Shown piece by piece: positions 1 to 55,897 of a stretch of 55,897 nucleotides of DNA. Below the pieces are notes generated by a model. The model did no database searches, had not been told where the DNA came from, and saw nothing but the letters and a program-made list of their open reading frames with translations. The stretch comes from Chitinophagaceae bacterium (GTDB lineage: Bacteria > Bacteroidota > Bacteroidia > Chitinophagales > Chitinophagaceae), in NCBI GenBank assembly GCA_028288595.1, contig JAQBNK010000121.1:1-55897 (forward strand), in the 5' to 3' direction. A program made the translations under genes and the position numbers. Position 1 is the first letter of the stretch, and every line of letters begins with the position of its first letter.

Positions 1-1
1 T

Positions 2-364
2 TATGAAGAATCGAAAGAATTTGCAAGACTGATTGCAAAGCTTGTTCATAAAGAAATTCCATCGTTCACAAGTATTGAAAGACTTACATCTAAGCGCAGT
101 GGTAAAATGTATATTGATTTTTTACAGAACCGTCCGCAGGCAACGATTGCTGCGCCATACTCGCTTCGTCCAAAACCAGGGGCAACGGTTTCGATGCCAC
201 TAAACTGGGATGAAGTAAAAAAAGGTTTGAAGATGAGCCAGTTCAATATTACCAACGCCATTGGCCGGTTAAAAGAGCAGGGCGATTTGTTTAAACCTGT
301 TATCGGAAAAGGAATTAATATGCAACTGGCCGAGAAAAAAGCAAAAGCATTGTTGCAGATGTGA
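2..364 (+). CDS. ligD: DNA ligase D, C-terminal polymerase (primase) domain, 5' truncated
   Basis: Only the last 120 codons lie in the window; the frame is open from base 2 to the TGA at 362-364. The stretch with KMYIDFLQNRP, IAAPYSLRPKPGATVSMPL and the following W-D-E-V is the signature of the end of LigD polymerase domains, an archaeo-eukaryotic primase fold that fills gaps and adds nucleotides during Ku-dependent non-homologous end joining. In many multidomain LigD proteins the polymerase domain is last, which fits a protein ending here. A Ku gene and the ligase part would lie to the left, outside the window. The first ATG in frame (107) is internal, so this is not a small stand-alone gene. 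Whether the full protein is a complete LigD or a stand-alone polymerase cannot be decided. Confidence 0.85.
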   Translation, partial: YEESKEFARLIAKLVHKEIPSFTSIERLTSKRSGKMYIDFLQNRPQATIAAPYSLRPKPGATVSMPLNWDEVKKGLKMSQFNITNAIGRLKEQGDLFKPVIGKGINMQLAEKKAKALLQM

Positions 365-373
365 TAACAAGCT

Positions 374-1126
374 TTACTTTTTCTTCCAATCAAAAAGATT
401 AAAATCTGTTACCAGCCTGCAGGGCCTGTCTTTTGCATCAAAACCTATATAGGTCGCATAGACACCATCCCCATCACCAGCGCCCGAAGAGAAAGCCGCT
501 AAGTTATGTGCACCAAAAGTGTACATGGTATATCTCCCGTCATTATGATAATGCTTGTCCATCTCTTTGTATAGTCCCGCATCCAGTTGGGTTAAATGGC
601 TTTTGTCTAATGCTTTGCAAGCTTCTTCATCAGCAAATATTCCTACGCCTAAATCAACAGAATATCCATGTATTTTTTTACCTCCCACAGGAATCGGGGG
701 TTGTCCTTTCTGCAAGGCAAACTCCCATTTCTCAACCGGCTCATCACTGAAATTAATCCTCGCAAATGCTATTGTTTCTCCATCACCAAATTTGGCAATC
801 GAAAGCTGAACAGGAAATTCGCCGGTTGGAAAAACCTGGGTAAAAGGGATTCCATATTCATCTATATGCCCGGGGTCGCATGCTATAATATGCCCGCTAA
901 CTATTTTTATTTTACCAATCGTTATCCCATAAAGATTAAGGGTTTTCCCATCTATCTTTTGCGTGGTTCCTTTAATAAATGCAGTTTCCAAAAGAACGGG
1001 TTGTGCGATAATTTTCCCTGGTACTGATTTGATAGTATCAAGCGCTTCGGTTGAAATTTTAGGAAATTTTTTGTGCATGGAAATGTTACAGGAAAAACAA
1101 ATAAATGCAATTAAAATATACTTCAT
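374..1126 (-). CDS. DUF4241 domain lipoprotein
   Basis: 250 residues. The N-terminus is a short hydrophobic stretch ending in a lipobox-like FICFSC, so the protein is probably lipid-anchored. The C-terminal third has the DUF4241 hallmark: an FSSGAGDGDGVYATYIGFD stretch followed by a PCRLVTDF segment. DUF4241 proteins are widespread small proteins, sometimes linked to toxin-immunity loci, with no established biochemical activity. The gene converges on ligD with a gap of only 9 bases and no obvious hairpin between them. It runs in the same direction as the next lipoprotein gene (gap about 70 bases), so the two may be co-transcribed. Confidence 0.75.
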   Translation of the reverse strand: MKYILIAFICFSCNISMHKKFPKISTEALDTIKSVPGKIIAQPVLLETAFIKGTTQKIDGKTLNLYGITIGKIKIVSGHIIACDPGHIDEYGIPFTQVFPTGEFPVQLSIAKFGDGETIAFARINFSDEPVEKWEFALQKGQPPIPVGGKKIHGYSVDLGVGIFADEEACKALDKSHLTQLDAGLYKEMDKHYHNDGRYTMYTFGAHNLAAFSSGAGDGDGVYATYIGFDAKDRPCRLVTDFNLFDWKKK

Positions 1127-1196
1127 ATAACTTTTACATTATTATGCTTATTCAATTTGAAACCTAAGAAAATGATACAATAAAAGCATTACGCTG

Positions 1197-1553
1197 CTAA
1201 TTCGTCCTGGCAAGCTTCACTGTGCTATCCGGTGTTAATTGAATTACCAACGATTGTGTAGACAATGGAAAACTTCCAAGATGTTTCTGTTCGTAGTGAT
1301 ACAGCATGAAGATATCTTCTTCAATAGCATCGGGCTCTCCTAACAGGTTTATCACAGAATCTTTTTTTATGCCAGGCCACTTATAGTTTTTAAGCAGGTC
1401 ATTTATCATCTGTTTCCGGTGTGTGTAGTTCAACCCATCTTTCGTATCCCATTGCGCTCTTTCGAATTTAATATCAGGTTTTGGTGCGTCGTTTTTGTTG
1501 TTGCAGGCTGAACAAAGTAAAACGAGCAGAAGAAGCAATTTTGTTGTTTGCAT
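1197..1553 (-). CDS. Small lipoprotein, BamE/SmpA-like fold suspected
   Basis: 118 residues with a lipoprotein signal peptide (hydrophobic stretch then LLCSAC, lipidated Cys about residue 17). The mature part has a helix-rich segment (MINDLLKNY) followed by KKDSVINLLGEPD, then a tyrosine-rich strand (MLYHYEQ) and a strand-forming end. The helix, K-x-x-V-x-x-x-L-G-x-P-D, strand order resembles the outer-membrane BamE/SmpA-like fold and many unnamed Bacteroidota lipoproteins. That similarity is pattern-level only. It is probably anchored in the inner leaflet of the outer membrane; function unknown. Confidence 0.65.
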   Translation of the reverse strand: MQTTKLLLLLVLLCSACNNKNDAPKPDIKFERAQWDTKDGLNYTHRKQMINDLLKNYKWPGIKKDSVINLLGEPDAIEEDIFMLYHYEQKHLGSFPLSTQSLVIQLTPDSTVKLARTN

Positions 1554-1640
1554 AGTTGTGTTTATTAATTAATAGATATATTTTTTTTGATTCGTCCTGT
1601 TGCCAATCGTTGTTTTGAATGCTGTCGAAGCGCTGGTAAA

Positions 1641-1689
1641 GCACTTTGAAACACAAAGCTAATTAAAAAGTACTTTGTTTTACAAAGTA
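1641..1689. promoter_or_regulatory. Two ACTTTG...CAAAG dyads, candidate operator
   Basis: Two related inverted repeats lie side by side in the gap between the lipoprotein gene (minus strand) and the frameshifted small gene (plus strand). The first is CTTTG-AAACA-CAAAG at 1644-1658. The second is a perfect TACTTTGT-TTT-ACAAAGTA at 1671-1689. Dyads of this form are typical of dimeric repressor sites, and the TACTTTG core is also close to the Bacteroidota -7 promoter box. No regulator gene is adjacent. The rest of the 1554-1847 gap shows nothing recognisable. Confidence 0.35.
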
Positions 1690-1847
1690 TTTTCACAAAT
1701 TTTATTTCAAGTTTCTTTTGAAAGCCAAAAGTCTACCCGGACTCTTATCTTTAATCAATGAATTATTCAGCAAATGTATTAATGCGAATATTTGAGAATA
1801 CTAACTGATAAATTTCCTGGGGCTCTTTAAATCTAAATCTATAAAAA

Positions 1848-2266
1848 ATGAGTATTTCTATTAATGTTTACAGGGTTGGGAAAGCTGAAAGCTTACAAGA
1901 CCTGCAAGACCTGGGGAATGAATTAGAAATAGCTGAGAATACGAAAGTTGATTTGTATAAAATGACGGAAGACCTGGCCCTGATTTTCACTAATCAACCA
2001 GATCCATTCGCCGATACCCAATCCTTCCTTATAAAATGCTTTTTGGTAACTATATAGAATTGGATACCACCCGCGGACAAATTGGAGGATTTATACCAAG
2101 CTCAGAAGTTGCATCCATCACTGAATGGATAAAAGAAAATAAAATAAATACTTTTGCCGGCCTGGAAAAACTGTATGACAGTTTATCACCGGAAGTACAA
2201 AATGCACTTCGGGTATTGGGAGTCCGGGCAAATACGAACTATTTAAGGCCTATATTAAACCGCTGA
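1848..2266 (+). pseudogene. Small hypothetical gene split by a one-base frameshift
   Basis: Two short frames abut. One starts at ATG 1848 and ends with a stop after 69 codons. The other, in the next frame, covers 2036-2266 and ends in NTNYLRPILNR. The first frame gives sensible protein as far as about residue 59 (DPFADTQS) and the second from PYKMLFGNYIELD. Adding one base in the TTCCTT stretch near 2025-2027 joins them into about 139 residues with continuous alternating strand/helix character. This indicates a single-base deletion, either real or a sequencing error; no slippery heptamer suggests programmed frameshifting. I do not recognise the family. It resembles small soluble immunity-like or DUF1877-like proteins only vaguely. 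Confidence 0.5.
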
Positions 2267-2354
2267 CAGTTTTATTTTTACCGCACTGCAATACAATAAT
2301 TCGATAGTTTTTGTTGGTGAATAACCTATGTATCGAGTTATTGATCATGGAACG

Positions 2355-3323
2355 CTACCTGAATTTATAAACAACTCCGGGCATCATTCCAACGTAAGAA
2401 GAGTAATTCAAACTAAATGAAATGCTGTTACCTGCTTGTTTAGGGTCTTTCAATTTTGCGTACCGGTGATAGTTGTTAACCACCTGCTGACCTATTAAAT
2501 ATCCGAGCCCCGCACCCGCAACAACATCAGTTAACCAGTGTTTATTTTCTGTTATCCTGCTAAGTCCAATCAGGGTGGCCGCACTATAAGATATAAGCGG
2601 TATAATAGTGCTTGTTTTGTATTCCATCGCAAAAACGGTAGCAGCTGCAAATGCAACGGTGGTATGACCGGAAGGGAACGAACTGTTCACCTTTTTTCCA
2701 TCTATATCTCTCCCCCCGCTGTTAAAAGGGCCGTGAAATCTTGGCCGCGGATCAGGATGACCTATCTCATAAAAATTAGGCCGCTGTCTCCCTGAAAGTG
2801 CTTTTAAAAGATATTCCATTGCACCACCCGTTAAATAAGCTTGCGAAGCCAGTAAAGTAGTGGTCTTCATTTTTTCTTTTTTGAAGAGCCATCCAAAAGT
2901 TCCCATTGCCGCAAGCGTAATGGCTTCATAACTGCTTCCAAAATTGGTTACGTAACTGCTTACTTTCCGGATACCTGTATTATCATTTCTTAGTTTTAAT
3001 GCATTTTTCTGAATGGGTTTATCTGCAAAGGAAAGGGCCACTTCTGCCAGGGCAAATTCAGCCGCTCTCGTCCACTGCTTTTTTGTTCCATGGAAAGGAG
3101 CGGTAAGTTGTTGCTTAAAATCACTCCCCAATAAAATAAAATAGGACTTCAGCGTTATTTGGGTTTGCTCGTTATAAGCTTCTTTCTGAATATTATTGGT
3201 TTGTCCCCCGGCGCTATCTTTTTTTACCTGGAGGCTATCCAATTTTTTTATCAGCGTATCTGTCTGCTGACTCATTACTGTACCTGACAGAAATAAAAAC
3301 ATTAATACAAATGCTGATTTCAT
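2355..3323 (-). CDS. Secreted PAP2-family phosphatase
   Basis: 322 residues with a Sec signal peptide (hydrophobic MKSAFVLMFLFLSG, cleavage after MSQ). All three type-2 phosphatidic acid phosphatase motifs are present: K174 through RP at 181-182 (KALSGRQRP), PSGH at 217-220, and SR-x5-H-x3-D at 255-266. Such enzymes remove phosphate from lipid phosphates such as undecaprenyl pyrophosphate, phosphatidate or lipid A on the periplasmic side. A long, signal-bearing N-terminal region before the membrane core is usual in Bacteroidota members. It is divergent from the RND efflux operon, with a possible response-regulator operator (3502-3518) between them. Substrate not decidable from sequence. Confidence 0.88.
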   Translation of the reverse strand: MKSAFVLMFLFLSGTVMSQQTDTLIKKLDSLQVKKDSAGGQTNNIQKEAYNEQTQITLKSYFILLGSDFKQQLTAPFHGTKKQWTRAAEFALAEVALSFADKPIQKNALKLRNDNTGIRKVSSYVTNFGSSYEAITLAAMGTFGWLFKKEKMKTTTLLASQAYLTGGAMEYLLKALSGRQRPNFYEIGHPDPRPRFHGPFNSGGRDIDGKKVNSSFPSGHTTVAFAAATVFAMEYKTSTIIPLISYSAATLIGLSRITENKHWLTDVVAGAGLGYLIGQQVVNNYHRYAKLKDPKQAGNSISFSLNYSSYVGMMPGVVYKFR

Positions 3324-3719
3324 ACTTACTACTTTAATTTAAGATTGGTGTGCTTCATTTTGAGTTGAAAGGGGTCCATACAAAGAAAACAAAAGCGATG
3401 AACATATCCTTTACACTTATCATACCGTAGTTTGTAATGTTAGCATAAATCACGACAGATAAAATCACCACGAGGGAATCCAGTCATAAACAGTCCCCAA
3501 TTCTGGAGACATTCTGAATTAAAAATTCAAATTGCAACCAGATTTCCTTTTTAAGTTCGTTCGATAAAATCCGGCTGCTTAATTGCTGATAAGACTGTAC
3601 AAGAATTAAACGTCCTTAATTAAGCAATGGAGAGTAAGTGCCAAAGATGTTTATATTCGGTATAACGGGGGGAAAGAAAGCTAACCTTCCTGTAGCAATT
3701 AATTTTTTTTCTTAAGTTG
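3324..3719. other. Divergent intergenic region between PAP2 phosphatase and RND operon
   Basis: About 395 bases without a credible gene. It must hold the promoters of both divergent units. The one site I can support is the TCTGGA-N3-ATTCTGAA element at 3502-3518, listed separately. No exact TAnnTTTG box is visible; TATATTCG near 3651 differs by one base and lies about 60 bases before the TolC gene. Confidence 0.5.
3502..3518 (+). promoter_or_regulatory. Candidate OmpR-type operator, copy 1
   Basis: TCTGGA-GAC-ATTCTGAA. The two TCTG units start 11 bases apart, one helical turn, which is the usual spacing of half-sites for OmpR/PhoB-family regulators. The same 17-base pattern, with only the three central bases different, occurs upstream of the nearby response regulator gene (10922-10938). 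The site is 180 bases from the PAP2 start and about 200 from the TolC start, so it could act on either. Confidence 0.45.
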
Positions 3720-4955
3720 ATGAGAAAGATCCTTTTTATTTTTTGCCTGCTAATAACATTCGCGGCAACAGCCCAGCGAAATTCATTAAGCTATTATATT
3801 AACGCCGCAAAAGCGAACAGCCCGCTATTGCGTGATTACCGAAACCAAATTCTTTCTGCAAGACTGGATAGTCAAATATTGCGGGCCAGTTTAAAAACAC
3901 AGGTAAATTTTATTGGCTCGGCAACTTATGCACCCGTATTTGCTAATGGCTGGGGGTACGATCCTGCATTATCGAATATCTGGAACATCACCGCAATAGT
4001 GCAGGCTACGCATAATTTTATTACAAAAAATAACCTTGCGGCGCAGGTAAGCACTTTGGCTTTACAGGCCCGTGGTCTTCAGGATACGATACGGTTAAGT
4101 GAGCAGGATCTTGTTAAAACAATAACTGACCAGTACATCACAGCTTATGGCGATCAGTTAACTATGGATTTTAACCGCGAGGTCCTGGATCTTTTGAAAA
4201 GAGAAGATGTAATATTAAAACGCCTCACTCAGGCCAGCATTTATAAACAGGCCGATTACCTGGCTTTTTATGTTACGCTTCAGCAAGAGGAGTTAACGAT
4301 GATGCAGTCACGAATTCAGTATGATGCTGATTATCTCACACTAAATTATCTCGCTGGTATTAATGATACAACGATTGAACGTGTAAGTAAACCAGACATC
4401 ACTGATTCAATAAGGACCGGTCTTTATGAATCGGTTTTCTTCCAGCGATATGTTACTGATAGTTTGCGACTGGCTAATCAAAAAGCGTTGATCGATTTTC
4501 AATATAAGCCAAAGATCGGGGCTTATGCGGATGCGGGGTATATGTCATCTTTAGCCGACCAACCTTATAAAAATTTCGGGATGAGTATGGGCATCAGTCT
4601 TAATATTCCTCTGTATGATGGCCATCAGAAACAATTTAAATATGATCAGCTGGCCTTAAAAGAAAATACGAGGGCAGGAAACCGCGATTTTTTTATCAAT
4701 CAATATCGTCAGCAAATAGACATGTTAAGACTTCAGCTAAATGCAATGGACGCATTTGAAAGTAAAATACAGCAACAGATCAATGCTGTGCATACCCTGA
4801 TAGAGGCGAATGAACGCTTATTAGAAACAGGCGACATCAAAATAACGGACCAGGTACTCGCTATTAATAATTACCTGTCTGCAAGAAACCTCCTGAATCA
4901 AAATTTCGTCAGCCGGCTCAAACTTGTTAGTCAAATAAATTATTGGAACCGATAA
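3720..4955 (+). CDS. TolC-family outer membrane efflux protein
   Basis: About 411 residues. A TTG at 3717 directly precedes ATG 3720; the ATG is preferred because it begins a clean signal peptide (MRKILFIFCLLITFAATAQ). The rest shows the TolC pattern: a long helical N-terminal half, a middle segment with VGYMSSL-type strands (KPKIGAYADAGYMSS, GMSMGISLNIPLYDG) before the second helical pair, and a helical C-terminus ending in Q-x-N-Y-W. The protein forms the outer-membrane duct of a tripartite pump. First gene of a three-gene operon, with 13 bases to the adaptor gene. At about 410 residues it is short but within the range for the family. Confidence 0.88.
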   Translation: MRKILFIFCLLITFAATAQRNSLSYYINAAKANSPLLRDYRNQILSARLDSQILRASLKTQVNFIGSATYAPVFANGWGYDPALSNIWNITAIVQATHNFITKNNLAAQVSTLALQARGLQDTIRLSEQDLVKTITDQYITAYGDQLTMDFNREVLDLLKREDVILKRLTQASIYKQADYLAFYVTLQQEELTMMQSRIQYDADYLTLNYLAGINDTTIERVSKPDITDSIRTGLYESVFFQRYVTDSLRLANQKALIDFQYKPKIGAYADAGYMSSLADQPYKNFGMSMGISLNIPLYDGHQKQFKYDQLALKENTRAGNRDFFINQYRQQIDMLRLQLNAMDAFESKIQQQINAVHTLIEANERLLETGDIKITDQVLAINNYLSARNLLNQNFVSRLKLVSQINYWNR

Positions 4956-4968
4956 TAAAAAAATTATC

Positions 4969-5883
4969 ATGCGCATACTTTTAATATTAGTCTTTGGGTT
5001 GATGATGGTTGCTTCATGCGGCAAAAAAACAACCACAGAAGAAGAGGCAACCACTACTTCTGTGCAAACGCCGGTAACAGTGACAACAGTAAGTAATGAA
5101 ACGCTGACCGATTATATCGAATTAAATGCGACCTCCACTTTTTTACAAAGCAGTTATATTAAGTCGACTGCCAATGGTTATGTTGAAACTGTAAATCTGA
5201 AACCGGGACAATTTGTGGGGAAAGGGCAACTGGCATTCATATTAAAAACAAAAGAAGCAAAGGCACTCGGCAATCTTATTAATTCTCTTGACAAATCTTT
5301 TAAATTTTCCGGGATCATTAATATTTATACAAGTGAAGCGGGATATATTAACCAGCTTAATCACCAGGCAGGAGATTATGTGCAGGATGGCGAACAGCTT
5401 GCAGTGGTAAGTAATTCCAACAGTTTTGGATTCTTACTGAATCTTCCTTTCGAGTTAAGACAATATCTAAATGCAAAAAGACAACTTGATCTTGAGCTGC
5501 CGGATAAAACACATTTGCACGGTTACGTTGCGCAAATAATGCCGGAGGTAGATTCTGCTTCTCAAACACTGGCCGTTCTTATTAAGGTAAATTCAACTGT
5601 TCCTCAAAACCTTGTTGCAAGAGTTCGCATCATTAAAAACATGAGAGAGAATGTGCCAGCCGTTCCCAAAGAAGCTGTGCTAACAGATGAGGCACAAACA
5701 AATTTTTGGGTGATGAAAATGATTGATTCCGTTACGGCAGTAAAAACGCCCATTATTAAAGGCATGGAAGATTCAACTCATGTAGAGATTATCCGGCCCA
5801 TATTTATGCCTTCAGACAGAATATTAATTTCCGGCAACTACGGATTACCGGATACTGCTAAAGTGAAAATCGTGAAACAGTAA
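4969..5883 (+). CDS. RND efflux periplasmic adaptor lipoprotein with minimal hairpin
   Basis: 304 residues; lipoprotein signal MRILLILVFGLMMVASC with Cys at 17. Membrane-fusion protein features: a first biotinyl-lipoyl half (NGYVETVNLKPGQFVGKGQLAF), a second half (GIINIYTSEAGYINQLNHQAGDYVQDGEQLAVVS), then beta-barrel and membrane-proximal domains. Only about 22 residues (KTKEAKALGNLINSLDKSF) separate the lipoyl halves, where most adaptors have a long alpha-helical hairpin that reaches TolC. This is therefore a hairpin-poor adaptor. It bridges the pump and TolC in the periplasm and lies 3 bases before the permease gene. Confidence 0.85.
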   Translation: MRILLILVFGLMMVASCGKKTTTEEEATTTSVQTPVTVTTVSNETLTDYIELNATSTFLQSSYIKSTANGYVETVNLKPGQFVGKGQLAFILKTKEAKALGNLINSLDKSFKFSGIINIYTSEAGYINQLNHQAGDYVQDGEQLAVVSNSNSFGFLLNLPFELRQYLNAKRQLDLELPDKTHLHGYVAQIMPEVDSASQTLAVLIKVNSTVPQNLVARVRIIKNMRENVPAVPKEAVLTDEAQTNFWVMKMIDSVTAVKTPIIKGMEDSTHVEIIRPIFMPSDRILISGNYGLPDTAKVKIVKQ

Positions 5884-5886
5884 ACG

Positions 5887-8800
5887 ATGAAAAATTTTTT
5901 TATTTCATATAAAAGCCCGCTTACTGTTTTTATCGCGATGATAATAATGGGTGGACTATTTACTTACAGCAAACTGCAAACTTCTTTATTTCCCGAGATC
6001 ACTTTTCCCAAAATAAAAGTGATTGCCGATGCTGGGTTACAGCCGGTAGATAAAATGATGGTGACCGTTACCAAACCGCTTGAAGATGCGATCAAACAAA
6101 TTCCTGATCTCATGGATATCCGCAGCACGACCAGCAGGGGTAGTTGCGAACTCTCAGCTTATATGAACTGGGATGCGAATGTCGATCTTGCACAACAGCG
6201 TATAGAATCCAGGATCACACAAATAAGAAATGATCTTCCACCGGGAGTACAGGTTACCGTTGAAAAAATGAACCCATCTATTCTTCCGGTTATTGGCTAT
6301 ACACTTGAAACGAATAACACAGGAAGAACGCCGATCGATATGAAGCAACTGGCGATGTTCACTATTAAACCTTTTCTATCGCAGGTGCAGGGTGTTGCAG
6401 AAGTAAGGATCATCGGCGGTAAACAAAAAGAATACTGGCTTACGCTCAATACACAAAAAATGAGCACCTTGTCTATCACGCCAGACATGCTTACAACTGC
6501 CTTGAGCGCTACCAATTTTATTCAGTCAAATGGATATTTATCAGATTACCGTTTATTATATCTTACCATCACAGATGCGACTGTTCATTCTGTTGATGAA
6601 TTAAAAAACCTTGTAATTGCCGGCAATACCAAACGAACAATTCAATTAAAAGATATTGCAGATGTTAAGATAAATGAAGCGGTGGAATATACTAAGATCA
6701 ACGCCAATGGCAGGGAGGGTTTATTAATAGCAATCATCAAACAACCCAATTCAAATCTTGTTGATCTTTCACGGCAAGTAGAAAGTAAAGTTGCAGAACT
6801 GCAGAAGGCGCTTCCTTCCGGAGTTACGATTAAACCTTATTATATACAGGCAGATTTTGTAAATGATGCAGTGAGAAGTGTAACGGATAGTTTATGGATA
6901 GGGCTTATCCTGGCTATCATAGTGGCTATTATCTTTCTCCGCTCAATAAAGGCCAGCAGTACAATTCTGATTACCATCCCTGTTACGATAAGTCTTACGC
7001 TGATCGCCATGTATGCGATGGGTTATACGTTAAACATCATGACACTTGGTGCGATCGCCGCTGCCATAGGATTGATAATTGATGACGCGATTGTTGTTGT
7101 AGAACAAATTCACAGAACACATGAAGAGCACCCTGATGAATCAAGCAGTGTAGTAGTTCGCAAAGCCATTGAATACCTGTTACCCGCAATGATCGGTTCA
7201 TCCATCAGCACGATTGTAATTTTTATCCCTTTTGAATTGATGAGTGGTGTAGCAGGCGCTTATTTTAAAGTGATGACCAATACCATGATCATAACCCTGG
7301 TGTGTTCATTCTTCGTTACCTGGATATTTCTCCCTGTTATTTACCTGCTGCTTACCCGGAAACCAAACACGGTTATCGTTACCAAAAAGAAAGTAAAAGT
7401 TGTTGAAGTAAAAAGGCAAAAGTGGGTATCGTTTTTCATATTCAGACCCTATATCAGCATTATTATAATGGCGCTCTTTGGTTTACTCATTTACCTGATA
7501 CTTCCACGATTGCAAACCGGTTTTCTTCCTGAAATGGACGAAGGAAGTATTGTGCTTGATTATGATTCGCCTCCCGGAACTTCGCTCGAAGAAACTAACC
7601 GCCTCCTGAATGAAATAGATAAGATACTGCATACCATTCCTGAAATTTCGGCTTACTCAAGAAGAACAGGAACACAAATGGGCTTTTTTATTACCGAGCC
7701 AAGCAGGGGTGATTACCTGATACAGTTAAAAAAGAAACGAGACCGTTCAACAGAAGAAGTTATTTCAGAGATCAGGCAAAAAATCGAATCAACACAACCT
7801 GCATTAAGAGTGGATTTTGGACAAGTGATCGGTGATATGCTTGGCGATCTGATGACATCTGTTCAACCAATTGAAATAAAAATATTTGGGGATGATGTAA
7901 CGAGGCTGCGTGAACTTTCTAAAAATGTTACAGAAATCGTTGAAAAAACGGAAGGAGCTGCGGATGTATTTAACGGGATAGTGATTGCGGGGCCGTCTAT
8001 CAGTATCGTTCCGGATAATGGCAGGCTCGCACTATTCGGGCTTACACCTGCCGCGTTTCAATCGCAGGTGCAGCTCGCCCTTGATGGAATTCCTGCAGGA
8101 AATATTTTAGAAAGAGAACAATTATCAGCAGTAAGAATAAGATCATCTTCTGCAAACCAGGGGACTGCAAAAGGTCTTGACAATATCCGGCACTTACAGA
8201 TATTCACACCTTCTGGCAGGTTAATGCCCATTACAGACCTGGCCAACATTAAAATAAATGAAGGAGATGCTGAAATAGAAAGAGAGAACCTTCAGTCTAT
8301 GGGTGTTGTAACTGCACGGCTCGAGAACCGTGATCTCGGCAGTACGATAAAAGAGATTCAGCAAAAAATTTCCGCAAACGTTGTATTTCCGCAAGGCTAT
8401 CATGTTGAATATGGTGGCGCTTATGCGGATCAGCAGCAATCATTTAGAGAATTACTGATCATTCTCATAACATCCAGTCTTTTAGTATTTGGTGTGATGC
8501 TGTTTTTATTTAAAGACATTCTTATTGCCTTCTCGATCATCCTCATAGCAGTGCTCGGAATCGCAGGGAGTTATATAGGATTATATATTACCAATACGCC
8601 GTTAAACGTAGGAAGCTACACGGGCCTGATTATGATTGTAGGAATTATCGGGGAGAACGCCATATTTACGTATTGGCAATTCAAAGAATCATTACATGTG
8701 TTAAGTGTTGATGATGCTATTATCTATTCGATCTCAACAAGATTAAGACCTAAACTAATGACAGCGCTCGGAGCTATCATCGCATTAATGCCACTGGCAT

Positions 8801-8955
8801 TAGGCATTGGTACGGGAGCGCAGTTGCATCAGCCACTGGCGATAGCAGTGATTGGTGGATTTATTTCAGCATTGCCTTTATTACTGATCGTATTGCCATC
8901 ACTGATCAGGCTGATCTTTAAAAGAAGAAAACACACAACTGTTGTTGTTGCTTAA
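5887..8955 (+). CDS. RND-family efflux permease
   Basis: 1022 residues, the usual length of RND pumps: a first TM helix, a large periplasmic porter loop, TM2-6 with the proton-relay region (GLIIDDAIVVVEQ), a second porter loop (MDEGSIVLDYDSPPG) and TM8-12 ending in the conserved RPKLMTALGAIIALMPLALG block. The substrate class is unclear. Its layout is between heavy-metal (CzcA-like) and multidrug pumps, and the neighbouring CusRS/CzcRS-like two-component pair favours metal or envelope stress. Its TAA stop shares bases with the stop of the convergent kinase gene (8952-8955), so there is no room for a terminator between the two. Confidence 0.92.
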   Translation: MKNFFISYKSPLTVFIAMIIMGGLFTYSKLQTSLFPEITFPKIKVIADAGLQPVDKMMVTVTKPLEDAIKQIPDLMDIRSTTSRGSCELSAYMNWDANVDLAQQRIESRITQIRNDLPPGVQVTVEKMNPSILPVIGYTLETNNTGRTPIDMKQLAMFTIKPFLSQVQGVAEVRIIGGKQKEYWLTLNTQKMSTLSITPDMLTTALSATNFIQSNGYLSDYRLLYLTITDATVHSVDELKNLVIAGNTKRTIQLKDIADVKINEAVEYTKINANGREGLLIAIIKQPNSNLVDLSRQVESKVAELQKALPSGVTIKPYYIQADFVNDAVRSVTDSLWIGLILAIIVAIIFLRSIKASSTILITIPVTISLTLIAMYAMGYTLNIMTLGAIAAAIGLIIDDAIVVVEQIHRTHEEHPDESSSVVVRKAIEYLLPAMIGSSISTIVIFIPFELMSGVAGAYFKVMTNTMIITLVCSFFVTWIFLPVIYLLLTRKPNTVIVTKKKVKVVEVKRQKWVSFFIFRPYISIIIMALFGLLIYLILPRLQTGFLPEMDEGSIVLDYDSPPGTSLEETNRLLNEIDKILHTIPEISAYSRRTGTQMGFFITEPSRGDYLIQLKKKRDRSTEEVISEIRQKIESTQPALRVDFGQVIGDMLGDLMTSVQPIEIKIFGDDVTRLRELSKNVTEIVEKTEGAADVFNGIVIAGPSISIVPDNGRLALFGLTPAAFQSQVQLALDGIPAGNILEREQLSAVRIRSSSANQGTAKGLDNIRHLQIFTPSGRLMPITDLANIKINEGDAEIERENLQSMGVVTARLENRDLGSTIKEIQQKISANVVFPQGYHVEYGGAYADQQQSFRELLIILITSSLLVFGVMLFLFKDILIAFSIILIAVLGIAGSYIGLYITNTPLNVGSYTGLIMIVGIIGENAIFTYWQFKESLHVLSVDDAIIYSISTRLRPKLMTALGAIIALMPLALGIGTGAQLHQPLAIAVIGGFISALPLLLIVLPSLIRLIFKRRKHTTVVVA

Positions 8956-10202
8956 TCAACCCATTCAATAATAAAATGGTGTTTACTATCCAGGTATTTA
9001 TAAGTGCAGGAAATGTGGGAAACATCGCAGACCTGTTTGATAATAGAAAGTCCGAGCCCTGTATGATCTGCTTTAGGAGTTTTATTTGAAAAACGATCGA
9101 ACATTTTTTCGTTATCCAACGCTGCTTCAGTTGCTGTATTGGCGATAATAAGTTTATGAGATTGCAGGTTAACAATTACAGTTCCGCCTTCCACGTTATG
9201 ATGTATAGCATTGCTGATTAAATTATTTAGAACCAATTCACATAAAGTCTCATTCATTAAAATAGTAGCTGGTTTTAAATCCGTAACTATTTGTAATGAC
9301 TTGCTCGAAAATAATTCTTCAAGTTGAAGCAGTTTATTTTGTACTACGGCCTTTAAATCAATCGCAGAAATTTCAGAAAATTGCCTGTTATCAATTTTAG
9401 CCAGGAGTAAAAGTGAAGTATTAAGGTGCGCCAGTTTTTGTACACTATCATATGCCGCGAGAACAGCCAGGCTTTGCGCTGCTGAAAGTTGCTGATCCTG
9501 TATCAGCAAATCGAGTTTTGAACGAATAATCGCTAACGGCGTTTGCAATTCATGTGAAGCATTTTCTGTAAACTCTTTCAATGTAATATAATCCTGTTCT
9601 GCTTTTTGAAAAGCTTGTTTAAGCGTATCGTTCATGATATTGAATTCCTCAATATTAGTTGCAGGAAAATTGAGAGAATGCTTGCCTCCTAACTGGAAAG
9701 AACGCATAACATCCAGGCTTTTATAAAAAGGCTTCCATAGTTTCCGTAATATCATCCGGTTTATAAGCAGGAACAAAACTAAAAGTAATAAAAGCGTAAC
9801 AAGGGTAATTGCAATAATTGCCTGTATCAGGTCTTCAGTTGCCTCCATAGATTTTAAAACAGTGACCTTATACATCTGCGACTGAACAGGTATAAAAAAT
9901 TCCAGGCTGCGAAATTCTTCCGTACCATGTTCTTCCGTCATATCAATATGGCCAAACTTTTCCGGTATACTATCGGTAGTGATTTGAAACCGGATCACCT
10001 GGTCCTTTACCTGTAATTCGTCTGGTAAACGGTTATATTTAAGAACATGAGCCTGTATCTCTCTTTGTTCTATTTTGAGATCATCATCTATCTGGTTAAC
10101 GAGTACATAACGAAGAATGAAATAATAAGAGATTCCTGCAATCAAAAATACCAGCAAGGTAAAAAGAAGATTAATTCTGTTATATTTTGAAAAGAGCTTC
10201 AT
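8952..10202 (-). CDS. Two-component sensor histidine kinase
   Basis: 416 residues. TM1 at about 12-38 and TM2 at about 128-155 enclose a periplasmic sensor of roughly 95 residues. A linker leads to HisKA with the phospho-acceptor His in NASHELQTPLAI, and then the ATPase domain with N box (NNLISNAIHHN) and glycine box (DHTGLGLSIIKQVC). It lies 2 bases after the response regulator, so the pair is co-transcribed. Organisation is as in CusS/CzcS-type systems next to RND pumps. It is convergent with the RND operon. The signal sensed is unknown. Confidence 0.9.
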   Translation of the reverse strand: MKLFSKYNRINLLFTLLVFLIAGISYYFILRYVLVNQIDDDLKIEQREIQAHVLKYNRLPDELQVKDQVIRFQITTDSIPEKFGHIDMTEEHGTEEFRSLEFFIPVQSQMYKVTVLKSMEATEDLIQAIIAITLVTLLLLLVLFLLINRMILRKLWKPFYKSLDVMRSFQLGGKHSLNFPATNIEEFNIMNDTLKQAFQKAEQDYITLKEFTENASHELQTPLAIIRSKLDLLIQDQQLSAAQSLAVLAAYDSVQKLAHLNTSLLLLAKIDNRQFSEISAIDLKAVVQNKLLQLEELFSSKSLQIVTDLKPATILMNETLCELVLNNLISNAIHHNVEGGTVIVNLQSHKLIIANTATEAALDNEKMFDRFSNKTPKADHTGLGLSIIKQVCDVSHISCTYKYLDSKHHFIIEWVD

Positions 10203-10204
10203 GG

Positions 10205-10885
10205 TTACCTGGTCAATGAAAATTTATACCCCATACCGTAAACCGATTGAATATAGTCAGGTGTGCCTGCCTGCATTAATTTCTTTCGCAGGTTTTTAAT
10301 GTGTGTATATAAAAAATCATAATTACTGGAAACGCCGAGGTGATCGTCCCACAAATGTTCTGCGATAGCTGTCTTAGTGATAACTTTGTTTTTATTGCTG
10401 ATAAAATATAGCAGGAGATCAAACTCTTTTCTTGTAAGCTCTACGGGAATATTTTTAACCTGGAGCATTCGTTCGTTCAGATCCATTTCAAGGTCATCAA
10501 AAGAAAGAACATTTTTTCCATCAAAGGATTTTCTGCGGATGATGGCTGCTACTCTTGCTCCCAGTTCGGACAAGTGAAATGGTTTGGTCAGGTAGTCATC
10601 TGCTCCTGCACGCAAAGCTTGAACTTTATCGTCTAATGAATTTTTAGCGGAAATAATTAAGAGACCATCTGCCTTATCATTTCTTTTTAATTCTTCTAAA
10701 ATGGTTAACCCGCTTCCACCGGGAAGGCCAATATCAAGAATGATACATGCATATTCAAAGACAAGTGCCTTATCCATTGCTGAATGAAAGTCGTAAGCTA
10801 CGTCGCACATAAACTGTTCATTGCCCAGGTAAGTGCAAATGCTGTTAGCCAATTCCTTTTCATCTTCCACAATAAGGATCTTCAT
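10205..10885 (-). CDS. OmpR-family response regulator
   Basis: 226 residues. Receiver domain 1-115 with acidic pair (VEDEKE), phospho-acceptor D51 (CIILDIGLPGGSG), switch Ser (LLIISAKNS) and Lys (YLTKPF). A winged-helix DNA-binding domain at about 130-226 contains LTRKEFDLLLYF and ends with the wing motif SVYGMGYKF. It is the transcriptional output of the adjacent kinase. The likely target is its own promoter, through the 11-base-spaced repeat at 10922-10938, plus the matching site near the PAP2 and RND genes. Confidence 0.93.
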   Translation of the reverse strand: MKILIVEDEKELANSICTYLGNEQFMCDVAYDFHSAMDKALVFEYACIILDIGLPGGSGLTILEELKRNDKADGLLIISAKNSLDDKVQALRAGADDYLTKPFHLSELGARVAAIIRRKSFDGKNVLSFDDLEMDLNERMLQVKNIPVELTRKEFDLLLYFISNKNKVITKTAIAEHLWDDHLGVSSNYDFLYTHIKNLRKKLMQAGTPDYIQSVYGMGYKFSLTR

Positions 10886-10904
10886 GCAGGTAGTTTATTG
10901 AAAA

Positions 10905-10938
10905 CAAATATCCTAGAAAAATCTGGAAGAATTCTGAA
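10905..10938 (-). promoter_or_regulatory. Candidate response-regulator promoter and operator copy 2
   Basis: Reading toward the regulator gene, GATATTTG (10912 down to 10905) is one base off the Bacteroidota -7 box TAnnTTTG and lies about 20 bases before the start codon. Immediately upstream, 10922-10938 reads on the plus strand TCTGGA-AGA-ATTCTGAA, matching 3502-3518 at 14 of 17 positions. That places the repeat around the -33 region, the usual position for OmpR-type activation or autoregulation. Confidence 0.45.
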
Positions 10939-10960
10939 GATGGATTAGTTCGAAGATTAA

Positions 10961-12940
10961 TTAGTGGTCGCTGCTTTGTTCGGGATTACCGGCCTGGTAC
11001 TGTTCCAGTAAGTGGCTAGCGGTGGTGTCACCTTCTTTTATGGCTTCATCAAGAAGGTCTCTGCCTCTCCTGGTATTTTTATTAAACTCACATTGGCCAT
11101 AACCATTGGCCGATAACATTCCGGGATTGTCTGCAAAGAGATATAAAAAACCAAGTGTACGTTTTGCGGAAGTATAACCTTTGTCACTCGCATCTTTTAC
11201 AAACTCAAGTCCCCGTCCGCAATCAATGTCCTCGTTTTTATTCTGTAAAGCAAGGTTGCCATAATAATACATCGCTTCGGGTACGCTTTGCCCTGCCAGG
11301 TAACTGTATATGTATAAAGCGGCTTTTGTTTGTCCTTTTTCTAAAAATTTTCTCGCATCACGAAGCTGCATGGCAATGTCTTCGGCAGTAAGTTGAACTT
11401 CTGCTTTTTCCCGTTTGCTGCGCTGAGACCAATCTTCCAGGGTGGTTAGATTTTTTTTATTCAGCCAGCCTTTTAAACTTTCTCCTTTATAATTAGTGAA
11501 CTCGGTATAGATAAATCCATTTTTATCTTCGTATGCGGTGATCACATCATTTGAAGGAATAATGTAATCACTTTTTTTCGAGTCTTCATCCGGTGATCCA
11601 TAGAGATATGCTCTTGATGAAACTACTTTATAATGACCGATCACATTCTGTACTTTACCTGGCTGAGTTGTTGTCGCATTGCTTCTATCTGAGGAGCGTG
11701 CAGTTTTTTTTGTTACCAGTGCATATACCAGAATCAAGACAAGAAGGCCTGCAATTATGGAGGCAAATATTTTTTTGCGGTCGGTTGTTTTTTTTGATTG
11801 TCCTGTACGGCTATAACTTGTAAGCGCCGAATCACTTACATCCAAAGATGTGTGAGGAAGGGTTTCATATTTTGTAGCTGCAGAAGTATAGTTAGAACCA
11901 GGAGCCACAGGCACCGCACCTTCACCATTTGTGACCAGTAACCTGCGCAGCTCTTCATTTTCTTTTGCCAGTTGTTCATTTTCCTGCTGTAGTCTAACGA
12001 TAGCCTCCAGGTTATCATCATTCCCGCTCACCGGCAAAGCGCTGTTCACTAAAATAAATTCATACAATTCCATGCCGTTAGCGAAACGGTTTTCCGGTTT
12101 TTTTTCCAGGCATTTGTAGATCAGCGAGACGAGCCATTCAGGAATATTCATCTCTCTTAATTTCATTTCCTGGGACCATCCAGCTGGCATGTGTAATTGT
12201 CGTAGCGGTATAAGTTCAGGTGGAGGTGTTTCCAGGTGAGCCATCATGATCGTATTCCTTGCAGTTTGTCCTTTATCTTTTAAAGGAAAAGGAACGATAC
12301 CTGCCAGTGCTTCAAACAAAACAACTCCGAAACTATATACATCGGTTTCGAAAAGCATTTGACCTTCATTCTGTTCAGGCGCCATAAATTCAATTGCACC
12401 CGCATGCCTTAAACTGGTGCGGCGCTCTTCATCAGACATCAGTGATAAACCAAAATCAAGCAGTACATAATTTCCGGTGTGTATATTCAGTTTTACATTA
12501 TTGCTTTTTATATCACCATGTTTAACATCAAGGTTATGGCAGTGCGCCAATGCATTTGATAAATGTTCCGCAAGTTTAATGGCTTCTTTAACCGTGAAGA
12601 CAGGATCGTAAGGCGGCTTCAGCAATTCTTCGAGATCTGGCCCCTCAATAAATTGCATTTCAATAAAAGGGAAACAGCCACTTTCAGTAATGCCGGAGCT
12701 TAAAATTGTAACAACATTAGGATTAGGATCCTCGTTTACTTTTTTTAGTTTATCAACTTCATTTTTAAAATCGATATAATTTTTGTCTGATGAGCTTTCA
12801 CTGCTTACCGGTGTGGGCAATAATTTTACGGCAGTAACTATTTCTCCCGTTCTTCTTGCTTTATATACAGAGCCCTGGCCGCCGGTTTTTAAAGCGCCCA
12901 TATTCTCCAGGCCCTCGGTTATCCTAAACACCTTGCTCAT
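10961..12940 (-). CDS. Transmembrane Ser/Thr protein kinase with SH3-like and Sel1-like ectodomain
   Basis: 659 residues. Kinase domain at about 5-300: glycine loop GGQGSVYKA, ATP lysine K39 (AVKLL), catalytic HGDIKSNN at 141-148 with D143, DFG at 162-164, APE at 187-189. The usual HRD is HGD, so the Arg before the catalytic Asp is missing (non-RD type). A coiled coil follows at about 308-340, then one TM helix at about 387-408. The part outside the membrane has an SH3-like beta segment (about 430-500) and Sel1/TPR-like helical repeats (about 525-650). It is the last gene of the FHA/PP2C/SEDS-PBP operon, 12 bases after the FHA gene. The layout suggests a PknB-like sensor kinase regulating peptidoglycan synthesis. 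Confidence 0.88.
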   Translation of the reverse strand: MSKVFRITEGLENMGALKTGGQGSVYKARRTGEIVTAVKLLPTPVSSESSSDKNYIDFKNEVDKLKKVNEDPNPNVVTILSSGITESGCFPFIEMQFIEGPDLEELLKPPYDPVFTVKEAIKLAEHLSNALAHCHNLDVKHGDIKSNNVKLNIHTGNYVLLDFGLSLMSDEERRTSLRHAGAIEFMAPEQNEGQMLFETDVYSFGVVLFEALAGIVPFPLKDKGQTARNTIMMAHLETPPPELIPLRQLHMPAGWSQEMKLREMNIPEWLVSLIYKCLEKKPENRFANGMELYEFILVNSALPVSGNDDNLEAIVRLQQENEQLAKENEELRRLLVTNGEGAVPVAPGSNYTSAATKYETLPHTSLDVSDSALTSYSRTGQSKKTTDRKKIFASIIAGLLVLILVYALVTKKTARSSDRSNATTTQPGKVQNVIGHYKVVSSRAYLYGSPDEDSKKSDYIIPSNDVITAYEDKNGFIYTEFTNYKGESLKGWLNKKNLTTLEDWSQRSKREKAEVQLTAEDIAMQLRDARKFLEKGQTKAALYIYSYLAGQSVPEAMYYYGNLALQNKNEDIDCGRGLEFVKDASDKGYTSAKRTLGFLYLFADNPGMLSANGYGQCEFNKNTRRGRDLLDEAIKEGDTTASHLLEQYQAGNPEQSSDH

Positions 12941-12952
12941 GACCAGTTAATT

Positions 12953-13735
12953 TTATTCAGCCGGGTAAATAAATTCCAGTAAAGCCGATTCTCCTAAAAC
13001 GATCTGGTCGCCACTTTGCAACAAATGACCTATTTGAGTTGTCTGTAATTTGATCACTCTTCCCCCCGGCTGCTGCACTTTTATTTTATTTCTTGGCGGA
13101 ACGCCCCCTTCATCCGCAAACAAAAAAAATGCACTTCGTTCTTTGTCCCATTCAATGTGTGCATGTTCGCGGCTGATGTATTTATTTTTTTCGTGGGCAG
13201 TTCCGGGAAAGGCTATGTTATTCAATCTAAAAAATCCATCTGCAGTTTGCGCTTCACGCTCACGCCCGATATTGATCCTGTTGGTTTCGGGGGTGAATGC
13301 ATAATAATTTTCTTCCGCAGTCCCAAACACTACTCTTAGTGCAGCTTTAATAGCCGTGTTTACAGTAACCTGCCTGTTAGAAGAAAATATCAGGCCCGCA
13401 TCTGCTTCATCCGACTTTGTTGCACCCGGTGGAAGAGTATCAATGAATTTTATTTCCATCTCCCATTTCGGAGAAAGTGTTATTGCATAATCATCAATTA
13501 TTTTTTGCACCTCATCTTTTTTAAACCTCTCTGGGTTGTGCATATATAAAGCGGACTCGTACAAATGTCTTTCTGTTTCAGGAGCGGTAATAAATAAATG
13601 AATGCATTTAATGTTCTCCCCTTCGCCGCCATCTAATTTTTGTAATTGCTCTTTCATAAACTGCAGTATGCAGTTACGCAGTTCTTTTACATCCATTGGG
13701 CGGGACTGTTTATTCTGTTTGAAAAAATCTAACAT
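12953..13735 (-). CDS. FHA-domain phosphothreonine-binding protein
   Basis: 260 residues, no signal or TM, so cytoplasmic. The C-terminal FHA domain (about 150-257) has the binding-site residues: GR at 157-158 (INIGRERE) and SREHAHIEWD from 188, followed by a strand-rich end. The N-terminal 140 residues are of unknown fold, with an AITLSPKW segment. Such proteins bind phosphothreonine made by the partner kinase encoded 12 bases downstream. It lies 80 bases after the SEDS-PBP gene. It may scaffold the kinase, the phosphatase and the cell-wall enzyme. Confidence 0.88.
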   Translation of the reverse strand: MLDFFKQNKQSRPMDVKELRNCILQFMKEQLQKLDGGEGENIKCIHLFITAPETERHLYESALYMHNPERFKKDEVQKIIDDYAITLSPKWEMEIKFIDTLPPGATKSDEADAGLIFSSNRQVTVNTAIKAALRVVFGTAEENYYAFTPETNRINIGREREAQTADGFFRLNNIAFPGTAHEKNKYISREHAHIEWDKERSAFFLFADEGGVPPRNKIKVQQPGGRVIKLQTTQIGHLLQSGDQIVLGESALLEFIYPAE

Positions 13736-13815
13736 ATTATTTTTTTTAACTGTGGGTTACCCGCACTTATTATTCTTCAAGAAATAGTCCAGATTTCAAT
13801 TCTCTTCATTACCAT

Positions 13816-16800
13816 TTATCGCCTGGTGGTATCCCTCCTTGTAACCCCTTGCGCAGGTGCCGAATCATGCTGAGCACCTGCTGCCGGGGTTACCGGTTGT
13901 GTTGTCTGTGGTTGACCCGGCTGACCATTTACAGGTTGTCCCGGCTGCCCCGCCGGCTGCGCTGGTTGTATACTTTTAATGTAACCTCTCTGTAATAATT
14001 GCGGGATAACATGTTTACCTGCAACTCCTACAGCCACACTGGATCCTTTACAATTTTCTACTCGTATACAAACTACCATATTTCCCGGACCATTAACTTT
14101 TGGGGCAAAAAATACATACCATCCGTCATTAATGATTTCGCCTTTAAATACACGTTCCGGCGTTCCTGTTTTTCCGGCCACGCTTATTTTAAGTATAGGA
14201 GATTTTCTTTCACTTTGTTCGATCATATATTTCGTCATGGTTTGCGCATAAGCCGGCGATTTTGCCAATTGAATGCTGTCTTTTTTTGTAACGACCGAAT
14301 CATTGATTTTTATCACATATTTGTTTGGTATCAACCAGCCATTATTAGCAATTCCAGAAGCAACACGTGCAACAGAAGCAGGTGTAGCAATCAGTTCACC
14401 CTGTCCCCAGGCCATAGCAGAGATACCGATGTTCCTCGTCTTTCTAATATTATTAGGATCATATCTCTTTAAACTTTTAAACTCCGTGCTACGCCACAAT
14501 TGCATCCATTTGCTTTGCTGTCCTGCATTGGCTTCGTAATTATAATAATAGCCGCCCACCCCGTGTAAAAACATTCCTGTCTGCATGTATAAAGTACCCA
14601 TGTATTCCTGCAGTTGTTCGCCATTAGCGAGTTTAATAAAGAAGGGGTTGTTTGATTTTACAATACCTCTTTCAATGGTAATTAATCCGGCCTCATCGGG
14701 TTCTGCACTATTTATCCTGATGAGATCTCCGGGAGCAACAGGAATTTTGAGAGCAGCAGCTTTCATTCCTAATTTATTAAACGCCGAAAGCGCGACAACA
14801 AGTTTCGCTGTTGAACCAGGCTGCGTTGCTCTTGTAAAACCGAGATCGCTGGTAGTTAAAAAATACGGAAGTTTCATTTGATCTCTTTCTGTAAGCGTTA
14901 ATTTCTCCCAGTCATTTACAGGAGGCAGAGGATACATGGCGGATGCTAAAACATCGCCTGTATTATCCTCTCGTATAACGATTGATATCCGATTATTTTT
15001 CAGGCTGTCATCTGTTGAAATTGATTTTTGTATTGCAGTCTGCAAAGCAGCATCAACAGTCATTTGCACATCCCGGTTTCGCTTTTTAAACTGTTCTACT
15101 TCGGCGCTGTTAATACCGGCGAGTAATAACGGAGCGAGTGCACTATAATCCCGTTTCGATACAGTCATTTCTGTTGAGCCCTGTGGCAAGAAACGATCTG
15201 CCCTGAAGCGTGTTGCAGCTACCTGGTATTTACTGGCAGGTGCAGGGAAGCCACGCAATTCCGGTGCATATTCATACTCAGCAAAAAATCCATTTACAGA
15301 ACCGTTAAATACGCCCGTGTTTGCATCGCCCGTCCAGAAAAACATATGTTCACCAAAGGGATAGTACCGGTCAAGTCTTTTATACGCAAGCGCTTCAATG
15401 CTTGTTCTGTCGATCCCTGCGGTAGTTAATGAATCCATTTGTTTAATCACCGATGGAAGATTGCTTGCTGCCAGTATTCTTCCTTTCCGGTCATACAATG
15501 TTCCTGCCTGCAACTTGTCCATTAAGATATTGATACGCGGATTGTAACTGAACATTCTTGAACCGTTCCTGTCCGCCACAAGTGCGGGTTGAACCACCCA
15601 TTTTTTATTGTTGAATAAATAACGGGAGATATTTACAGTAAGCAATAAAATTCCAACACATGCTGCTGCCAATGCGGGCACCAAATTTTTATCCTGTTGT
15701 GTTGAAATAAATTTCATTTGTGCAGAAGTACCTTTCACTTTTGATGATGATAAGAGGAAACCGGCTGCTAAAAGATTACATAACAAAGATGAACCTCCAT
15801 AACTCATGAACGGAAGTGAAACACCCGATAATGGCAGTACGCCAGTTGACCCTCCTGCGATCAATAAAAATTGCATGAAAGTGGCGATACCAATTCCTGA
15901 ACATAAATAAAATAAAAATGGCGTGCCGGTTTGCCGGCCTATGATTATTCCACGGTGCAGGTAAAGTAAGAAGAGTAAAAACACGCTTACAATTCCTGCC
16001 CAGCCAAATTCTTCACCAAATGATGGAAGGATCATATCTGTATGTGCCTCCGGAATTGTTTTAGCAAAACCTTCTCCCGCACCCTGGCCAGTAACACCAC
16101 CACTCGACATTGCCCATATACCATTCGCTACCTGATCTCCGCCATAAACTTCATTGTCCCATTTATCCTGCCATATAGCTTTACGATCTATCAGGCGATG
16201 AACCGGGCCTGGTAATAACTGGTCTAAGTAAGGCACCTGGTCTAGCAAGAGAAAACTTGCCATGATAACAAGGATCATCACTGAAGATTCACTCAGTTGC
16301 TTTTTTCTTGCCATTAAGAGTAACAGGATCACGACGGTAATGCCTGTAGCTAGCAAAACATTTTTTATTAATGCAATAGAGAGAATATATACGATCACAA
16401 TAGTGACCATCGTTCCAAAATCTCCCCGTGAAAATGAAAATAACATAATGAACGTAAAACACACAACCATTGCAGGCCCCAGGTCACCCAGGATCAAAAA
16501 CAAAAAGATCGTTATTAAAATGGCAGCCAGTGCCAATCCAAAAAAAGATGACCTTCTCTTCCATGAAGAATACATCGCAATGAATTTTTCATTAATGGAA
16601 AAGAAGCCCGCTAAAAAAAGAACAAGTAAAAATTTAACGATCTCGCTGGGTTGAAAACCAAACAGGTTCACCTTAACACCACTTCCTTCCGGGCCGGTTC
16701 CAAACATGATCGTTAGGGCAAGTAAACCAATAGCAATAAGCGCCCACGGCCAGCCATTGGCTGCTTTTCTTGCTCGTTGAAAAATGAACATCCTGAAGAA

Positions 16801-18015
16801 TGGTGAATCAGTTGTGAACCGCCTTACATTAATAAACATGAGAACACACAATCCTAACATGCCACCACCGAAATATGTAAGTGTGCTTTTGGCAAGAAAG
16901 CGGTCCCTGATTGGATCCTGCAGACTGAACAGAGTAATTAAAGAAAAACCTGTTAGCAACATTACAATGGGAAGTATTAAAGGATCTGCTGTCGGAAATT
17001 TTACTGTTAATAAAAGATGTGTTATTAAGAACGCCCCGAAAAAACATCCTACAATGATCCAGAACCAATGCATGGCTTCATCAGGTGTACGAACTATTAA
17101 TGCCTTGTCTTTTTTTAGATTATTAAAATCCCGCCCGGATAATAATTTGATCGTATGCTCTGACTGGTAAAAATCAAAATTTAAATTCTTTTTCAAAACT
17201 GCGATCCCTTGCGAAGGACCAAACTGGTAGCCGGGTTGCAAGGGTAATACTTCGAATGATTTGTTTGCAGGCAATCCTGTAAAAGAAAATTTTCCATCTG
17301 GGCCCGAACGGGCATAGGCACTAAGCGTCATTAATCTTTGCCCGTGTGCGGAATCAGTCAAAAAAACTTTTTTTATTGTCTTCTCATCTTTTGTAACCCA
17401 ATTTTTATCTTCATCGGTACTCGTTTGTTCCAGGCTATCCTGTGGTGCAAGCATTTCCAATCTTACCATCACACCATTAACGGGCTGATCATCTTTATTT
17501 TTAATTGTTCCCGAGATCTGGTTATTTCCCAGGCCAATATTATTAGAAGAAGGAAGTTGGGGAGGAGATTTTTTTTCCAGCTCATACTTTACAGAATCAT
17601 CGCCGGTAAATCCAAGTAAAGTACGTGAGAACAGCACCCGCTTCTTGTAGGATTCTCCTCCTTCAGTTAAAGCCCTGTCAGCATTAATATTATAGATTTT
17701 TTTATTCAGCTCACCGAAATTATCAATCTCAGATTCGCTTTTACCGATGTGTTCACCAACAACAGCGCTGGCAAGATTAATATCTTTTGGATCCTGGAAG
17801 TATAAACCCTTTTGCAGTAAGACTTTAAATTGCTCGGCGGGTTTTTCATCATTCAAATTGATCATGGTACCATTAGCTAAACGCTGGTCAACATTTACGA
17901 AATCGCGTTTCAGCACGGTAGATAACTTGAAAAAAAGCAGCGCCAGTACGAGCGCCGAAGCGAGTAAAAAGAATCTTTCAAGTCTTCTTTCTTTTAACCA
18001 GGTTCTCGAAGGCAT
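13816..18015 (-). CDS. SEDS glycosyltransferase - class B PBP transpeptidase fusion
   Basis: 1399 residues in one uninterrupted frame. TM helix at about 14-34; an outside domain at about 37-315 that includes a carboxypeptidase-regulatory-like beta fold (GTIKNKDDQPVNGVMVRLEM to FTGLPANKSFEVLPL). Then a RodA/FtsW-type SEDS membrane domain at about 316-760 with QPSE near 455-458, GDLGPA near 510-515, PEAHTD ending at D660 (putative catalytic Asp) and LPFMSYGGSS near 734-743. A further TM follows at about 780-800, then a class B PBP from about 825 (AGTLYDRKGRILAAS): SxxK with S1068/K1071, SxN at 1121-1123, KTG at 1282-1284. The C-terminus is a Pro/Gln/Gly-rich tail. Both glycan polymerase and crosslinking activities appear intact. 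Located 4 bases after the PP2C gene. Confidence 0.92.
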   Translation of the reverse strand: MPSRTWLKERRLERFFLLASALVLALLFFKLSTVLKRDFVNVDQRLANGTMINLNDEKPAEQFKVLLQKGLYFQDPKDINLASAVVGEHIGKSESEIDNFGELNKKIYNINADRALTEGGESYKKRVLFSRTLLGFTGDDSVKYELEKKSPPQLPSSNNIGLGNNQISGTIKNKDDQPVNGVMVRLEMLAPQDSLEQTSTDEDKNWVTKDEKTIKKVFLTDSAHGQRLMTLSAYARSGPDGKFSFTGLPANKSFEVLPLQPGYQFGPSQGIAVLKKNLNFDFYQSEHTIKLLSGRDFNNLKKDKALIVRTPDEAMHWFWIIVGCFFGAFLITHLLLTVKFPTADPLILPIVMLLTGFSLITLFSLQDPIRDRFLAKSTLTYFGGGMLGLCVLMFINVRRFTTDSPFFRMFIFQRARKAANGWPWALIAIGLLALTIMFGTGPEGSGVKVNLFGFQPSEIVKFLLVLFLAGFFSINEKFIAMYSSWKRRSSFFGLALAAILITIFLFLILGDLGPAMVVCFTFIMLFSFSRGDFGTMVTIVIVYILSIALIKNVLLATGITVVILLLLMARKKQLSESSVMILVIMASFLLLDQVPYLDQLLPGPVHRLIDRKAIWQDKWDNEVYGGDQVANGIWAMSSGGVTGQGAGEGFAKTIPEAHTDMILPSFGEEFGWAGIVSVFLLFLLYLHRGIIIGRQTGTPFLFYLCSGIGIATFMQFLLIAGGSTGVLPLSGVSLPFMSYGGSSLLCNLLAAGFLLSSSKVKGTSAQMKFISTQQDKNLVPALAAACVGILLLTVNISRYLFNNKKWVVQPALVADRNGSRMFSYNPRINILMDKLQAGTLYDRKGRILAASNLPSVIKQMDSLTTAGIDRTSIEALAYKRLDRYYPFGEHMFFWTGDANTGVFNGSVNGFFAEYEYAPELRGFPAPASKYQVAATRFRADRFLPQGSTEMTVSKRDYSALAPLLLAGINSAEVEQFKKRNRDVQMTVDAALQTAIQKSISTDDSLKNNRISIVIREDNTGDVLASAMYPLPPVNDWEKLTLTERDQMKLPYFLTTSDLGFTRATQPGSTAKLVVALSAFNKLGMKAAALKIPVAPGDLIRINSAEPDEAGLITIERGIVKSNNPFFIKLANGEQLQEYMGTLYMQTGMFLHGVGGYYYNYEANAGQQSKWMQLWRSTEFKSLKRYDPNNIRKTRNIGISAMAWGQGELIATPASVARVASGIANNGWLIPNKYVIKINDSVVTKKDSIQLAKSPAYAQTMTKYMIEQSERKSPILKISVAGKTGTPERVFKGEIINDGWYVFFAPKVNGPGNMVVCIRVENCKGSSVAVGVAGKHVIPQLLQRGYIKSIQPAQPAGQPGQPVNGQPGQPQTTQPVTPAAGAQHDSAPAQGVTRRDTTRR

Positions 18016-18019
18016 TTAT

Positions 18020-19432
18020 TTATTTTTTTAAAAGCGTATCTGTAGGAAATAATAAGGAATCGATATTACCGTTTACGATTTGTCCTGCCGGAAGAAAGGA
18101 CTGGTATTGCAAAGGCACAAGGCAATTTTTAAATTGGATATTTTTGAGGTTAAGAGCCCTGCTTTGAGCAATGATACCTACGGCAAAATTATCCAGCACA
18201 AGGCTGTCCAGCACTACGTATTTACAGTTTTGAGCAAGTAAAAATGCCGGACCTTTATATGCAGAGTCACTGGTGATAGTCATTCCATTTCCTTTTATAT
18301 ACATGGAATCTTTTTGAATTAATAAGGTGTCATTCAATACTACCGACTGCCCAAAGCTGCTTAATAACATAGTATCTCCTGTTGCACCATTTAATGTATC
18401 CTGGAGTCTTTTTGAAACAGCATTCGTTGTATCTGTTTGTTTGTGATTTGAAGTTGTTACAGCATTAGAATCGGTTGGTTTAAAAACCATCCATGCGAGA
18501 GCACCTAAAAGTAAAAGACATAAAATGGATAAAGCAACAATACCAGTCCCACCTTTCCTTCTGCGCCTGGGCACAACGATTTCCTCTTCCTCGCCGCTTC
18601 CCATAATCTCATTTTTCCTGTCGGGATCGTCGTCTGCTACTGCCATGGCGGGCCTTACTGTTTCATGAACAGAAGATGGCTTATCATTCCAAACCAGTAC
18701 AGCAGTTACATTATCTTTTCCACCTGCATCATTAGCTGCTTCTATCAGCGACTTTGCTTTATCATCCAGTTCATCATGTGTAGATAAAATAAAAGAGATC
18801 GTTTTTGCATTCACCATATCTGTAAGCCCGTCGCTGCATAACAAAAGCATATCACCAGGTAAAAAAGGGGATTGCCCGGATTCTATATAGTCAGAATGAA
18901 TGGCGAGGCTGGCATCGAAACCCAACGCTTTATTTATCTCATTTCTTTTAGGATGTTTCATGGCGGCCTCTTCAGTTAGCCGGTCACTATCTTCTAAAAA
19001 GCCCACGAATGAATGATCCTTCGTTATTTTCACCAACGATTTATCTCTTAGCAGATAAAGGCGGGTATCTCCAACATGCACATAATAGAACTGGTTGTTC
19101 TGCATATCAATAATAGCTACTGTAAGTACACAGGACATTCGCCCATTTTCATCACTCAGCTGTTTCTCACTGTAGATTTTTTCGTTGGCTGCGGCAAGGG
19201 CACGTTTCAGGATAAGCATTACATCACCATCACCCTGCAATTTATTGAGGTGAGCAAGCAACGTATCATGTGCGATACCTGCTGCAATTTCGCCACCTTC
19301 ATATCCGCCAACACCATCTATAACTGCGGCTAAAATATACCGGTCATGTGCAACCGGCTCTGCGATAAAAGCATCTTCATTGTTCTTTCGAACCCTGCCC
19401 ATGTCTGTGATGCCATAATAATTTTTAGTCAT
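18020..19432 (-). CDS. Membrane-anchored PP2C Ser/Thr phosphatase with beta-helix ectodomain
   Basis: 470 residues. PP2C/PPM catalytic domain at 1-250 with metal-binding residues in RKNNED (D20), VIDGVGG (D39), CSDGLTD (D201) and GGKDNVT (D240). A basic stretch (PRRRRK, about 289-293) precedes one TM at about 296-317. The outside part, about 318-470, shows repeating strand turns (DTLLIQKDSMYIKGNGMTI, NCKYVVLDSLVLDN, SRALNLKNIQFKNC) typical of a short parallel beta-helix. It would reverse phosphorylation by the operon kinase, as PstP does in mycobacteria. Its start overlaps the stop of the 32-aa microprotein by 8 bases, and the SEDS-PBP gene follows after 4. Confidence 0.9.
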   Translation of the reverse strand: MTKNYYGITDMGRVRKNNEDAFIAEPVAHDRYILAAVIDGVGGYEGGEIAAGIAHDTLLAHLNKLQGDGDVMLILKRALAAANEKIYSEKQLSDENGRMSCVLTVAIIDMQNNQFYYVHVGDTRLYLLRDKSLVKITKDHSFVGFLEDSDRLTEEAAMKHPKRNEINKALGFDASLAIHSDYIESGQSPFLPGDMLLLCSDGLTDMVNAKTISFILSTHDELDDKAKSLIEAANDAGGKDNVTAVLVWNDKPSSVHETVRPAMAVADDDPDRKNEIMGSGEEEEIVVPRRRRKGGTGIVALSILCLLLLGALAWMVFKPTDSNAVTTSNHKQTDTTNAVSKRLQDTLNGATGDTMLLSSFGQSVVLNDTLLIQKDSMYIKGNGMTITSDSAYKGPAFLLAQNCKYVVLDSLVLDNFAVGIIAQSRALNLKNIQFKNCLVPLQYQSFLPAGQIVNGNIDSLLFPTDTLLKK

Positions 19433-19523
19433 TCGGCGTATGCGTGTTTTTTATTTGCTTAAAATGAGCCGCCAGCATTAAGAGGCAGATCACCAAAACA
19501 GCAGGTGATAAAATAAATGACAT
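19425..19523 (-). CDS. 32-residue single-TM microprotein (putative)
   Basis: A small frame, ATG at 19523 and TAA at 19425-19427, begins 5 bases after the upstream FHA-like gene and overlaps the PP2C start by 8 bases (the ATGACTAA junction). The product is one hydrophobic helix (SPAVLVICLLMLAA) followed by a short polar, basic tail (HFKQIKNTHTPND). Without it the operon would have a 96-base gap, unlike its tight neighbours on this side. No strong ribosome-binding site is visible, so translation would depend on coupling. It could be a small regulator of the membrane kinase, phosphatase or SEDS enzyme, or merely a chance frame. Confidence 0.45.
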   Translation of the reverse strand: MSFILSPAVLVICLLMLAAHFKQIKNTHTPND

Positions 19524-19528
19524 AGCTT

Positions 19529-20479
19529 TTATGATTTAAAAATGTTTATTCCTACAATTCCGTTCAGCATCAGTTTAGAATTAATCGGCAGCTCTGTCCA
19601 TTTAGGTTCCGACACTTTGCTTGGGGGTAATTCTTTTTCGTTCACTAATGTTTTCTCTCCAAATGATGCTACATAAAATTTATTGTTTGCTTCATTGTAC
19701 TTTATAGACAAATGCGGAGAATTCACCCAATCCGAGGGAATCTTAAAAATATTCTGTGCAGTACCGGTTTCTTCTTTACCAGATACCAGTACTTCATTTT
19801 CTTTCATGATGTATTCGATCTTACGACCCGCAAATTCTTTTTCCGTTAAAATAGTTTCAAGGCGGGCTATCCTCGCAGCATTCCCGGGAGTTGTAGTTTT
19901 TTCCGTGAACACTAAATTTTCTTCGTAGGGCACTTCATAATATCCTTCACTGTAAAAAGTAAAACCCTTTAATATATCTGCGTTAATGTCGAAGGTTTTT
20001 GCAATACCTGTTTGCCTTGGTATATAAGTTACACGAAGATTATCTTCTTTTTCCTGGCTGGTTCCGGGCAACAATTTCCCGATAAAACCTTTATCGCCGG
20101 GGCCATAATCCGGGTGAGACACAAAACGGAAAACCCATTTATTGCTGGATGCTTCAACCGTTTTACCGCTTGTCCTGTAATTACTGAGAATATTATAAAA
20201 ATTTTTAACCGATTCCTGTACGATCAATCCGAAAATTCCTTTTTTATTCGTCATCAGTTCATTATAATCCTGTATGCTAAAACTGATAATATATTCATGA
20301 TAAAAAACTATCCGGGTACCGAACGACAATTGATGGATGGATTCTTTAAACTTGTCAAGGATATATTTAAATATGGTATTAGGTGTTGGAGGCTGAATCT
20401 GCGTTGTTGGTTCATGATCTTCTTTAGTTAAAAACCATTCCTGCAAGCCTATGCGTTCCCAAAAAGATTTAGATTTCAT
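19529..20479 (-). CDS. FHA-like protein, FhaA-like N-terminus suspected
   Basis: 316 residues, soluble. The N-terminal half has a helix (FKYILDKFKESI) and strands with HEYIISFSIQDYNEL. That pattern recalls the Y-x-V-x-LS-x-x-DY-x-x-L of the actinobacterial FhaA N-terminal domain; it is a resemblance by eye, not a demonstrated match. The last 85 residues look like a degenerate FHA domain (NSPHLSIKYNEANNKFYVAS, VNEKEL, LMLNGIVGINIF) in which the GR and SRxH motifs are weak, so phosphothreonine binding may be lost. First gene of the six-gene operon; its position mirrors fhaA/fhaB upstream of pstP. Confidence 0.65.
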   Translation of the reverse strand: MKSKSFWERIGLQEWFLTKEDHEPTTQIQPPTPNTIFKYILDKFKESIHQLSFGTRIVFYHEYIISFSIQDYNELMTNKKGIFGLIVQESVKNFYNILSNYRTSGKTVEASSNKWVFRFVSHPDYGPGDKGFIGKLLPGTSQEKEDNLRVTYIPRQTGIAKTFDINADILKGFTFYSEGYYEVPYEENLVFTEKTTTPGNAARIARLETILTEKEFAGRKIEYIMKENEVLVSGKEETGTAQNIFKIPSDWVNSPHLSIKYNEANNKFYVASFGEKTLVNEKELPPSKVSEPKWTELPINSKLMLNGIVGINIFKS

Positions 20480-20637
20480 TCGTAAAATTTATTTAATTCG
20501 TCTCATGAGTTTTTTACAAGGCCTGCACGAGATCCTGCAAGCACGATCCATGTAATAACGCTCCTGTAAGGGGCTGTATTACAATTAGTGCGCCACTTGC
20601 CTTAACAATTAGCATACAAACGGCAGGAATATAAAAT

Positions 20638-21906
20638 TTAATGATCGTTGAGCGGAAGCCCTCTAAGCTGAAACTCTTTCCAGTTAAGGTATTCATTACC
20701 TTTTCGCTGTTCTACCATGGTGATGCAGTCTTCAACGGGGCAAACGAGTTTGCAGAGGTTACAACCTACGCACTCTTCTTCTTTAATGCTGTAAGTGTTG
20801 TAAGGTTTGCCGTAAGTAAGATTGATGGATTGATGCGAAGTGTCTTCGCAGGCGATATAACAAAGCCCGCAGTGGATACATTTATCCTGGTTAATATTGG
20901 CAACGATATGATAATTGATATCCAGGTCTTCCCAGTGGGTAATATTTTGTACACTCTTCCCGATAAAATCATTAATGGTGGCGAAGCCTTTTTCATCCAT
21001 CCAGTTATTCAGTCCTTCGCACATATCTTCCACAATACGAAAACCATGTTTCATAACGGCTGTGCAAACCTGGACAGTTGTAGAACCGAGCAGCATAAAC
21101 TCAACCGCATCTTTCCAGGTACTGATGCCGCCAATTCCTGAAACCGGAACTTTTGATGTAACTGGATTTTGTGCAATCGTCGTCAGCATTTTTAAAGCGA
21201 TTGGCTTTACAGCCGGACCGCAATAGCCACCAAAAACAGATTTACCGGCGACGTATGGATTAGGCACAAGCGTATCGAGATCAATTCCTGTTACTGATTG
21301 AATTGTATTGATAAGAGATAATGCATCTGTTCCTGCTTCCACCACCGCTTTACCAGTTGGAACAACAGAGTGAACATTCGGAGTTAGTTTAGTAATAACA
21401 GGAATGGTTGCTTTTTCCATCACCCATTCAACAACCATTTTAGCGATCTCGGGATCTTGTCCAACGGCAGCGCCCATGCCCCGTTCCGTCATTCCATGAG
21501 GACAACCAAAATTTAATTCTATTCCATGTGCGCCGGTATCTTCAACTTTTGCAATGATGTCGTGCCAGCTCTGTTTATCATTATCTGCCATTAAGGAAAC
21601 GATCATTGCACGGTCAGGAAATAACCGAACGCATTCTCTTATCTCATCTAAATTAATTTGAAGCGGACGATCACTGATGAGTTCAATATTATTGAAGCCC
21701 ATCATTCTTGTATTATTAAAATTCACAGAAGAATATCGTGACGAAACATTTTTCACCTGGCTGCCTAAAGTTTTCCAAACAACTCCGCCCCATCCTGCCT
21801 CAAATGCACGAAGCACATTTATTTTTTTATCTGTAGGAGGTGCACTCGCAAGCCAGAAAGGGTTGGGAGATTTTATTCCTAAAAAGTTTGCACTTATGTC
21901 CGCCAT
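20638..21906 (-). CDS. preA: NAD-dependent dihydropyrimidine dehydrogenase subunit PreA
   Basis: 422 residues. An FMN-binding TIM barrel of the dihydroorotate dehydrogenase class at about 1-310 (NPFWLASAPPTD, ELNFGCPHGMTERGMGAA, ITKLTPNV, PVSGIGGISTW) carries a C-terminal pair of 4Fe-4S clusters (CIHCGLCYIAC and CVGCNLCKLVC). With PreT it reduces uracil or thymine to the 5,6-dihydro form, or runs in reverse. It is last in the operon, 49 bases after preT. Length and architecture match E. coli PreA. Confidence 0.95.
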   Translation of the reverse strand: MADISANFLGIKSPNPFWLASAPPTDKKINVLRAFEAGWGGVVWKTLGSQVKNVSSRYSSVNFNNTRMMGFNNIELISDRPLQINLDEIRECVRLFPDRAMIVSLMADNDKQSWHDIIAKVEDTGAHGIELNFGCPHGMTERGMGAAVGQDPEIAKMVVEWVMEKATIPVITKLTPNVHSVVPTGKAVVEAGTDALSLINTIQSVTGIDLDTLVPNPYVAGKSVFGGYCGPAVKPIALKMLTTIAQNPVTSKVPVSGIGGISTWKDAVEFMLLGSTTVQVCTAVMKHGFRIVEDMCEGLNNWMDEKGFATINDFIGKSVQNITHWEDLDINYHIVANINQDKCIHCGLCYIACEDTSHQSINLTYGKPYNTYSIKEEECVGCNLCKLVCPVEDCITMVEQRKGNEYLNWKEFQLRGLPLNDH

Positions 21907-21955
21907 TTCGTTTATGAATAATAAGTTATTAATTTATAATACCGGCTATAGTTTT

Positions 21956-23368
21956 TCATAGCATCGGCTGTTGCGTCGCAATCCGTTCATCTGTAGAATA
22001 TGAATTGAGCTGGTGAATACTGGCAATATTTTTTGGTTGAAGAAAATTTAGAATCGCGGCAGCACCATCTTTACCAGCTTGTACCGCATCAACAACTTCT
22101 TTTCCCCCGTTCACGCAATCACCACCAGCAAAAACTCCATCGATATTTGTGACTGCATTATCTTTTACTGCAACTTTTCCTCTGTTGTTTTCTATTCCAT
22201 TTTTATTGATGAGATCAGTGAAAGGATTTTGTCCTGTTGCTTTTATCACCATATCAACTTCTAAAGTGATTGTTTGTCCTGTTGGCTCCGGTGCTGGCTT
22301 ACCAGAGTGATCTGTAGCTCCTAGTGTCATTATATCACAAACCAACGCGGTTACTCTCCCATTCTCACCAATAACTTCTCTTGGTGCAGCGAGCCATTGC
22401 ATTTTGCAACCATCCAGAAGAGCTATATCCAATTCATGTTGAGTACAATTTTTTTGCGCTTCCGTTCTGCGATAAACCATCGTTACTTCTTTAGCACCTA
22501 AACGTTTCGCCTGTGTCGCCGCATCAATGGCAGTCATTCCCATTCCAATAACAGCCACTCTATCGCCAACAGAAATATTTGGATATCCTTTTGTTCTTAT
22601 GTCATAAATAAAACCAATCGCATCTTCAACACCTTGTAACTCCTCACCGGGAATATTTAATTTATTGGCAAGACCAACGCCGATGCCTAAATAAACAGCA
22701 TCATAATTTTTCTGTAACTCTTCAATCGAAATATCTTTTCCTAATTCATGATCATATTTAATTTCAATCCCGCCGAGTGATAAAATAAAATCAACTTCAT
22801 CCTGGCAGAAAGATGGCGTTACTTTATAAGCTGCAATTCCATAGGTCATCAAACCACCGCCTTTACTTTCTTTTTCAAAAACTGTTACATCAACGCCATG
22901 TCTTGATAAAACATGAGCGCAACTTAATCCCGCAGGTCCGGCGCCAACAACAGCAACTTTTAGTCCATTAGAAGGTTTTCTTTCAAACAATTTCCATTTA
23001 TCTCTAATGGCTTTTTCTGTAGAGTAACGCTGGAGTTTTGCAATTGGTATCGGCGCTTCATGTAAAAGATTATAAACACATGAGCCTTCGCATAATTTCT
23101 CTACGGGGCAAACCTTAGAGCAACCGCCGCCAAAAATATTTGAATCAAATATGGTGTGAGCAGAACCTTTAATGTTATCTGTAGTGATCTGCTTAATGAA
23201 CTTCGGGATATTTATACTTGTAGGGCATTGCTTAATACACGGCGCATCATAACAGAACAAACAACGATTCGCTTCAACCAATGCCGCTTCTTTATTTTCG
23301 AAGGGCGGGTGAATGTCGCTGAAGTTTTGTTCGTATTGTTCTGCTGTTAAGCGATTACTTTCAATCAT
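21956..23368 (-). CDS. preT: Dihydropyrimidine dehydrogenase subunit PreT (NAD/FAD oxidoreductase)
   Basis: 470 residues. N-terminal iron-sulphur region with conserved cysteines (CLFCYDAPCIKQCP, GGGCSKVCPVEKLCEGSC), then an FAD-binding motif (VAVVGAGPAGLSCAHVL) and an NAD(P)-binding motif (VAVIGMGMTAIDAATQAKRLG), ending in GGDCVNGGKEVVDAVQAGK. It takes electrons from NADH and passes them to PreA; architecture is as in the glutamate synthase small-subunit family. It lies 80 bases after the ureidopropionase gene, and the gap holds a palindromic repeat. Confidence 0.94.
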   Translation of the reverse strand: MIESNRLTAEQYEQNFSDIHPPFENKEAALVEANRCLFCYDAPCIKQCPTSINIPKFIKQITTDNIKGSAHTIFDSNIFGGGCSKVCPVEKLCEGSCVYNLLHEAPIPIAKLQRYSTEKAIRDKWKLFERKPSNGLKVAVVGAGPAGLSCAHVLSRHGVDVTVFEKESKGGGLMTYGIAAYKVTPSFCQDEVDFILSLGGIEIKYDHELGKDISIEELQKNYDAVYLGIGVGLANKLNIPGEELQGVEDAIGFIYDIRTKGYPNISVGDRVAVIGMGMTAIDAATQAKRLGAKEVTMVYRRTEAQKNCTQHELDIALLDGCKMQWLAAPREVIGENGRVTALVCDIMTLGATDHSGKPAPEPTGQTITLEVDMVIKATGQNPFTDLINKNGIENNRGKVAVKDNAVTNIDGVFAGGDCVNGGKEVVDAVQAGKDGAAAILNFLQPKNIASIHQLNSYSTDERIATQQPML

Positions 23369-23383
23369 GTTTAGAATTTAGAG

Positions 23384-23443
23384 TTATGAATTATGAATTA
23401 TGAATAGCCTAACCATTCATAATTTTAAATTCCTAATTCATAA
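23384..23443. repeat. TTATGAAT-type palindromic repeat
   Basis: Left side: tandem ATTATGA units. Inner arms AATTATGAAT (23396-23405) and ATTCATAATT (23415-23424) pair perfectly around a 9-base loop; a second TAATTCATAA follows at 23434-23443. A related element lies at 27304-27333 in the same operon. No T-run follows, so it is unlikely to be a strong terminator. Confidence 0.75.
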
Positions 23444-23448
23444 TTAAA

Positions 23449-24315
23449 TTATAGTTCCACCAGCTTATTATAAGTCTCCGGTCTCCTGTCTCTGAAGAAT
23501 TGCCAAACGCTTCTTACTTCTTCAATCATATCAAGATCAAAATCGGCAATTAGTAATTCATCTTTGTCTTCGCTGGCCTGGGAAAATATTTGTCCGCGTG
23601 GATCAACGAAATAAGAACTGCCATAAAATTTACCGAGGTTCCATGGTTTTTCTTCTCCCACACGATTAATGCATCCCATGAAATACCCATTAGCCGCAGC
23701 ATGAGCCGGTTGTTCCAGTTTCCATAAATATTGCGACAATCCTGCAACAGTTGCAGAAGGATTATAAACTATTTCAGCTCCGTTCAGTCCCAAACATCTT
23801 GCACCATCAGGGAAGTGACGATCATAACAAATGTAAACGCCCACCTTGGCATACTTAGTTTGAAAAACTGGATAACCAAGATTGCCGGGTTTAAAGAAAA
23901 ATTTTTCCCAGAAACCGCTGGTGTGAGGAATATGATTTTTACGATACTTACCCAGGTAAGTTCCATCTGCATCAATTACTGCCGCAGTATTATATAAAAC
24001 ACCGGCTTGTTCTTTTTCATAAACAGGAACGATCATTACCATTTGGTATTTCTTCGCGTAGTCCTGCATGCGCTCTATCGTAGGACCTGGAACAGTTTCA
24101 GCGCTTTCATACCAGGCTTTATCCTGACCAGGACAGAAATAGGGTGTGTTGAAAATTTCCTGCATACAAAGAATCTGCACACCTTTTCTTCCGGCTTCTT
24201 CAATTAAAGGAATGTGCTTTTGCACCATTGCTTCTTTAATTTCTTCGATAGTTCCTTCTCCTTCTGTTTTAGGAAGAGACATTTGAATAAGACCTGATTT
24301 TACAATTCTCGACAT
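23449..24315 (-). CDS. Beta-ureidopropionase / N-carbamoyl-beta-alanine amidohydrolase
   Basis: 288 residues, a carbon-nitrogen hydrolase (nitrilase) fold with the full triad: Glu in CMQEIFNTPYFCP, Lys in KYRKNHIPH and Cys in GVYICYDRHFPDGAR. In this context the substrate is N-carbamoyl-beta-alanine (or the 2-methyl form from thymine), hydrolysed to beta-alanine, CO2 and ammonia, the third step of the reductive pathway. Close relatives act on N-carbamoylputrescine; the surrounding preT/preA/hydA genes decide for the pyrimidine role. Confidence 0.9.
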   Translation of the reverse strand: MSRIVKSGLIQMSLPKTEGEGTIEEIKEAMVQKHIPLIEEAGRKGVQILCMQEIFNTPYFCPGQDKAWYESAETVPGPTIERMQDYAKKYQMVMIVPVYEKEQAGVLYNTAAVIDADGTYLGKYRKNHIPHTSGFWEKFFFKPGNLGYPVFQTKYAKVGVYICYDRHFPDGARCLGLNGAEIVYNPSATVAGLSQYLWKLEQPAHAAANGYFMGCINRVGEEKPWNLGKFYGSSYFVDPRGQIFSQASEDKDELLIADFDLDMIEEVRSVWQFFRDRRPETYNKLVEL

Positions 24316-24340
24316 GTTGTTCTAATTTAAAATGTTCTTT

Positions 24341-24411
24341 GCCGCAAAGACACGAAGGCACAAAGTATTACGAAGCCTTGGTGTCTCTTCGTGGCTTTGT
24401 GTCTTTGTAGC
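24341..24411. repeat. GCAAAGACACGAAGGCACAAAG palindromic repeat
   Basis: Left arm 24341-24365 and right arm 24376-24411 (ending CTTTGTGTCTTTGTAGC) are imperfect inverted copies built of ACAAAG/CTTTGT units. The element fills most of the 95-base gap between the dihydropyrimidinase and ureidopropionase genes and reaches the hydA stop codon. Repeats of this CAAAGACAC type are dispersed in many Bacteroidota genomes. Confidence 0.7.
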
Positions 24412-25793
24412 TATACTATTTGTTTTACTTTATTTCTTTTAACGAACTTTCCGTATCCTTTTTCGACTAAGCACTTATTATCATCAATCACAACTTGTCC
24501 TCTCAACAAAACCGTTTTCACTTTACCTGTCACTTCCCATCCTTCATATCCTGAATAATCTACATTCATATGATGCGTCTTCGCAGACAGCGTATGTTTT
24601 TCCTGCGGATCAAAAATTACAACATCTGCATCACTTCCCACCGCAATAGTTCCCTTCTTTGGAAACATTCCGAAAATTTTAGCAGGATTTGTACAAGCTA
24701 CTTCCACATATTTGTTTAATGTGATCTTTCCTTTCGCAACGCCTTCACTAAATAACAACTCCATTCTATTTTCAATTGCGGGATGACCATTAGGAATTTT
24801 CGAAAAATCTTTCTCCCCCATTTTCTTTTGCTCCCACATGAACGGACAATGATCTGTTGCAACTACATTTACTAACCCTTGATTTATACCTGCCCATAAA
24901 GTCTGCTGATCTTTCTTTTCTCTCAGCGGCGGACTCATTACCCATTTAGCACCTTCAAAATTTTTTTCATACAATGAAGCGTCGAGAATTAAATATTGAA
25001 TGCAGGTCTCAACAAATATTTTTTGATTTCTTCTTGTCGCATTACGCACTGCGTTTAAAGCACCTTCGCATGTTAGGTGAACGATATAACCCGGGCAGCC
25101 TGTATAATTCGCCATATCAACAAAACGTTCGGATGCTTCAGCTTCTGTTACTTCAGGCTGAGATAAATAATGATATAGCGGCGATAGTTTTCCTTCAGCT
25201 CTGTGTTTTGCAATTAGATAATCTATCATGTCACCATTGGTTGCATGCACATTAATTAAACCACCACATTTTTTTACTTCTTCCATTAACCCGATCATCT
25301 GGCGGTCATCAATCATTAAAGCACCCTTATATGCCATGAAAGTTTTGAAGGAGGTAATGCCCTCCTCTTCAATCATTGTTCTTACTTCTTTTTTTGTCTC
25401 ATCATTAAAGTCAGTCACCGCCATATGAAAACTATAATCGCCAACACAATTATTATCAGATCGTGATCGCCATTCTGCTAAGGCTGACTGCAAAGATTTG
25501 CCTTGCGTTTGCAAAATAAAATCGATCACCATTGTTGTTCCACCAAACAAAGCCGCTCTCGTCCCGGTTTCATAACTATCGCTGGAGAATGTACCCATGA
25601 AAGGCATATCGAGATGAACGTGCGGATCAATCCCACCTGGAAAAACAAGTTTACCGGAAGCATCAATTTCTTTATCAGCTTTTACAGATAGATCTTTACC
25701 AATAGCTTTTACAATTTCTCCTTCAATAAATATATCAGCGATATAATCATCAGAAGCGGTAATTATCCTTCCGTTTTTAATCAACAGCGACAT
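24411..25793 (-). CDS. hydA: Dihydropyrimidinase (hydantoinase)
   Basis: 460 residues, the amidohydrolase fold of the cyclic-amidase group. Metal and catalytic signatures: GIDPHVHLDMPF, the carboxylated lysine segment TSFKTFMAYKGALM, INVHATNGD, YIVHLTCEGAL and VATDHCPF. It opens dihydrouracil to N-carbamoyl-beta-alanine, step two of the pathway. Its start overlaps the end of the NCS1 permease gene by 17 bases, showing tight co-translation with uptake. Confidence 0.94.
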   Translation of the reverse strand: MSLLIKNGRIITASDDYIADIFIEGEIVKAIGKDLSVKADKEIDASGKLVFPGGIDPHVHLDMPFMGTFSSDSYETGTRAALFGGTTMVIDFILQTQGKSLQSALAEWRSRSDNNCVGDYSFHMAVTDFNDETKKEVRTMIEEEGITSFKTFMAYKGALMIDDRQMIGLMEEVKKCGGLINVHATNGDMIDYLIAKHRAEGKLSPLYHYLSQPEVTEAEASERFVDMANYTGCPGYIVHLTCEGALNAVRNATRRNQKIFVETCIQYLILDASLYEKNFEGAKWVMSPPLREKKDQQTLWAGINQGLVNVVATDHCPFMWEQKKMGEKDFSKIPNGHPAIENRMELLFSEGVAKGKITLNKYVEVACTNPAKIFGMFPKKGTIAVGSDADVVIFDPQEKHTLSAKTHHMNVDYSGYEGWEVTGKVKTVLLRGQVVIDDNKCLVEKGYGKFVKRNKVKQIV

Positions 25794-27276
25794 AAGCAGT
25801 TTCGTTTATTTCTTCTTCAACAATTTGTGTTTTATAAGACGGCATCAAAACGAGGTATAAGATTCCTGATACAAAAAAACCTACAAACCATGCATAATTA
25901 TATAAGTGTGTAATCCATGCAGGTATTGAATTAATATCAAGCACTTTAATCGTAACAAGAAAGCCTGGAATGTTTGGAAGAATGCCCAGTAATAATGCAA
26001 TGATCGCTTTATAATTAAAACCGTTAGTAAAACTATATTGACCCTTGTGGAGATATAAATCTTTCGCAACAAGGTGTTGTTTACGGATGAAATAATAATC
26101 TGCAATCATAATACCGCCCACGGGCCCGAGCAAACTTGAATAACCAACCAGCCATGTGAAAATGTATCCACCCGGATCTGCTATTAATTTCCACGGGAAA
26201 ATGCAGATGCCAATAATTCCAGTGATTAGACCGCCTGTTTTAAAATTTATTTTCTTAGGTGAGATATTAGCAAAATCATTTGCAGGGCTCACGATATTTG
26301 CAGCGATGTTAGTTGCCAGTGTAGAAAGCGCAACAGCAATCATGGCAATGCTTACTAATAATTTACTGTTGAATTTACCGGCCAGTACAACAGGATCCCA
26401 TATTGTTTGTCTGTAAATAATCATGGTTGCAGAAGTAACTACAACACCAATAAAAGCAAATAAAGTCATAGAAGGCGGAAGACCAATAATTTGTCCGTTT
26501 ATCTGCGCTTTCTGACTTTTAGCATACCGTGTAAAATCCGGGATATTTAAAGACAGTGTTGCCCAAAAACCAACCATTCCTGTTAGTGCGGGGAAAAAGA
26601 AATTCCAGAAATCTGCATTCGTAGAAAACTTTGAGGGCTCTTTTAAAATGGGGCCTAACCCATGACTCGCATTGATAGCCCAGAATAATAAAGCGAGTGC
26701 GGCGACAGGTAAAAAAAACGCTTTAAAAACCAATAATTTCCTAATGCTTTCAACTCCTAAAAAAACTACCAGCATATTCAATAACCAGAACGCAAAAAAA
26801 CAAATCGCGGGACCAGTTGCTAAGCCAAATGAAGAAGGAAATATTTGCGGCAAAGTTTCTAATGATGGCATCCACAATCTCAGCATTTGATATAATGCAA
26901 ATCCACCGATCCACGTTTGAATGCCAAACCACCCACAAGCAACAATTGCACGAAGCATGGCGGGGATGTTAGCGCCTTTTGTTCCGAAGCTTGCTCTTGC
27001 AAAAACAGGAAATGGAATCCCATATTTCGCTCCGGCATGACCGTTCAATATCATCGGAATTAAAACAACAGTATTGCCCAAAAAAATTGTAAGAACAGCC
27101 TGCCACCAATTCATTCCTCCACCAATTAAAGAACTTGCAAGCATATACGTTGGTATGCACAAGCTCATGCTTATCCATAATGCTGCATAGTTCCATGTGC
27201 CCCATGTACGCTTATCCGGCGGTACAGGAGCAAGGTCTTCGCTGTAGAGAGAGGAGGTTTGAATAGTTTCCTGCAT
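25777..27276 (-). CDS. NCS1-family nucleobase/hydantoin:cation symporter
   Basis: 499 residues, about 12 TM helices. NCS1 hallmarks: an N-terminal DKRTWGTWNYAALWISM segment, GAKYGIPFPVFARASFGTKGAN, and SLNIPDFTRYAKSQ in the middle. Relatives carry uracil, allantoin or hydantoins (PucI, Mhp1). Between the aminotransferase and hydA genes, the most likely cargo is uracil, thymine or a dihydropyrimidine. Overlap with hydA is 17 bases; 70 bases separate it from the aminotransferase, and that gap holds a perfect palindrome. Confidence 0.9.
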   Translation of the reverse strand: MQETIQTSSLYSEDLAPVPPDKRTWGTWNYAALWISMSLCIPTYMLASSLIGGGMNWWQAVLTIFLGNTVVLIPMILNGHAGAKYGIPFPVFARASFGTKGANIPAMLRAIVACGWFGIQTWIGGFALYQMLRLWMPSLETLPQIFPSSFGLATGPAICFFAFWLLNMLVVFLGVESIRKLLVFKAFFLPVAALALLFWAINASHGLGPILKEPSKFSTNADFWNFFFPALTGMVGFWATLSLNIPDFTRYAKSQKAQINGQIIGLPPSMTLFAFIGVVVTSATMIIYRQTIWDPVVLAGKFNSKLLVSIAMIAVALSTLATNIAANIVSPANDFANISPKKINFKTGGLITGIIGICIFPWKLIADPGGYIFTWLVGYSSLLGPVGGIMIADYYFIRKQHLVAKDLYLHKGQYSFTNGFNYKAIIALLLGILPNIPGFLVTIKVLDINSIPAWITHLYNYAWFVGFFVSGILYLVLMPSYKTQIVEEEINETAYVAVD

Positions 27277-27303
27277 TGTATTAATTATGAATTGAAAATT
27301 ATG

Positions 27304-27333
27304 AATTATGAATGAGTGAACTCATTCATAATT
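27304..27333. repeat. Perfect 14-bp-arm palindrome
   Basis: AATTATGAATGAGT, two bases GA, ACTCATTCATAATT: a perfect inverted repeat of 14 base pairs, with extra AAATTATG / CATAATTT pairing further out. It lies within the 70-base gap between the aminotransferase and permease genes. There is no T-run after it, so it more likely acts in mRNA processing or stability than as a terminator. It belongs to the same sequence family as 23384-23443. Confidence 0.8.
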
Positions 27334-27346
27334 TATAACTCATAAT

Positions 27347-28699
27347 TTAATCAGTAATGACATTCTCATCTGCAATCTTAATCGCTTCGCTAATAATTGC
27401 CAATCCTTCGTCCACTTGTTCTTTTGTAATGCATAACGGGGGTGCTATAAAAATATAACCCCATCTTACAAAAGTGTACATGCCGAGCTCTTTAATTTTA
27501 GCGGCTACTTTATTCATCACCACCATATCTGCTGGAGAAGCATTAAAAGGCGCCATTGGCTCTTTAGTCTTCCTGTTCTTTACGATTTCAATACATCCTA
27601 ATAAACCTGTATTTCTCCAGTCGCCGATCGATGGATGTTTCTTTTTCATTAATTCAATCTGCTCATTTATATACTGCCCCATTTCAACAGCATTTTCAAT
27701 CAGGTTTTCATCTTCATATATCTGCAATGTTTCCAAAGCAGCAGCGCAACTTACAGGGTGAGCAGAGTAAGTTAAACCAAGCGCAAGCATTTGATCATCA
27801 AAGCGGGAAGCAATCTTATCACTCACCATCAAACAACCAAACGGAAGATAGCCACAGGTTAAACCTTTAGCCATCGCGATCATATCAGGAATGATGTCAT
27901 GATTTTGGAAACCGAACCATTTGCCCGTTCTGCCAAAACCACTCATCACTTCATCCATAATTAATAAGATGCCATGCCGGTTGCATATCTCTCTTAGTTT
28001 TTTTAAATAACCAACCGGATATTTTAGGCAACCCGATGAACCTGATTCTCCTTCCAATAAAATGGCAGCAATGTTATTCGGACCTTCATAAGCAATCACT
28101 CTTTCTAATTGTGAAACAGCATCTTTCAACAAACTCTCCTCGCCATGTTCCCAGCGATATGCATAAGGAATATCGATATGAACAAAGTTCGGAGCCTGCT
28201 GTGCATCTACCGGAAGTTTGCGAGGATCACCGCTTGCAGTCATTGCTCCAATAGACGAACCATGATATGATTGGTAGCGTGTAATTATTTTATGCCTTCC
28301 TGTATGAAGTCTTGCAAGTTTAATTGCATTTTCAATTGAAGTGGCACCGCATAAAGTGAAGAATGCTTTGTTTAAATCGCCAGGGCAGATCTCAGCAAGT
28401 TTCTTTCCTAATTCACCCCGGACTTTTGTTACGCAACTTGGAGTTACATAACTCACCTGCTGCATTTGTTTTACAACAGCATCCGTTATTCGCTGATGAC
28501 CATGACCAATGTTTACATTCATTAATCCCGAAGAAAAATCTATGTAACGTTTCCCATCGTAATCATATAAGTAAACACCTTTTGCATGTTCAACTGCGAT
28601 AGGGCTAATGCCTTTTTGTTTACTCCAGGAAAATAAAGTGTAATCAAGATTATCCTGGATGATTTCTTCTGTTTCTGTTTTAGTTAGTGTTTCAATCAT
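27347..28699 (-). CDS. Class III aminotransferase (beta-alanine / beta-aminoisobutyrate transaminase)
   Basis: 450 residues, class III PLP fold. Visible: a substrate/cofactor segment (FTLCGATSIENAIKLAR), YQSYHGSSIGAMTASG, LLIMDEVMSGFGRTGKWFG with the PLP-ring Asp, and the Schiff-base lysine in MIAMAKGLTCGYLPFG. In this operon it should convert beta-alanine or beta-aminoisobutyrate to malonate or methylmalonate semialdehyde. The amino acceptor (pyruvate or 2-oxoglutarate) is not decidable. It lies 122 bases after mmsA. Confidence 0.88.
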   Translation of the reverse strand: MIETLTKTETEEIIQDNLDYTLFSWSKQKGISPIAVEHAKGVYLYDYDGKRYIDFSSGLMNVNIGHGHQRITDAVVKQMQQVSYVTPSCVTKVRGELGKKLAEICPGDLNKAFFTLCGATSIENAIKLARLHTGRHKIITRYQSYHGSSIGAMTASGDPRKLPVDAQQAPNFVHIDIPYAYRWEHGEESLLKDAVSQLERVIAYEGPNNIAAILLEGESGSSGCLKYPVGYLKKLREICNRHGILLIMDEVMSGFGRTGKWFGFQNHDIIPDMIAMAKGLTCGYLPFGCLMVSDKIASRFDDQMLALGLTYSAHPVSCAAALETLQIYEDENLIENAVEMGQYINEQIELMKKKHPSIGDWRNTGLLGCIEIVKNRKTKEPMAPFNASPADMVVMNKVAAKIKELGMYTFVRWGYIFIAPPLCITKEQVDEGLAIISEAIKIADENVITD

Positions 28700-28720
28700 A
28701 AAAAAATTGTTTTAGCACTA

Positions 28721-28767
28721 GGCACATAGAAACATAGAATTTCTATTGTGGCTATGTGGCTATGTTG
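28721..28767. repeat. CACATAGAAACATAG palindromic repeat
   Basis: Left arm GGCACATAGAAACATAGAA (28721-28739) is an imperfect inverted copy of the TTCTATTGTGGCTATGTGG stretch starting at 28741. It occupies the centre of the 122-base gap between mmsA and the aminotransferase gene. It is different in sequence from the other repeats of this operon. Confidence 0.65.
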
Positions 28768-28821
28768 TAAAAAACATTGTACTCTTTTCAAATATTGGTT
28801 ATCACAAATTGTGATTTCCAT

Positions 28822-30279
28822 TTAGCTCATCCAGTTAACCCCTGCTTCAGGATTCCACTTTGTTGTACTCTTCTTCAACTTCGTCCAAAATTCAATAGAA
28901 CTTTTGCCTGTAATATCTCCTACACCAAATTTGCTTTCATTCCATCCACCAAAACTAAAGGGTTCACGAGGTACAGGCACACCCACGTTTACCCCTATCA
29001 TGCCTGCACTTGCACGGTCAATGATATAACGTGCAAGACCACCATTTTGCGTAAACACACTTGCAGCATTTCCATAAGGACTTGCATTCTCTATTGCAAG
29101 CGCTTCATCAACAGTATCAGTTCGCATGATGCTGATAACTGGTCCGAATATTTCTTCTTTTGCAACAGCCATATCAGGCGTTACATAATCAATTACTGTG
29201 GGACCAACATAAGTGCCTTTCTCTTTTCCATCCACTTTTGCATTGCGACCATCAACCAAAATTTTTGCACCTTGTTGTTCCGCTTCTGTTATGTAGCGCT
29301 CAATCCTCGTTTGTGAATCTTTATTAATAACTGCACCCAAATTTTTCCCTGGAACAATTTTTCGTGCTTCATCACAAATCTTATCAATAATGTGATCAAC
29401 ATCTCCCACACCCACCATAGCACTGGCAGCCATGCAACGCTGTCCTGCACAACCGCTCATAGACGCTGCTACATTTTGTGCGGTCATATCTGCTTTTGCA
29501 TCAGGCAGAACCATTAAATGATTTTTTGCACCGCCAAGCGCAAGACATCTTTTATAATTATGTGTTGCTCTCTGGTAAACGATCTTCGCAACTTTTGTAG
29601 AACCAACAAATGAAACTGCTTCTATGTGATGATGATCGCAGATTGCTTCAACAATTTCAGAATCGCCATGAACAATATTGAAAACCCCATCTGGTAACCC
29701 GGCTTCTTTTAATAACTCCGCTAATCGTCCGCAACTCAGCGGAACTTTTTCTGAAGGTTTAATGATCATACAATTACCTAAGGCGATTGCATTTGGAATT
29801 GTCCAGTTAGGCACCATACTTGGAAAATTAAACGGAACGATTGAAGCAACCACACCAAGCGGAACATGTTCTGTTCTGCACTCAACGCCGCGGCTTACTT
29901 CCAGCACTTCACCAGTAACTAATTGCGGAAGTGATGTGGCGAACTCCGTCAGCTCAATACATTTTTCTATTTCAGCAACGGACTCACCATAAGTTTTTCC
30001 ATTCTCTTCAGAACATAATTCGGACAACTCTTTTAAATTTTTTTCCAGCAAATATTTATAGCGAAAAAACACCTGCACCCTTTCTTTAATCGGCATTTTA
30101 CTCCATACGGGAAAAGCAGCTTTGGCGGCTTTGACAGCATCATCCAGATCTTTTGATGAAGACATCGGGACGGTTGATAACAAGTTTCCATCCACCGGGG
30201 AAATTACCTCAAGGGTTTTACTTGTGGATGCATTTACAAGCTTTCCGTTGATATAATTCTGAATTGCAGGGTATTTCAT
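28822..30279 (-). CDS. mmsA: CoA-acylating (methyl)malonate-semialdehyde dehydrogenase
   Basis: 485 residues, aldehyde dehydrogenase fold. The MMSDH subgroup is recognisable by VPFNFPSMVPNW, the LGGAKNH segment where ordinary ALDHs have the general-base Glu, and the nucleophile in CAGQRCMAAS. It oxidises malonate semialdehyde to acetyl-CoA or methylmalonate semialdehyde to propionyl-CoA, so uracil and thymine carbon reach central metabolism. First gene of the pyrimidine operon and divergent from the Lrp-type regulator (134-base gap). Confidence 0.92.
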   Translation of the reverse strand: MKYPAIQNYINGKLVNASTSKTLEVISPVDGNLLSTVPMSSSKDLDDAVKAAKAAFPVWSKMPIKERVQVFFRYKYLLEKNLKELSELCSEENGKTYGESVAEIEKCIELTEFATSLPQLVTGEVLEVSRGVECRTEHVPLGVVASIVPFNFPSMVPNWTIPNAIALGNCMIIKPSEKVPLSCGRLAELLKEAGLPDGVFNIVHGDSEIVEAICDHHHIEAVSFVGSTKVAKIVYQRATHNYKRCLALGGAKNHLMVLPDAKADMTAQNVAASMSGCAGQRCMAASAMVGVGDVDHIIDKICDEARKIVPGKNLGAVINKDSQTRIERYITEAEQQGAKILVDGRNAKVDGKEKGTYVGPTVIDYVTPDMAVAKEEIFGPVISIMRTDTVDEALAIENASPYGNAASVFTQNGGLARYIIDRASAGMIGVNVGVPVPREPFSFGGWNESKFGVGDITGKSSIEFWTKLKKSTTKWNPEAGVNWMS

Positions 30280-30317
30280 TTTGTTGTTTGACTGAAAATT
30301 TTGTAGAAATAAAGGCT

Positions 30318-30335
30318 TAAAATAAAATTATTTTA
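30318..30335. promoter_or_regulatory. Candidate Lrp/AsnC operator dyad
   Basis: TAAAATAA-AA-TTATTTTA: 8-base perfect arms around two bases, in the divergent gap between mmsA and the Lrp-type gene. It is 16 bases upstream of the predicted -33 box of the regulator and about 39 bases from the mmsA start. AT-rich dyads of this kind are common Lrp/AsnC sites, so one site could control both directions. Confidence 0.4.
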
Positions 30336-30350
30336 GAGTATTACCAATTT

Positions 30351-30385
30351 TTTGGACGAATTTTTATTTACGGCACTTATATTTG
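30351..30385 (+). promoter_or_regulatory. Promoter of the Lrp-type regulator
   Basis: A perfect Bacteroidota -7 box TATATTTG (30378-30385) lies 23 bases after a TTTG (30351-30354) that serves as the -33 element. The start codon follows 28 bases after the box, giving a short leader. This is the clearest promoter of the window. Confidence 0.55.
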
Positions 30386-30413
30386 TTTCACTTCTTTTGA
30401 TTCAATTTAGTAA

Positions 30414-30881
30414 ATGAAGAACAACATTACATTAGATGAACTTGATTTTGAAGTGCTTTCTTGTCTTCAGCAAGACGGCAGAATGTCTTTTACTGTAATG
30501 GCAGAGAAGCTGAAGGTTTCAGTAGGAACTGTTAGAACACGGGTGAATAAATTGATAGAGGAAGGAACGATTAATATTATAGGAAGAGTGGACCCGGATA
30601 AAGTAGGTTTTCGTTCTTATGCACACATTGCTGTGTTCGTTCGCCCGGCAACACTAAAAGAAAAGATTGCGCAGAAAATAGCTAAGCTTCCTGAAGTAAG
30701 TTTTCTGGCAATGACTTCTGGTGATTATGATTTGGAGGTTGATGTAATGTGCAGGGATAATGATCACCTTGTAAACTTTGTAAATGAAATCTCGAAGATT
30801 GAAGGTGTGCAGCAAACAAAAACTACTATTTATTTTAAAGTGTATAAATATGCGCAGCCGGATCTGAATTTATTGCAGTAA
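30414..30881 (+). CDS. Lrp/AsnC-family transcriptional regulator
   Basis: 155 residues. An N-terminal winged HTH (LDELDFEVLSCLQQDGRMSFTVMAEKLKVSVGTVRTRVNKL) is followed by an AsnC ligand-binding (RAM) domain, about 65-150, with the TSGDYDLEVDVMCRD segment. It is divergent from the pyrimidine operon. Such regulators often sense a pathway amino acid, here perhaps beta-alanine or beta-aminoisobutyrate, and act through oligomers on the intergenic dyad. Confidence 0.92.
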   Translation: MKNNITLDELDFEVLSCLQQDGRMSFTVMAEKLKVSVGTVRTRVNKLIEEGTINIIGRVDPDKVGFRSYAHIAVFVRPATLKEKIAQKIAKLPEVSFLAMTSGDYDLEVDVMCRDNDHLVNFVNEISKIEGVQQTKTTIYFKVYKYAQPDLNLLQ

Positions 30882-30884
30882 ATA

Positions 30885-30955
30885 TCAGGGCTAAAGCCCA
30901 TCCCCAATTGTCTTATTAATAACTTTAGTGTGAACCGGCTTTAGCCATGCCCTGA
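30885..30955. repeat. TCAGGGCTAAAGCC palindromic repeat
   Basis: Left arm TCAGGGCTAAAGCC (30885-30898), right arm GGCTTTAGCC-ATG-CCCTGA (30937-30955), loop of 38 bases. It starts 4 bases after the regulator's stop. Its GC-rich arms differ from the AT-rich repeats on the other side of the regulator. Confidence 0.65.
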
Positions 30956-30982
30956 CGTTTATGTATAGACTAGTACAAAACT

Positions 30983-31018
30983 AAAAAGGTGATAAAGTAA
31001 AACCTCATCACCTTTTTA
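30983..31018. terminator. Bidirectional intrinsic terminator
   Basis: AAAAAGGTGAT (30983-30993) and ATCACCTTTTT (31007-31017) pair over 11 bases around a 13-base loop, with A and T runs at either side. It lies between the convergent Lrp-type and GH5 genes and can serve both. Confidence 0.8.
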
Positions 31019-31031
31019 TATTTAAAGATTA

Positions 31032-32150
31032 TTATGCAACTTGGTGTAAAGGCACTTCCTGCTCGATATTTTTAGAAAGCATTTGTTTCAGGAATTCAAC
31101 TTCAGCAGTAATATAGGCCTCACCATTTGAACGGTAAATATCATGGAACCATAATTCAGGCTCGGCAGAGTAAGCTGTTGCCCATGAATCCCAGGGTAAA
31201 TGTGTTTGTGATTTACCTTCAACAAATCCCCAGTTATAAGCACCACAGCTATATTTTTTCAGCAATGGTAAAATTTCTTCGAACGTGCTGTTCATTGACC
31301 TTGCCATGTATTCAGTACAGAACATCGGCTTATTATATTTTGCCAATGCGGTCAATCTTTTTTCCATTTCCACTTTGCCTTCATAACAATGGAAAGAAAG
31401 AACGTCTGATTCATTGAACATAAACGCATCAATCTTAGAAAGCTTGGCAGGATTTGACCAATCAACAGTTTGCCATGGAGCAGATGTTAAAGGCTGAATA
31501 GGATTGATCTCTCTCACCCATCCAAAAGCTTTAGACATCAGGTTCAAAGTAAGATCCGCTTTTGGCTGAGAATAATGCCTGTCATTATAACTTGCTGCGT
31601 TCACGTTATCAGGTTCATTAAAAATGTCCCAAATAATTACACGCTCATCATTTTTAAAATGACCAACAATGCTGTCAACATAAGGTCTCATTGAATCATG
31701 CAGATTCACATCATTCAAAATATCGAAGCCAGGACTTTGAACCCATGCAGAATTATGAATTCCCTGAGAAGGCGAACGCTGAATACCTGCCTTGGGAAAC
31801 GGGTCCCACACCGCATCAAACAAAACAAACATCGTTCTGATACCATGATTATCTGCTACAGTAAGGAACTCATCAATTCTTTTCAGGTATCCTGAAGGGT
31901 CCTGCTCCCAAACTAAATTGTGAAGGAAAACACGAACGGTATTGAAACCGAGCGCTGCGGCCCAGCCTAATTCTTTATCTATTAATTCTAAACTAAAAGT
32001 ATCAGCCTGCCACATCTCTAACTGGTTCGCGGCATTAGATGGAACAAAGTTGCATCCTACTAACCAGCCGTTTTTATCTAACCACGCCTGTGATCTTTCT
32101 GCGGACCATTTGCCGCTAACAGAAGAAGGATATAAGGGTTGAGTTGTCAT
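31032..32150 (-). CDS. GH5-like glycoside hydrolase, no signal peptide
   Basis: 372 residues. A (beta/alpha)8 clan-A hydrolase with acid/base E179 in IIWDIFNEPDN and probable nucleophile E280 in MFCTEYMAR. The N-terminus (MTTQPLYPSSVSGKW) carries no signal peptide, so the enzyme is probably cytoplasmic, unlike degradative GH5 enzymes. It follows the GT / glf / GH1-RmlD genes after a 141-base gap. A role in trimming an intracellular glycan or glycolipid intermediate fits better than polysaccharide digestion, but the substrate is unknown. Confidence 0.82.
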   Translation of the reverse strand: MTTQPLYPSSVSGKWSAERSQAWLDKNGWLVGCNFVPSNAANQLEMWQADTFSLELIDKELGWAAALGFNTVRVFLHNLVWEQDPSGYLKRIDEFLTVADNHGIRTMFVLFDAVWDPFPKAGIQRSPSQGIHNSAWVQSPGFDILNDVNLHDSMRPYVDSIVGHFKNDERVIIWDIFNEPDNVNAASYNDRHYSQPKADLTLNLMSKAFGWVREINPIQPLTSAPWQTVDWSNPAKLSKIDAFMFNESDVLSFHCYEGKVEMEKRLTALAKYNKPMFCTEYMARSMNSTFEEILPLLKKYSCGAYNWGFVEGKSQTHLPWDSWATAYSAEPELWFHDIYRSNGEAYITAEVEFLKQMLSKNIEQEVPLHQVA

Positions 32151-32291
32151 ATGTATTCCTGATTGATAATTAGAGTTGCAAACTAGTCTAAAGTAAAAAA
32201 GCGAAAAGCAAAAAATTGCTAATAAAACCCGGGCTAACGGTATTTTAATAGCGCTTAATTTTTTTTAAATCTATGTATGATCTTTTGCTTT

Positions 32292-34484
32292 TTAAACGAT
32301 CACTCCTGGAGAGTGGATAGCTTGTGCATAACGCTCAATCGCGTTTTCTAAGGAGGGGAGAAATTCACCTTTTTCACTGCCTAAAACGGTGTAGCGTGGG
32401 CGTGGAGCAGGAAGTTGCATGTCTTTTAAATCCAGGTACTGCAGGTAACCTGTATCCAGATGAAATTCTTTAGCAATCATTTCAGCGAAATCTGCCCAGG
32501 TAACCGAACCCTGATTGGCAAGATGCCAGATACCGTTTTCATTGTCAATTAAAAGATCCAGTGAATGCCGAACGAGATCAGGAACATAAGTGGGTGAAAC
32601 GTATACATCACTCATCACCGGAATTGATCTGCCCGATTCCAGTGACTTAATTACATGATAAGCAAAGTTGTATTCATCCCACGGACCAAAAAATGCAGAG
32701 GTCCTTATTACCAAAGAAGAAGGATTAGTTTCAAATATCACCCGTTCACTTTCCGCTTTTGACCTTCCATAAACATTCATTGGATTTACCTGGTCTGATT
32801 CAACATAAGGCGCATTTTTATGACCATCAAAAACAAGATCTGAAGAGAAACTCAGGAATGGAATGTTGTGTTGCATACATACCTGCGCCAACTGTTGCGG
32901 ACCGGTAACGTTTGCATTAAAGCAGGCGTACTCATCAGTTTCTGCCTCATCTACTTTAACATAGCCTGCGGCATTTATTACACCCCATGGATTTAGTTCC
33001 TTTATTACTTTTTGGATTGATTGAAGAGAGGTGATATCGCAATCCTGCCTGCTTAATAAAACTGTATGGATATTTCGAAGCTTACATATACGGGCAAATG
33101 CACTACCCAGTGTTCCGCGCTTTCCTATAATTACCAGTGGCCGGGAATTCCTGGTATGCCCGTTTAACTTTTGTGGGTGCTTGTAACCAAACTTTAAGCG
33201 GTGTTCAGTATGCCACCATCCATCATAACATAAAAGCGAAGGATGAAAATCAGACTGTTGATTTTTTGATTTAATAAAACGAGCTAATGCCGTTTCTCTT
33301 GGAATTCCGCTTCTTAAATCAAATGCGCCGGGTTCATACTCTCCGCGGCCTGCAGTTAAAAGTTTCGACCATCCATATGCGCCGAATAAAGACCATGCGG
33401 TTATAGCTTTAATATTGAAACCCGCTGAATTTAATTCGCTGCAGGTTTTATAAATATGTTCAAACCATCTTAATTGTTCTTCTCTTGTACAATGTAAATG
33501 CACCTCTGTTATAGCAGTTGGTAAATGATACCTTTCTTCGGCTTCAGTTAACAAAACTTTTAAACCGGAAGGTTCATTTAAAGCCACTCTCACTGCTTCA
33601 ACGTCAGCATAGGCATGTTTCTTATTTCCACCATGAGCAGCAACAGGATAACGCGTTAAATTTTCATCTAAATATCTTTCAGATGTCACATAGTAATTCC
33701 ATCCAAGAACATCAGGCGGACATGCATTTTCCTTAAAAAATAAAAGCTCCTCTTCCGTAATCTTATTCTTTAAAAAGTACCTCCAAAGTTTATGACGTTC
33801 ATCAATTTTACCGCACAACAAATCAATACTTAACCATCTTCTTTTATTTTCAAATCTCGCCTGGTAAGCGAGTAACGGTGTGCTGTATGTCTTTCCTAAA
33901 TCTTCTGTCTGAATAAGTTTGGCATCCGGCTGAATTTTGCGGATAGCTTTCATCGCAAGGATGGTGGCTTTTGTTTCATTCATCAGCATCCTTAAAAAAC
34001 TGTGATGAAGTTTATGATGCGGATACCACAAACCGTATAAACCACTAAATCTTGCAGTAGTTAAGGGTTCGTTTACCGGCGTATATTCTGTGATCCATGG
34101 AAGTTGATGAGCTACTTTTCTGGCATAATCTGCAAAGAGATAAGGAAATTTCTCATCCATCATGTTTGTAAAAACCGGACCGCTGCCATGATGAAGTAAG
34201 CCGGCGATGGGTGTTATACCTGCATCTCTTATCGCTTCCAATCTTTCCTGAACCCAGCTGAAATCTATCTTTGTATCAATTGCAGGCTGATGTTTTTCCC
34301 ATAAGATGGGATAACGCAATTTCTTTATTCCAAGTCCTGCAATAAGATCAATATCCGATTTGCGGTTGTAATGATCTGAAAAATGCAACTGATCAAAATA
34401 TTGATGATGCACCCTGTTTATTGTCGATTCTATTCCTCCCCAAATCTCAAGATTGGCTGTATGACATTTTTTGTCCGTTTCCAT
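32292..34484 (-). CDS. GH1-like hydrolase fused to RmlD-type sugar-nucleotide reductase
   Basis: 730 residues in one frame. N-terminal part about 10-420: a GH1-like barrel with the acid/base Glu in TEYTPVNEPLTT (E139) and a possible nucleophile in AITEVHLHC. C-terminal part about 440-715: an RmlD/SDR domain with IGKRGTLGSAF, the SFSSDLVFDG motif, VYGRSKAE (Tyr/Lys catalytic pair) and the VSPTYVPDL segment. RmlD makes dTDP-L-rhamnose from the 4-keto sugar, but with no rmlA/B/C nearby the substrate is uncertain. Its start overlaps the UDP-galactopyranose mutase gene by 38 bases. Confidence 0.85.
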   Translation of the reverse strand: METDKKCHTANLEIWGGIESTINRVHHQYFDQLHFSDHYNRKSDIDLIAGLGIKKLRYPILWEKHQPAIDTKIDFSWVQERLEAIRDAGITPIAGLLHHGSGPVFTNMMDEKFPYLFADYARKVAHQLPWITEYTPVNEPLTTARFSGLYGLWYPHHKLHHSFLRMLMNETKATILAMKAIRKIQPDAKLIQTEDLGKTYSTPLLAYQARFENKRRWLSIDLLCGKIDERHKLWRYFLKNKITEEELLFFKENACPPDVLGWNYYVTSERYLDENLTRYPVAAHGGNKKHAYADVEAVRVALNEPSGLKVLLTEAEERYHLPTAITEVHLHCTREEQLRWFEHIYKTCSELNSAGFNIKAITAWSLFGAYGWSKLLTAGRGEYEPGAFDLRSGIPRETALARFIKSKNQQSDFHPSLLCYDGWWHTEHRLKFGYKHPQKLNGHTRNSRPLVIIGKRGTLGSAFARICKLRNIHTVLLSRQDCDITSLQSIQKVIKELNPWGVINAAGYVKVDEAETDEYACFNANVTGPQQLAQVCMQHNIPFLSFSSDLVFDGHKNAPYVESDQVNPMNVYGRSKAESERVIFETNPSSLVIRTSAFFGPWDEYNFAYHVIKSLESGRSIPVMSDVYVSPTYVPDLVRHSLDLLIDNENGIWHLANQGSVTWADFAEMIAKEFHLDTGYLQYLDLKDMQLPAPRPRYTVLGSEKGEFLPSLENAIERYAQAIHSPGVIV

Positions 34485-35586
34485 ACGTTTCCTGCTCCCC
34501 CTGCATAATTTTTTTAAACAACGTTAAAGATTGTGCCACCACCTGGTCCATATTATAATACTTATAAGTGGCCAGTCTGCCGGTGAAATAGGTATTCGTC
34601 ATGGAGGTGGCGAGTTGCTGATACTTTTTATAGAGCTCAGCATTTTCAGGTTTAGGCACGGGGTAATAAGGATCACCCTCTGCCTTGGGGTATTCGTATA
34701 CTATAGCGGTCTTTGGATGTTTCTGACCAGTGAGATATTTAAAATCTGTAATCCTTGTATAAGGCTGTTCGTTTGGATAATTAATAGTTCCCGTCGATTG
34801 GAAATGTTCCGCGTCGATTGTTTCAAACTTAAATTCTAGAGAACGGTATGGCAGCTTACCATAACAATAATTAAAATAGCTATCGATCGGACCGGTATAG
34901 ATCATTTTTTTGAAGGGAATTATTTCTACAATCTCTTTATAGTCTGTGTTCAGCATGATCTTGATATTGGGGTGATGAAGCATTTTGCGGAACATTCTTG
35001 TATATCCATGCAAGGGCATTGCCTGGTAGGTATCTGTAAAATACCGGTCGTCTTTATTTGTACGTGTGGGAACTCTTGCGGTAACGGATGCATCTAATTC
35101 AGACGGATCCATATCCCACATTTTTCTTGTATAACCTCTAAAGAATTTTTCATACAGTTCTTTTCCAACTTTACTGATCACTACATCTTCAGACGTCTTT
35201 ATCCTGTCAACTTTAACGGCTTTGGATGCAAAAAAATCTTCCAGCTGATCAGACGACAGATTCAATCCGTACATCTGGTTAATTGTATTTAAGTTGATGG
35301 GCATAGGCACCAGTTGACCGTCAACACTTGCTAAAACTCTGTGCTGGTAAGGGCGCCATGGAGTGAACTCGCTTAAATAGTCAAAAACTTCTTTTGAATT
35401 TGTATGAAAAATATGCGGTCCGTATTTATGAACAAGTATACCTGCCGTATTAAAATAATCATAGGCATTACCCCCGATATGATCCCGCTGGTCGATGATG
35501 AGCACTTTCGCATCTGCCTGTGTTGCGAGTCTTTCAGCTAGTACACTGCCTGCGAATCCTGCACCTACAATTAAATAATCAAACAT
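34447..35586 (-). CDS. glf: UDP-galactopyranose mutase
   Basis: 379 residues. FAD-binding N-terminus DYLIVGAGFAGSVLAERLA, HIGGNAYDYF, the KYGPHIFHTNSKEV segment and RYTRKMWDMDPSEL-like active-site stretches; ends with PKAEGDPYYPVPKPEN and the RLATYKYYNMDQVV cofactor motif. It converts UDP-galactopyranose to UDP-galactofuranose, the donor for galactofuranose in surface glycans. It overlaps the glycosyltransferase gene by 8 bases and the GH1/RmlD gene by 38. Confidence 0.96.
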   Translation of the reverse strand: MFDYLIVGAGFAGSVLAERLATQADAKVLIIDQRDHIGGNAYDYFNTAGILVHKYGPHIFHTNSKEVFDYLSEFTPWRPYQHRVLASVDGQLVPMPINLNTINQMYGLNLSSDQLEDFFASKAVKVDRIKTSEDVVISKVGKELYEKFFRGYTRKMWDMDPSELDASVTARVPTRTNKDDRYFTDTYQAMPLHGYTRMFRKMLHHPNIKIMLNTDYKEIVEIIPFKKMIYTGPIDSYFNYCYGKLPYRSLEFKFETIDAEHFQSTGTINYPNEQPYTRITDFKYLTGQKHPKTAIVYEYPKAEGDPYYPVPKPENAELYKKYQQLATSMTNTYFTGRLATYKYYNMDQVVAQSLTLFKKIMQGEQETYGNGQKMSYSQS

Positions 35587-36796
35587 ATGCTTTCACAGTT
35601 TTTGTTGTTACCTCATCTTGTTTCCCTACCAGTCCTTTTTCTAAAAGCGCAGCCATTTTTTCCCAAGTAATATCCCATGAAATGTCTGCAAGAAAATTAT
35701 CTACCCTACGTAACCAGAGTTTTTTATTTGTTTGAGAAAGCTCCTGTTCTGCATGTGCAATAAATGCTTCAGCAGTGTGAGCGATGTGCACAATATTTTC
35801 TACACCATATGGTTTAACCACATCTCTTATCGGTGTAGAAATTACAGGTTTGCCTGCAGCAAGATATTCCGGTGTTTTAGTTGGACTAATAAACTTTGTT
35901 GATTCATTTATTGCAAAAGGAATCATTGCAATATCCCATCCGGCGAGATAATGTGGCAGCTCATCATAACTTTTTCCACCGAGATAATGAATGTTATTTG
36001 CTTGCGGAAGACTTGCCGGATCAATTTTTACAACAGGCCCTATCAACACAAATTGCCAATTGGGTCTTGCTGCTGCAACTTCACGGATCATATCAGCGTC
36101 AAATCTTTCGTCCAGCACTCCAAAAAAACCAAAACGGGGATGCGGGATAGATGCCTGGTCAGCAGGATCCTCTTTAATGTTTCGTGCCTGGCCAAAATGT
36201 TCTTTATCAATGCTGCTTGGGAAAGCGTGAATATTTTTATGCAAATGTTTTTTTGCTTCATAAATGCTTTGTCCGCCTGTGAAAACAACATCCGCTTTAT
36301 TTAATAATTCTTTTTCAAGGTGTGTTAAGATCGACGGAGCAAATTTAAAAGCCGACAATTCATCCATGCAATCATACACGGTTAAAGCAGGCGTTAAATC
36401 CTCAGTAAAAGGGAGCGCCATCGGCGTATAATACCAGGAAATAAATTGCGTGATCTCCATCATTTCAAAAAACCCGGCAAGCATTTTTTTCTGCTTATCT
36501 AACACGATTTCATGCGAAAGGTCATGAGGAAAATGGGGAACGACAACCCACACATTATTTTTTTCATTCACTTCCAGCCGCTCAGTTTCAGAACCAAAAA
36601 TGGGTTCTTCAATAAAAAATACCCTGCAATGTTTTGCAAACCTGCTTAAGAGGTGTTGGGGACGCTGGTATACAAAGTTCCAGCGCAGATGAGAAAAGCA
36701 AACCAGGTCTGAACCGGATAAATTATCTATAACTAGCTCATTCTTAAACTTCATTTCCATATCTATCAGTGTTTTTATAAAATTTAAGGCCTGCAT
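35579..36796 (-). CDS. Family 1-type glycosyltransferase (TuaH-like)
   Basis: 405 residues, GT-B fold. DLVCFSHLRWNFVYQRPQHLLSRFA at the N-terminus is typical of the TuaH-like group; the C-terminal donor site has the FAINESTKFISPTKTPEYLAAGKPVIST motif. The annotated start (36796) lies 10 bases from a palindrome; Met codons at 36760 or 36754 give a product starting directly before the conserved fold and may be the real start. It could transfer galactofuranose made by glf. Confidence 0.85.
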   Translation of the reverse strand: MQALNFIKTLIDMEMKFKNELVIDNLSGSDLVCFSHLRWNFVYQRPQHLLSRFAKHCRVFFIEEPIFGSETERLEVNEKNNVWVVVPHFPHDLSHEIVLDKQKKMLAGFFEMMEITQFISWYYTPMALPFTEDLTPALTVYDCMDELSAFKFAPSILTHLEKELLNKADVVFTGGQSIYEAKKHLHKNIHAFPSSIDKEHFGQARNIKEDPADQASIPHPRFGFFGVLDERFDADMIREVAAARPNWQFVLIGPVVKIDPASLPQANNIHYLGGKSYDELPHYLAGWDIAMIPFAINESTKFISPTKTPEYLAAGKPVISTPIRDVVKPYGVENIVHIAHTAEAFIAHAEQELSQTNKKLWLRRVDNFLADISWDITWEKMAALLEKGLVGKQDEVTTKTVKAYV

Positions 36797-37117
36797 TTTA
36801 TAACAACATCCCTGGAAGGGATGTATAATATTTATAAACGATGCCGCATTTGATCCTTTATGAACTCTCAGCTACTGCATGCCTGGCAAGCGTATAGGTA
36901 TCTATACAAATAACCTGCCTAAACTGTAAACTCTTTTTAACAACTTAAAAGAGAATATAGAAATCAATTATATAGGATAAAAAAGAAATGATCGTAAGAT
37001 GGGGGCAAAATAAGGAACCACATTCTAACCGGCTGGTTTCCGAAAATAATGATACAAAAAAACGTGAGTGATGTTTTAATTATATGATTTGAGAAGTATG
37101 ATTTAAAAAAGCAGCAA
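36797..37117. other. Intergenic region between signalling array and glycan cluster
   Basis: About 320 bases without a gene. It carries a palindrome at 36806-36824 and presumably the promoter of the glycosyltransferase-led operon. No convincing -7 box or terminator was found. The rest is AT-rich and unremarkable. Confidence 0.5.
36806..36824. repeat. ACATCCCT-GGA-AGGGATGT palindrome
   Basis: Perfect 8-base arms with a 3-base loop, followed by an ATAATATTTATAAA stretch. This combination recalls a dispersed intergenic repeat of Bacteroidota genomes. It sits 10 bases upstream of the annotated glycosyltransferase start, where its hairpin would lie in the 5' leader. Confidence 0.65.
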
Positions 37118-38158
37118 TTAATTCACCACTTCATAAATCACTGCTGGTGCTGTTTTATTCCTGAGGTTACGCTCACCTATTCTTGAACAATTAAAAGATT
37201 CTTTTATTTTTTCATATCCTGATTCACCAATCACGATTTGACCGGCCATAGCGACAGATTGCAACCTCTGCGCTGTATTAACAACATCGCCAATTACCGT
37301 ATAATCAAGCCTGCGAAGATTTGCAGAACCTATATTACCAGATATCACTTCACCGCTATTAATACCAATAGCAACTTTAGGCTTAAAACTAAGATCGTCT
37401 GATTCTGCCGGAAGTTCATCTATTTGTTTCCTTACCGCAAGAGATGCTTCAACCGCCCTGTCTAAATGATAGTCTCCTTTAAAGACAGCCATTATCGCAT
37501 CACCTATAAACTTATCGATGTATCCTCCCTGCGCAATTATTTCTTTAACCATCACATCAAAATATTTATTGAGCAGCTTTACCACTTTGTCAGCAGATTC
37601 ATTTTCAGTAATTGAAGTAAAGCTGCAAATATCAATAAACACCACTGATGCTTCTATTGTTTCATTAGAAAGTAAACTGGCTTCATATTCCTGTCCGCTC
37701 ATAAAATTTAAAACTGTTTCGTCAACATACATCCGCAGGATATTATTTTCTTTAATAGCTTTTAATGTTTCCCTGATCTGTTTTACATGCAGTAATGTTT
37801 TCTCAATTGTTAATTCCAGGTCCTCAAAATTTACGGGCTTACAAACAAAATCAAATGCACCGCGATTCATGGCTATGCGGATGTTTTCCATATCACCATA
37901 GGCAGATACCATAACGGTTTTTACCAACGGGCTCGATTCTACCATTCGTGTAAGCAATGAAAGTCCATCAAGCTCCGGCATATTAATATCACTTAACAAA
38001 ACATCAATATCAGGATGTTGTTCCAATTTATCCAATGCATCGTTTCCATTCAATGCAAATACAAACTCATACTTCTGTTCTCTTATCTGTTTTCTAAACT
38101 TTTGTTTGATGAGCATTTCGAGATCCACTTCATCATCAGCCACTAAGATTTTAGCCAT
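37118..38158 (-). CDS. Response regulator with class III adenylate cyclase output
   Basis: 346 residues. Receiver 1-120 with phospho-acceptor D57 (LLSDINMPELDG), switch residues in TVMVSAYGD and VCKPVNF. A linker helix leads to a class III cyclase at about 165-345: metal-binding D176 (VFIDICSF) and D220 (DKFIGDAIMA), purine-recognition K216 and T287 (LDYTVIGD), transition-state N294 and R298 (VVNTAQR). The Lys/Thr pair favours ATP (class IIIb-type adenylate cyclase). It is the last gene of the kinase array and overlaps the receiver gene by 8 bases, so phosphorylation probably controls cAMP synthesis. Confidence 0.9.
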   Translation of the reverse strand: MAKILVADDEVDLEMLIKQKFRKQIREQKYEFVFALNGNDALDKLEQHPDIDVLLSDINMPELDGLSLLTRMVESSPLVKTVMVSAYGDMENIRIAMNRGAFDFVCKPVNFEDLELTIEKTLLHVKQIRETLKAIKENNILRMYVDETVLNFMSGQEYEASLLSNETIEASVVFIDICSFTSITENESADKVVKLLNKYFDVMVKEIIAQGGYIDKFIGDAIMAVFKGDYHLDRAVEASLAVRKQIDELPAESDDLSFKPKVAIGINSGEVISGNIGSANLRRLDYTVIGDVVNTAQRLQSVAMAGQIVIGESGYEKIKESFNCSRIGERNLRNKTAPAVIYEVVN

Positions 38159-38531
38159 TGGTTTCTATTTTCAATTTTTCTTTTAATAAAGTAAAGTCTA
38201 TTGGCTTGGTAAGAAAATCATCTGCGCCTAAACTCATTGCCTGGCTATAATTTTCCTGGTCGCCATAAGCGGTGATCATCATAACAACCGGTGGCGGCGC
38301 TTCGTATTTCTGCTTTATGTGCTTAAGCAGTTCAAGGCCCGTCATACCCGGCATATTAATGTCTGACAAGATCAGCACCGCTTCGTGATGATGTTTATCA
38401 AGGTATTTCAATGCTTCTTCTCCTGAAATTGCAAAGGCAAAATCCATCTTTTGTTCTTTGATCTCTTTTCTGAACCGCTGTTCAAAAAGCATTTGCATGT
38501 CCTGTTCATCGTCTACAACTAAAACTTTCAT
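38151..38531 (-). CDS. Stand-alone receiver protein (CheY-like)
   Basis: 126 residues, receiver domain only: VVDDEQD acidic pair, D57 in LILSDINMPGMTG, MMITAYGD and FLTKPIDF. Its sequence is close to the receiver of the adjacent cyclase (both contain FRK-x-I-x-EQK and SDINMP), so one probably arose from the other by duplication. It may relay or buffer phosphate between the four kinases and the cyclase. It follows the 720-aa kinase gene after 8 bases. Confidence 0.93.
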   Translation of the reverse strand: MKVLVVDDEQDMQMLFEQRFRKEIKEQKMDFAFAISGEEALKYLDKHHHEAVLILSDINMPGMTGLELLKHIKQKYEAPPPVVMMITAYGDQENYSQAMSLGADDFLTKPIDFTLLKEKLKIETNG

Positions 38532-38539
38532 GGGTATAA

Positions 38540-40702
38540 TTATTGTGGTTTATTAAAAATATCACTTGGCTTATTTACAACCGAAACTATAGGCAGTGTA
38601 ATAATGAATTCAGCAAATTCTCCTTCTTTTGTTTCTACATTTAATTCTCCTCCATGCCCCTTTGTTACAATATCATAACTCAAAGACAATCCTAATCCTG
38701 TTCCTTCTCCTGTGGGCTTTGTTGTAAAAAATGGCTGATAAATTTTCTTAATCACCGCGTCAGGAATTCCACTGCCATTATCTTTTATTCTGATCTCTAC
38801 TTTAGCGCCTGTCTTTTTTGTTGAGACTGAAACCATCGGCACAAATCCTTCTTTGGCATTTTTATTTTTTTCATGAACGGAATAAAAGGCATTCGTAAAA
38901 AGATTCAATATTACTCTTCCCACATCCTGTGATACCACTTCAATATTTGGCAGCGAATTATCCCAGGCAGTTTCCATCTCTGCATTAAAAGATTTATCCT
39001 TCGCCCTTAACCCGTGGTAGCTGAGCCGCAAGTACTCATCAGCCAATGCATTAATGTCTGTCATCTCTTTTAGCCCACTGCTACTGCGTGAATGCTGCAG
39101 CATCCCTTTTACAATGGCATCTGCACGTTTCCCGTGATGAACAATTTTTTCAAGATTTTGTTTGATATCGTTTGCCAGAGCAATTGCATCTTCTTTATTG
39201 CCGTCCTGCAGTTCTTTTTTCATCTCATCAGCCAATTCAAAACTTACTTCAGAAAAGTTATTAACGAAGTTGAGCGGGTTCTGAATTTCATGAGCAATGC
39301 CAGCAGTAAGCTCGCCAAGCGAAGCCATTTTTTCGGATTGAATTAATTGCGTCTGCGTTGTTTTTAATTCATTTTGTCTTTGTTGCAGCTCAATATTGGC
39401 CCTTAACTTTTGGCGGTTATTGCGCCAGAGAAAAATACTTAACCCACCTACTGATAACAATCCAGCAATGGTTCCAAAGAGTATTAATTTTTGCTGACGA
39501 TTCTGGCGCTGGCTCAGTTCCTGGTTTTTGGTGAGCAAAGTAATTTGCGATTGCTTTTTATCAAGGTCAGCAGAATATTGAAGAGCAGTAGTTTTCCGAA
39601 TAGCCTCCTGGTTATTTAAGCTGTCCCTGTAATACGCATACAGTAACTGGTAATGATATGCATCCTTAAAATTTCCCTTAGCTGCGTATGCCCGGGCTAA
39701 TGTCTGACTAATGTCCCTGCTGCTGGATTTCATTGCAAAGCGCTGGTTGGTTTGCAGGCTCTCAAGACCATGAAGGATGGCGCTGTCTGGCTTACCAACA
39801 TCCAGGTAAGCCTTAGCCATTACACCCTGGGCATAAGAAACAAATGAAGGGCCCGGATCAATTGTTTTCATTTGTTCAAGCGTCTTGTAAAGCAGCGGAA
39901 ATACTTCCGCATATTTTCCCTGCTTTTCATTCAGATCAGCAATATCTATTTGTGTCCCCATGAGACCCCGCATGTCATTTGCTTCAATATTAATTTGCTT
40001 TCGAAGTTTGTATAACCGCATCGCCTCATCCCACCGGTGATATTTCATAGCCAGTGTTGCCAGCCCGTCCACGCAATGCGCAACGCCATCTCTATCATTT
40101 GCTCTTTCTGCAAGGTGCATGGCACGGGACAAATATTGTTCAGCTTTTGTATCATCTTCCAGGTCAAGGTATAAATACCCTAACGAAGAACCCACAAGCG
40201 TGAGCCATTTCTGACTCTGTTTTATTTCTGAAAGTTTTAAAGCAGTGAGATCTGCCGATATGGCCCCGGGATAATTATAGCTGTTGCTATAAATAGCAGC
40301 CATATTATATAAAATAGTAATCAGGCGGATGGTGTCTTTAAGCTGCGAAAATAGTATCATCGCTTGTTTACCATAGATTAAGGCGCTGTCGTTCCTGCTC
40401 CTGAACCGCTGATAAAAACTTAGCGTGAGCAATGCATCTGCTTCGCCACTTACATAATGAAGCTTGCGGGCAAGTGCCAGCGCTTCATTTGCATAAAGGA
40501 AAGTTTCTTTAGGGCTGTTAAACCTTGACGCTACCGCATACGCCTCGAGCCGGTTAACTCTTTCCGTATCCTGTTGCGGATGCTCGTTCACAAGCTGTTT
40601 TAATTTTTGAACATCTGGTTTCTGTGCAGTTGAAGCCTGCACCAAAACCTGTATAAAAAGCAACAGCAATATTATTTTTCTCAGCATCTTCAGTGGTTTC
40701 AT
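38540..40702 (-). CDS. TPR histidine kinase 4 of the array
   Basis: 720 residues: signal peptide (LLLLFIQVLVQAST), TPR-rich periplasmic sensor to about residue 390, TM at about 404-427, coiled coil, then HisKA with His near 471 (GIAHEIQNPLNFVNNFSEVS) and an ATPase domain with the NLFTNAFYSV N box and the PTGEGTGLGLSLSYDIVTKGHGGEL glycine box. There is no receiver domain. Its start overlaps the preceding kinase gene by 4 bases (ATGA) and the receiver gene follows after 8, so these downstream receivers are the natural partners. Confidence 0.92.
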   Translation of the reverse strand: MKPLKMLRKIILLLLFIQVLVQASTAQKPDVQKLKQLVNEHPQQDTERVNRLEAYAVASRFNSPKETFLYANEALALARKLHYVSGEADALLTLSFYQRFRSRNDSALIYGKQAMILFSQLKDTIRLITILYNMAAIYSNSYNYPGAISADLTALKLSEIKQSQKWLTLVGSSLGYLYLDLEDDTKAEQYLSRAMHLAERANDRDGVAHCVDGLATLAMKYHRWDEAMRLYKLRKQINIEANDMRGLMGTQIDIADLNEKQGKYAEVFPLLYKTLEQMKTIDPGPSFVSYAQGVMAKAYLDVGKPDSAILHGLESLQTNQRFAMKSSSRDISQTLARAYAAKGNFKDAYHYQLLYAYYRDSLNNQEAIRKTTALQYSADLDKKQSQITLLTKNQELSQRQNRQQKLILFGTIAGLLSVGGLSIFLWRNNRQKLRANIELQQRQNELKTTQTQLIQSEKMASLGELTAGIAHEIQNPLNFVNNFSEVSFELADEMKKELQDGNKEDAIALANDIKQNLEKIVHHGKRADAIVKGMLQHSRSSSGLKEMTDINALADEYLRLSYHGLRAKDKSFNAEMETAWDNSLPNIEVVSQDVGRVILNLFTNAFYSVHEKNKNAKEGFVPMVSVSTKKTGAKVEIRIKDNGSGIPDAVIKKIYQPFFTTKPTGEGTGLGLSLSYDIVTKGHGGELNVETKEGEFAEFIITLPIVSVVNKPSDIFNKPQ

Positions 40703-42717
40703 TTTGGTTGACTGGTTGGCAAGGTGATAATGAACTCAGCAAATTCTCCTTCTTTCGTTTCTACATTTAATTCGCCGCTATGTCCTTTGGTAATGATGTC
40801 GTAACTTAAGCTAAGACCCAGCCCCGTTCCCTCTCCTGTTGGCTTTGTTGTAAAAAATGGCTGATAAATTTTATTCAAAACATTCTGAGGAATCCCGTTG
40901 CCATTATCTTTTATCCTGATCTCTGCTTTATTGCCAACCTGTTTTGTTGTGACGGATACCATTGGAGAATATTCCTTACCTGACCTCTTGCTTTTTTCAT
41001 TCACAGAATAAAAAGCATTGGTAAAAAGATTCAATATAACTCTTCCTACATCCTGAGATACCACTTCAATATTTAGAAGCGAACTATCCCAGTTTGTTTT
41101 CATCTCTGCATTAAAAGATTTATCCTTTGCTCTTAACCCATGATAACTCAGCCTCAAATATTCGTCGGCCAATGCATTAATATCTGTCATCTCTTTTTGG
41201 CCGCTGCTGCTTCTTGAATGCTGCAACATTCCTTTTACAATGGCATCTGCACGTTTCCCGTGATGAACAATTTTTGTAAGATTTTGTTTGATGTCAGCCG
41301 CAATTACCATTGCCTCTTCTTTATTTCCTAAGTCCAGTTCTTTCTGCATTTCATCGGCGAGTTCCATACTTACTTCAGAAAAATTATTAACGAAATTTAA
41401 CGGGTTTTGAATTTCATGAGCGATGCCTGCAGTGAGTTCCCCTAAAGAAGCCATTTTTTCTGACTGCACTAATTGCGACTGGGTTGACTTTAAATCTGCC
41501 AATGTTGTTTTCAGTACCGTGTTTGTTTTTTGTTTCTGCCTGTTGTTGCGATAAAGGATCAGGGCAATCAACAGGAATACAGAAAGTCCGGCCACGAAAG
41601 CATAGGTTCTGACCTTATTTTGATAAATTACTTTCTCTTTTTCTACATTCTGCAAACGTAATTGTTCGTTCAGATTTATATTTTGAAAATCAGCCAGGTT
41701 TTTTACCCGAATCCTGTTCAAACTATCAATTGTATTTAATGCGAGCTGCGAATATTTATAGGCACTATCCATTTGCCCGTTCATTTTGTAACTGAGGTAG
41801 ATATTCTGGTAGATCGTTCCTTTATTCACCGCCGCGCCGGAGACGTTTCCCAGTGTTTGATGAACCTGGAGCATCTTTAATGCATATTTTAATGCGGAGT
41901 CTTTTTGTTTAAGCGTTAACGAACGTTTTGTGAGAGAAAAATAATTGCTGCTCAAACTGTTCCTGTTATTATACTCCTGCGCAGCTTCTATCCCCTTGTA
42001 GTAATACTCCGCCGACTTATTTTCTTCTCCTTTTGAATAATAGATGCCGCCAAGAATATTATATATCTGCCCAAGGTATTTTTTGAAACCTGACTTTGGT
42101 ACCAGTTGTTCTGCTTCGCTTTCAAAGAAAAGTGCAGAATCCAGTTGGCCAGCCACGGCATAACTTCTTCCCAGGTTCATATCGGCCATCTGCTGACGAA
42201 TAGCAGACCCAACTTCCTTTGCAATAATCCGTGCCTCCTTAAAATGCAGAACCTCTTGTTCTGTATTTTGGGTTTGCCACATGAGCACTGCAAAAATGTG
42301 GTGTGTATACGCAAGAAGGTAACGACGTCTTTTGCCGCTAAAGAAACCGTGTGTGTAAAACCAGCTGTCATTCTCTGAAGTTTGCTTATTCTCTGCAAGA
42401 TCAAAAGCTTTAAGCAGGCATTGAAGAGACTCACCATACCGGCCCAATCCCGCTAATTGATAACCCTTATGGTTGAGGGAAAGAACTTCACACAACTTTT
42501 TTTGGTTACGTGATGAAACGGCCAACTCCTGCCCGGCATAATACAAGGCAGAGTCACGGTTAGTTTCTTCATACACGTCATAGAGCCCGGAACAAGTAAG
42601 GTAACGGATGGAATCGTTTTGCGTATGTGCAAGAATTCTTTTCAGGCTATCCCCTTTGTTCTGAGCGGAAACAACTACGGGGAAAATGATCAAAAATATT
42701 TTTATACAATATTTCAT
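40699..42717 (-). CDS. TPR histidine kinase 3 of the array
   Basis: 672 residues: signal peptide (FLIIFPVVVSAQ), TPR-type helices through about 350, TM at about 369-394, coiled coil, HisKA with His near 433 and ATPase domain. From GELTAGIAHEIQNPLNF onward the sequence is almost the same as in its three neighbours (HSRSSSGQKEMTDINALAD, LRLSYHGLRAKDKSFNAEM), while the TPR sensor differs. Overlaps are 1 base upstream and 4 downstream, so translation is coupled. Confidence 0.92.
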   Translation of the reverse strand: MKYCIKIFLIIFPVVVSAQNKGDSLKRILAHTQNDSIRYLTCSGLYDVYEETNRDSALYYAGQELAVSSRNQKKLCEVLSLNHKGYQLAGLGRYGESLQCLLKAFDLAENKQTSENDSWFYTHGFFSGKRRRYLLAYTHHIFAVLMWQTQNTEQEVLHFKEARIIAKEVGSAIRQQMADMNLGRSYAVAGQLDSALFFESEAEQLVPKSGFKKYLGQIYNILGGIYYSKGEENKSAEYYYKGIEAAQEYNNRNSLSSNYFSLTKRSLTLKQKDSALKYALKMLQVHQTLGNVSGAAVNKGTIYQNIYLSYKMNGQMDSAYKYSQLALNTIDSLNRIRVKNLADFQNINLNEQLRLQNVEKEKVIYQNKVRTYAFVAGLSVFLLIALILYRNNRQKQKTNTVLKTTLADLKSTQSQLVQSEKMASLGELTAGIAHEIQNPLNFVNNFSEVSMELADEMQKELDLGNKEEAMVIAADIKQNLTKIVHHGKRADAIVKGMLQHSRSSSGQKEMTDINALADEYLRLSYHGLRAKDKSFNAEMKTNWDSSLLNIEVVSQDVGRVILNLFTNAFYSVNEKSKRSGKEYSPMVSVTTKQVGNKAEIRIKDNGNGIPQNVLNKIYQPFFTTKPTGEGTGLGLSLSYDIITKGHSGELNVETKEGEFAEFIITLPTSQPK

Positions 42718-45700
42718 CAGGATGGTTGAAAGGGTATTTGAATAATAAACTCACTTCCCTCTCCTTCTTTTGTTTCCACTTTTATCTCGCCATCATGGCC
42801 TTTTGTTATGATGTCATAACTTAAACTCAATCCCAATCCTGTGCCTTCGCCTGTTGGTTTGGTGGTGAAGAATGGCTGATATATTTTGTTCAATACTTTT
42901 TCCGGAATACCGGTACCATTATCTTTTATTGAAACTTCAATTTTGTCACCCGCTCTTTTTGTGCTTACCGAAACCAAAGGCGTATAACCGCTTCCAGCTT
43001 TTTTTGCTTTTTCGTTCACTGCGTAAAATGCATTCGTAAAGAGGTTCAGTATCACCCTTCCAACATCCTGCGAAACCAGGTTTAGTTTTGGCAGCGATTC
43101 ATCCCAGTTCGTTTTCATCTCTGCATTAAAAGATTTGTCTTTCGCTCTTAATCCATGATAGCTCAATCTCAAATATTCATCAGCGAGTGCATTAATATCT
43201 GTCAGTTCTTTTTGTCCCGTGCTGCTGCGTGAATGCTGCAACATTCCCTTTACAATTGAATCTGCCCGCTTACCGTGATGAACAATTTTGGTAAGATTTT
43301 GTTTGATGTCTTCTGCAAGTACAATTGCCTCTTCCTTATTTCCCGCTGCTAATTCTTTCTGCATTTCATCTGCCAGCTCTGCACTTACTTCAGAAAAATT
43401 ATTGACAAAGTTGAGCGGGTTCTGAATTTCGTGTGCAATGCCCGCTGTAAGTTCGCCAAGCGATGCCATTTTTTCTGCCTGCACCAGTTGCTGCTGTGCT
43501 GAGCGCAGATCTTTTATTGTATTGTCTACCTGTTGTTTTGCAATTTCTAATTTATTAAAGTCTTCATACCGTGCATAGGCAGTAGAAAATGCACCGGCAA
43601 CAGACTGCAATAAATTTATTTCGTCCTCATCTAACGGCAAGGTATTCCCTACGTATAACATGCCTTGCTGAAAAGGAACAAAATGTAAATAGAAACCATC
43701 GCGTGGAAGTGTGCTTAAATATTGTTCGGACGATGTTAGCGCACCCGCTTTCACTAATGCATTTGCGAACGAAGTAAACGCAGCCTGGTCCCAATGATCG
43801 GTGTATATTTTTTTGTGCTGCCAGTTATCTAACACGTTCGCGATGTTTCCGGGCGTATCAAAAGGAATATCAAAAACAGCGATCGCTTTTCCTTCCGGCG
43901 TGGAAAGGAAAGTATGGATGGTCTTTAATTCTTCATCCATGATAAATACACCGCAACGGATAAAAGGAATACCGAGAATATTGAGTTCGTTCCAGATAAG
44001 CGGCGTGATTTTTTCAAGGTCGCTGGTCGTGCGCATAGATGCGATGTCTGCCCGCACACGATCAAGTGACGCCTGCCTTATGGCATTTTTTGCATTGGCT
44101 TCCGATTGTTGAAGTTCTATATAACGCCTGAACGTAAGATCAACAATAGATGCGAAGCGCCTGATGATCTTTATTTCAGTGTCATTATACCGGGTTTCGG
44201 ACCATGCATAAAGGCAGCCTACGGAACAAGAAATAAAATGGCCGTACTGTGTTTTTTCTTCGTCAATGTCTAAACCGGAAGGAAGTGATAAGCCTGTGGA
44301 AAGCACCCTGTAATAAGAGGTGAGTACTTCACCGCTTAACTCGGGAAAGTAATCTTCATTGTTTAACCAGGCACGATAAATATTTTCCAACACCGTATGC
44401 TCCTTCAATAGGATGGCCCCCATTAATGCCAGGCCGTCTCCATCGTCAGATGAAACAGCGGAATATAGCTGGGAGGAGCTTACATTTTCTTTATCAACAA
44501 TTCCTACTCCGCAACGGATCGGTGTGATCCCTAACTTCCTTAATTCAGTAAAGATCATACTGGCAGTTACAGAAAGGTCATTACTGTTGTGCATGGCCAT
44601 GGCTTTGCCGCGCACTTTTTCTAAAGCAGCTTCTATCGTGGCCTCACGGGCCTGTTGCTCTGCTTGCTTCAGGTCATTAAAACGCGTATAGGTAAGATCA
44701 AAAACTTTTGCAAAGCGAAGTAAGATTTCAAATTGCTCATCAGACAATGGCTCCGTAGTGGCGAGTGTTAAGTTGCCGAAATTATTAAACGATGCATGGA
44801 GATATACTCTTTCCGGCTGTTTCATACCGGCGATAACAAAGCCAGGCAGTAATGATAATTCAGTTTCGCTGAATAAGAAATCATCCCACTTGTTTTTCAC
44901 ATCCCCTTCAAGAATATATTTCCATTTTAATGCACGTTGCTTCCATCCTTCGAGGTAAGTAAGGTAAGGTTCATGTTCATGGCATTTCACCAGGTAGTCC
45001 ATCGGTTTTTCCGGTGCTTCTGAATTCACCATCCACCACCGCGAATCGTTTGTTGCAGGATCATAGATCATAATGAGGCACCGCGTAAGAACTATATCCA
45101 GCTTCGTTAATTCTGTAAATACAGTTCCAATCAACGCATTTAATTCTTCTGAATTCTGCATCGCCATTGCTCTTGATCTTACTCTCTCCAACGCCACTTC
45201 TATTTTTGCTTCCCGGGTCTGTGCCTCTGCTTTTTGAAGGTCGAGGAAACGGGTAAATGCCTGTTCAAAAACCTGGGCCGTTCTTTTTAATATGGCATTT
45301 TCTTCTTCGGAGTAAGGTGTCATGTTATAATTCTGCAAGCCGAGCACAATATGCTTTGTGATCACCGTTGACCTTGCCACTCCTTTTGCCTGCATCACCA
45401 TATGCTTTCGTTCTTCTGTGCTGTTTTTAAAATCAGTATGTTCATAAGCGTAGGTGAAGAAATGATCCTTCTCTTCCCTTGTAAGAATATCGGCAACAAA
45501 ATCTTCCTCATTATCTATTGCATCATATACCCTGTCCATCATCGGTGTGGAATAATAGGGCACATATATTTTGGAAGGATATATCTCTTTGCCCGGCACT
45601 GCCAGCCATAAATTCATATCGCGACTCTTTTCTCCCGGGATGATATTGAAGCTCGCATTATCAATTTTAAAACCCAGTTGCAGCAATTGCGCTGTTACTT

Positions 45701-47636
45701 CCATGATCACGAACTTCAGCTCATCACTATGATGCATCGCCATTGTTCTTGAACGTACTTTTTCAAGCGCTCCTTCTACCTGAGCCTCTCTTACCTGTGC
45801 CTCTGCTTTTTGCAGATCCAGAAAACGGCGGTAAGTCAATGCAAAAACACCAGCGAATCTTTTAAAGATATCAATGGCTTCGGTTGGCAGCGGATCAGTA
45901 GAAAATGCAAACAGGCCACCTTCGGGAAAATAAAATATACTGCTGGTTTGCTTTGAAGGTAATACCGCCGGCAATTCGTACATGTATTCGGCTGCGCCAT
46001 GGAGACCATGATAATAATTAACCAGGTCATCATCATGCAAATGGTAATAAAAATCAACCGCGTTATCTTTCCAGGCTGCATAAGCCTTATTTAATAAGGG
46101 ATGCATATCAACATCCAATTTCCCCTTTCCTATTATACGTGCATTATTATCATTTATACCAGCGGTCCAGATTTCCATTTGAGCGTCATCATCATTATAA
46201 ATTAATATTCCTGCACGGTTTGCAACAACACCCAGCTTTTCTAATTCTTTAAACATCATGATGGCAGTATCACTCACATCATCACTGCCGTGCATCGCCA
46301 TTGTTTTTGTACGAACCCTTTCGAGTGACGCTTCAATCTCTAAGTTGCGGTTGTGCAGTTCTGCTTCTTTCTTTTGCAGTTCTAATTCTTTTTTCTGCTC
46401 TTCTAATACTGCATTTGTCTTTTTACGCTGGCGGTTGTTTCGAAAAAGGATGACCGCAATGACAAGTAGAAAAACTATTCCGCCGCTAAACAAGTATCGC
46501 TGCAACCTGTTGTTATAATTCGTTCTCGCTGTTTCTATATCTGTCCTTCGTTGATTCTCCGCATTCAGAATGCTTTGCAATTGCTGTGTTTTTTGAGAGC
46601 TGAACATCTGTTCTCTCAGTTTCATGCCCGCTTCCTGGAAATAATAGGCGCTGTCTAAATTCCCTTTTGCTTTATATGCTTTAGACAACAGGGTATCTGC
46701 TCCGTAAACAACCTTTTGAAGCGCCAGCGATTTTGCCATTCTCAAACTGGTACGGCCATACCATAAACTTGAATCAATTTGTTTTACAGCCAGGAAAAAT
46801 GAGGCGAGTCCTTGGTAAGCACTAATCAGGCTCCTGGTATTGTTTTGTTCTTTGGCGAAAACAACCGCGTTATAAAAACTTTGTTTTGCCTGTGGTATTT
46901 TTCTTTGCGCCAGGTAGATATATCCCATGTTACTAAAAACATTGCTGAGATACTTTTTGTTACTCTGCATCATTGCATCGTAAGCCTTTTTTTCATACAA
47001 AAATGCACTGTCATATTTGGCGAGATATAAATATGTGCGCCCGATATTCATTAGCGGAAGATAACTTTCTCTATTACCCGTATTATTATACAGGCTAAGT
47101 GCAAAAATATATTGGGTAAGTGCTTTATCATATTGCTCCAGCCCGGTATAAATATGCCCCAGGTGATGGTAAGCGCTGCCAAGTACTTTCTTACGTAACG
47201 TTTCCGGCGCATATTCTTGAGGCCGGTAATTCATTTGCTTTAAATATTTTTCGGGCAGTATATATTTAGCTGCTTCTTTCTCTTCTGCAATTGCAATACC
47301 TGCCAGTGTAGTCTGCAATGCTTCAGTATAATCGCCTGTTGAATATAAGTTATAACCCACCTCATCCATAGCCATGGCCTCATCCAACCTGCTATGCATT
47401 TTCCTAGCCAATGCTAATTGCTGCTCCGCGTAATAACGGGCACTGTCTGGCTTTAGTTCAGTGTAATAGTTAAACAGCAGGTAATTAAGCACCAGCTTCG
47501 TTGTGTCGTTTTTTTCTGCTGTTATTTCATATTTCAGGCTGTCAAGTATTCTTGCATAGTAGCCCGTTTTTTTCGGCTGACCCGCAGCAGACAGTATACC
47601 ACAGGCAAATAAAAACACAAAGCAGGCTCTTATCAT
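42717..47636 (-). CDS. Giant TPR histidine kinase with five tandem ~188-aa GAF-like modules
   Basis: 1639 residues: signal peptide (FVFLFACGILSAAG), TPR sensor to about 350, TM at about 379-400, coiled coil, then five repeats each opening with a helical EASLERVRTKTMAMH-type motif (near residues 437, 624, 814, 1002 and 1189) and continuing as a GAF-like alpha/beta domain. HisKA with His near 1401 and the ATPase domain close the protein. Repeat spacing is 187-190 residues. The modules are probably cytoplasmic small-ligand or dimerisation domains placed between membrane sensor and kinase. Overlaps: 4 bases upstream, 1 downstream. Confidence 0.9.
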   Translation of the reverse strand: MIRACFVFLFACGILSAAGQPKKTGYYARILDSLKYEITAEKNDTTKLVLNYLLFNYYTELKPDSARYYAEQQLALARKMHSRLDEAMAMDEVGYNLYSTGDYTEALQTTLAGIAIAEEKEAAKYILPEKYLKQMNYRPQEYAPETLRKKVLGSAYHHLGHIYTGLEQYDKALTQYIFALSLYNNTGNRESYLPLMNIGRTYLYLAKYDSAFLYEKKAYDAMMQSNKKYLSNVFSNMGYIYLAQRKIPQAKQSFYNAVVFAKEQNNTRSLISAYQGLASFFLAVKQIDSSLWYGRTSLRMAKSLALQKVVYGADTLLSKAYKAKGNLDSAYYFQEAGMKLREQMFSSQKTQQLQSILNAENQRRTDIETARTNYNNRLQRYLFSGGIVFLLVIAVILFRNNRQRKKTNAVLEEQKKELELQKKEAELHNRNLEIEASLERVRTKTMAMHGSDDVSDTAIMMFKELEKLGVVANRAGILIYNDDDAQMEIWTAGINDNNARIIGKGKLDVDMHPLLNKAYAAWKDNAVDFYYHLHDDDLVNYYHGLHGAAEYMYELPAVLPSKQTSSIFYFPEGGLFAFSTDPLPTEAIDIFKRFAGVFALTYRRFLDLQKAEAQVREAQVEGALEKVRSRTMAMHHSDELKFVIMEVTAQLLQLGFKIDNASFNIIPGEKSRDMNLWLAVPGKEIYPSKIYVPYYSTPMMDRVYDAIDNEEDFVADILTREEKDHFFTYAYEHTDFKNSTEERKHMVMQAKGVARSTVITKHIVLGLQNYNMTPYSEEENAILKRTAQVFEQAFTRFLDLQKAEAQTREAKIEVALERVRSRAMAMQNSEELNALIGTVFTELTKLDIVLTRCLIMIYDPATNDSRWWMVNSEAPEKPMDYLVKCHEHEPYLTYLEGWKQRALKWKYILEGDVKNKWDDFLFSETELSLLPGFVIAGMKQPERVYLHASFNNFGNLTLATTEPLSDEQFEILLRFAKVFDLTYTRFNDLKQAEQQAREATIEAALEKVRGKAMAMHNSNDLSVTASMIFTELRKLGITPIRCGVGIVDKENVSSSQLYSAVSSDDGDGLALMGAILLKEHTVLENIYRAWLNNEDYFPELSGEVLTSYYRVLSTGLSLPSGLDIDEEKTQYGHFISCSVGCLYAWSETRYNDTEIKIIRRFASIVDLTFRRYIELQQSEANAKNAIRQASLDRVRADIASMRTTSDLEKITPLIWNELNILGIPFIRCGVFIMDEELKTIHTFLSTPEGKAIAVFDIPFDTPGNIANVLDNWQHKKIYTDHWDQAAFTSFANALVKAGALTSSEQYLSTLPRDGFYLHFVPFQQGMLYVGNTLPLDEDEINLLQSVAGAFSTAYARYEDFNKLEIAKQQVDNTIKDLRSAQQQLVQAEKMASLGELTAGIAHEIQNPLNFVNNFSEVSAELADEMQKELAAGNKEEAIVLAEDIKQNLTKIVHHGKRADSIVKGMLQHSRSSTGQKELTDINALADEYLRLSYHGLRAKDKSFNAEMKTNWDESLPKLNLVSQDVGRVILNLFTNAFYAVNEKAKKAGSGYTPLVSVSTKRAGDKIEVSIKDNGTGIPEKVLNKIYQPFFTTKPTGEGTGLGLSLSYDIITKGHDGEIKVETKEGEGSEFIIQIPFQPS

Positions 47637-49939
47637 TGCTCAGCAGTTTTTAAAGGAAGTGTTATAATAAATTCCGCCCCTTCACCTTCCTTAGTCTCTA
47701 CTTTCAATTCGCCCCCATGTCCTTTTGTAATAATATCGTAACTCAGAGACAAGCCTAGCCCCGTTCCTTCACCTGTAGGCTTTGTTGTGAAGAATGGCTG
47801 GTAAATCTTATCAATCACTTTTTGGGGAATGCCCATGCCGTTATCTTTCACCCTTATCTCAATTCTATCTGCCAGCTTTTTTGTAGTTACTGAAACTGTT
47901 GGCTCGTATCCGTCACCAATATATTTTTTCTTTTCACTCACAGAATAAAAAGCATTCGTAAAAAGGTTCAGTAAAACCCTTCCCACTTCCTGCTGAAGAA
48001 TATTTATTTTTTGAATTGAAGGATCAAAATGCGTTTCCATAGTTGCATTGAAAGATTTATCCTTTGCTCTCAACCCATGATAACTCAGTCTCAGGTATTC
48101 ATCTGCCAGTGCATTTATATCAGTTAATTCTTTTTGCCCGGTGCTGCTGCGTGAATGTTGCAGCATGCCTTTTACAATCGCATCTGCACGTTTGCCATGA
48201 AAATTTATTTTTTGCTGGTTCTGAACAAGATCATTTGTGATTGATATTATATTGTTTTTACCGGCTTCGGGAATGGAAGATTTATTTATCTCTGATTTTA
48301 ATTCATCTGCCAGTTCTACACTTACTTCAGAAAAATTATTTACAAAATTTAAGGGGTTCTGTATTTCATGCGCAATGCCCGCCGTCAATTCGCCCAGCGA
48401 GGCCATCTTTTCAGATTGAACGAGCTGTGTCTGTGTTGACCTTAGTTTTCTCAGTATCCTTTTATTAAGATGCAACTGACGATATATGAAAACAAGCAGC
48501 GCAAGGATGAATAAAAAAACAATTGCCGCGATCCAGATAATTTTATTCCGCTGGCTGATCTTATAATCCTGAACGGCTCTTTCCTGTTTTAGATCATTAA
48601 TACTGGCGTTCTGCAAATATTCTTTTTGCTCATTTTCATATTGTGCAATATGATGTACCCCTGTTACATCACTCAGGCTATCACTTAAATTTAGATATTG
48701 GTTTGCATAAGTATATGCGAGGCCAGGATTATTGTTTGTTCCAAAAAACCTGATCAGCTCTTTTAAATACTTCAGCTGCAGTTCATTTACTTTTCCATCT
48801 ATCGCTTTTTGATAAGCGGTTAATAAACTTTCACGGGCTGCTTTCTCATTATGTAAAAGATGGTTATAGCGATAAAGAGCAAAATCACTTTCAAGATACC
48901 CGCCTGTTGATGCGATCTGCAAATGCAATGAATCTTCAATCTTTTTTGTATCTGCCAGGTAGGGATAAGCTTTTTGCAGAAGTCCCATCTCCATATAAAT
49001 AAATGCCTTCTGCAAAAGAGCAATGGCATAACCCTGTATCTCTTCACCTCTGTTTGCAAATTTCACAGCCTCATCAGCGTACTGCAAAGCTTCCGTATAC
49101 TTCTTATTCTTTATTGAAAGATCAGTAATCGCCTTTAAGCAAAAAGAATAATTACCGCTGTCTTTTAAAATTTTATGTAACGGCAGCGCTTTTTTTAAAT
49201 AGTAGATCGCCTTCTCATCATTACCCCACCGTGCATAATAAGTACCTATCACTCCAATTTCATTATTATAATATCGCGGATAAAATTTTTGATAGAGTTC
49301 AGCAGCTTTAAGGTAGTTACTGATGGCAAGATTGTAATCGGCTTTAAAAACATAATAGCCGCCTAACCCGTGGTAACAAGGAGCTACATTTTCGACCGGG
49401 CCACTTACTAAATAATAAGCTAGTTTTTCTTTATAAAATTCATATCGTTCTTCTTGCTTGTTTAACTGATTGTACAGTATTCTTATCACGGTAAGTATCG
49501 AGCTTATCTTTCTATGCTCCTTATCAAAAAGACTGATAGCATTCTTTAATTTTTCTAATGCGGCCTTATGATCCCCTGCCTTCCATGTATTATACCCATC
49601 AAGCAAGGCTTTATAGGGTGCATTATTAATAACATGAGCGTCTTTATTTAACTCAACCAATTCATTTAAATAAGCGATGGTACGGTCAGAAGGTCTTATT
49701 GCAGGCTCGGGAGCTAATTCTACTAAAAGCGCTAATAATTTTATTTTGTCGGCTTCTTTCTTTTTGGGGAGTTCAAGCATTAATGAATCGTAATCACAAC
49801 TGAAACAGCTTTCCTGGCTAAAACAATTTGAAGAAATAGCATTCAGGATTAGAACGAACATTAAACGCAGTAAGAACTTATATACATATTTGATTTGTAT
49901 TAAAGTAATATGCCTGGCAGAGCCTGCAGCAAGTATCAT
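47633..49939 (-). CDS. TPR histidine kinase 1 of the array
   Basis: 768 residues as annotated. The first 26 residues look non-natural before a good signal peptide (MFVLILNAISSNCFSQ), so the true start is probably the ATG at 49861. TPR sensor to about 440, TM at about 465-485, HisKA with His near 523, ATPase domain with NLFTNAFYSVSEKKK and PTGEGTGLGLSLSYD. It has an insertion in the HisKA-ATPase linker region (INKSSIPEAGKNNIISITNDLVQNQQKI) absent from the other three. First gene of the array; 246 bases separate it from the dipeptidase gene. Confidence 0.9.
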   Translation of the reverse strand: MILAAGSARHITLIQIKYVYKFLLRLMFVLILNAISSNCFSQESCFSCDYDSLMLELPKKKEADKIKLLALLVELAPEPAIRPSDRTIAYLNELVELNKDAHVINNAPYKALLDGYNTWKAGDHKAALEKLKNAISLFDKEHRKISSILTVIRILYNQLNKQEERYEFYKEKLAYYLVSGPVENVAPCYHGLGGYYVFKADYNLAISNYLKAAELYQKFYPRYYNNEIGVIGTYYARWGNDEKAIYYLKKALPLHKILKDSGNYSFCLKAITDLSIKNKKYTEALQYADEAVKFANRGEEIQGYAIALLQKAFIYMEMGLLQKAYPYLADTKKIEDSLHLQIASTGGYLESDFALYRYNHLLHNEKAARESLLTAYQKAIDGKVNELQLKYLKELIRFFGTNNNPGLAYTYANQYLNLSDSLSDVTGVHHIAQYENEQKEYLQNASINDLKQERAVQDYKISQRNKIIWIAAIVFLFILALLVFIYRQLHLNKRILRKLRSTQTQLVQSEKMASLGELTAGIAHEIQNPLNFVNNFSEVSVELADELKSEINKSSIPEAGKNNIISITNDLVQNQQKINFHGKRADAIVKGMLQHSRSSTGQKELTDINALADEYLRLSYHGLRAKDKSFNATMETHFDPSIQKINILQQEVGRVLLNLFTNAFYSVSEKKKYIGDGYEPTVSVTTKKLADRIEIRVKDNGMGIPQKVIDKIYQPFFTTKPTGEGTGLGLSLSYDIITKGHGGELKVETKEGEGAEFIITLPLKTAEQ

Positions 49940-50185
49940 CAGATAAGTTGGGTTTAGGGGTTAATTTTGGAGTGATCAGGAGCGGGGGTAACCACGGTTT
50001 ATCTTTCTGAACTGATAAAATGCAGCGGAAGGAAACAGTTGGGGAATTGCTTTTCTCATTGGGCTGGTTTTGTATCCAAAAGATAATCAAAACTTCCGAT
50101 TAAAAAACCTTCTTATAGCTCCATCCATTTGGGTAAAAAGGCCTAAAACCGCGGACACTTCAATTAGATGATATTCACATTCACT

Positions 50186-51256
50186 CTATCTCCACGCATT
50201 TCTTAAAAACCGCAGCCAGTTTCCATGCATGATATTCCCGATGTCTTCTGTGGAATAACCACGCCGCTGAAATAGCTCGGGCAGCTGCCGCAGATCAGCT
50301 ATCGTTTCCAGGTCGTACGGGCACTGTTCTGTACCGAAGGCTCCATCAAGATCCGAACCGACACCAATATGTAATGCATTTCCGGAGAGCTGGCAAATAT
50401 GATCGAAGTGATCGATGATCACTTCCAAATTGCAATTCTTTGTTTTCGGATCTGATTCACCTCGTATCCAACCGGGCACCATCATCCATGCATCAAGTGC
50501 ACCGCCAATTACAGCACCACGGCTGATCAATTCTTTTATTTGATCATCAGTGAACTGCCTGTTATGATTTACCAATGCTCTTACATTATTATGACTCGCC
50601 CATACATGACCATTAAAATGGTCCATCGCTTCCCAAAAACAATCATCACATAAATGTGTTACGTCTAAAATAATATTGAGTCGCTCCATTTCTTTCAATA
50701 ATTCCTTTCCTGCATTTCCCAAAGAACCGATTGCATCGGTTCCTTGTGCATAACGCCCGGGACCATAATGAGCAGGACCCACTGCACGCAATCCGTATGT
50801 GTATGCTTTCTCCAGGTACTCAATAGTGATCAGCGAATCTGCTCCTTCTAAACTTAAAATATACCCAATAGTTTTTTCTGTGTTTGATATTTCAGAATTC
50901 CAGAGTACAAGATGATCTTCTAATGTTTGCAGGTTATTTATTTGAACCATCTCTCCTGCTTCTTCCATTGCTTTATACCAGGCTAACTGTCCTTGTGTTT
51001 GCGCCCAAGCCTGCTCAGGCGAATGCCATCCGGGTAATGGATTTCCAGGGGCAACATATCTTGCGATCTGCGTCGCTACGACCAGGCCAATATTTCCTTT
51101 GCGTAATTCAGGAAGCGAAACTGTTGCATTGCCACGATCGGGTTTGTCTTGCAATCCTTTTTCACGCAGATTATTTTCACTAACCGCTTTACACAAATCA
51201 CGGTTCCATTCAAGGGCGTTCATTGCAAGGTCGAGATGAGCATCTATTGTAAACAT
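50186..51256 (-). CDS. Membrane dipeptidase family (peptidase M19)
   Basis: 356 residues. M19 zinc-site signatures: IDAHLDLAMNALEW (HxD), LRAVGPAHYGPGRYAQG, LDVTHLCDDCFWEAMD, VWASHNNVRAL and HIGVGSDLDGAFG. Members hydrolyse dipeptides, often with a D-residue at the C-terminus. Neither a signal peptide nor a TM is visible, so it acts in the cytoplasm. Last gene of the D-amino-acid operon, 5 bases after the D-threonine aldolase-like gene, which could use the released D-amino acid. Confidence 0.9.
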   Translation of the reverse strand: MFTIDAHLDLAMNALEWNRDLCKAVSENNLREKGLQDKPDRGNATVSLPELRKGNIGLVVATQIARYVAPGNPLPGWHSPEQAWAQTQGQLAWYKAMEEAGEMVQINNLQTLEDHLVLWNSEISNTEKTIGYILSLEGADSLITIEYLEKAYTYGLRAVGPAHYGPGRYAQGTDAIGSLGNAGKELLKEMERLNIILDVTHLCDDCFWEAMDHFNGHVWASHNNVRALVNHNRQFTDDQIKELISRGAVIGGALDAWMMVPGWIRGESDPKTKNCNLEVIIDHFDHICQLSGNALHIGVGSDLDGAFGTEQCPYDLETIADLRQLPELFQRRGYSTEDIGNIMHGNWLRFLRNAWR

Positions 51257-51261
51257 ACAGA

Positions 51262-52386
51262 TCAGGCATTAATTTTTCTATCCCTTGCAATCGTTTTCCA
51301 TTCACCAGATATCTTTCCATCTTCAACGATCAAAGCTCTTTCATATAAAGCACAGGTTGGACAGATATGAAAAGGCATTCCATATAATACATCTCCCACC
51401 TGGTATGGATACGTTTTGCCTGTTTGCAATTTTAAATGTTCTTCACTTTGACCAACAGGGACAAGTTCAGGTGCATTTAAAAAACGCACACGATTAATCA
51501 AATCATTTTCTGACGCAACGGATTTGTGACCGAGGTCTGAACAGATAATAAATTCGGACGGGCGTGATATAATTCTCGAGATGATTAATGCAGCAGGAAG
51601 AAATGGCTGCTCTGCTAAATTTTGCTGGTAACCTGCATCCCAGTATATAAAAGTTCCGGGACTGCATTCTATTTTTTTTCTTTTGGCATGAACCGGAAAT
51701 GTAGGAGAACCACCAGCAACGATAACAGGAGTAAAACCTTTTGCAATAATTTCCTGCTCAAGTTGTTCTATTGCTTTAAAAGCCTCGTTACATTTTTGAG
51801 TTCTGATCTGAAAATCAGGATCCGTAATATGGCCATCGTATACATGCAGGCCCACAGGAAATATTCCTTCTGTTTGTGAACAGTCGATATAAAGATCAAT
51901 CACTTTATCAACTGCGATTCCGGTTCTGTTCATTCCTACATTAACATCAACATAAACAGGAATCGTAATTCCGGCGTTCACTGCAGCTTGTGCTATATGG
52001 TGAGCAGCAGATTCATCGTCAACAAGACATGAAAATTTTGTTGAGGGATAATTTTCTATTAAAGAGATCAATCGTTTTATTTTTGGGCCCACCGGCTGGT
52101 ACGCCAGTAATACATCCAACGCATTACACTCCGCAAGCATGTCTGCTTCTGCGATAGTAGCGCATTTAAATTTTTGAATACCTGCTTCCATTAATAATAA
52201 AGCAGCCTCTCTTGATTTATGCGTTTTAACATGAGGCCGTAGTCTTTGAATATCATCTACCATTCCTTTGAGTAATTCTATGTTTCTTTTCACCCGGCTC
52301 AGGTAAATCACCAATGCAGGAGAATCTGCTTCATCAATATTACTTACCACGTACCACGCATCTTCATTATTCTCTTTCATACACAA
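51262..52386 (-). CDS. D-threonine aldolase / D-serine dehydratase-like PLP enzyme
   Basis: 374 residues, alanine racemase-type barrel. PLP lysine in LRPHVKTHKS; CSDLGHKSVASE and a metal-binding His/Cys pair in MPFHICPTCALYE near the C-terminus, as in zinc- or manganese-dependent D-TA/DSD1 enzymes. It should split D-threonine to glycine and acetaldehyde or deaminate D-serine. Position between RidA and the dipeptidase supports D-amino-acid catabolism. Either enzyme activity is possible. Confidence 0.88.
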   Translation of the reverse strand: MCMKENNEDAWYVVSNIDEADSPALVIYLSRVKRNIELLKGMVDDIQRLRPHVKTHKSREAALLLMEAGIQKFKCATIAEADMLAECNALDVLLAYQPVGPKIKRLISLIENYPSTKFSCLVDDESAAHHIAQAAVNAGITIPVYVDVNVGMNRTGIAVDKVIDLYIDCSQTEGIFPVGLHVYDGHITDPDFQIRTQKCNEAFKAIEQLEQEIIAKGFTPVIVAGGSPTFPVHAKRKKIECSPGTFIYWDAGYQQNLAEQPFLPAALIISRIISRPSEFIICSDLGHKSVASENDLINRVRFLNAPELVPVGQSEEHLKLQTGKTYPYQVGDVLYGMPFHICPTCALYERALIVEDGKISGEWKTIARDRKINA

Positions 52387-52391
52387 GTCAT

Positions 52392-52877
52392 TTAATAAAG
52401 TTCGAACATAGCCTCAATTTCAACAGGAATATTATCGGGCAGTGAACTAAATCCTACTGCGCTTCTTACACCGATTCCATCTTCACCCCAAATCTTAGCA
52501 AACAATTCACTGCAGCCATTAATTACATAAGGATGTTTTTCAAATTCAGGAACACAATTCACCATTCCTAAAACTTTGATCACTCTTTTTATTTTATCAA
52601 GACTGCCAATATTTTTTCTAATTGTAGCAAGAATGGCGAGACCCACTTGCTGTGCCGCTGCCTTCCCTTGTTCCTGTGTTAACTCTCTGCCTATTTTTCC
52701 AATGATGAGGCTGCCATCGTTCAAAACAGTACCATGCCCTGAGACGTATAAAAAATCATCTACGATCAGGCACGGTTTATAAACACCAAGGGGTGCCGGT
52801 GCAGGTGGCAGTTTTAGGCCCGATTGTAAAAATCGCTGTTCCGGAGTTTGTTCTTCCATGGTTATTAGTTTATACAA
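52392..52877 (-). CDS. RidA-family imine deaminase
   Basis: 161 residues, YjgF/RidA fold: YVSGHGTVLNDGSLIIGKIGRELTQEQGK, MVNCVPEFEKHPYVINGCSELF and VRSAVGFSSLPDNIPVEIEAMFELY. Such proteins hydrolyse reactive 2-aminoacrylate imines made by serine/threonine dehydratases. Its place next to the PLP enzyme supports a dehydratase chemistry for that partner. The start may lie 5 or 6 codons in (MEEQTPEQRF); the annotated ATG overlaps the permease end by 8 bases. Confidence 0.9.
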   Translation of the reverse strand: MYKLITMEEQTPEQRFLQSGLKLPPAPAPLGVYKPCLIVDDFLYVSGHGTVLNDGSLIIGKIGRELTQEQGKAAAQQVGLAILATIRKNIGSLDKIKRVIKVLGMVNCVPEFEKHPYVINGCSELFAKIWGEDGIGVRSAVGFSSLPDNIPVEIEAMFELY

Positions 52878-54183
52878 AAAGGTTTAAGAGCATCACGCCG
52901 ATCAATCCTACTATAGAAACAATAGTTTCCATCAGCGACCATGAGCGAAGTGTTTGTTTTATACTCAAATTAAAATACTCTTTAAACATCCAGAAACCGG
53001 AATCATTTACATGAGAGAACATTAAACTTCCGGCACCCACTGATAAAACCATCAAGCTCGGGTTTACAGAAGCCTGTGACATGAGCGGGAGAATAATACC
53101 TGCAGTAGTCAGCCCTGCAATTGTTGCGGACCCTATGCAGACCCTTATCACTGCAGCAATGAGCCAGCCAAGTAATAAAGGATGAAGCGGTAAAGAACCT
53201 AGTTGAGTAGATATTGCAGCGCTTACACCACTATCGGCAAAAACCTGTTTTAAGGCGCCGGCGCCAGCGATAATGAGTACTATCATGCTAACATCTTTTA
53301 CAGCATCTCCATAAATATTCATGATGGCCTTCATTGGGCGTTTCATCAGGATGCCTAATGAGTAAGTAGCTACAAGCAAAGATATCAGCATCACTATTGA
53401 GGGATCGCCTGCGAAAATGATAAAAGACCTGAATCCTGTAGTTGATGTATAAGCAAATTGAAGAATAGTCGCTGCAATTAACAACAGCACAGGTAACAAT
53501 GAAGTAAGAAAACTATTAGCTGTGCCGGGCAAAGCATTTGCCTCGATTTTTGCGGGTTGAAAAATTTTAAGTGGTTCGACCCGCATATTTTTTAGTGTAT
53601 TTGCAAATAGCGGACCTGCGATAATAATAGCAGGAATGGCGATGATTAATCCGTATAATAATGTGAGTCCCATGTTAGCCTTTAATGTTAAGACCAATGC
53701 TGTGGGTGATGGGTGAGGCGGCAAAAAACCATGTGTTACAGACAGGGCCGCCAGCATAGGTAACCCGGTATAAACAGCAGGCAGTTTATACCTGTATACA
53801 ATTGAAAAAATCAATGGGATCATCAATACAAACCCGACATTATAAAATAAAGGGATACCTACAATAAAACCGGTAACCATAAGTGCCCACTTTACATATT
53901 TTTCCCCGAAGATGCGCATGAGTACATCGGCAATCTTTTGCGCCGCACCGCTTTCTGCAACCAGCTTACCTAACATGGCGCCAAGTATAATTACAATTAC
54001 AAGCGAACCGAGTGTATCACCGATTCCATGTTGTATAGAAGCAGTCACTTTTTCTAATGGAATACCTAACAAGAGTCCGGAAATAATAGATACAATCAGG
54101 AAGGATAAAAACGCATTCAGTTTTACCCATGTAATTAAAACTACAAGCAGCAGAATACAAAAGAACACAATCAAAGCCACCAT
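52870..54183 (-). CDS. GntP-family permease (DsdX-like D-serine/gluconate symporter)
   Basis: 437 residues, about 12-14 TM helices. GntP features: GDTLGSLVIVIILGAMLGKLV near the N-terminus, a GFLPPHPSPTALVLT segment and SHVNDSGFWMFKEYFNLS near the C-terminus. The family includes gluconate permeases and the D-serine transporter DsdX. The downstream RidA, D-threonine aldolase-like and dipeptidase genes point to a D-amino-acid substrate rather than gluconate, since no gluconate kinase is here. Confidence 0.88.
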   Translation of the reverse strand: MVALIVFFCILLLVVLITWVKLNAFLSFLIVSIISGLLLGIPLEKVTASIQHGIGDTLGSLVIVIILGAMLGKLVAESGAAQKIADVLMRIFGEKYVKWALMVTGFIVGIPLFYNVGFVLMIPLIFSIVYRYKLPAVYTGLPMLAALSVTHGFLPPHPSPTALVLTLKANMGLTLLYGLIIAIPAIIIAGPLFANTLKNMRVEPLKIFQPAKIEANALPGTANSFLTSLLPVLLLIAATILQFAYTSTTGFRSFIIFAGDPSIVMLISLLVATYSLGILMKRPMKAIMNIYGDAVKDVSMIVLIIAGAGALKQVFADSGVSAAISTQLGSLPLHPLLLGWLIAAVIRVCIGSATIAGLTTAGIILPLMSQASVNPSLMVLSVGAGSLMFSHVNDSGFWMFKEYFNLSIKQTLRSWSLMETIVSIVGLIGVMLLNLFV

Positions 54184-54443
54184 TGGGAAACTGGTTTGCG
54201 TAAAAATTTATCAATATAGTGAAAGAAGTAAAGAATGCATACTCGAATAACTGAATGTTCTTTTGTAAGCCTGAGGTTTATTTGAAAGCTTTAAAAAAGA
54301 CTGCAGGTTTTACGCAGGGATTCAAATCTCTGATCCCGACGGGTTTTATTACCCATTTTAGCTACCTGTATTCTGCCTTGTCGCTTTTTTGGAGGTGAAT
54401 ACATACAACATGTATAAGCCCTGAACGAAATAGTTCAATAGAT

Positions 54444-55823
54444 CTATTGCAGCTTAATTTTTGATTTTTCAATTCCAAGTTTTTTTATTCTTGAATTCAG
54501 GGTTGAAACTTTCATCTTCAGTAATTCTGCCGCCCCACCTGACCCGTAAACTTTCCAATTGCAACCTTTTAAGGTAGCCATGATGTGGTCTCTTTCGTTT
54601 TCAGCAATACTCTTCAAATTTCTATCAGAAGAAATTGTCTTTATAATTTCCGGATTAAGATAAAACTCAGTAACAATCGGTCCTTTTGTAAGTAAAGTAG
54701 TACGCTGTATTAAATTTTCTAATTCTCTTACATTTCCAGGCCATTCAAAACTTTCCATTTGCCGTATAAATTCGGCAGAAAAGCCTGTAATGATCTTTCT
54801 CTCCATGTCGGCAAATTTGGTGATGAAGGAATTCGACAATAACATAATGTCCTCCTTCCTTTCCCGAAGTGGAGGAATTAAAACCGGAAATACGTTTAAC
54901 CTGTAGTAAAGGTCCATTCTGAACCGGCCTGCAGTAACTTCTTCGTCCAGCCGGCGATTAGTCGCAGCTAAGATACGAACATCGACGGTTTTGGTTTTGC
55001 CCCCTACAGGTTGAATTTCCTTTTGCTGTATGACCCTAAGAAATTTTACCTGTAAATCGGCAGGAAGTTCTCCTATTTCATCCAGGAAAATTGTTCCCCC
55101 ATCTGCTTCTTCAAATTTGCCGATTCTTTTTTCTAAGGCTCCGGTAAACGATCCTTTCTCATGTCCGAACAACTCAGATTCTATTATGCCGGGAGGTAAA
55201 GCCGCACAGTTTACTACAACCATTGGCTTCATATTTCTCCGTGAGTTTTTGTGAAGTGCTCTCGCCACCAATTCCTTTCCCGTTCCACTTTCACCAAGAA
55301 TTAAGACAGTTGTCTCGGAAGGGCCTGCAAGCTTTATATGCTCCAATACACTTTGCATTGATTTGCTTTGTGTGATAATATTCGGTCCATCTTTGCCTTC
55401 AGCTAAACCTCGACTTTCGTCCTGCTCATTTATTCTCAATCCAACTTTTTGCATCACACCATGAAGTTCAAGGGCTACTTCCAGTGCTGCAAACACATCA
55501 CGCTGACGGAATGGTTTCACCAGGAAACCGTATGGTTTGGTCGCTTTAGCAGCAAGAAAAACTTTCCGATTGGAATTGGCTGACAAATAAACAAAAGGCA
55601 CTTTCCTTGTATTAAGAATTTTCGCAAAGTCGATGCCGGTTAGTGATCCTTGCAGATAAATATCCAATAATACCAAATCCGGATTGTGTCGGTCAAGCAT
55701 ATCCATAGCCTCAACGAAAGATGCAGCGATCGGCACAACCGCATAGCCTGCCCGATCAAGAATAAGCCTGAGATTATTGGCCTCAATAAACTGATCTTCG
55801 ACTATGAGAATTTTAAGTTTCAT
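54444..55823 (-). CDS. Sigma-54-dependent response regulator (NtrC family)
   Basis: 459 residues. Receiver 1-120 with D54 (LVLLDIYLQGS); AAA+ domain about 145-385 with Walker A GESGTGKE (177-184), the sigma-54 contact loop HEKGSFTGAL (GAFTGA variant GSFTGA, 224-229) and Walker B GTIFLDE (243-249); C-terminal Fis-type HTH. Activated by phosphorylation, it would open sigma-54 promoters. Its ATG overlaps the stop of the upstream gene (ATGA), which is likely the cognate kinase or an accessory protein. Whether it controls the GntP operon 260 bases downstream is untested; no -24/-12 box was recognised there. Confidence 0.93.
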   Translation of the reverse strand: MKLKILIVEDQFIEANNLRLILDRAGYAVVPIAASFVEAMDMLDRHNPDLVLLDIYLQGSLTGIDFAKILNTRKVPFVYLSANSNRKVFLAAKATKPYGFLVKPFRQRDVFAALEVALELHGVMQKVGLRINEQDESRGLAEGKDGPNIITQSKSMQSVLEHIKLAGPSETTVLILGESGTGKELVARALHKNSRRNMKPMVVVNCAALPPGIIESELFGHEKGSFTGALEKRIGKFEEADGGTIFLDEIGELPADLQVKFLRVIQQKEIQPVGGKTKTVDVRILAATNRRLDEEVTAGRFRMDLYYRLNVFPVLIPPLRERKEDIMLLSNSFITKFADMERKIITGFSAEFIRQMESFEWPGNVRELENLIQRTTLLTKGPIVTEFYLNPEIIKTISSDRNLKSIAENERDHIMATLKGCNWKVYGSGGAAELLKMKVSTLNSRIKKLGIEKSKIKLQ

Positions 55824-55897
55824 TGTTCAATGTTCTCGCTTTTTACATAGGCCATTTGATTGGTAAGCGGTCCTTTCTTGAATTCAACACTAAGTTC
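55820..55897 (-). CDS. C-terminal 25 codons of an upstream gene, partial
   Basis: An open frame enters from the right edge and ends with TGA at 55820-55822, overlapping the ATG of the sigma-54 regulator by 4-base ATGA. The visible tail (LSVEFKKGPLTNQMAYVKSENIEQ-like) shows no domain. The translational overlap suggests the same operon, with a sensor kinase as the expected partner, but this cannot be confirmed. Confidence 0.6.
   Translation of the reverse strand, partial: ELSVEFKKGPLTNQMAYVKSENIEQ

Follow-up and report, generated by a model that had tools for sequence, protein, structure and literature searches.

A natural fusion of SEDS polymerase and class B PBP transpeptidase in Bacteroidota, probably a third peptidoglycan synthase

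Class A PBPs carry a polymerase and a transpeptidase in one chain (PMC8262863), and their polymerase belongs to the GT51 family (PMC10449877). For SEDS polymerases, work on the handover of the strand to the transpeptidase and on the activation of the pair has used complexes of two proteins or engineered SEDS-class B PBP fusions, and such engineered fusions are active (PMC10449877, PMC6207328). In E. coli RodA, polymerisation is abolished by the D262A substitution (PMC6207328). A single sentence in PMC10449877, citing the Rhodococcus RHA1 genome paper, already states that SEDS and PBP occur naturally fused in one ORF. In actinobacteria, the two partners are encoded within the fhaA-fhaB-pstP-rodA-pbpA-pknA-pknB locus (PMC6554272). 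The author of the initial annotation of the DNA analyzed here was not aware of a characterized protein combining the two enzymes. This has to be narrowed, as natural fusions are in print (PMC10449877) and engineered ones are active (PMC6207328). Of the Bacteroidota family reported below, or of its PP2C-SEDS-PBP triple fusion, we found no description in the open literature, most subscription papers lying outside the search, and the words 'fusion' and 'fused' do not occur in the main text of PMC8406291.

The window, that is, the whole stretch of DNA that was analyzed, comprises 55,897 nucleotides of a Chitinophagaceae contig, and the features discussed are listed in Table 1. The frame of the fusion starts with ATG and has no internal stop. 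PF01098 (SEDS) matches residues 417-758 with 156.5 bits (cut-off 26.4) and PF00905 (transpeptidase) matches residues 1011-1317 with 74.2 bits (cut-off 22.1); with both above their cut-offs in a single frame, the initial claim that one polypeptide combines a SEDS protein with a class B PBP is borne out. The motifs listed with that claim were all located at the positions given for them: PSE (456-458), DLGPA (511-515), PEAHTD (655-660) and LPFMSYGGSS (734-743) in the SEDS half, and S1068TAK1071, S1121NN1123 and K1282TG in the PBP half.

Table 1. Features of the fusion and of the genes around it (window coordinates; residue numbers refer to the respective protein).
Feature	Coordinates	Strand	Basis
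SEDS-PBP fusion of 1399 aa, consisting of TM and periplasmic region (N-terminal), SEDS polymerase and class B PBP transpeptidase	13816..18015	-	ORF, Pfam, alignment
Fusion residues 1-346: two TM helices (11-38 and 311-339) enclosing a helical part (42-149) and a transthyretin/CnaB-like beta-sandwich (about 157-290)	16978..18015	-	AlphaFold model, structural matches
SEDS core (residues 343-758, approximate), with D660 of PEAHTD as catalytic-type Asp	15742..16989	-	Pfam, alignment
Linker, about residues 758-780, from last SEDS helix to PBP membrane helix, predicted cytoplasmic	15676..15744	-	Alignment
PBP part (residues 777-1350, approximate), with a TM helix at about 776-801, the pedestal region and the transpeptidase (S1068xxK, S1121xN, K1282TG)	13966..15687	-	Pfam, alignment, model
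FHA1, 316 aa, without Pfam match	19529..20479	-	Weak FHA domain in the Spirosoma relative, marginally above cut-off
PP2C-type Ser/Thr phosphatase, one TM (293-321)	18020..19432	-	Pfam; sole PF13672 match in genome
FHA2, 260 aa, C-terminal FHA-like domain	12953..13735	-	18.0 bits, below Pfam cut-off of 20.7
Ser/Thr protein kinase, one strong TM (387-414), further C-terminal part	10961..12940	-	Pfam; no PASTA match
OmpR-type response regulator	10205..10885	-	Pfam
PorY-family sensor histidine kinase	8952..10202	-	Pfam

The conservation of these motifs was evaluated in an alignment of 88 members, consisting of 77 of the 80 loci retained in our survey (see below), ten other relatives and the window protein. 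HTD, the Ser and Lys of SxxK, and the Ser and Asn of SxN were each found in 88/88 members, indicating that the motifs in the fusion are not due to chance. The third PBP motif reads KTG in 77/88 and KSG in 11/88, and D660 of the SEDS half aligns with D262 of E. coli MrdB/RodA. It might be argued that the SEDS module is degenerate or non-catalytic and serves as a mere membrane anchor of the PBP, as the Glu of PEAHTD is replaced by Ala in 8/88 members, SKGNAG takes the place of SYGGSS in one, and in its own genome the fusion obtained lower PF01098 scores (127.6 and 36.9 bits, in two pieces) than the stand-alone SEDS proteins (243.7 bits, and 168.2 and 79.2 bits in two pieces). However, the invariant HTD and the presence of either DLGPA (74/88) or DMGPA (14/88) make this very unlikely.

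A scan of named genomes yielded 225 relatives, and in all 80 loci that were retained (L041-L120) SEDS and PBP share a single frame, none having them as separate genes. This bears on the possibility that a sequencing or assembly error merged two adjacent genes, which the initial annotation had itself raised against the fusion. A small error could indeed join such neighbors, as the rodA and pbpA frames share 4 bases in Actinomyces oris and 14 in Monoglobus, but with one frame in 80/80 retained relatives, including one on a complete chromosome (L112), a further fusion on a complete plasmid, fusions in more distant Bacteroidota at 28-39% identity, and a conserved linker, an artefact is hardly conceivable. 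Linker residues S758, G762, Q766, D775, N777 and P780 are identical in 77/77 aligned rows from these loci. Such strong conservation looks more like that of a structural element than of a disposable tether, and thus argues against the chain being made in one piece and then split at the linker so as to release its SEDS and PBP parts as two proteins; when an engineered RodA-PBP2 fusion was prepared, linker cleavage did occur (PMC6207328), and for the natural protein we regard it as quite unlikely.

The distribution of the fusion is patchy. Among 59 genomes searched it is retained in four, its own included, at 34-63% identity. In a scan of 395 Bacteroidota genomes, fusions with frames of 1222-1399 codons were found in at least 15 at E≤1e-60, a lower bound since two first-look candidates were scored per genome. 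At E≤1e-40, 88 genomes had matches, of which 15 were fusions and 73 covered one half only: a SEDS half of 415 codons in one genome (G394), and PBP halves of 475-671 codons in the rest, which look like ordinary PBP2. This search for unfused family members likewise scored two candidates per genome, so that such a member may have escaped it. One stop codon had been counted in each of the matches of G420, G302 and G070; in G420 and G302 its coordinates are consistent with the terminal stop, and a recount found none inside the SEDS-PBP match of any of the three.

To place the two halves, we examined phylogenetic trees and profile comparisons. The fusions form one group in both the SEDS tree (support 100/99) and the PBP tree (100/100). 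In the SEDS tree, the SEDS half groups with three actinobacterial RodA proteins and one clostridial RodA (Monoglobus), again with support 100/99, and stands apart from the host's own RodA and FtsW. Profile comparison agreed, the best match being the actinobacterial/Monoglobus RodA (3.4e-65), followed by FtsW (1.7e-53) and ordinary RodA (8.1e-42). Hydropathy shows two extra membrane helices ahead of the SEDS core in the window protein, as in A. oris RodA, and the best profile alignment extends over the second of these (311-339), the first lying outside the crop. The model of the 1050-residue SEDS-PBP part was of moderate confidence (mean pLDDT 76.6, pTM 0.65). All 50 matches listed by Foldseek and VIA-align were PBPs, so that the fold comparison covers the PBP half and is uninformative on the SEDS half.

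The PBP half is less easily placed. We considered whether it corresponds to PbpA, and this assignment is unsupported: PF21922 (PBP_dimer_2), present in A. oris PbpA, was not found in the window fusion, nor did G000 match it at E≤0.01, the best PBP tree sets the fusion PBP half apart from PbpA (though grouping them was not rejected, p-AU 0.199), and the pedestal region fits the PBP2 (5.2e-14) and FtsI (1.1e-11) profiles better than PbpA, these matches being due in part to the beginning of the transpeptidase domain. No Pfam pedestal model matched the PBP part of the fusion.

Ahead of the SEDS core, behind the first membrane helix, the model predicts a periplasmic region of about 270 residues with a transthyretin/CnaB-like domain (mean pLDDT 87.7 for the N-terminal region). 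The top structural matches (Z 9.2 and 9.1) lie inside residues 164-287, and PF13620, which falls below its cut-off in the window fusion, exceeds it in two relatives (L147 and L148). Residues 1-340, with this region and the membrane helices on either side of it, were absent from the initial annotation, as were the actinobacterial-type SEDS lineage and the position of the fusion as a third synthase beside stand-alone pairs. Both active sites of the fusion are predicted to lie outside the membrane.

Stand-alone copies of RodA/PBP2 and FtsW/FtsI are present in the fusion's own genome, and two further stand-alone SEDS frames (378-473 codons) were found in 16/16 fusion genomes tested, which marks the fusion as a third synthase. 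Given these frames and its different lineage, the fusion is unlikely to be the only or main RodA or FtsW of its host.

The genes flanking the fusion hint at its control. PP2C lies directly before SEDS-PBP and a kinase gene is nearby; within the fetched flanks PP2C was found in 79/80 loci, FHA1 in 78/80, FHA2 in 79/80 and a kinase in 75/80. The two FHA proteins are likely readers of phosphate marks. The response regulator and histidine kinase are doubtful members of this cassette, with matches near the fusion in 11/80 and 0/80 loci, respectively. Promoter-like sites showed no excess over shuffled sequences (22 vs 26.1), and terminator-like sites numbered 14 against 9.4 in shuffles (sd 3.5). Neither a DUF3662 part in FHA2 nor PASTA in the kinase was found by Pfam or profile comparison. 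The assignment of the FHA proteins as FhaA/FhaB orthologues is unsupported, as profile comparison with FhaA aligned a weak FHA stretch alone.

From these sequence data we propose that the fusion is a natural peptidoglycan synthase uniting SEDS and class B PBP in a single chain, probably a third, accessory one beside RodA/PBP2 and FtsW/FtsI, with its timing set by its neighbors and N-terminal region. The SEDS half would polymerise lipid II and the nascent strand would go straight to the tethered transpeptidase, while the periplasmic N-terminal region and the kinase, PP2C and FHA proteins would determine when the enzyme works, in the manner of the actinobacterial PknA/B-PstP-FhaA/B-RodA-PbpA locus, whose RodA groups with the SEDS half. 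It is reasonable to assume, as the initial annotation did, that the tether fixes a 1:1 stoichiometry and simplifies regulation through the kinase system. Alternatively, the fusion may be a constitutive back-up synthase whose operon reflects linkage without regulation by the neighboring kinase. Kinase genes differ in position and number among the loci and are missing from the fetched DNA at 5/80, the response regulator and histidine kinase are not conserved neighbors, and we know of no phosphosite or interaction of the fusion. Against this stand the near-constant PP2C and FHA neighbors on both sides and the chain of L149, in which PP2C is joined to SEDS-PBP, a stronger pointer to phosphorylation control than gene order; we therefore find a constitutive back-up unlikely and infer phosphorylation control of the accessory synthase. 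More tentatively, and rather less likely than not, the protein might be a self-contained, signal-gated wall synthase, in which the N-terminal region and phosphorylation, either of the chain itself or of the FHA proteins that partner it, read the state of the envelope and replace the MreC and FtsN-FtsQLB activators of ordinary pairs. If so, one chain, with its own phosphatase in L149, would carry sensing, polymerisation and crosslinking. A pair fixed by evolution, with a conserved linker, offers a natural single-chain synthase for structure determination and assay, and, through the kinase/phosphatase/FHA set beside it, a way to test directly whether phosphorylation controls wall synthesis in Bacteroidota.

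Compared with described systems, the fusion shares with class A PBPs the union of polymerase and transpeptidase domains in one chain, but theirs is a GT51 polymerase rather than a SEDS one, and Pfam finds no GT51 domain in the fusion at E≤0.01. It consists of the same two enzyme families as RodA/PBP2 and FtsW/FtsI, which are encoded by separate genes and belong to a different SEDS lineage. Engineered RodA-PBP2 fusions likewise place SEDS before PBP with a short linker (PMC6207328, PMC10449877); unlike the window fusion they are man-made, with glycine/serine-rich linkers and without an N-terminal region. The natural fusions of PMC10449877, in which a single ORF likewise encodes both SEDS and PBP, are known from a statement of their existence. 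As a whole, the FHA1-PP2C-fusion-FHA2 and Ser/Thr kinase cassette resembles the actinobacterial pstP-rodA-pbpA-pknA-pknB locus, of which A. oris carries a copy. Here, however, the counterparts of rodA and pbpA are fused, a large periplasmic region separates the two extra helices, and an FHA-like gene follows the PBP part; PASTA, DUF3662 and PF21922 were not found, and since the first two were looked for in vain in the kinase and FHA2, respectively, the likeness falls short of demonstrating gene-by-gene kinship of the whole cassette. Common to both are the SEDS tree group, the two extra N-terminal helices and the order FHA, PP2C, SEDS, PBP, kinase.

The initial annotation had proposed that a SEDS glycan polymerase and a class B PBP transpeptidase are encoded in one 1399-codon frame, and this was confirmed: the frame is free of stops, its product matches PF01098 at residues 417-758 and PF00905 at residues 1011-1317, both far above the Pfam cut-off, and the motif positions assigned to it proved correct. 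FtsW, RodA and PBP chains were among the PDB matches, both in a sequence search with the protein and in a profile search with its SEDS-PBP part. Scanning named genomes yielded 315 pattern matches and 225 relatives. The best 80 of these 225 were kept as loci, and in all of them a single frame covers SEDS and PBP, which rules out an artefact as the source of the fusion. In one kept locus (L041, 8190-12482) the N-terminal region lies in its own frame and the SEDS-PBP part in the next, reflecting either a real split or an error of metagenome assembly. Mucilaginibacter, Pedobacter, Segetibacter, Ferruginibacter and Flavisolibacter predominate in the record titles, and all five belong to the Bacteroidota; the 80 loci do not represent 80 species, as at least two (L059 and L110) share a strain name.

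The fusion was found near full length in four of the 59 genomes of the relatives search, its own included, and at E<=1e-60 in 15 of 395 Bacteroidota genomes, with two candidates scored per genome; the family thus occurs widely but with a patchy distribution. In Spirosoma oryzicola a fusion of 38.9% identity lies on a complete plasmid, in a row of FHA, PP2C, two kinases, fusion, FHA, hypothetical protein, response regulator and histidine kinase; no other of the 153 matching plasmid records had a match covering 80% of the query. One genome (G184) encodes two different SEDS-PBP fusions, of 1221 (L147:8441-12106) and 1307 residues (L150:5165-9088).

Features of the fusion and of related loci
Feature	Position	Strand	Remarks
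Fusion frame	13816-18015	minus	1399 residues, stop-free
Membrane helix	residues 11-38		model of 1-346
Helical part	residues 42-149		model of 1-346
Beta-sandwich	residues about 157-290		model of 1-346
Second membrane helix	residues 311-339		model of 1-346
PP2C-SEDS-transpeptidase single frame	L149:6262-10416		1384 codons; Bacteroidota genome G232
Whole cassette	L137:6342-20010		137 kb plasmid of Spirosoma oryzicola

Conservation was assessed in 88 aligned members: the window protein, ten other relatives and 77 kept loci, the remaining three (L041, L082 and L109) having shorter frames that fell out of the alignment. HTD, SxxK and SxN are present in every member, and the third PBP motif reads KTG in 77 members, the other 11 having KSG. 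Linker residues S758, G762, Q766, D775, N777 and P780 are invariant in the 77 rows from the kept loci and identical in 85, 86, 86, 84, 80 and 82 of the 88 members, respectively. The spacing between the SEDS and PALV motifs is 73 in 57/88 and 74 in 6/88; the pattern gave no value for 16 rows and other values for nine, at least one of which (616) is a plain pattern failure.

The model of residues 1-346 has good confidence (mean pLDDT 87.7). Its beta-sandwich resembles transthyretin/CnaB-like and carboxypeptidase-regulatory domains (best Z 9.2, rmsd 1.5 over 76 residues), and several other families lie within one Z unit of the best match, so no closer assignment is made and the predicted fold says nothing certain about function. 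Structural matches left the helical part uncovered, and in Foldseek alone TM-scores were low. The model of the SEDS-PBP part (301-1350) is weaker (mean pLDDT 76.6, pTM 0.65); its PBP domain scored Z 29-31 against solved PBPs, with many ties among the 50 matches listed. Counted from a cytoplasmic N terminus, the helices would leave the linker (about 758-780) on the inner side of the membrane, with the D660 loop and the PBP domain both on the outer side. Predicted helices 553-571 and 576-593 lie in a stretch without counterpart in the aligned actinobacterial RodA.

The fetched DNA of the 80 loci contained PP2C in 79, the FHA genes upstream (FHA1) and downstream (FHA2) in 78 and 79, and a kinase in 75, with one to three kinases per locus, upstream or downstream of the fusion. 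Under a stricter rule PP2C is counted in 75 loci, as the frames as called overlap by more than 60 bases in L062, L072, L090 and L113. Where PP2C, FHA1 or FHA2 was missed, the gap falls at contig ends. Five loci show no kinase: in L051, L075 and L082 the fetched sequence is short on one or both sides, and in L049 and L088 it extends for less than 3 kb upstream but for about 10 kb downstream, where nothing matches a kinase. Within the same DNA a response regulator occurs in 11/80 loci and a histidine kinase in none. In L148 a PP2C gene directly precedes a 1223-codon fusion, and this locus adjoins L149, the triple fusion, in the SEDS and PBP trees.

Other genes of the window were also noted. A sensor kinase (8952-10202) scores above cut-off for the PorY family (NF052314, labelled type IX secretion) and adjoins an OmpR-type regulator. 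Residues 415-659 of the window kinase (10961-12940), behind its membrane helix, have no Pfam match over cut-off and could be a sensor replacing PASTA repeats. At 20638-24315 a PreA-like dihydropyrimidine dehydrogenase subunit, a glutamate-synthase-like NAD(P)-binding protein and an amidase/nitrilase-family protein follow in a row that may serve pyrimidine breakdown.

A search of 16 fusion genomes (the 15 Bacteroidota genomes at E<=1e-60, plus G007) showed that each encodes, in addition to the fusion, a pair of stand-alone SEDS frames; in the fusion's own genome both share their contigs with stand-alone PBPs. That genome has three PF00069 kinases, and its single PF13672 match is the window PP2C. 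Taken together, these observations are best read as an accessory synthase that has a phosphorylation system to itself. Gene order and the triple fusion suggest that this system would control the synthase.

To place the two halves we examined a SEDS tree of 41 chosen sequences, including 12 of 26 listed Bacteroidota SEDS frames and two of the fusion's own genome, and a PBP tree of 44. Arthrobacter RodA was excluded because its frame is broken; in that record (L144:3848-7004) PP2C and RodA each span two overlapping frames. A branch supported at 100/99 sets the 19 fusions apart from the rest. Another, also at 100/99, separates them together with three actinobacterial and one Monoglobus RodA from Bacteroidota RodA and FtsW, E. 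coli RodA and FtsW, SpoVE and one actinobacterial FtsW, with long branches on several rows. In the PBP tree, where many PBP2 rows are truncated at locus ends and only two rows, both long-branched, represent FtsI, the fusions form one group (100/100), apart from PbpA in the best tree; a fusion-PbpA grouping was not rejected (p-AU 0.199). These groupings, and a profile comparison that agrees with the SEDS placement, indicate that the SEDS half is of the actinobacterial/clostridial RodA lineage, and a single origin of the fusion fits both trees.

SEDS-PBP fusions as such are already in print: a passage of PMC10449877 states that single-ORF fusions exist, citing the Rhodococcus RHA1 genome paper, and an engineered RodA-PBP2 fusion is reported as active in PMC6207328. 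For the Bacteroidota family we found no description in the open-access literature searched. The actinobacterial locus is described in PMC6554272. The A. oris order is fhaA, fhaB, PP2C, rodA, pbpA and two kinases, with a four-base rodA/pbpA overlap, and that of Monoglobus is FHA, rodA and pbpA, the latter two also overlapping.
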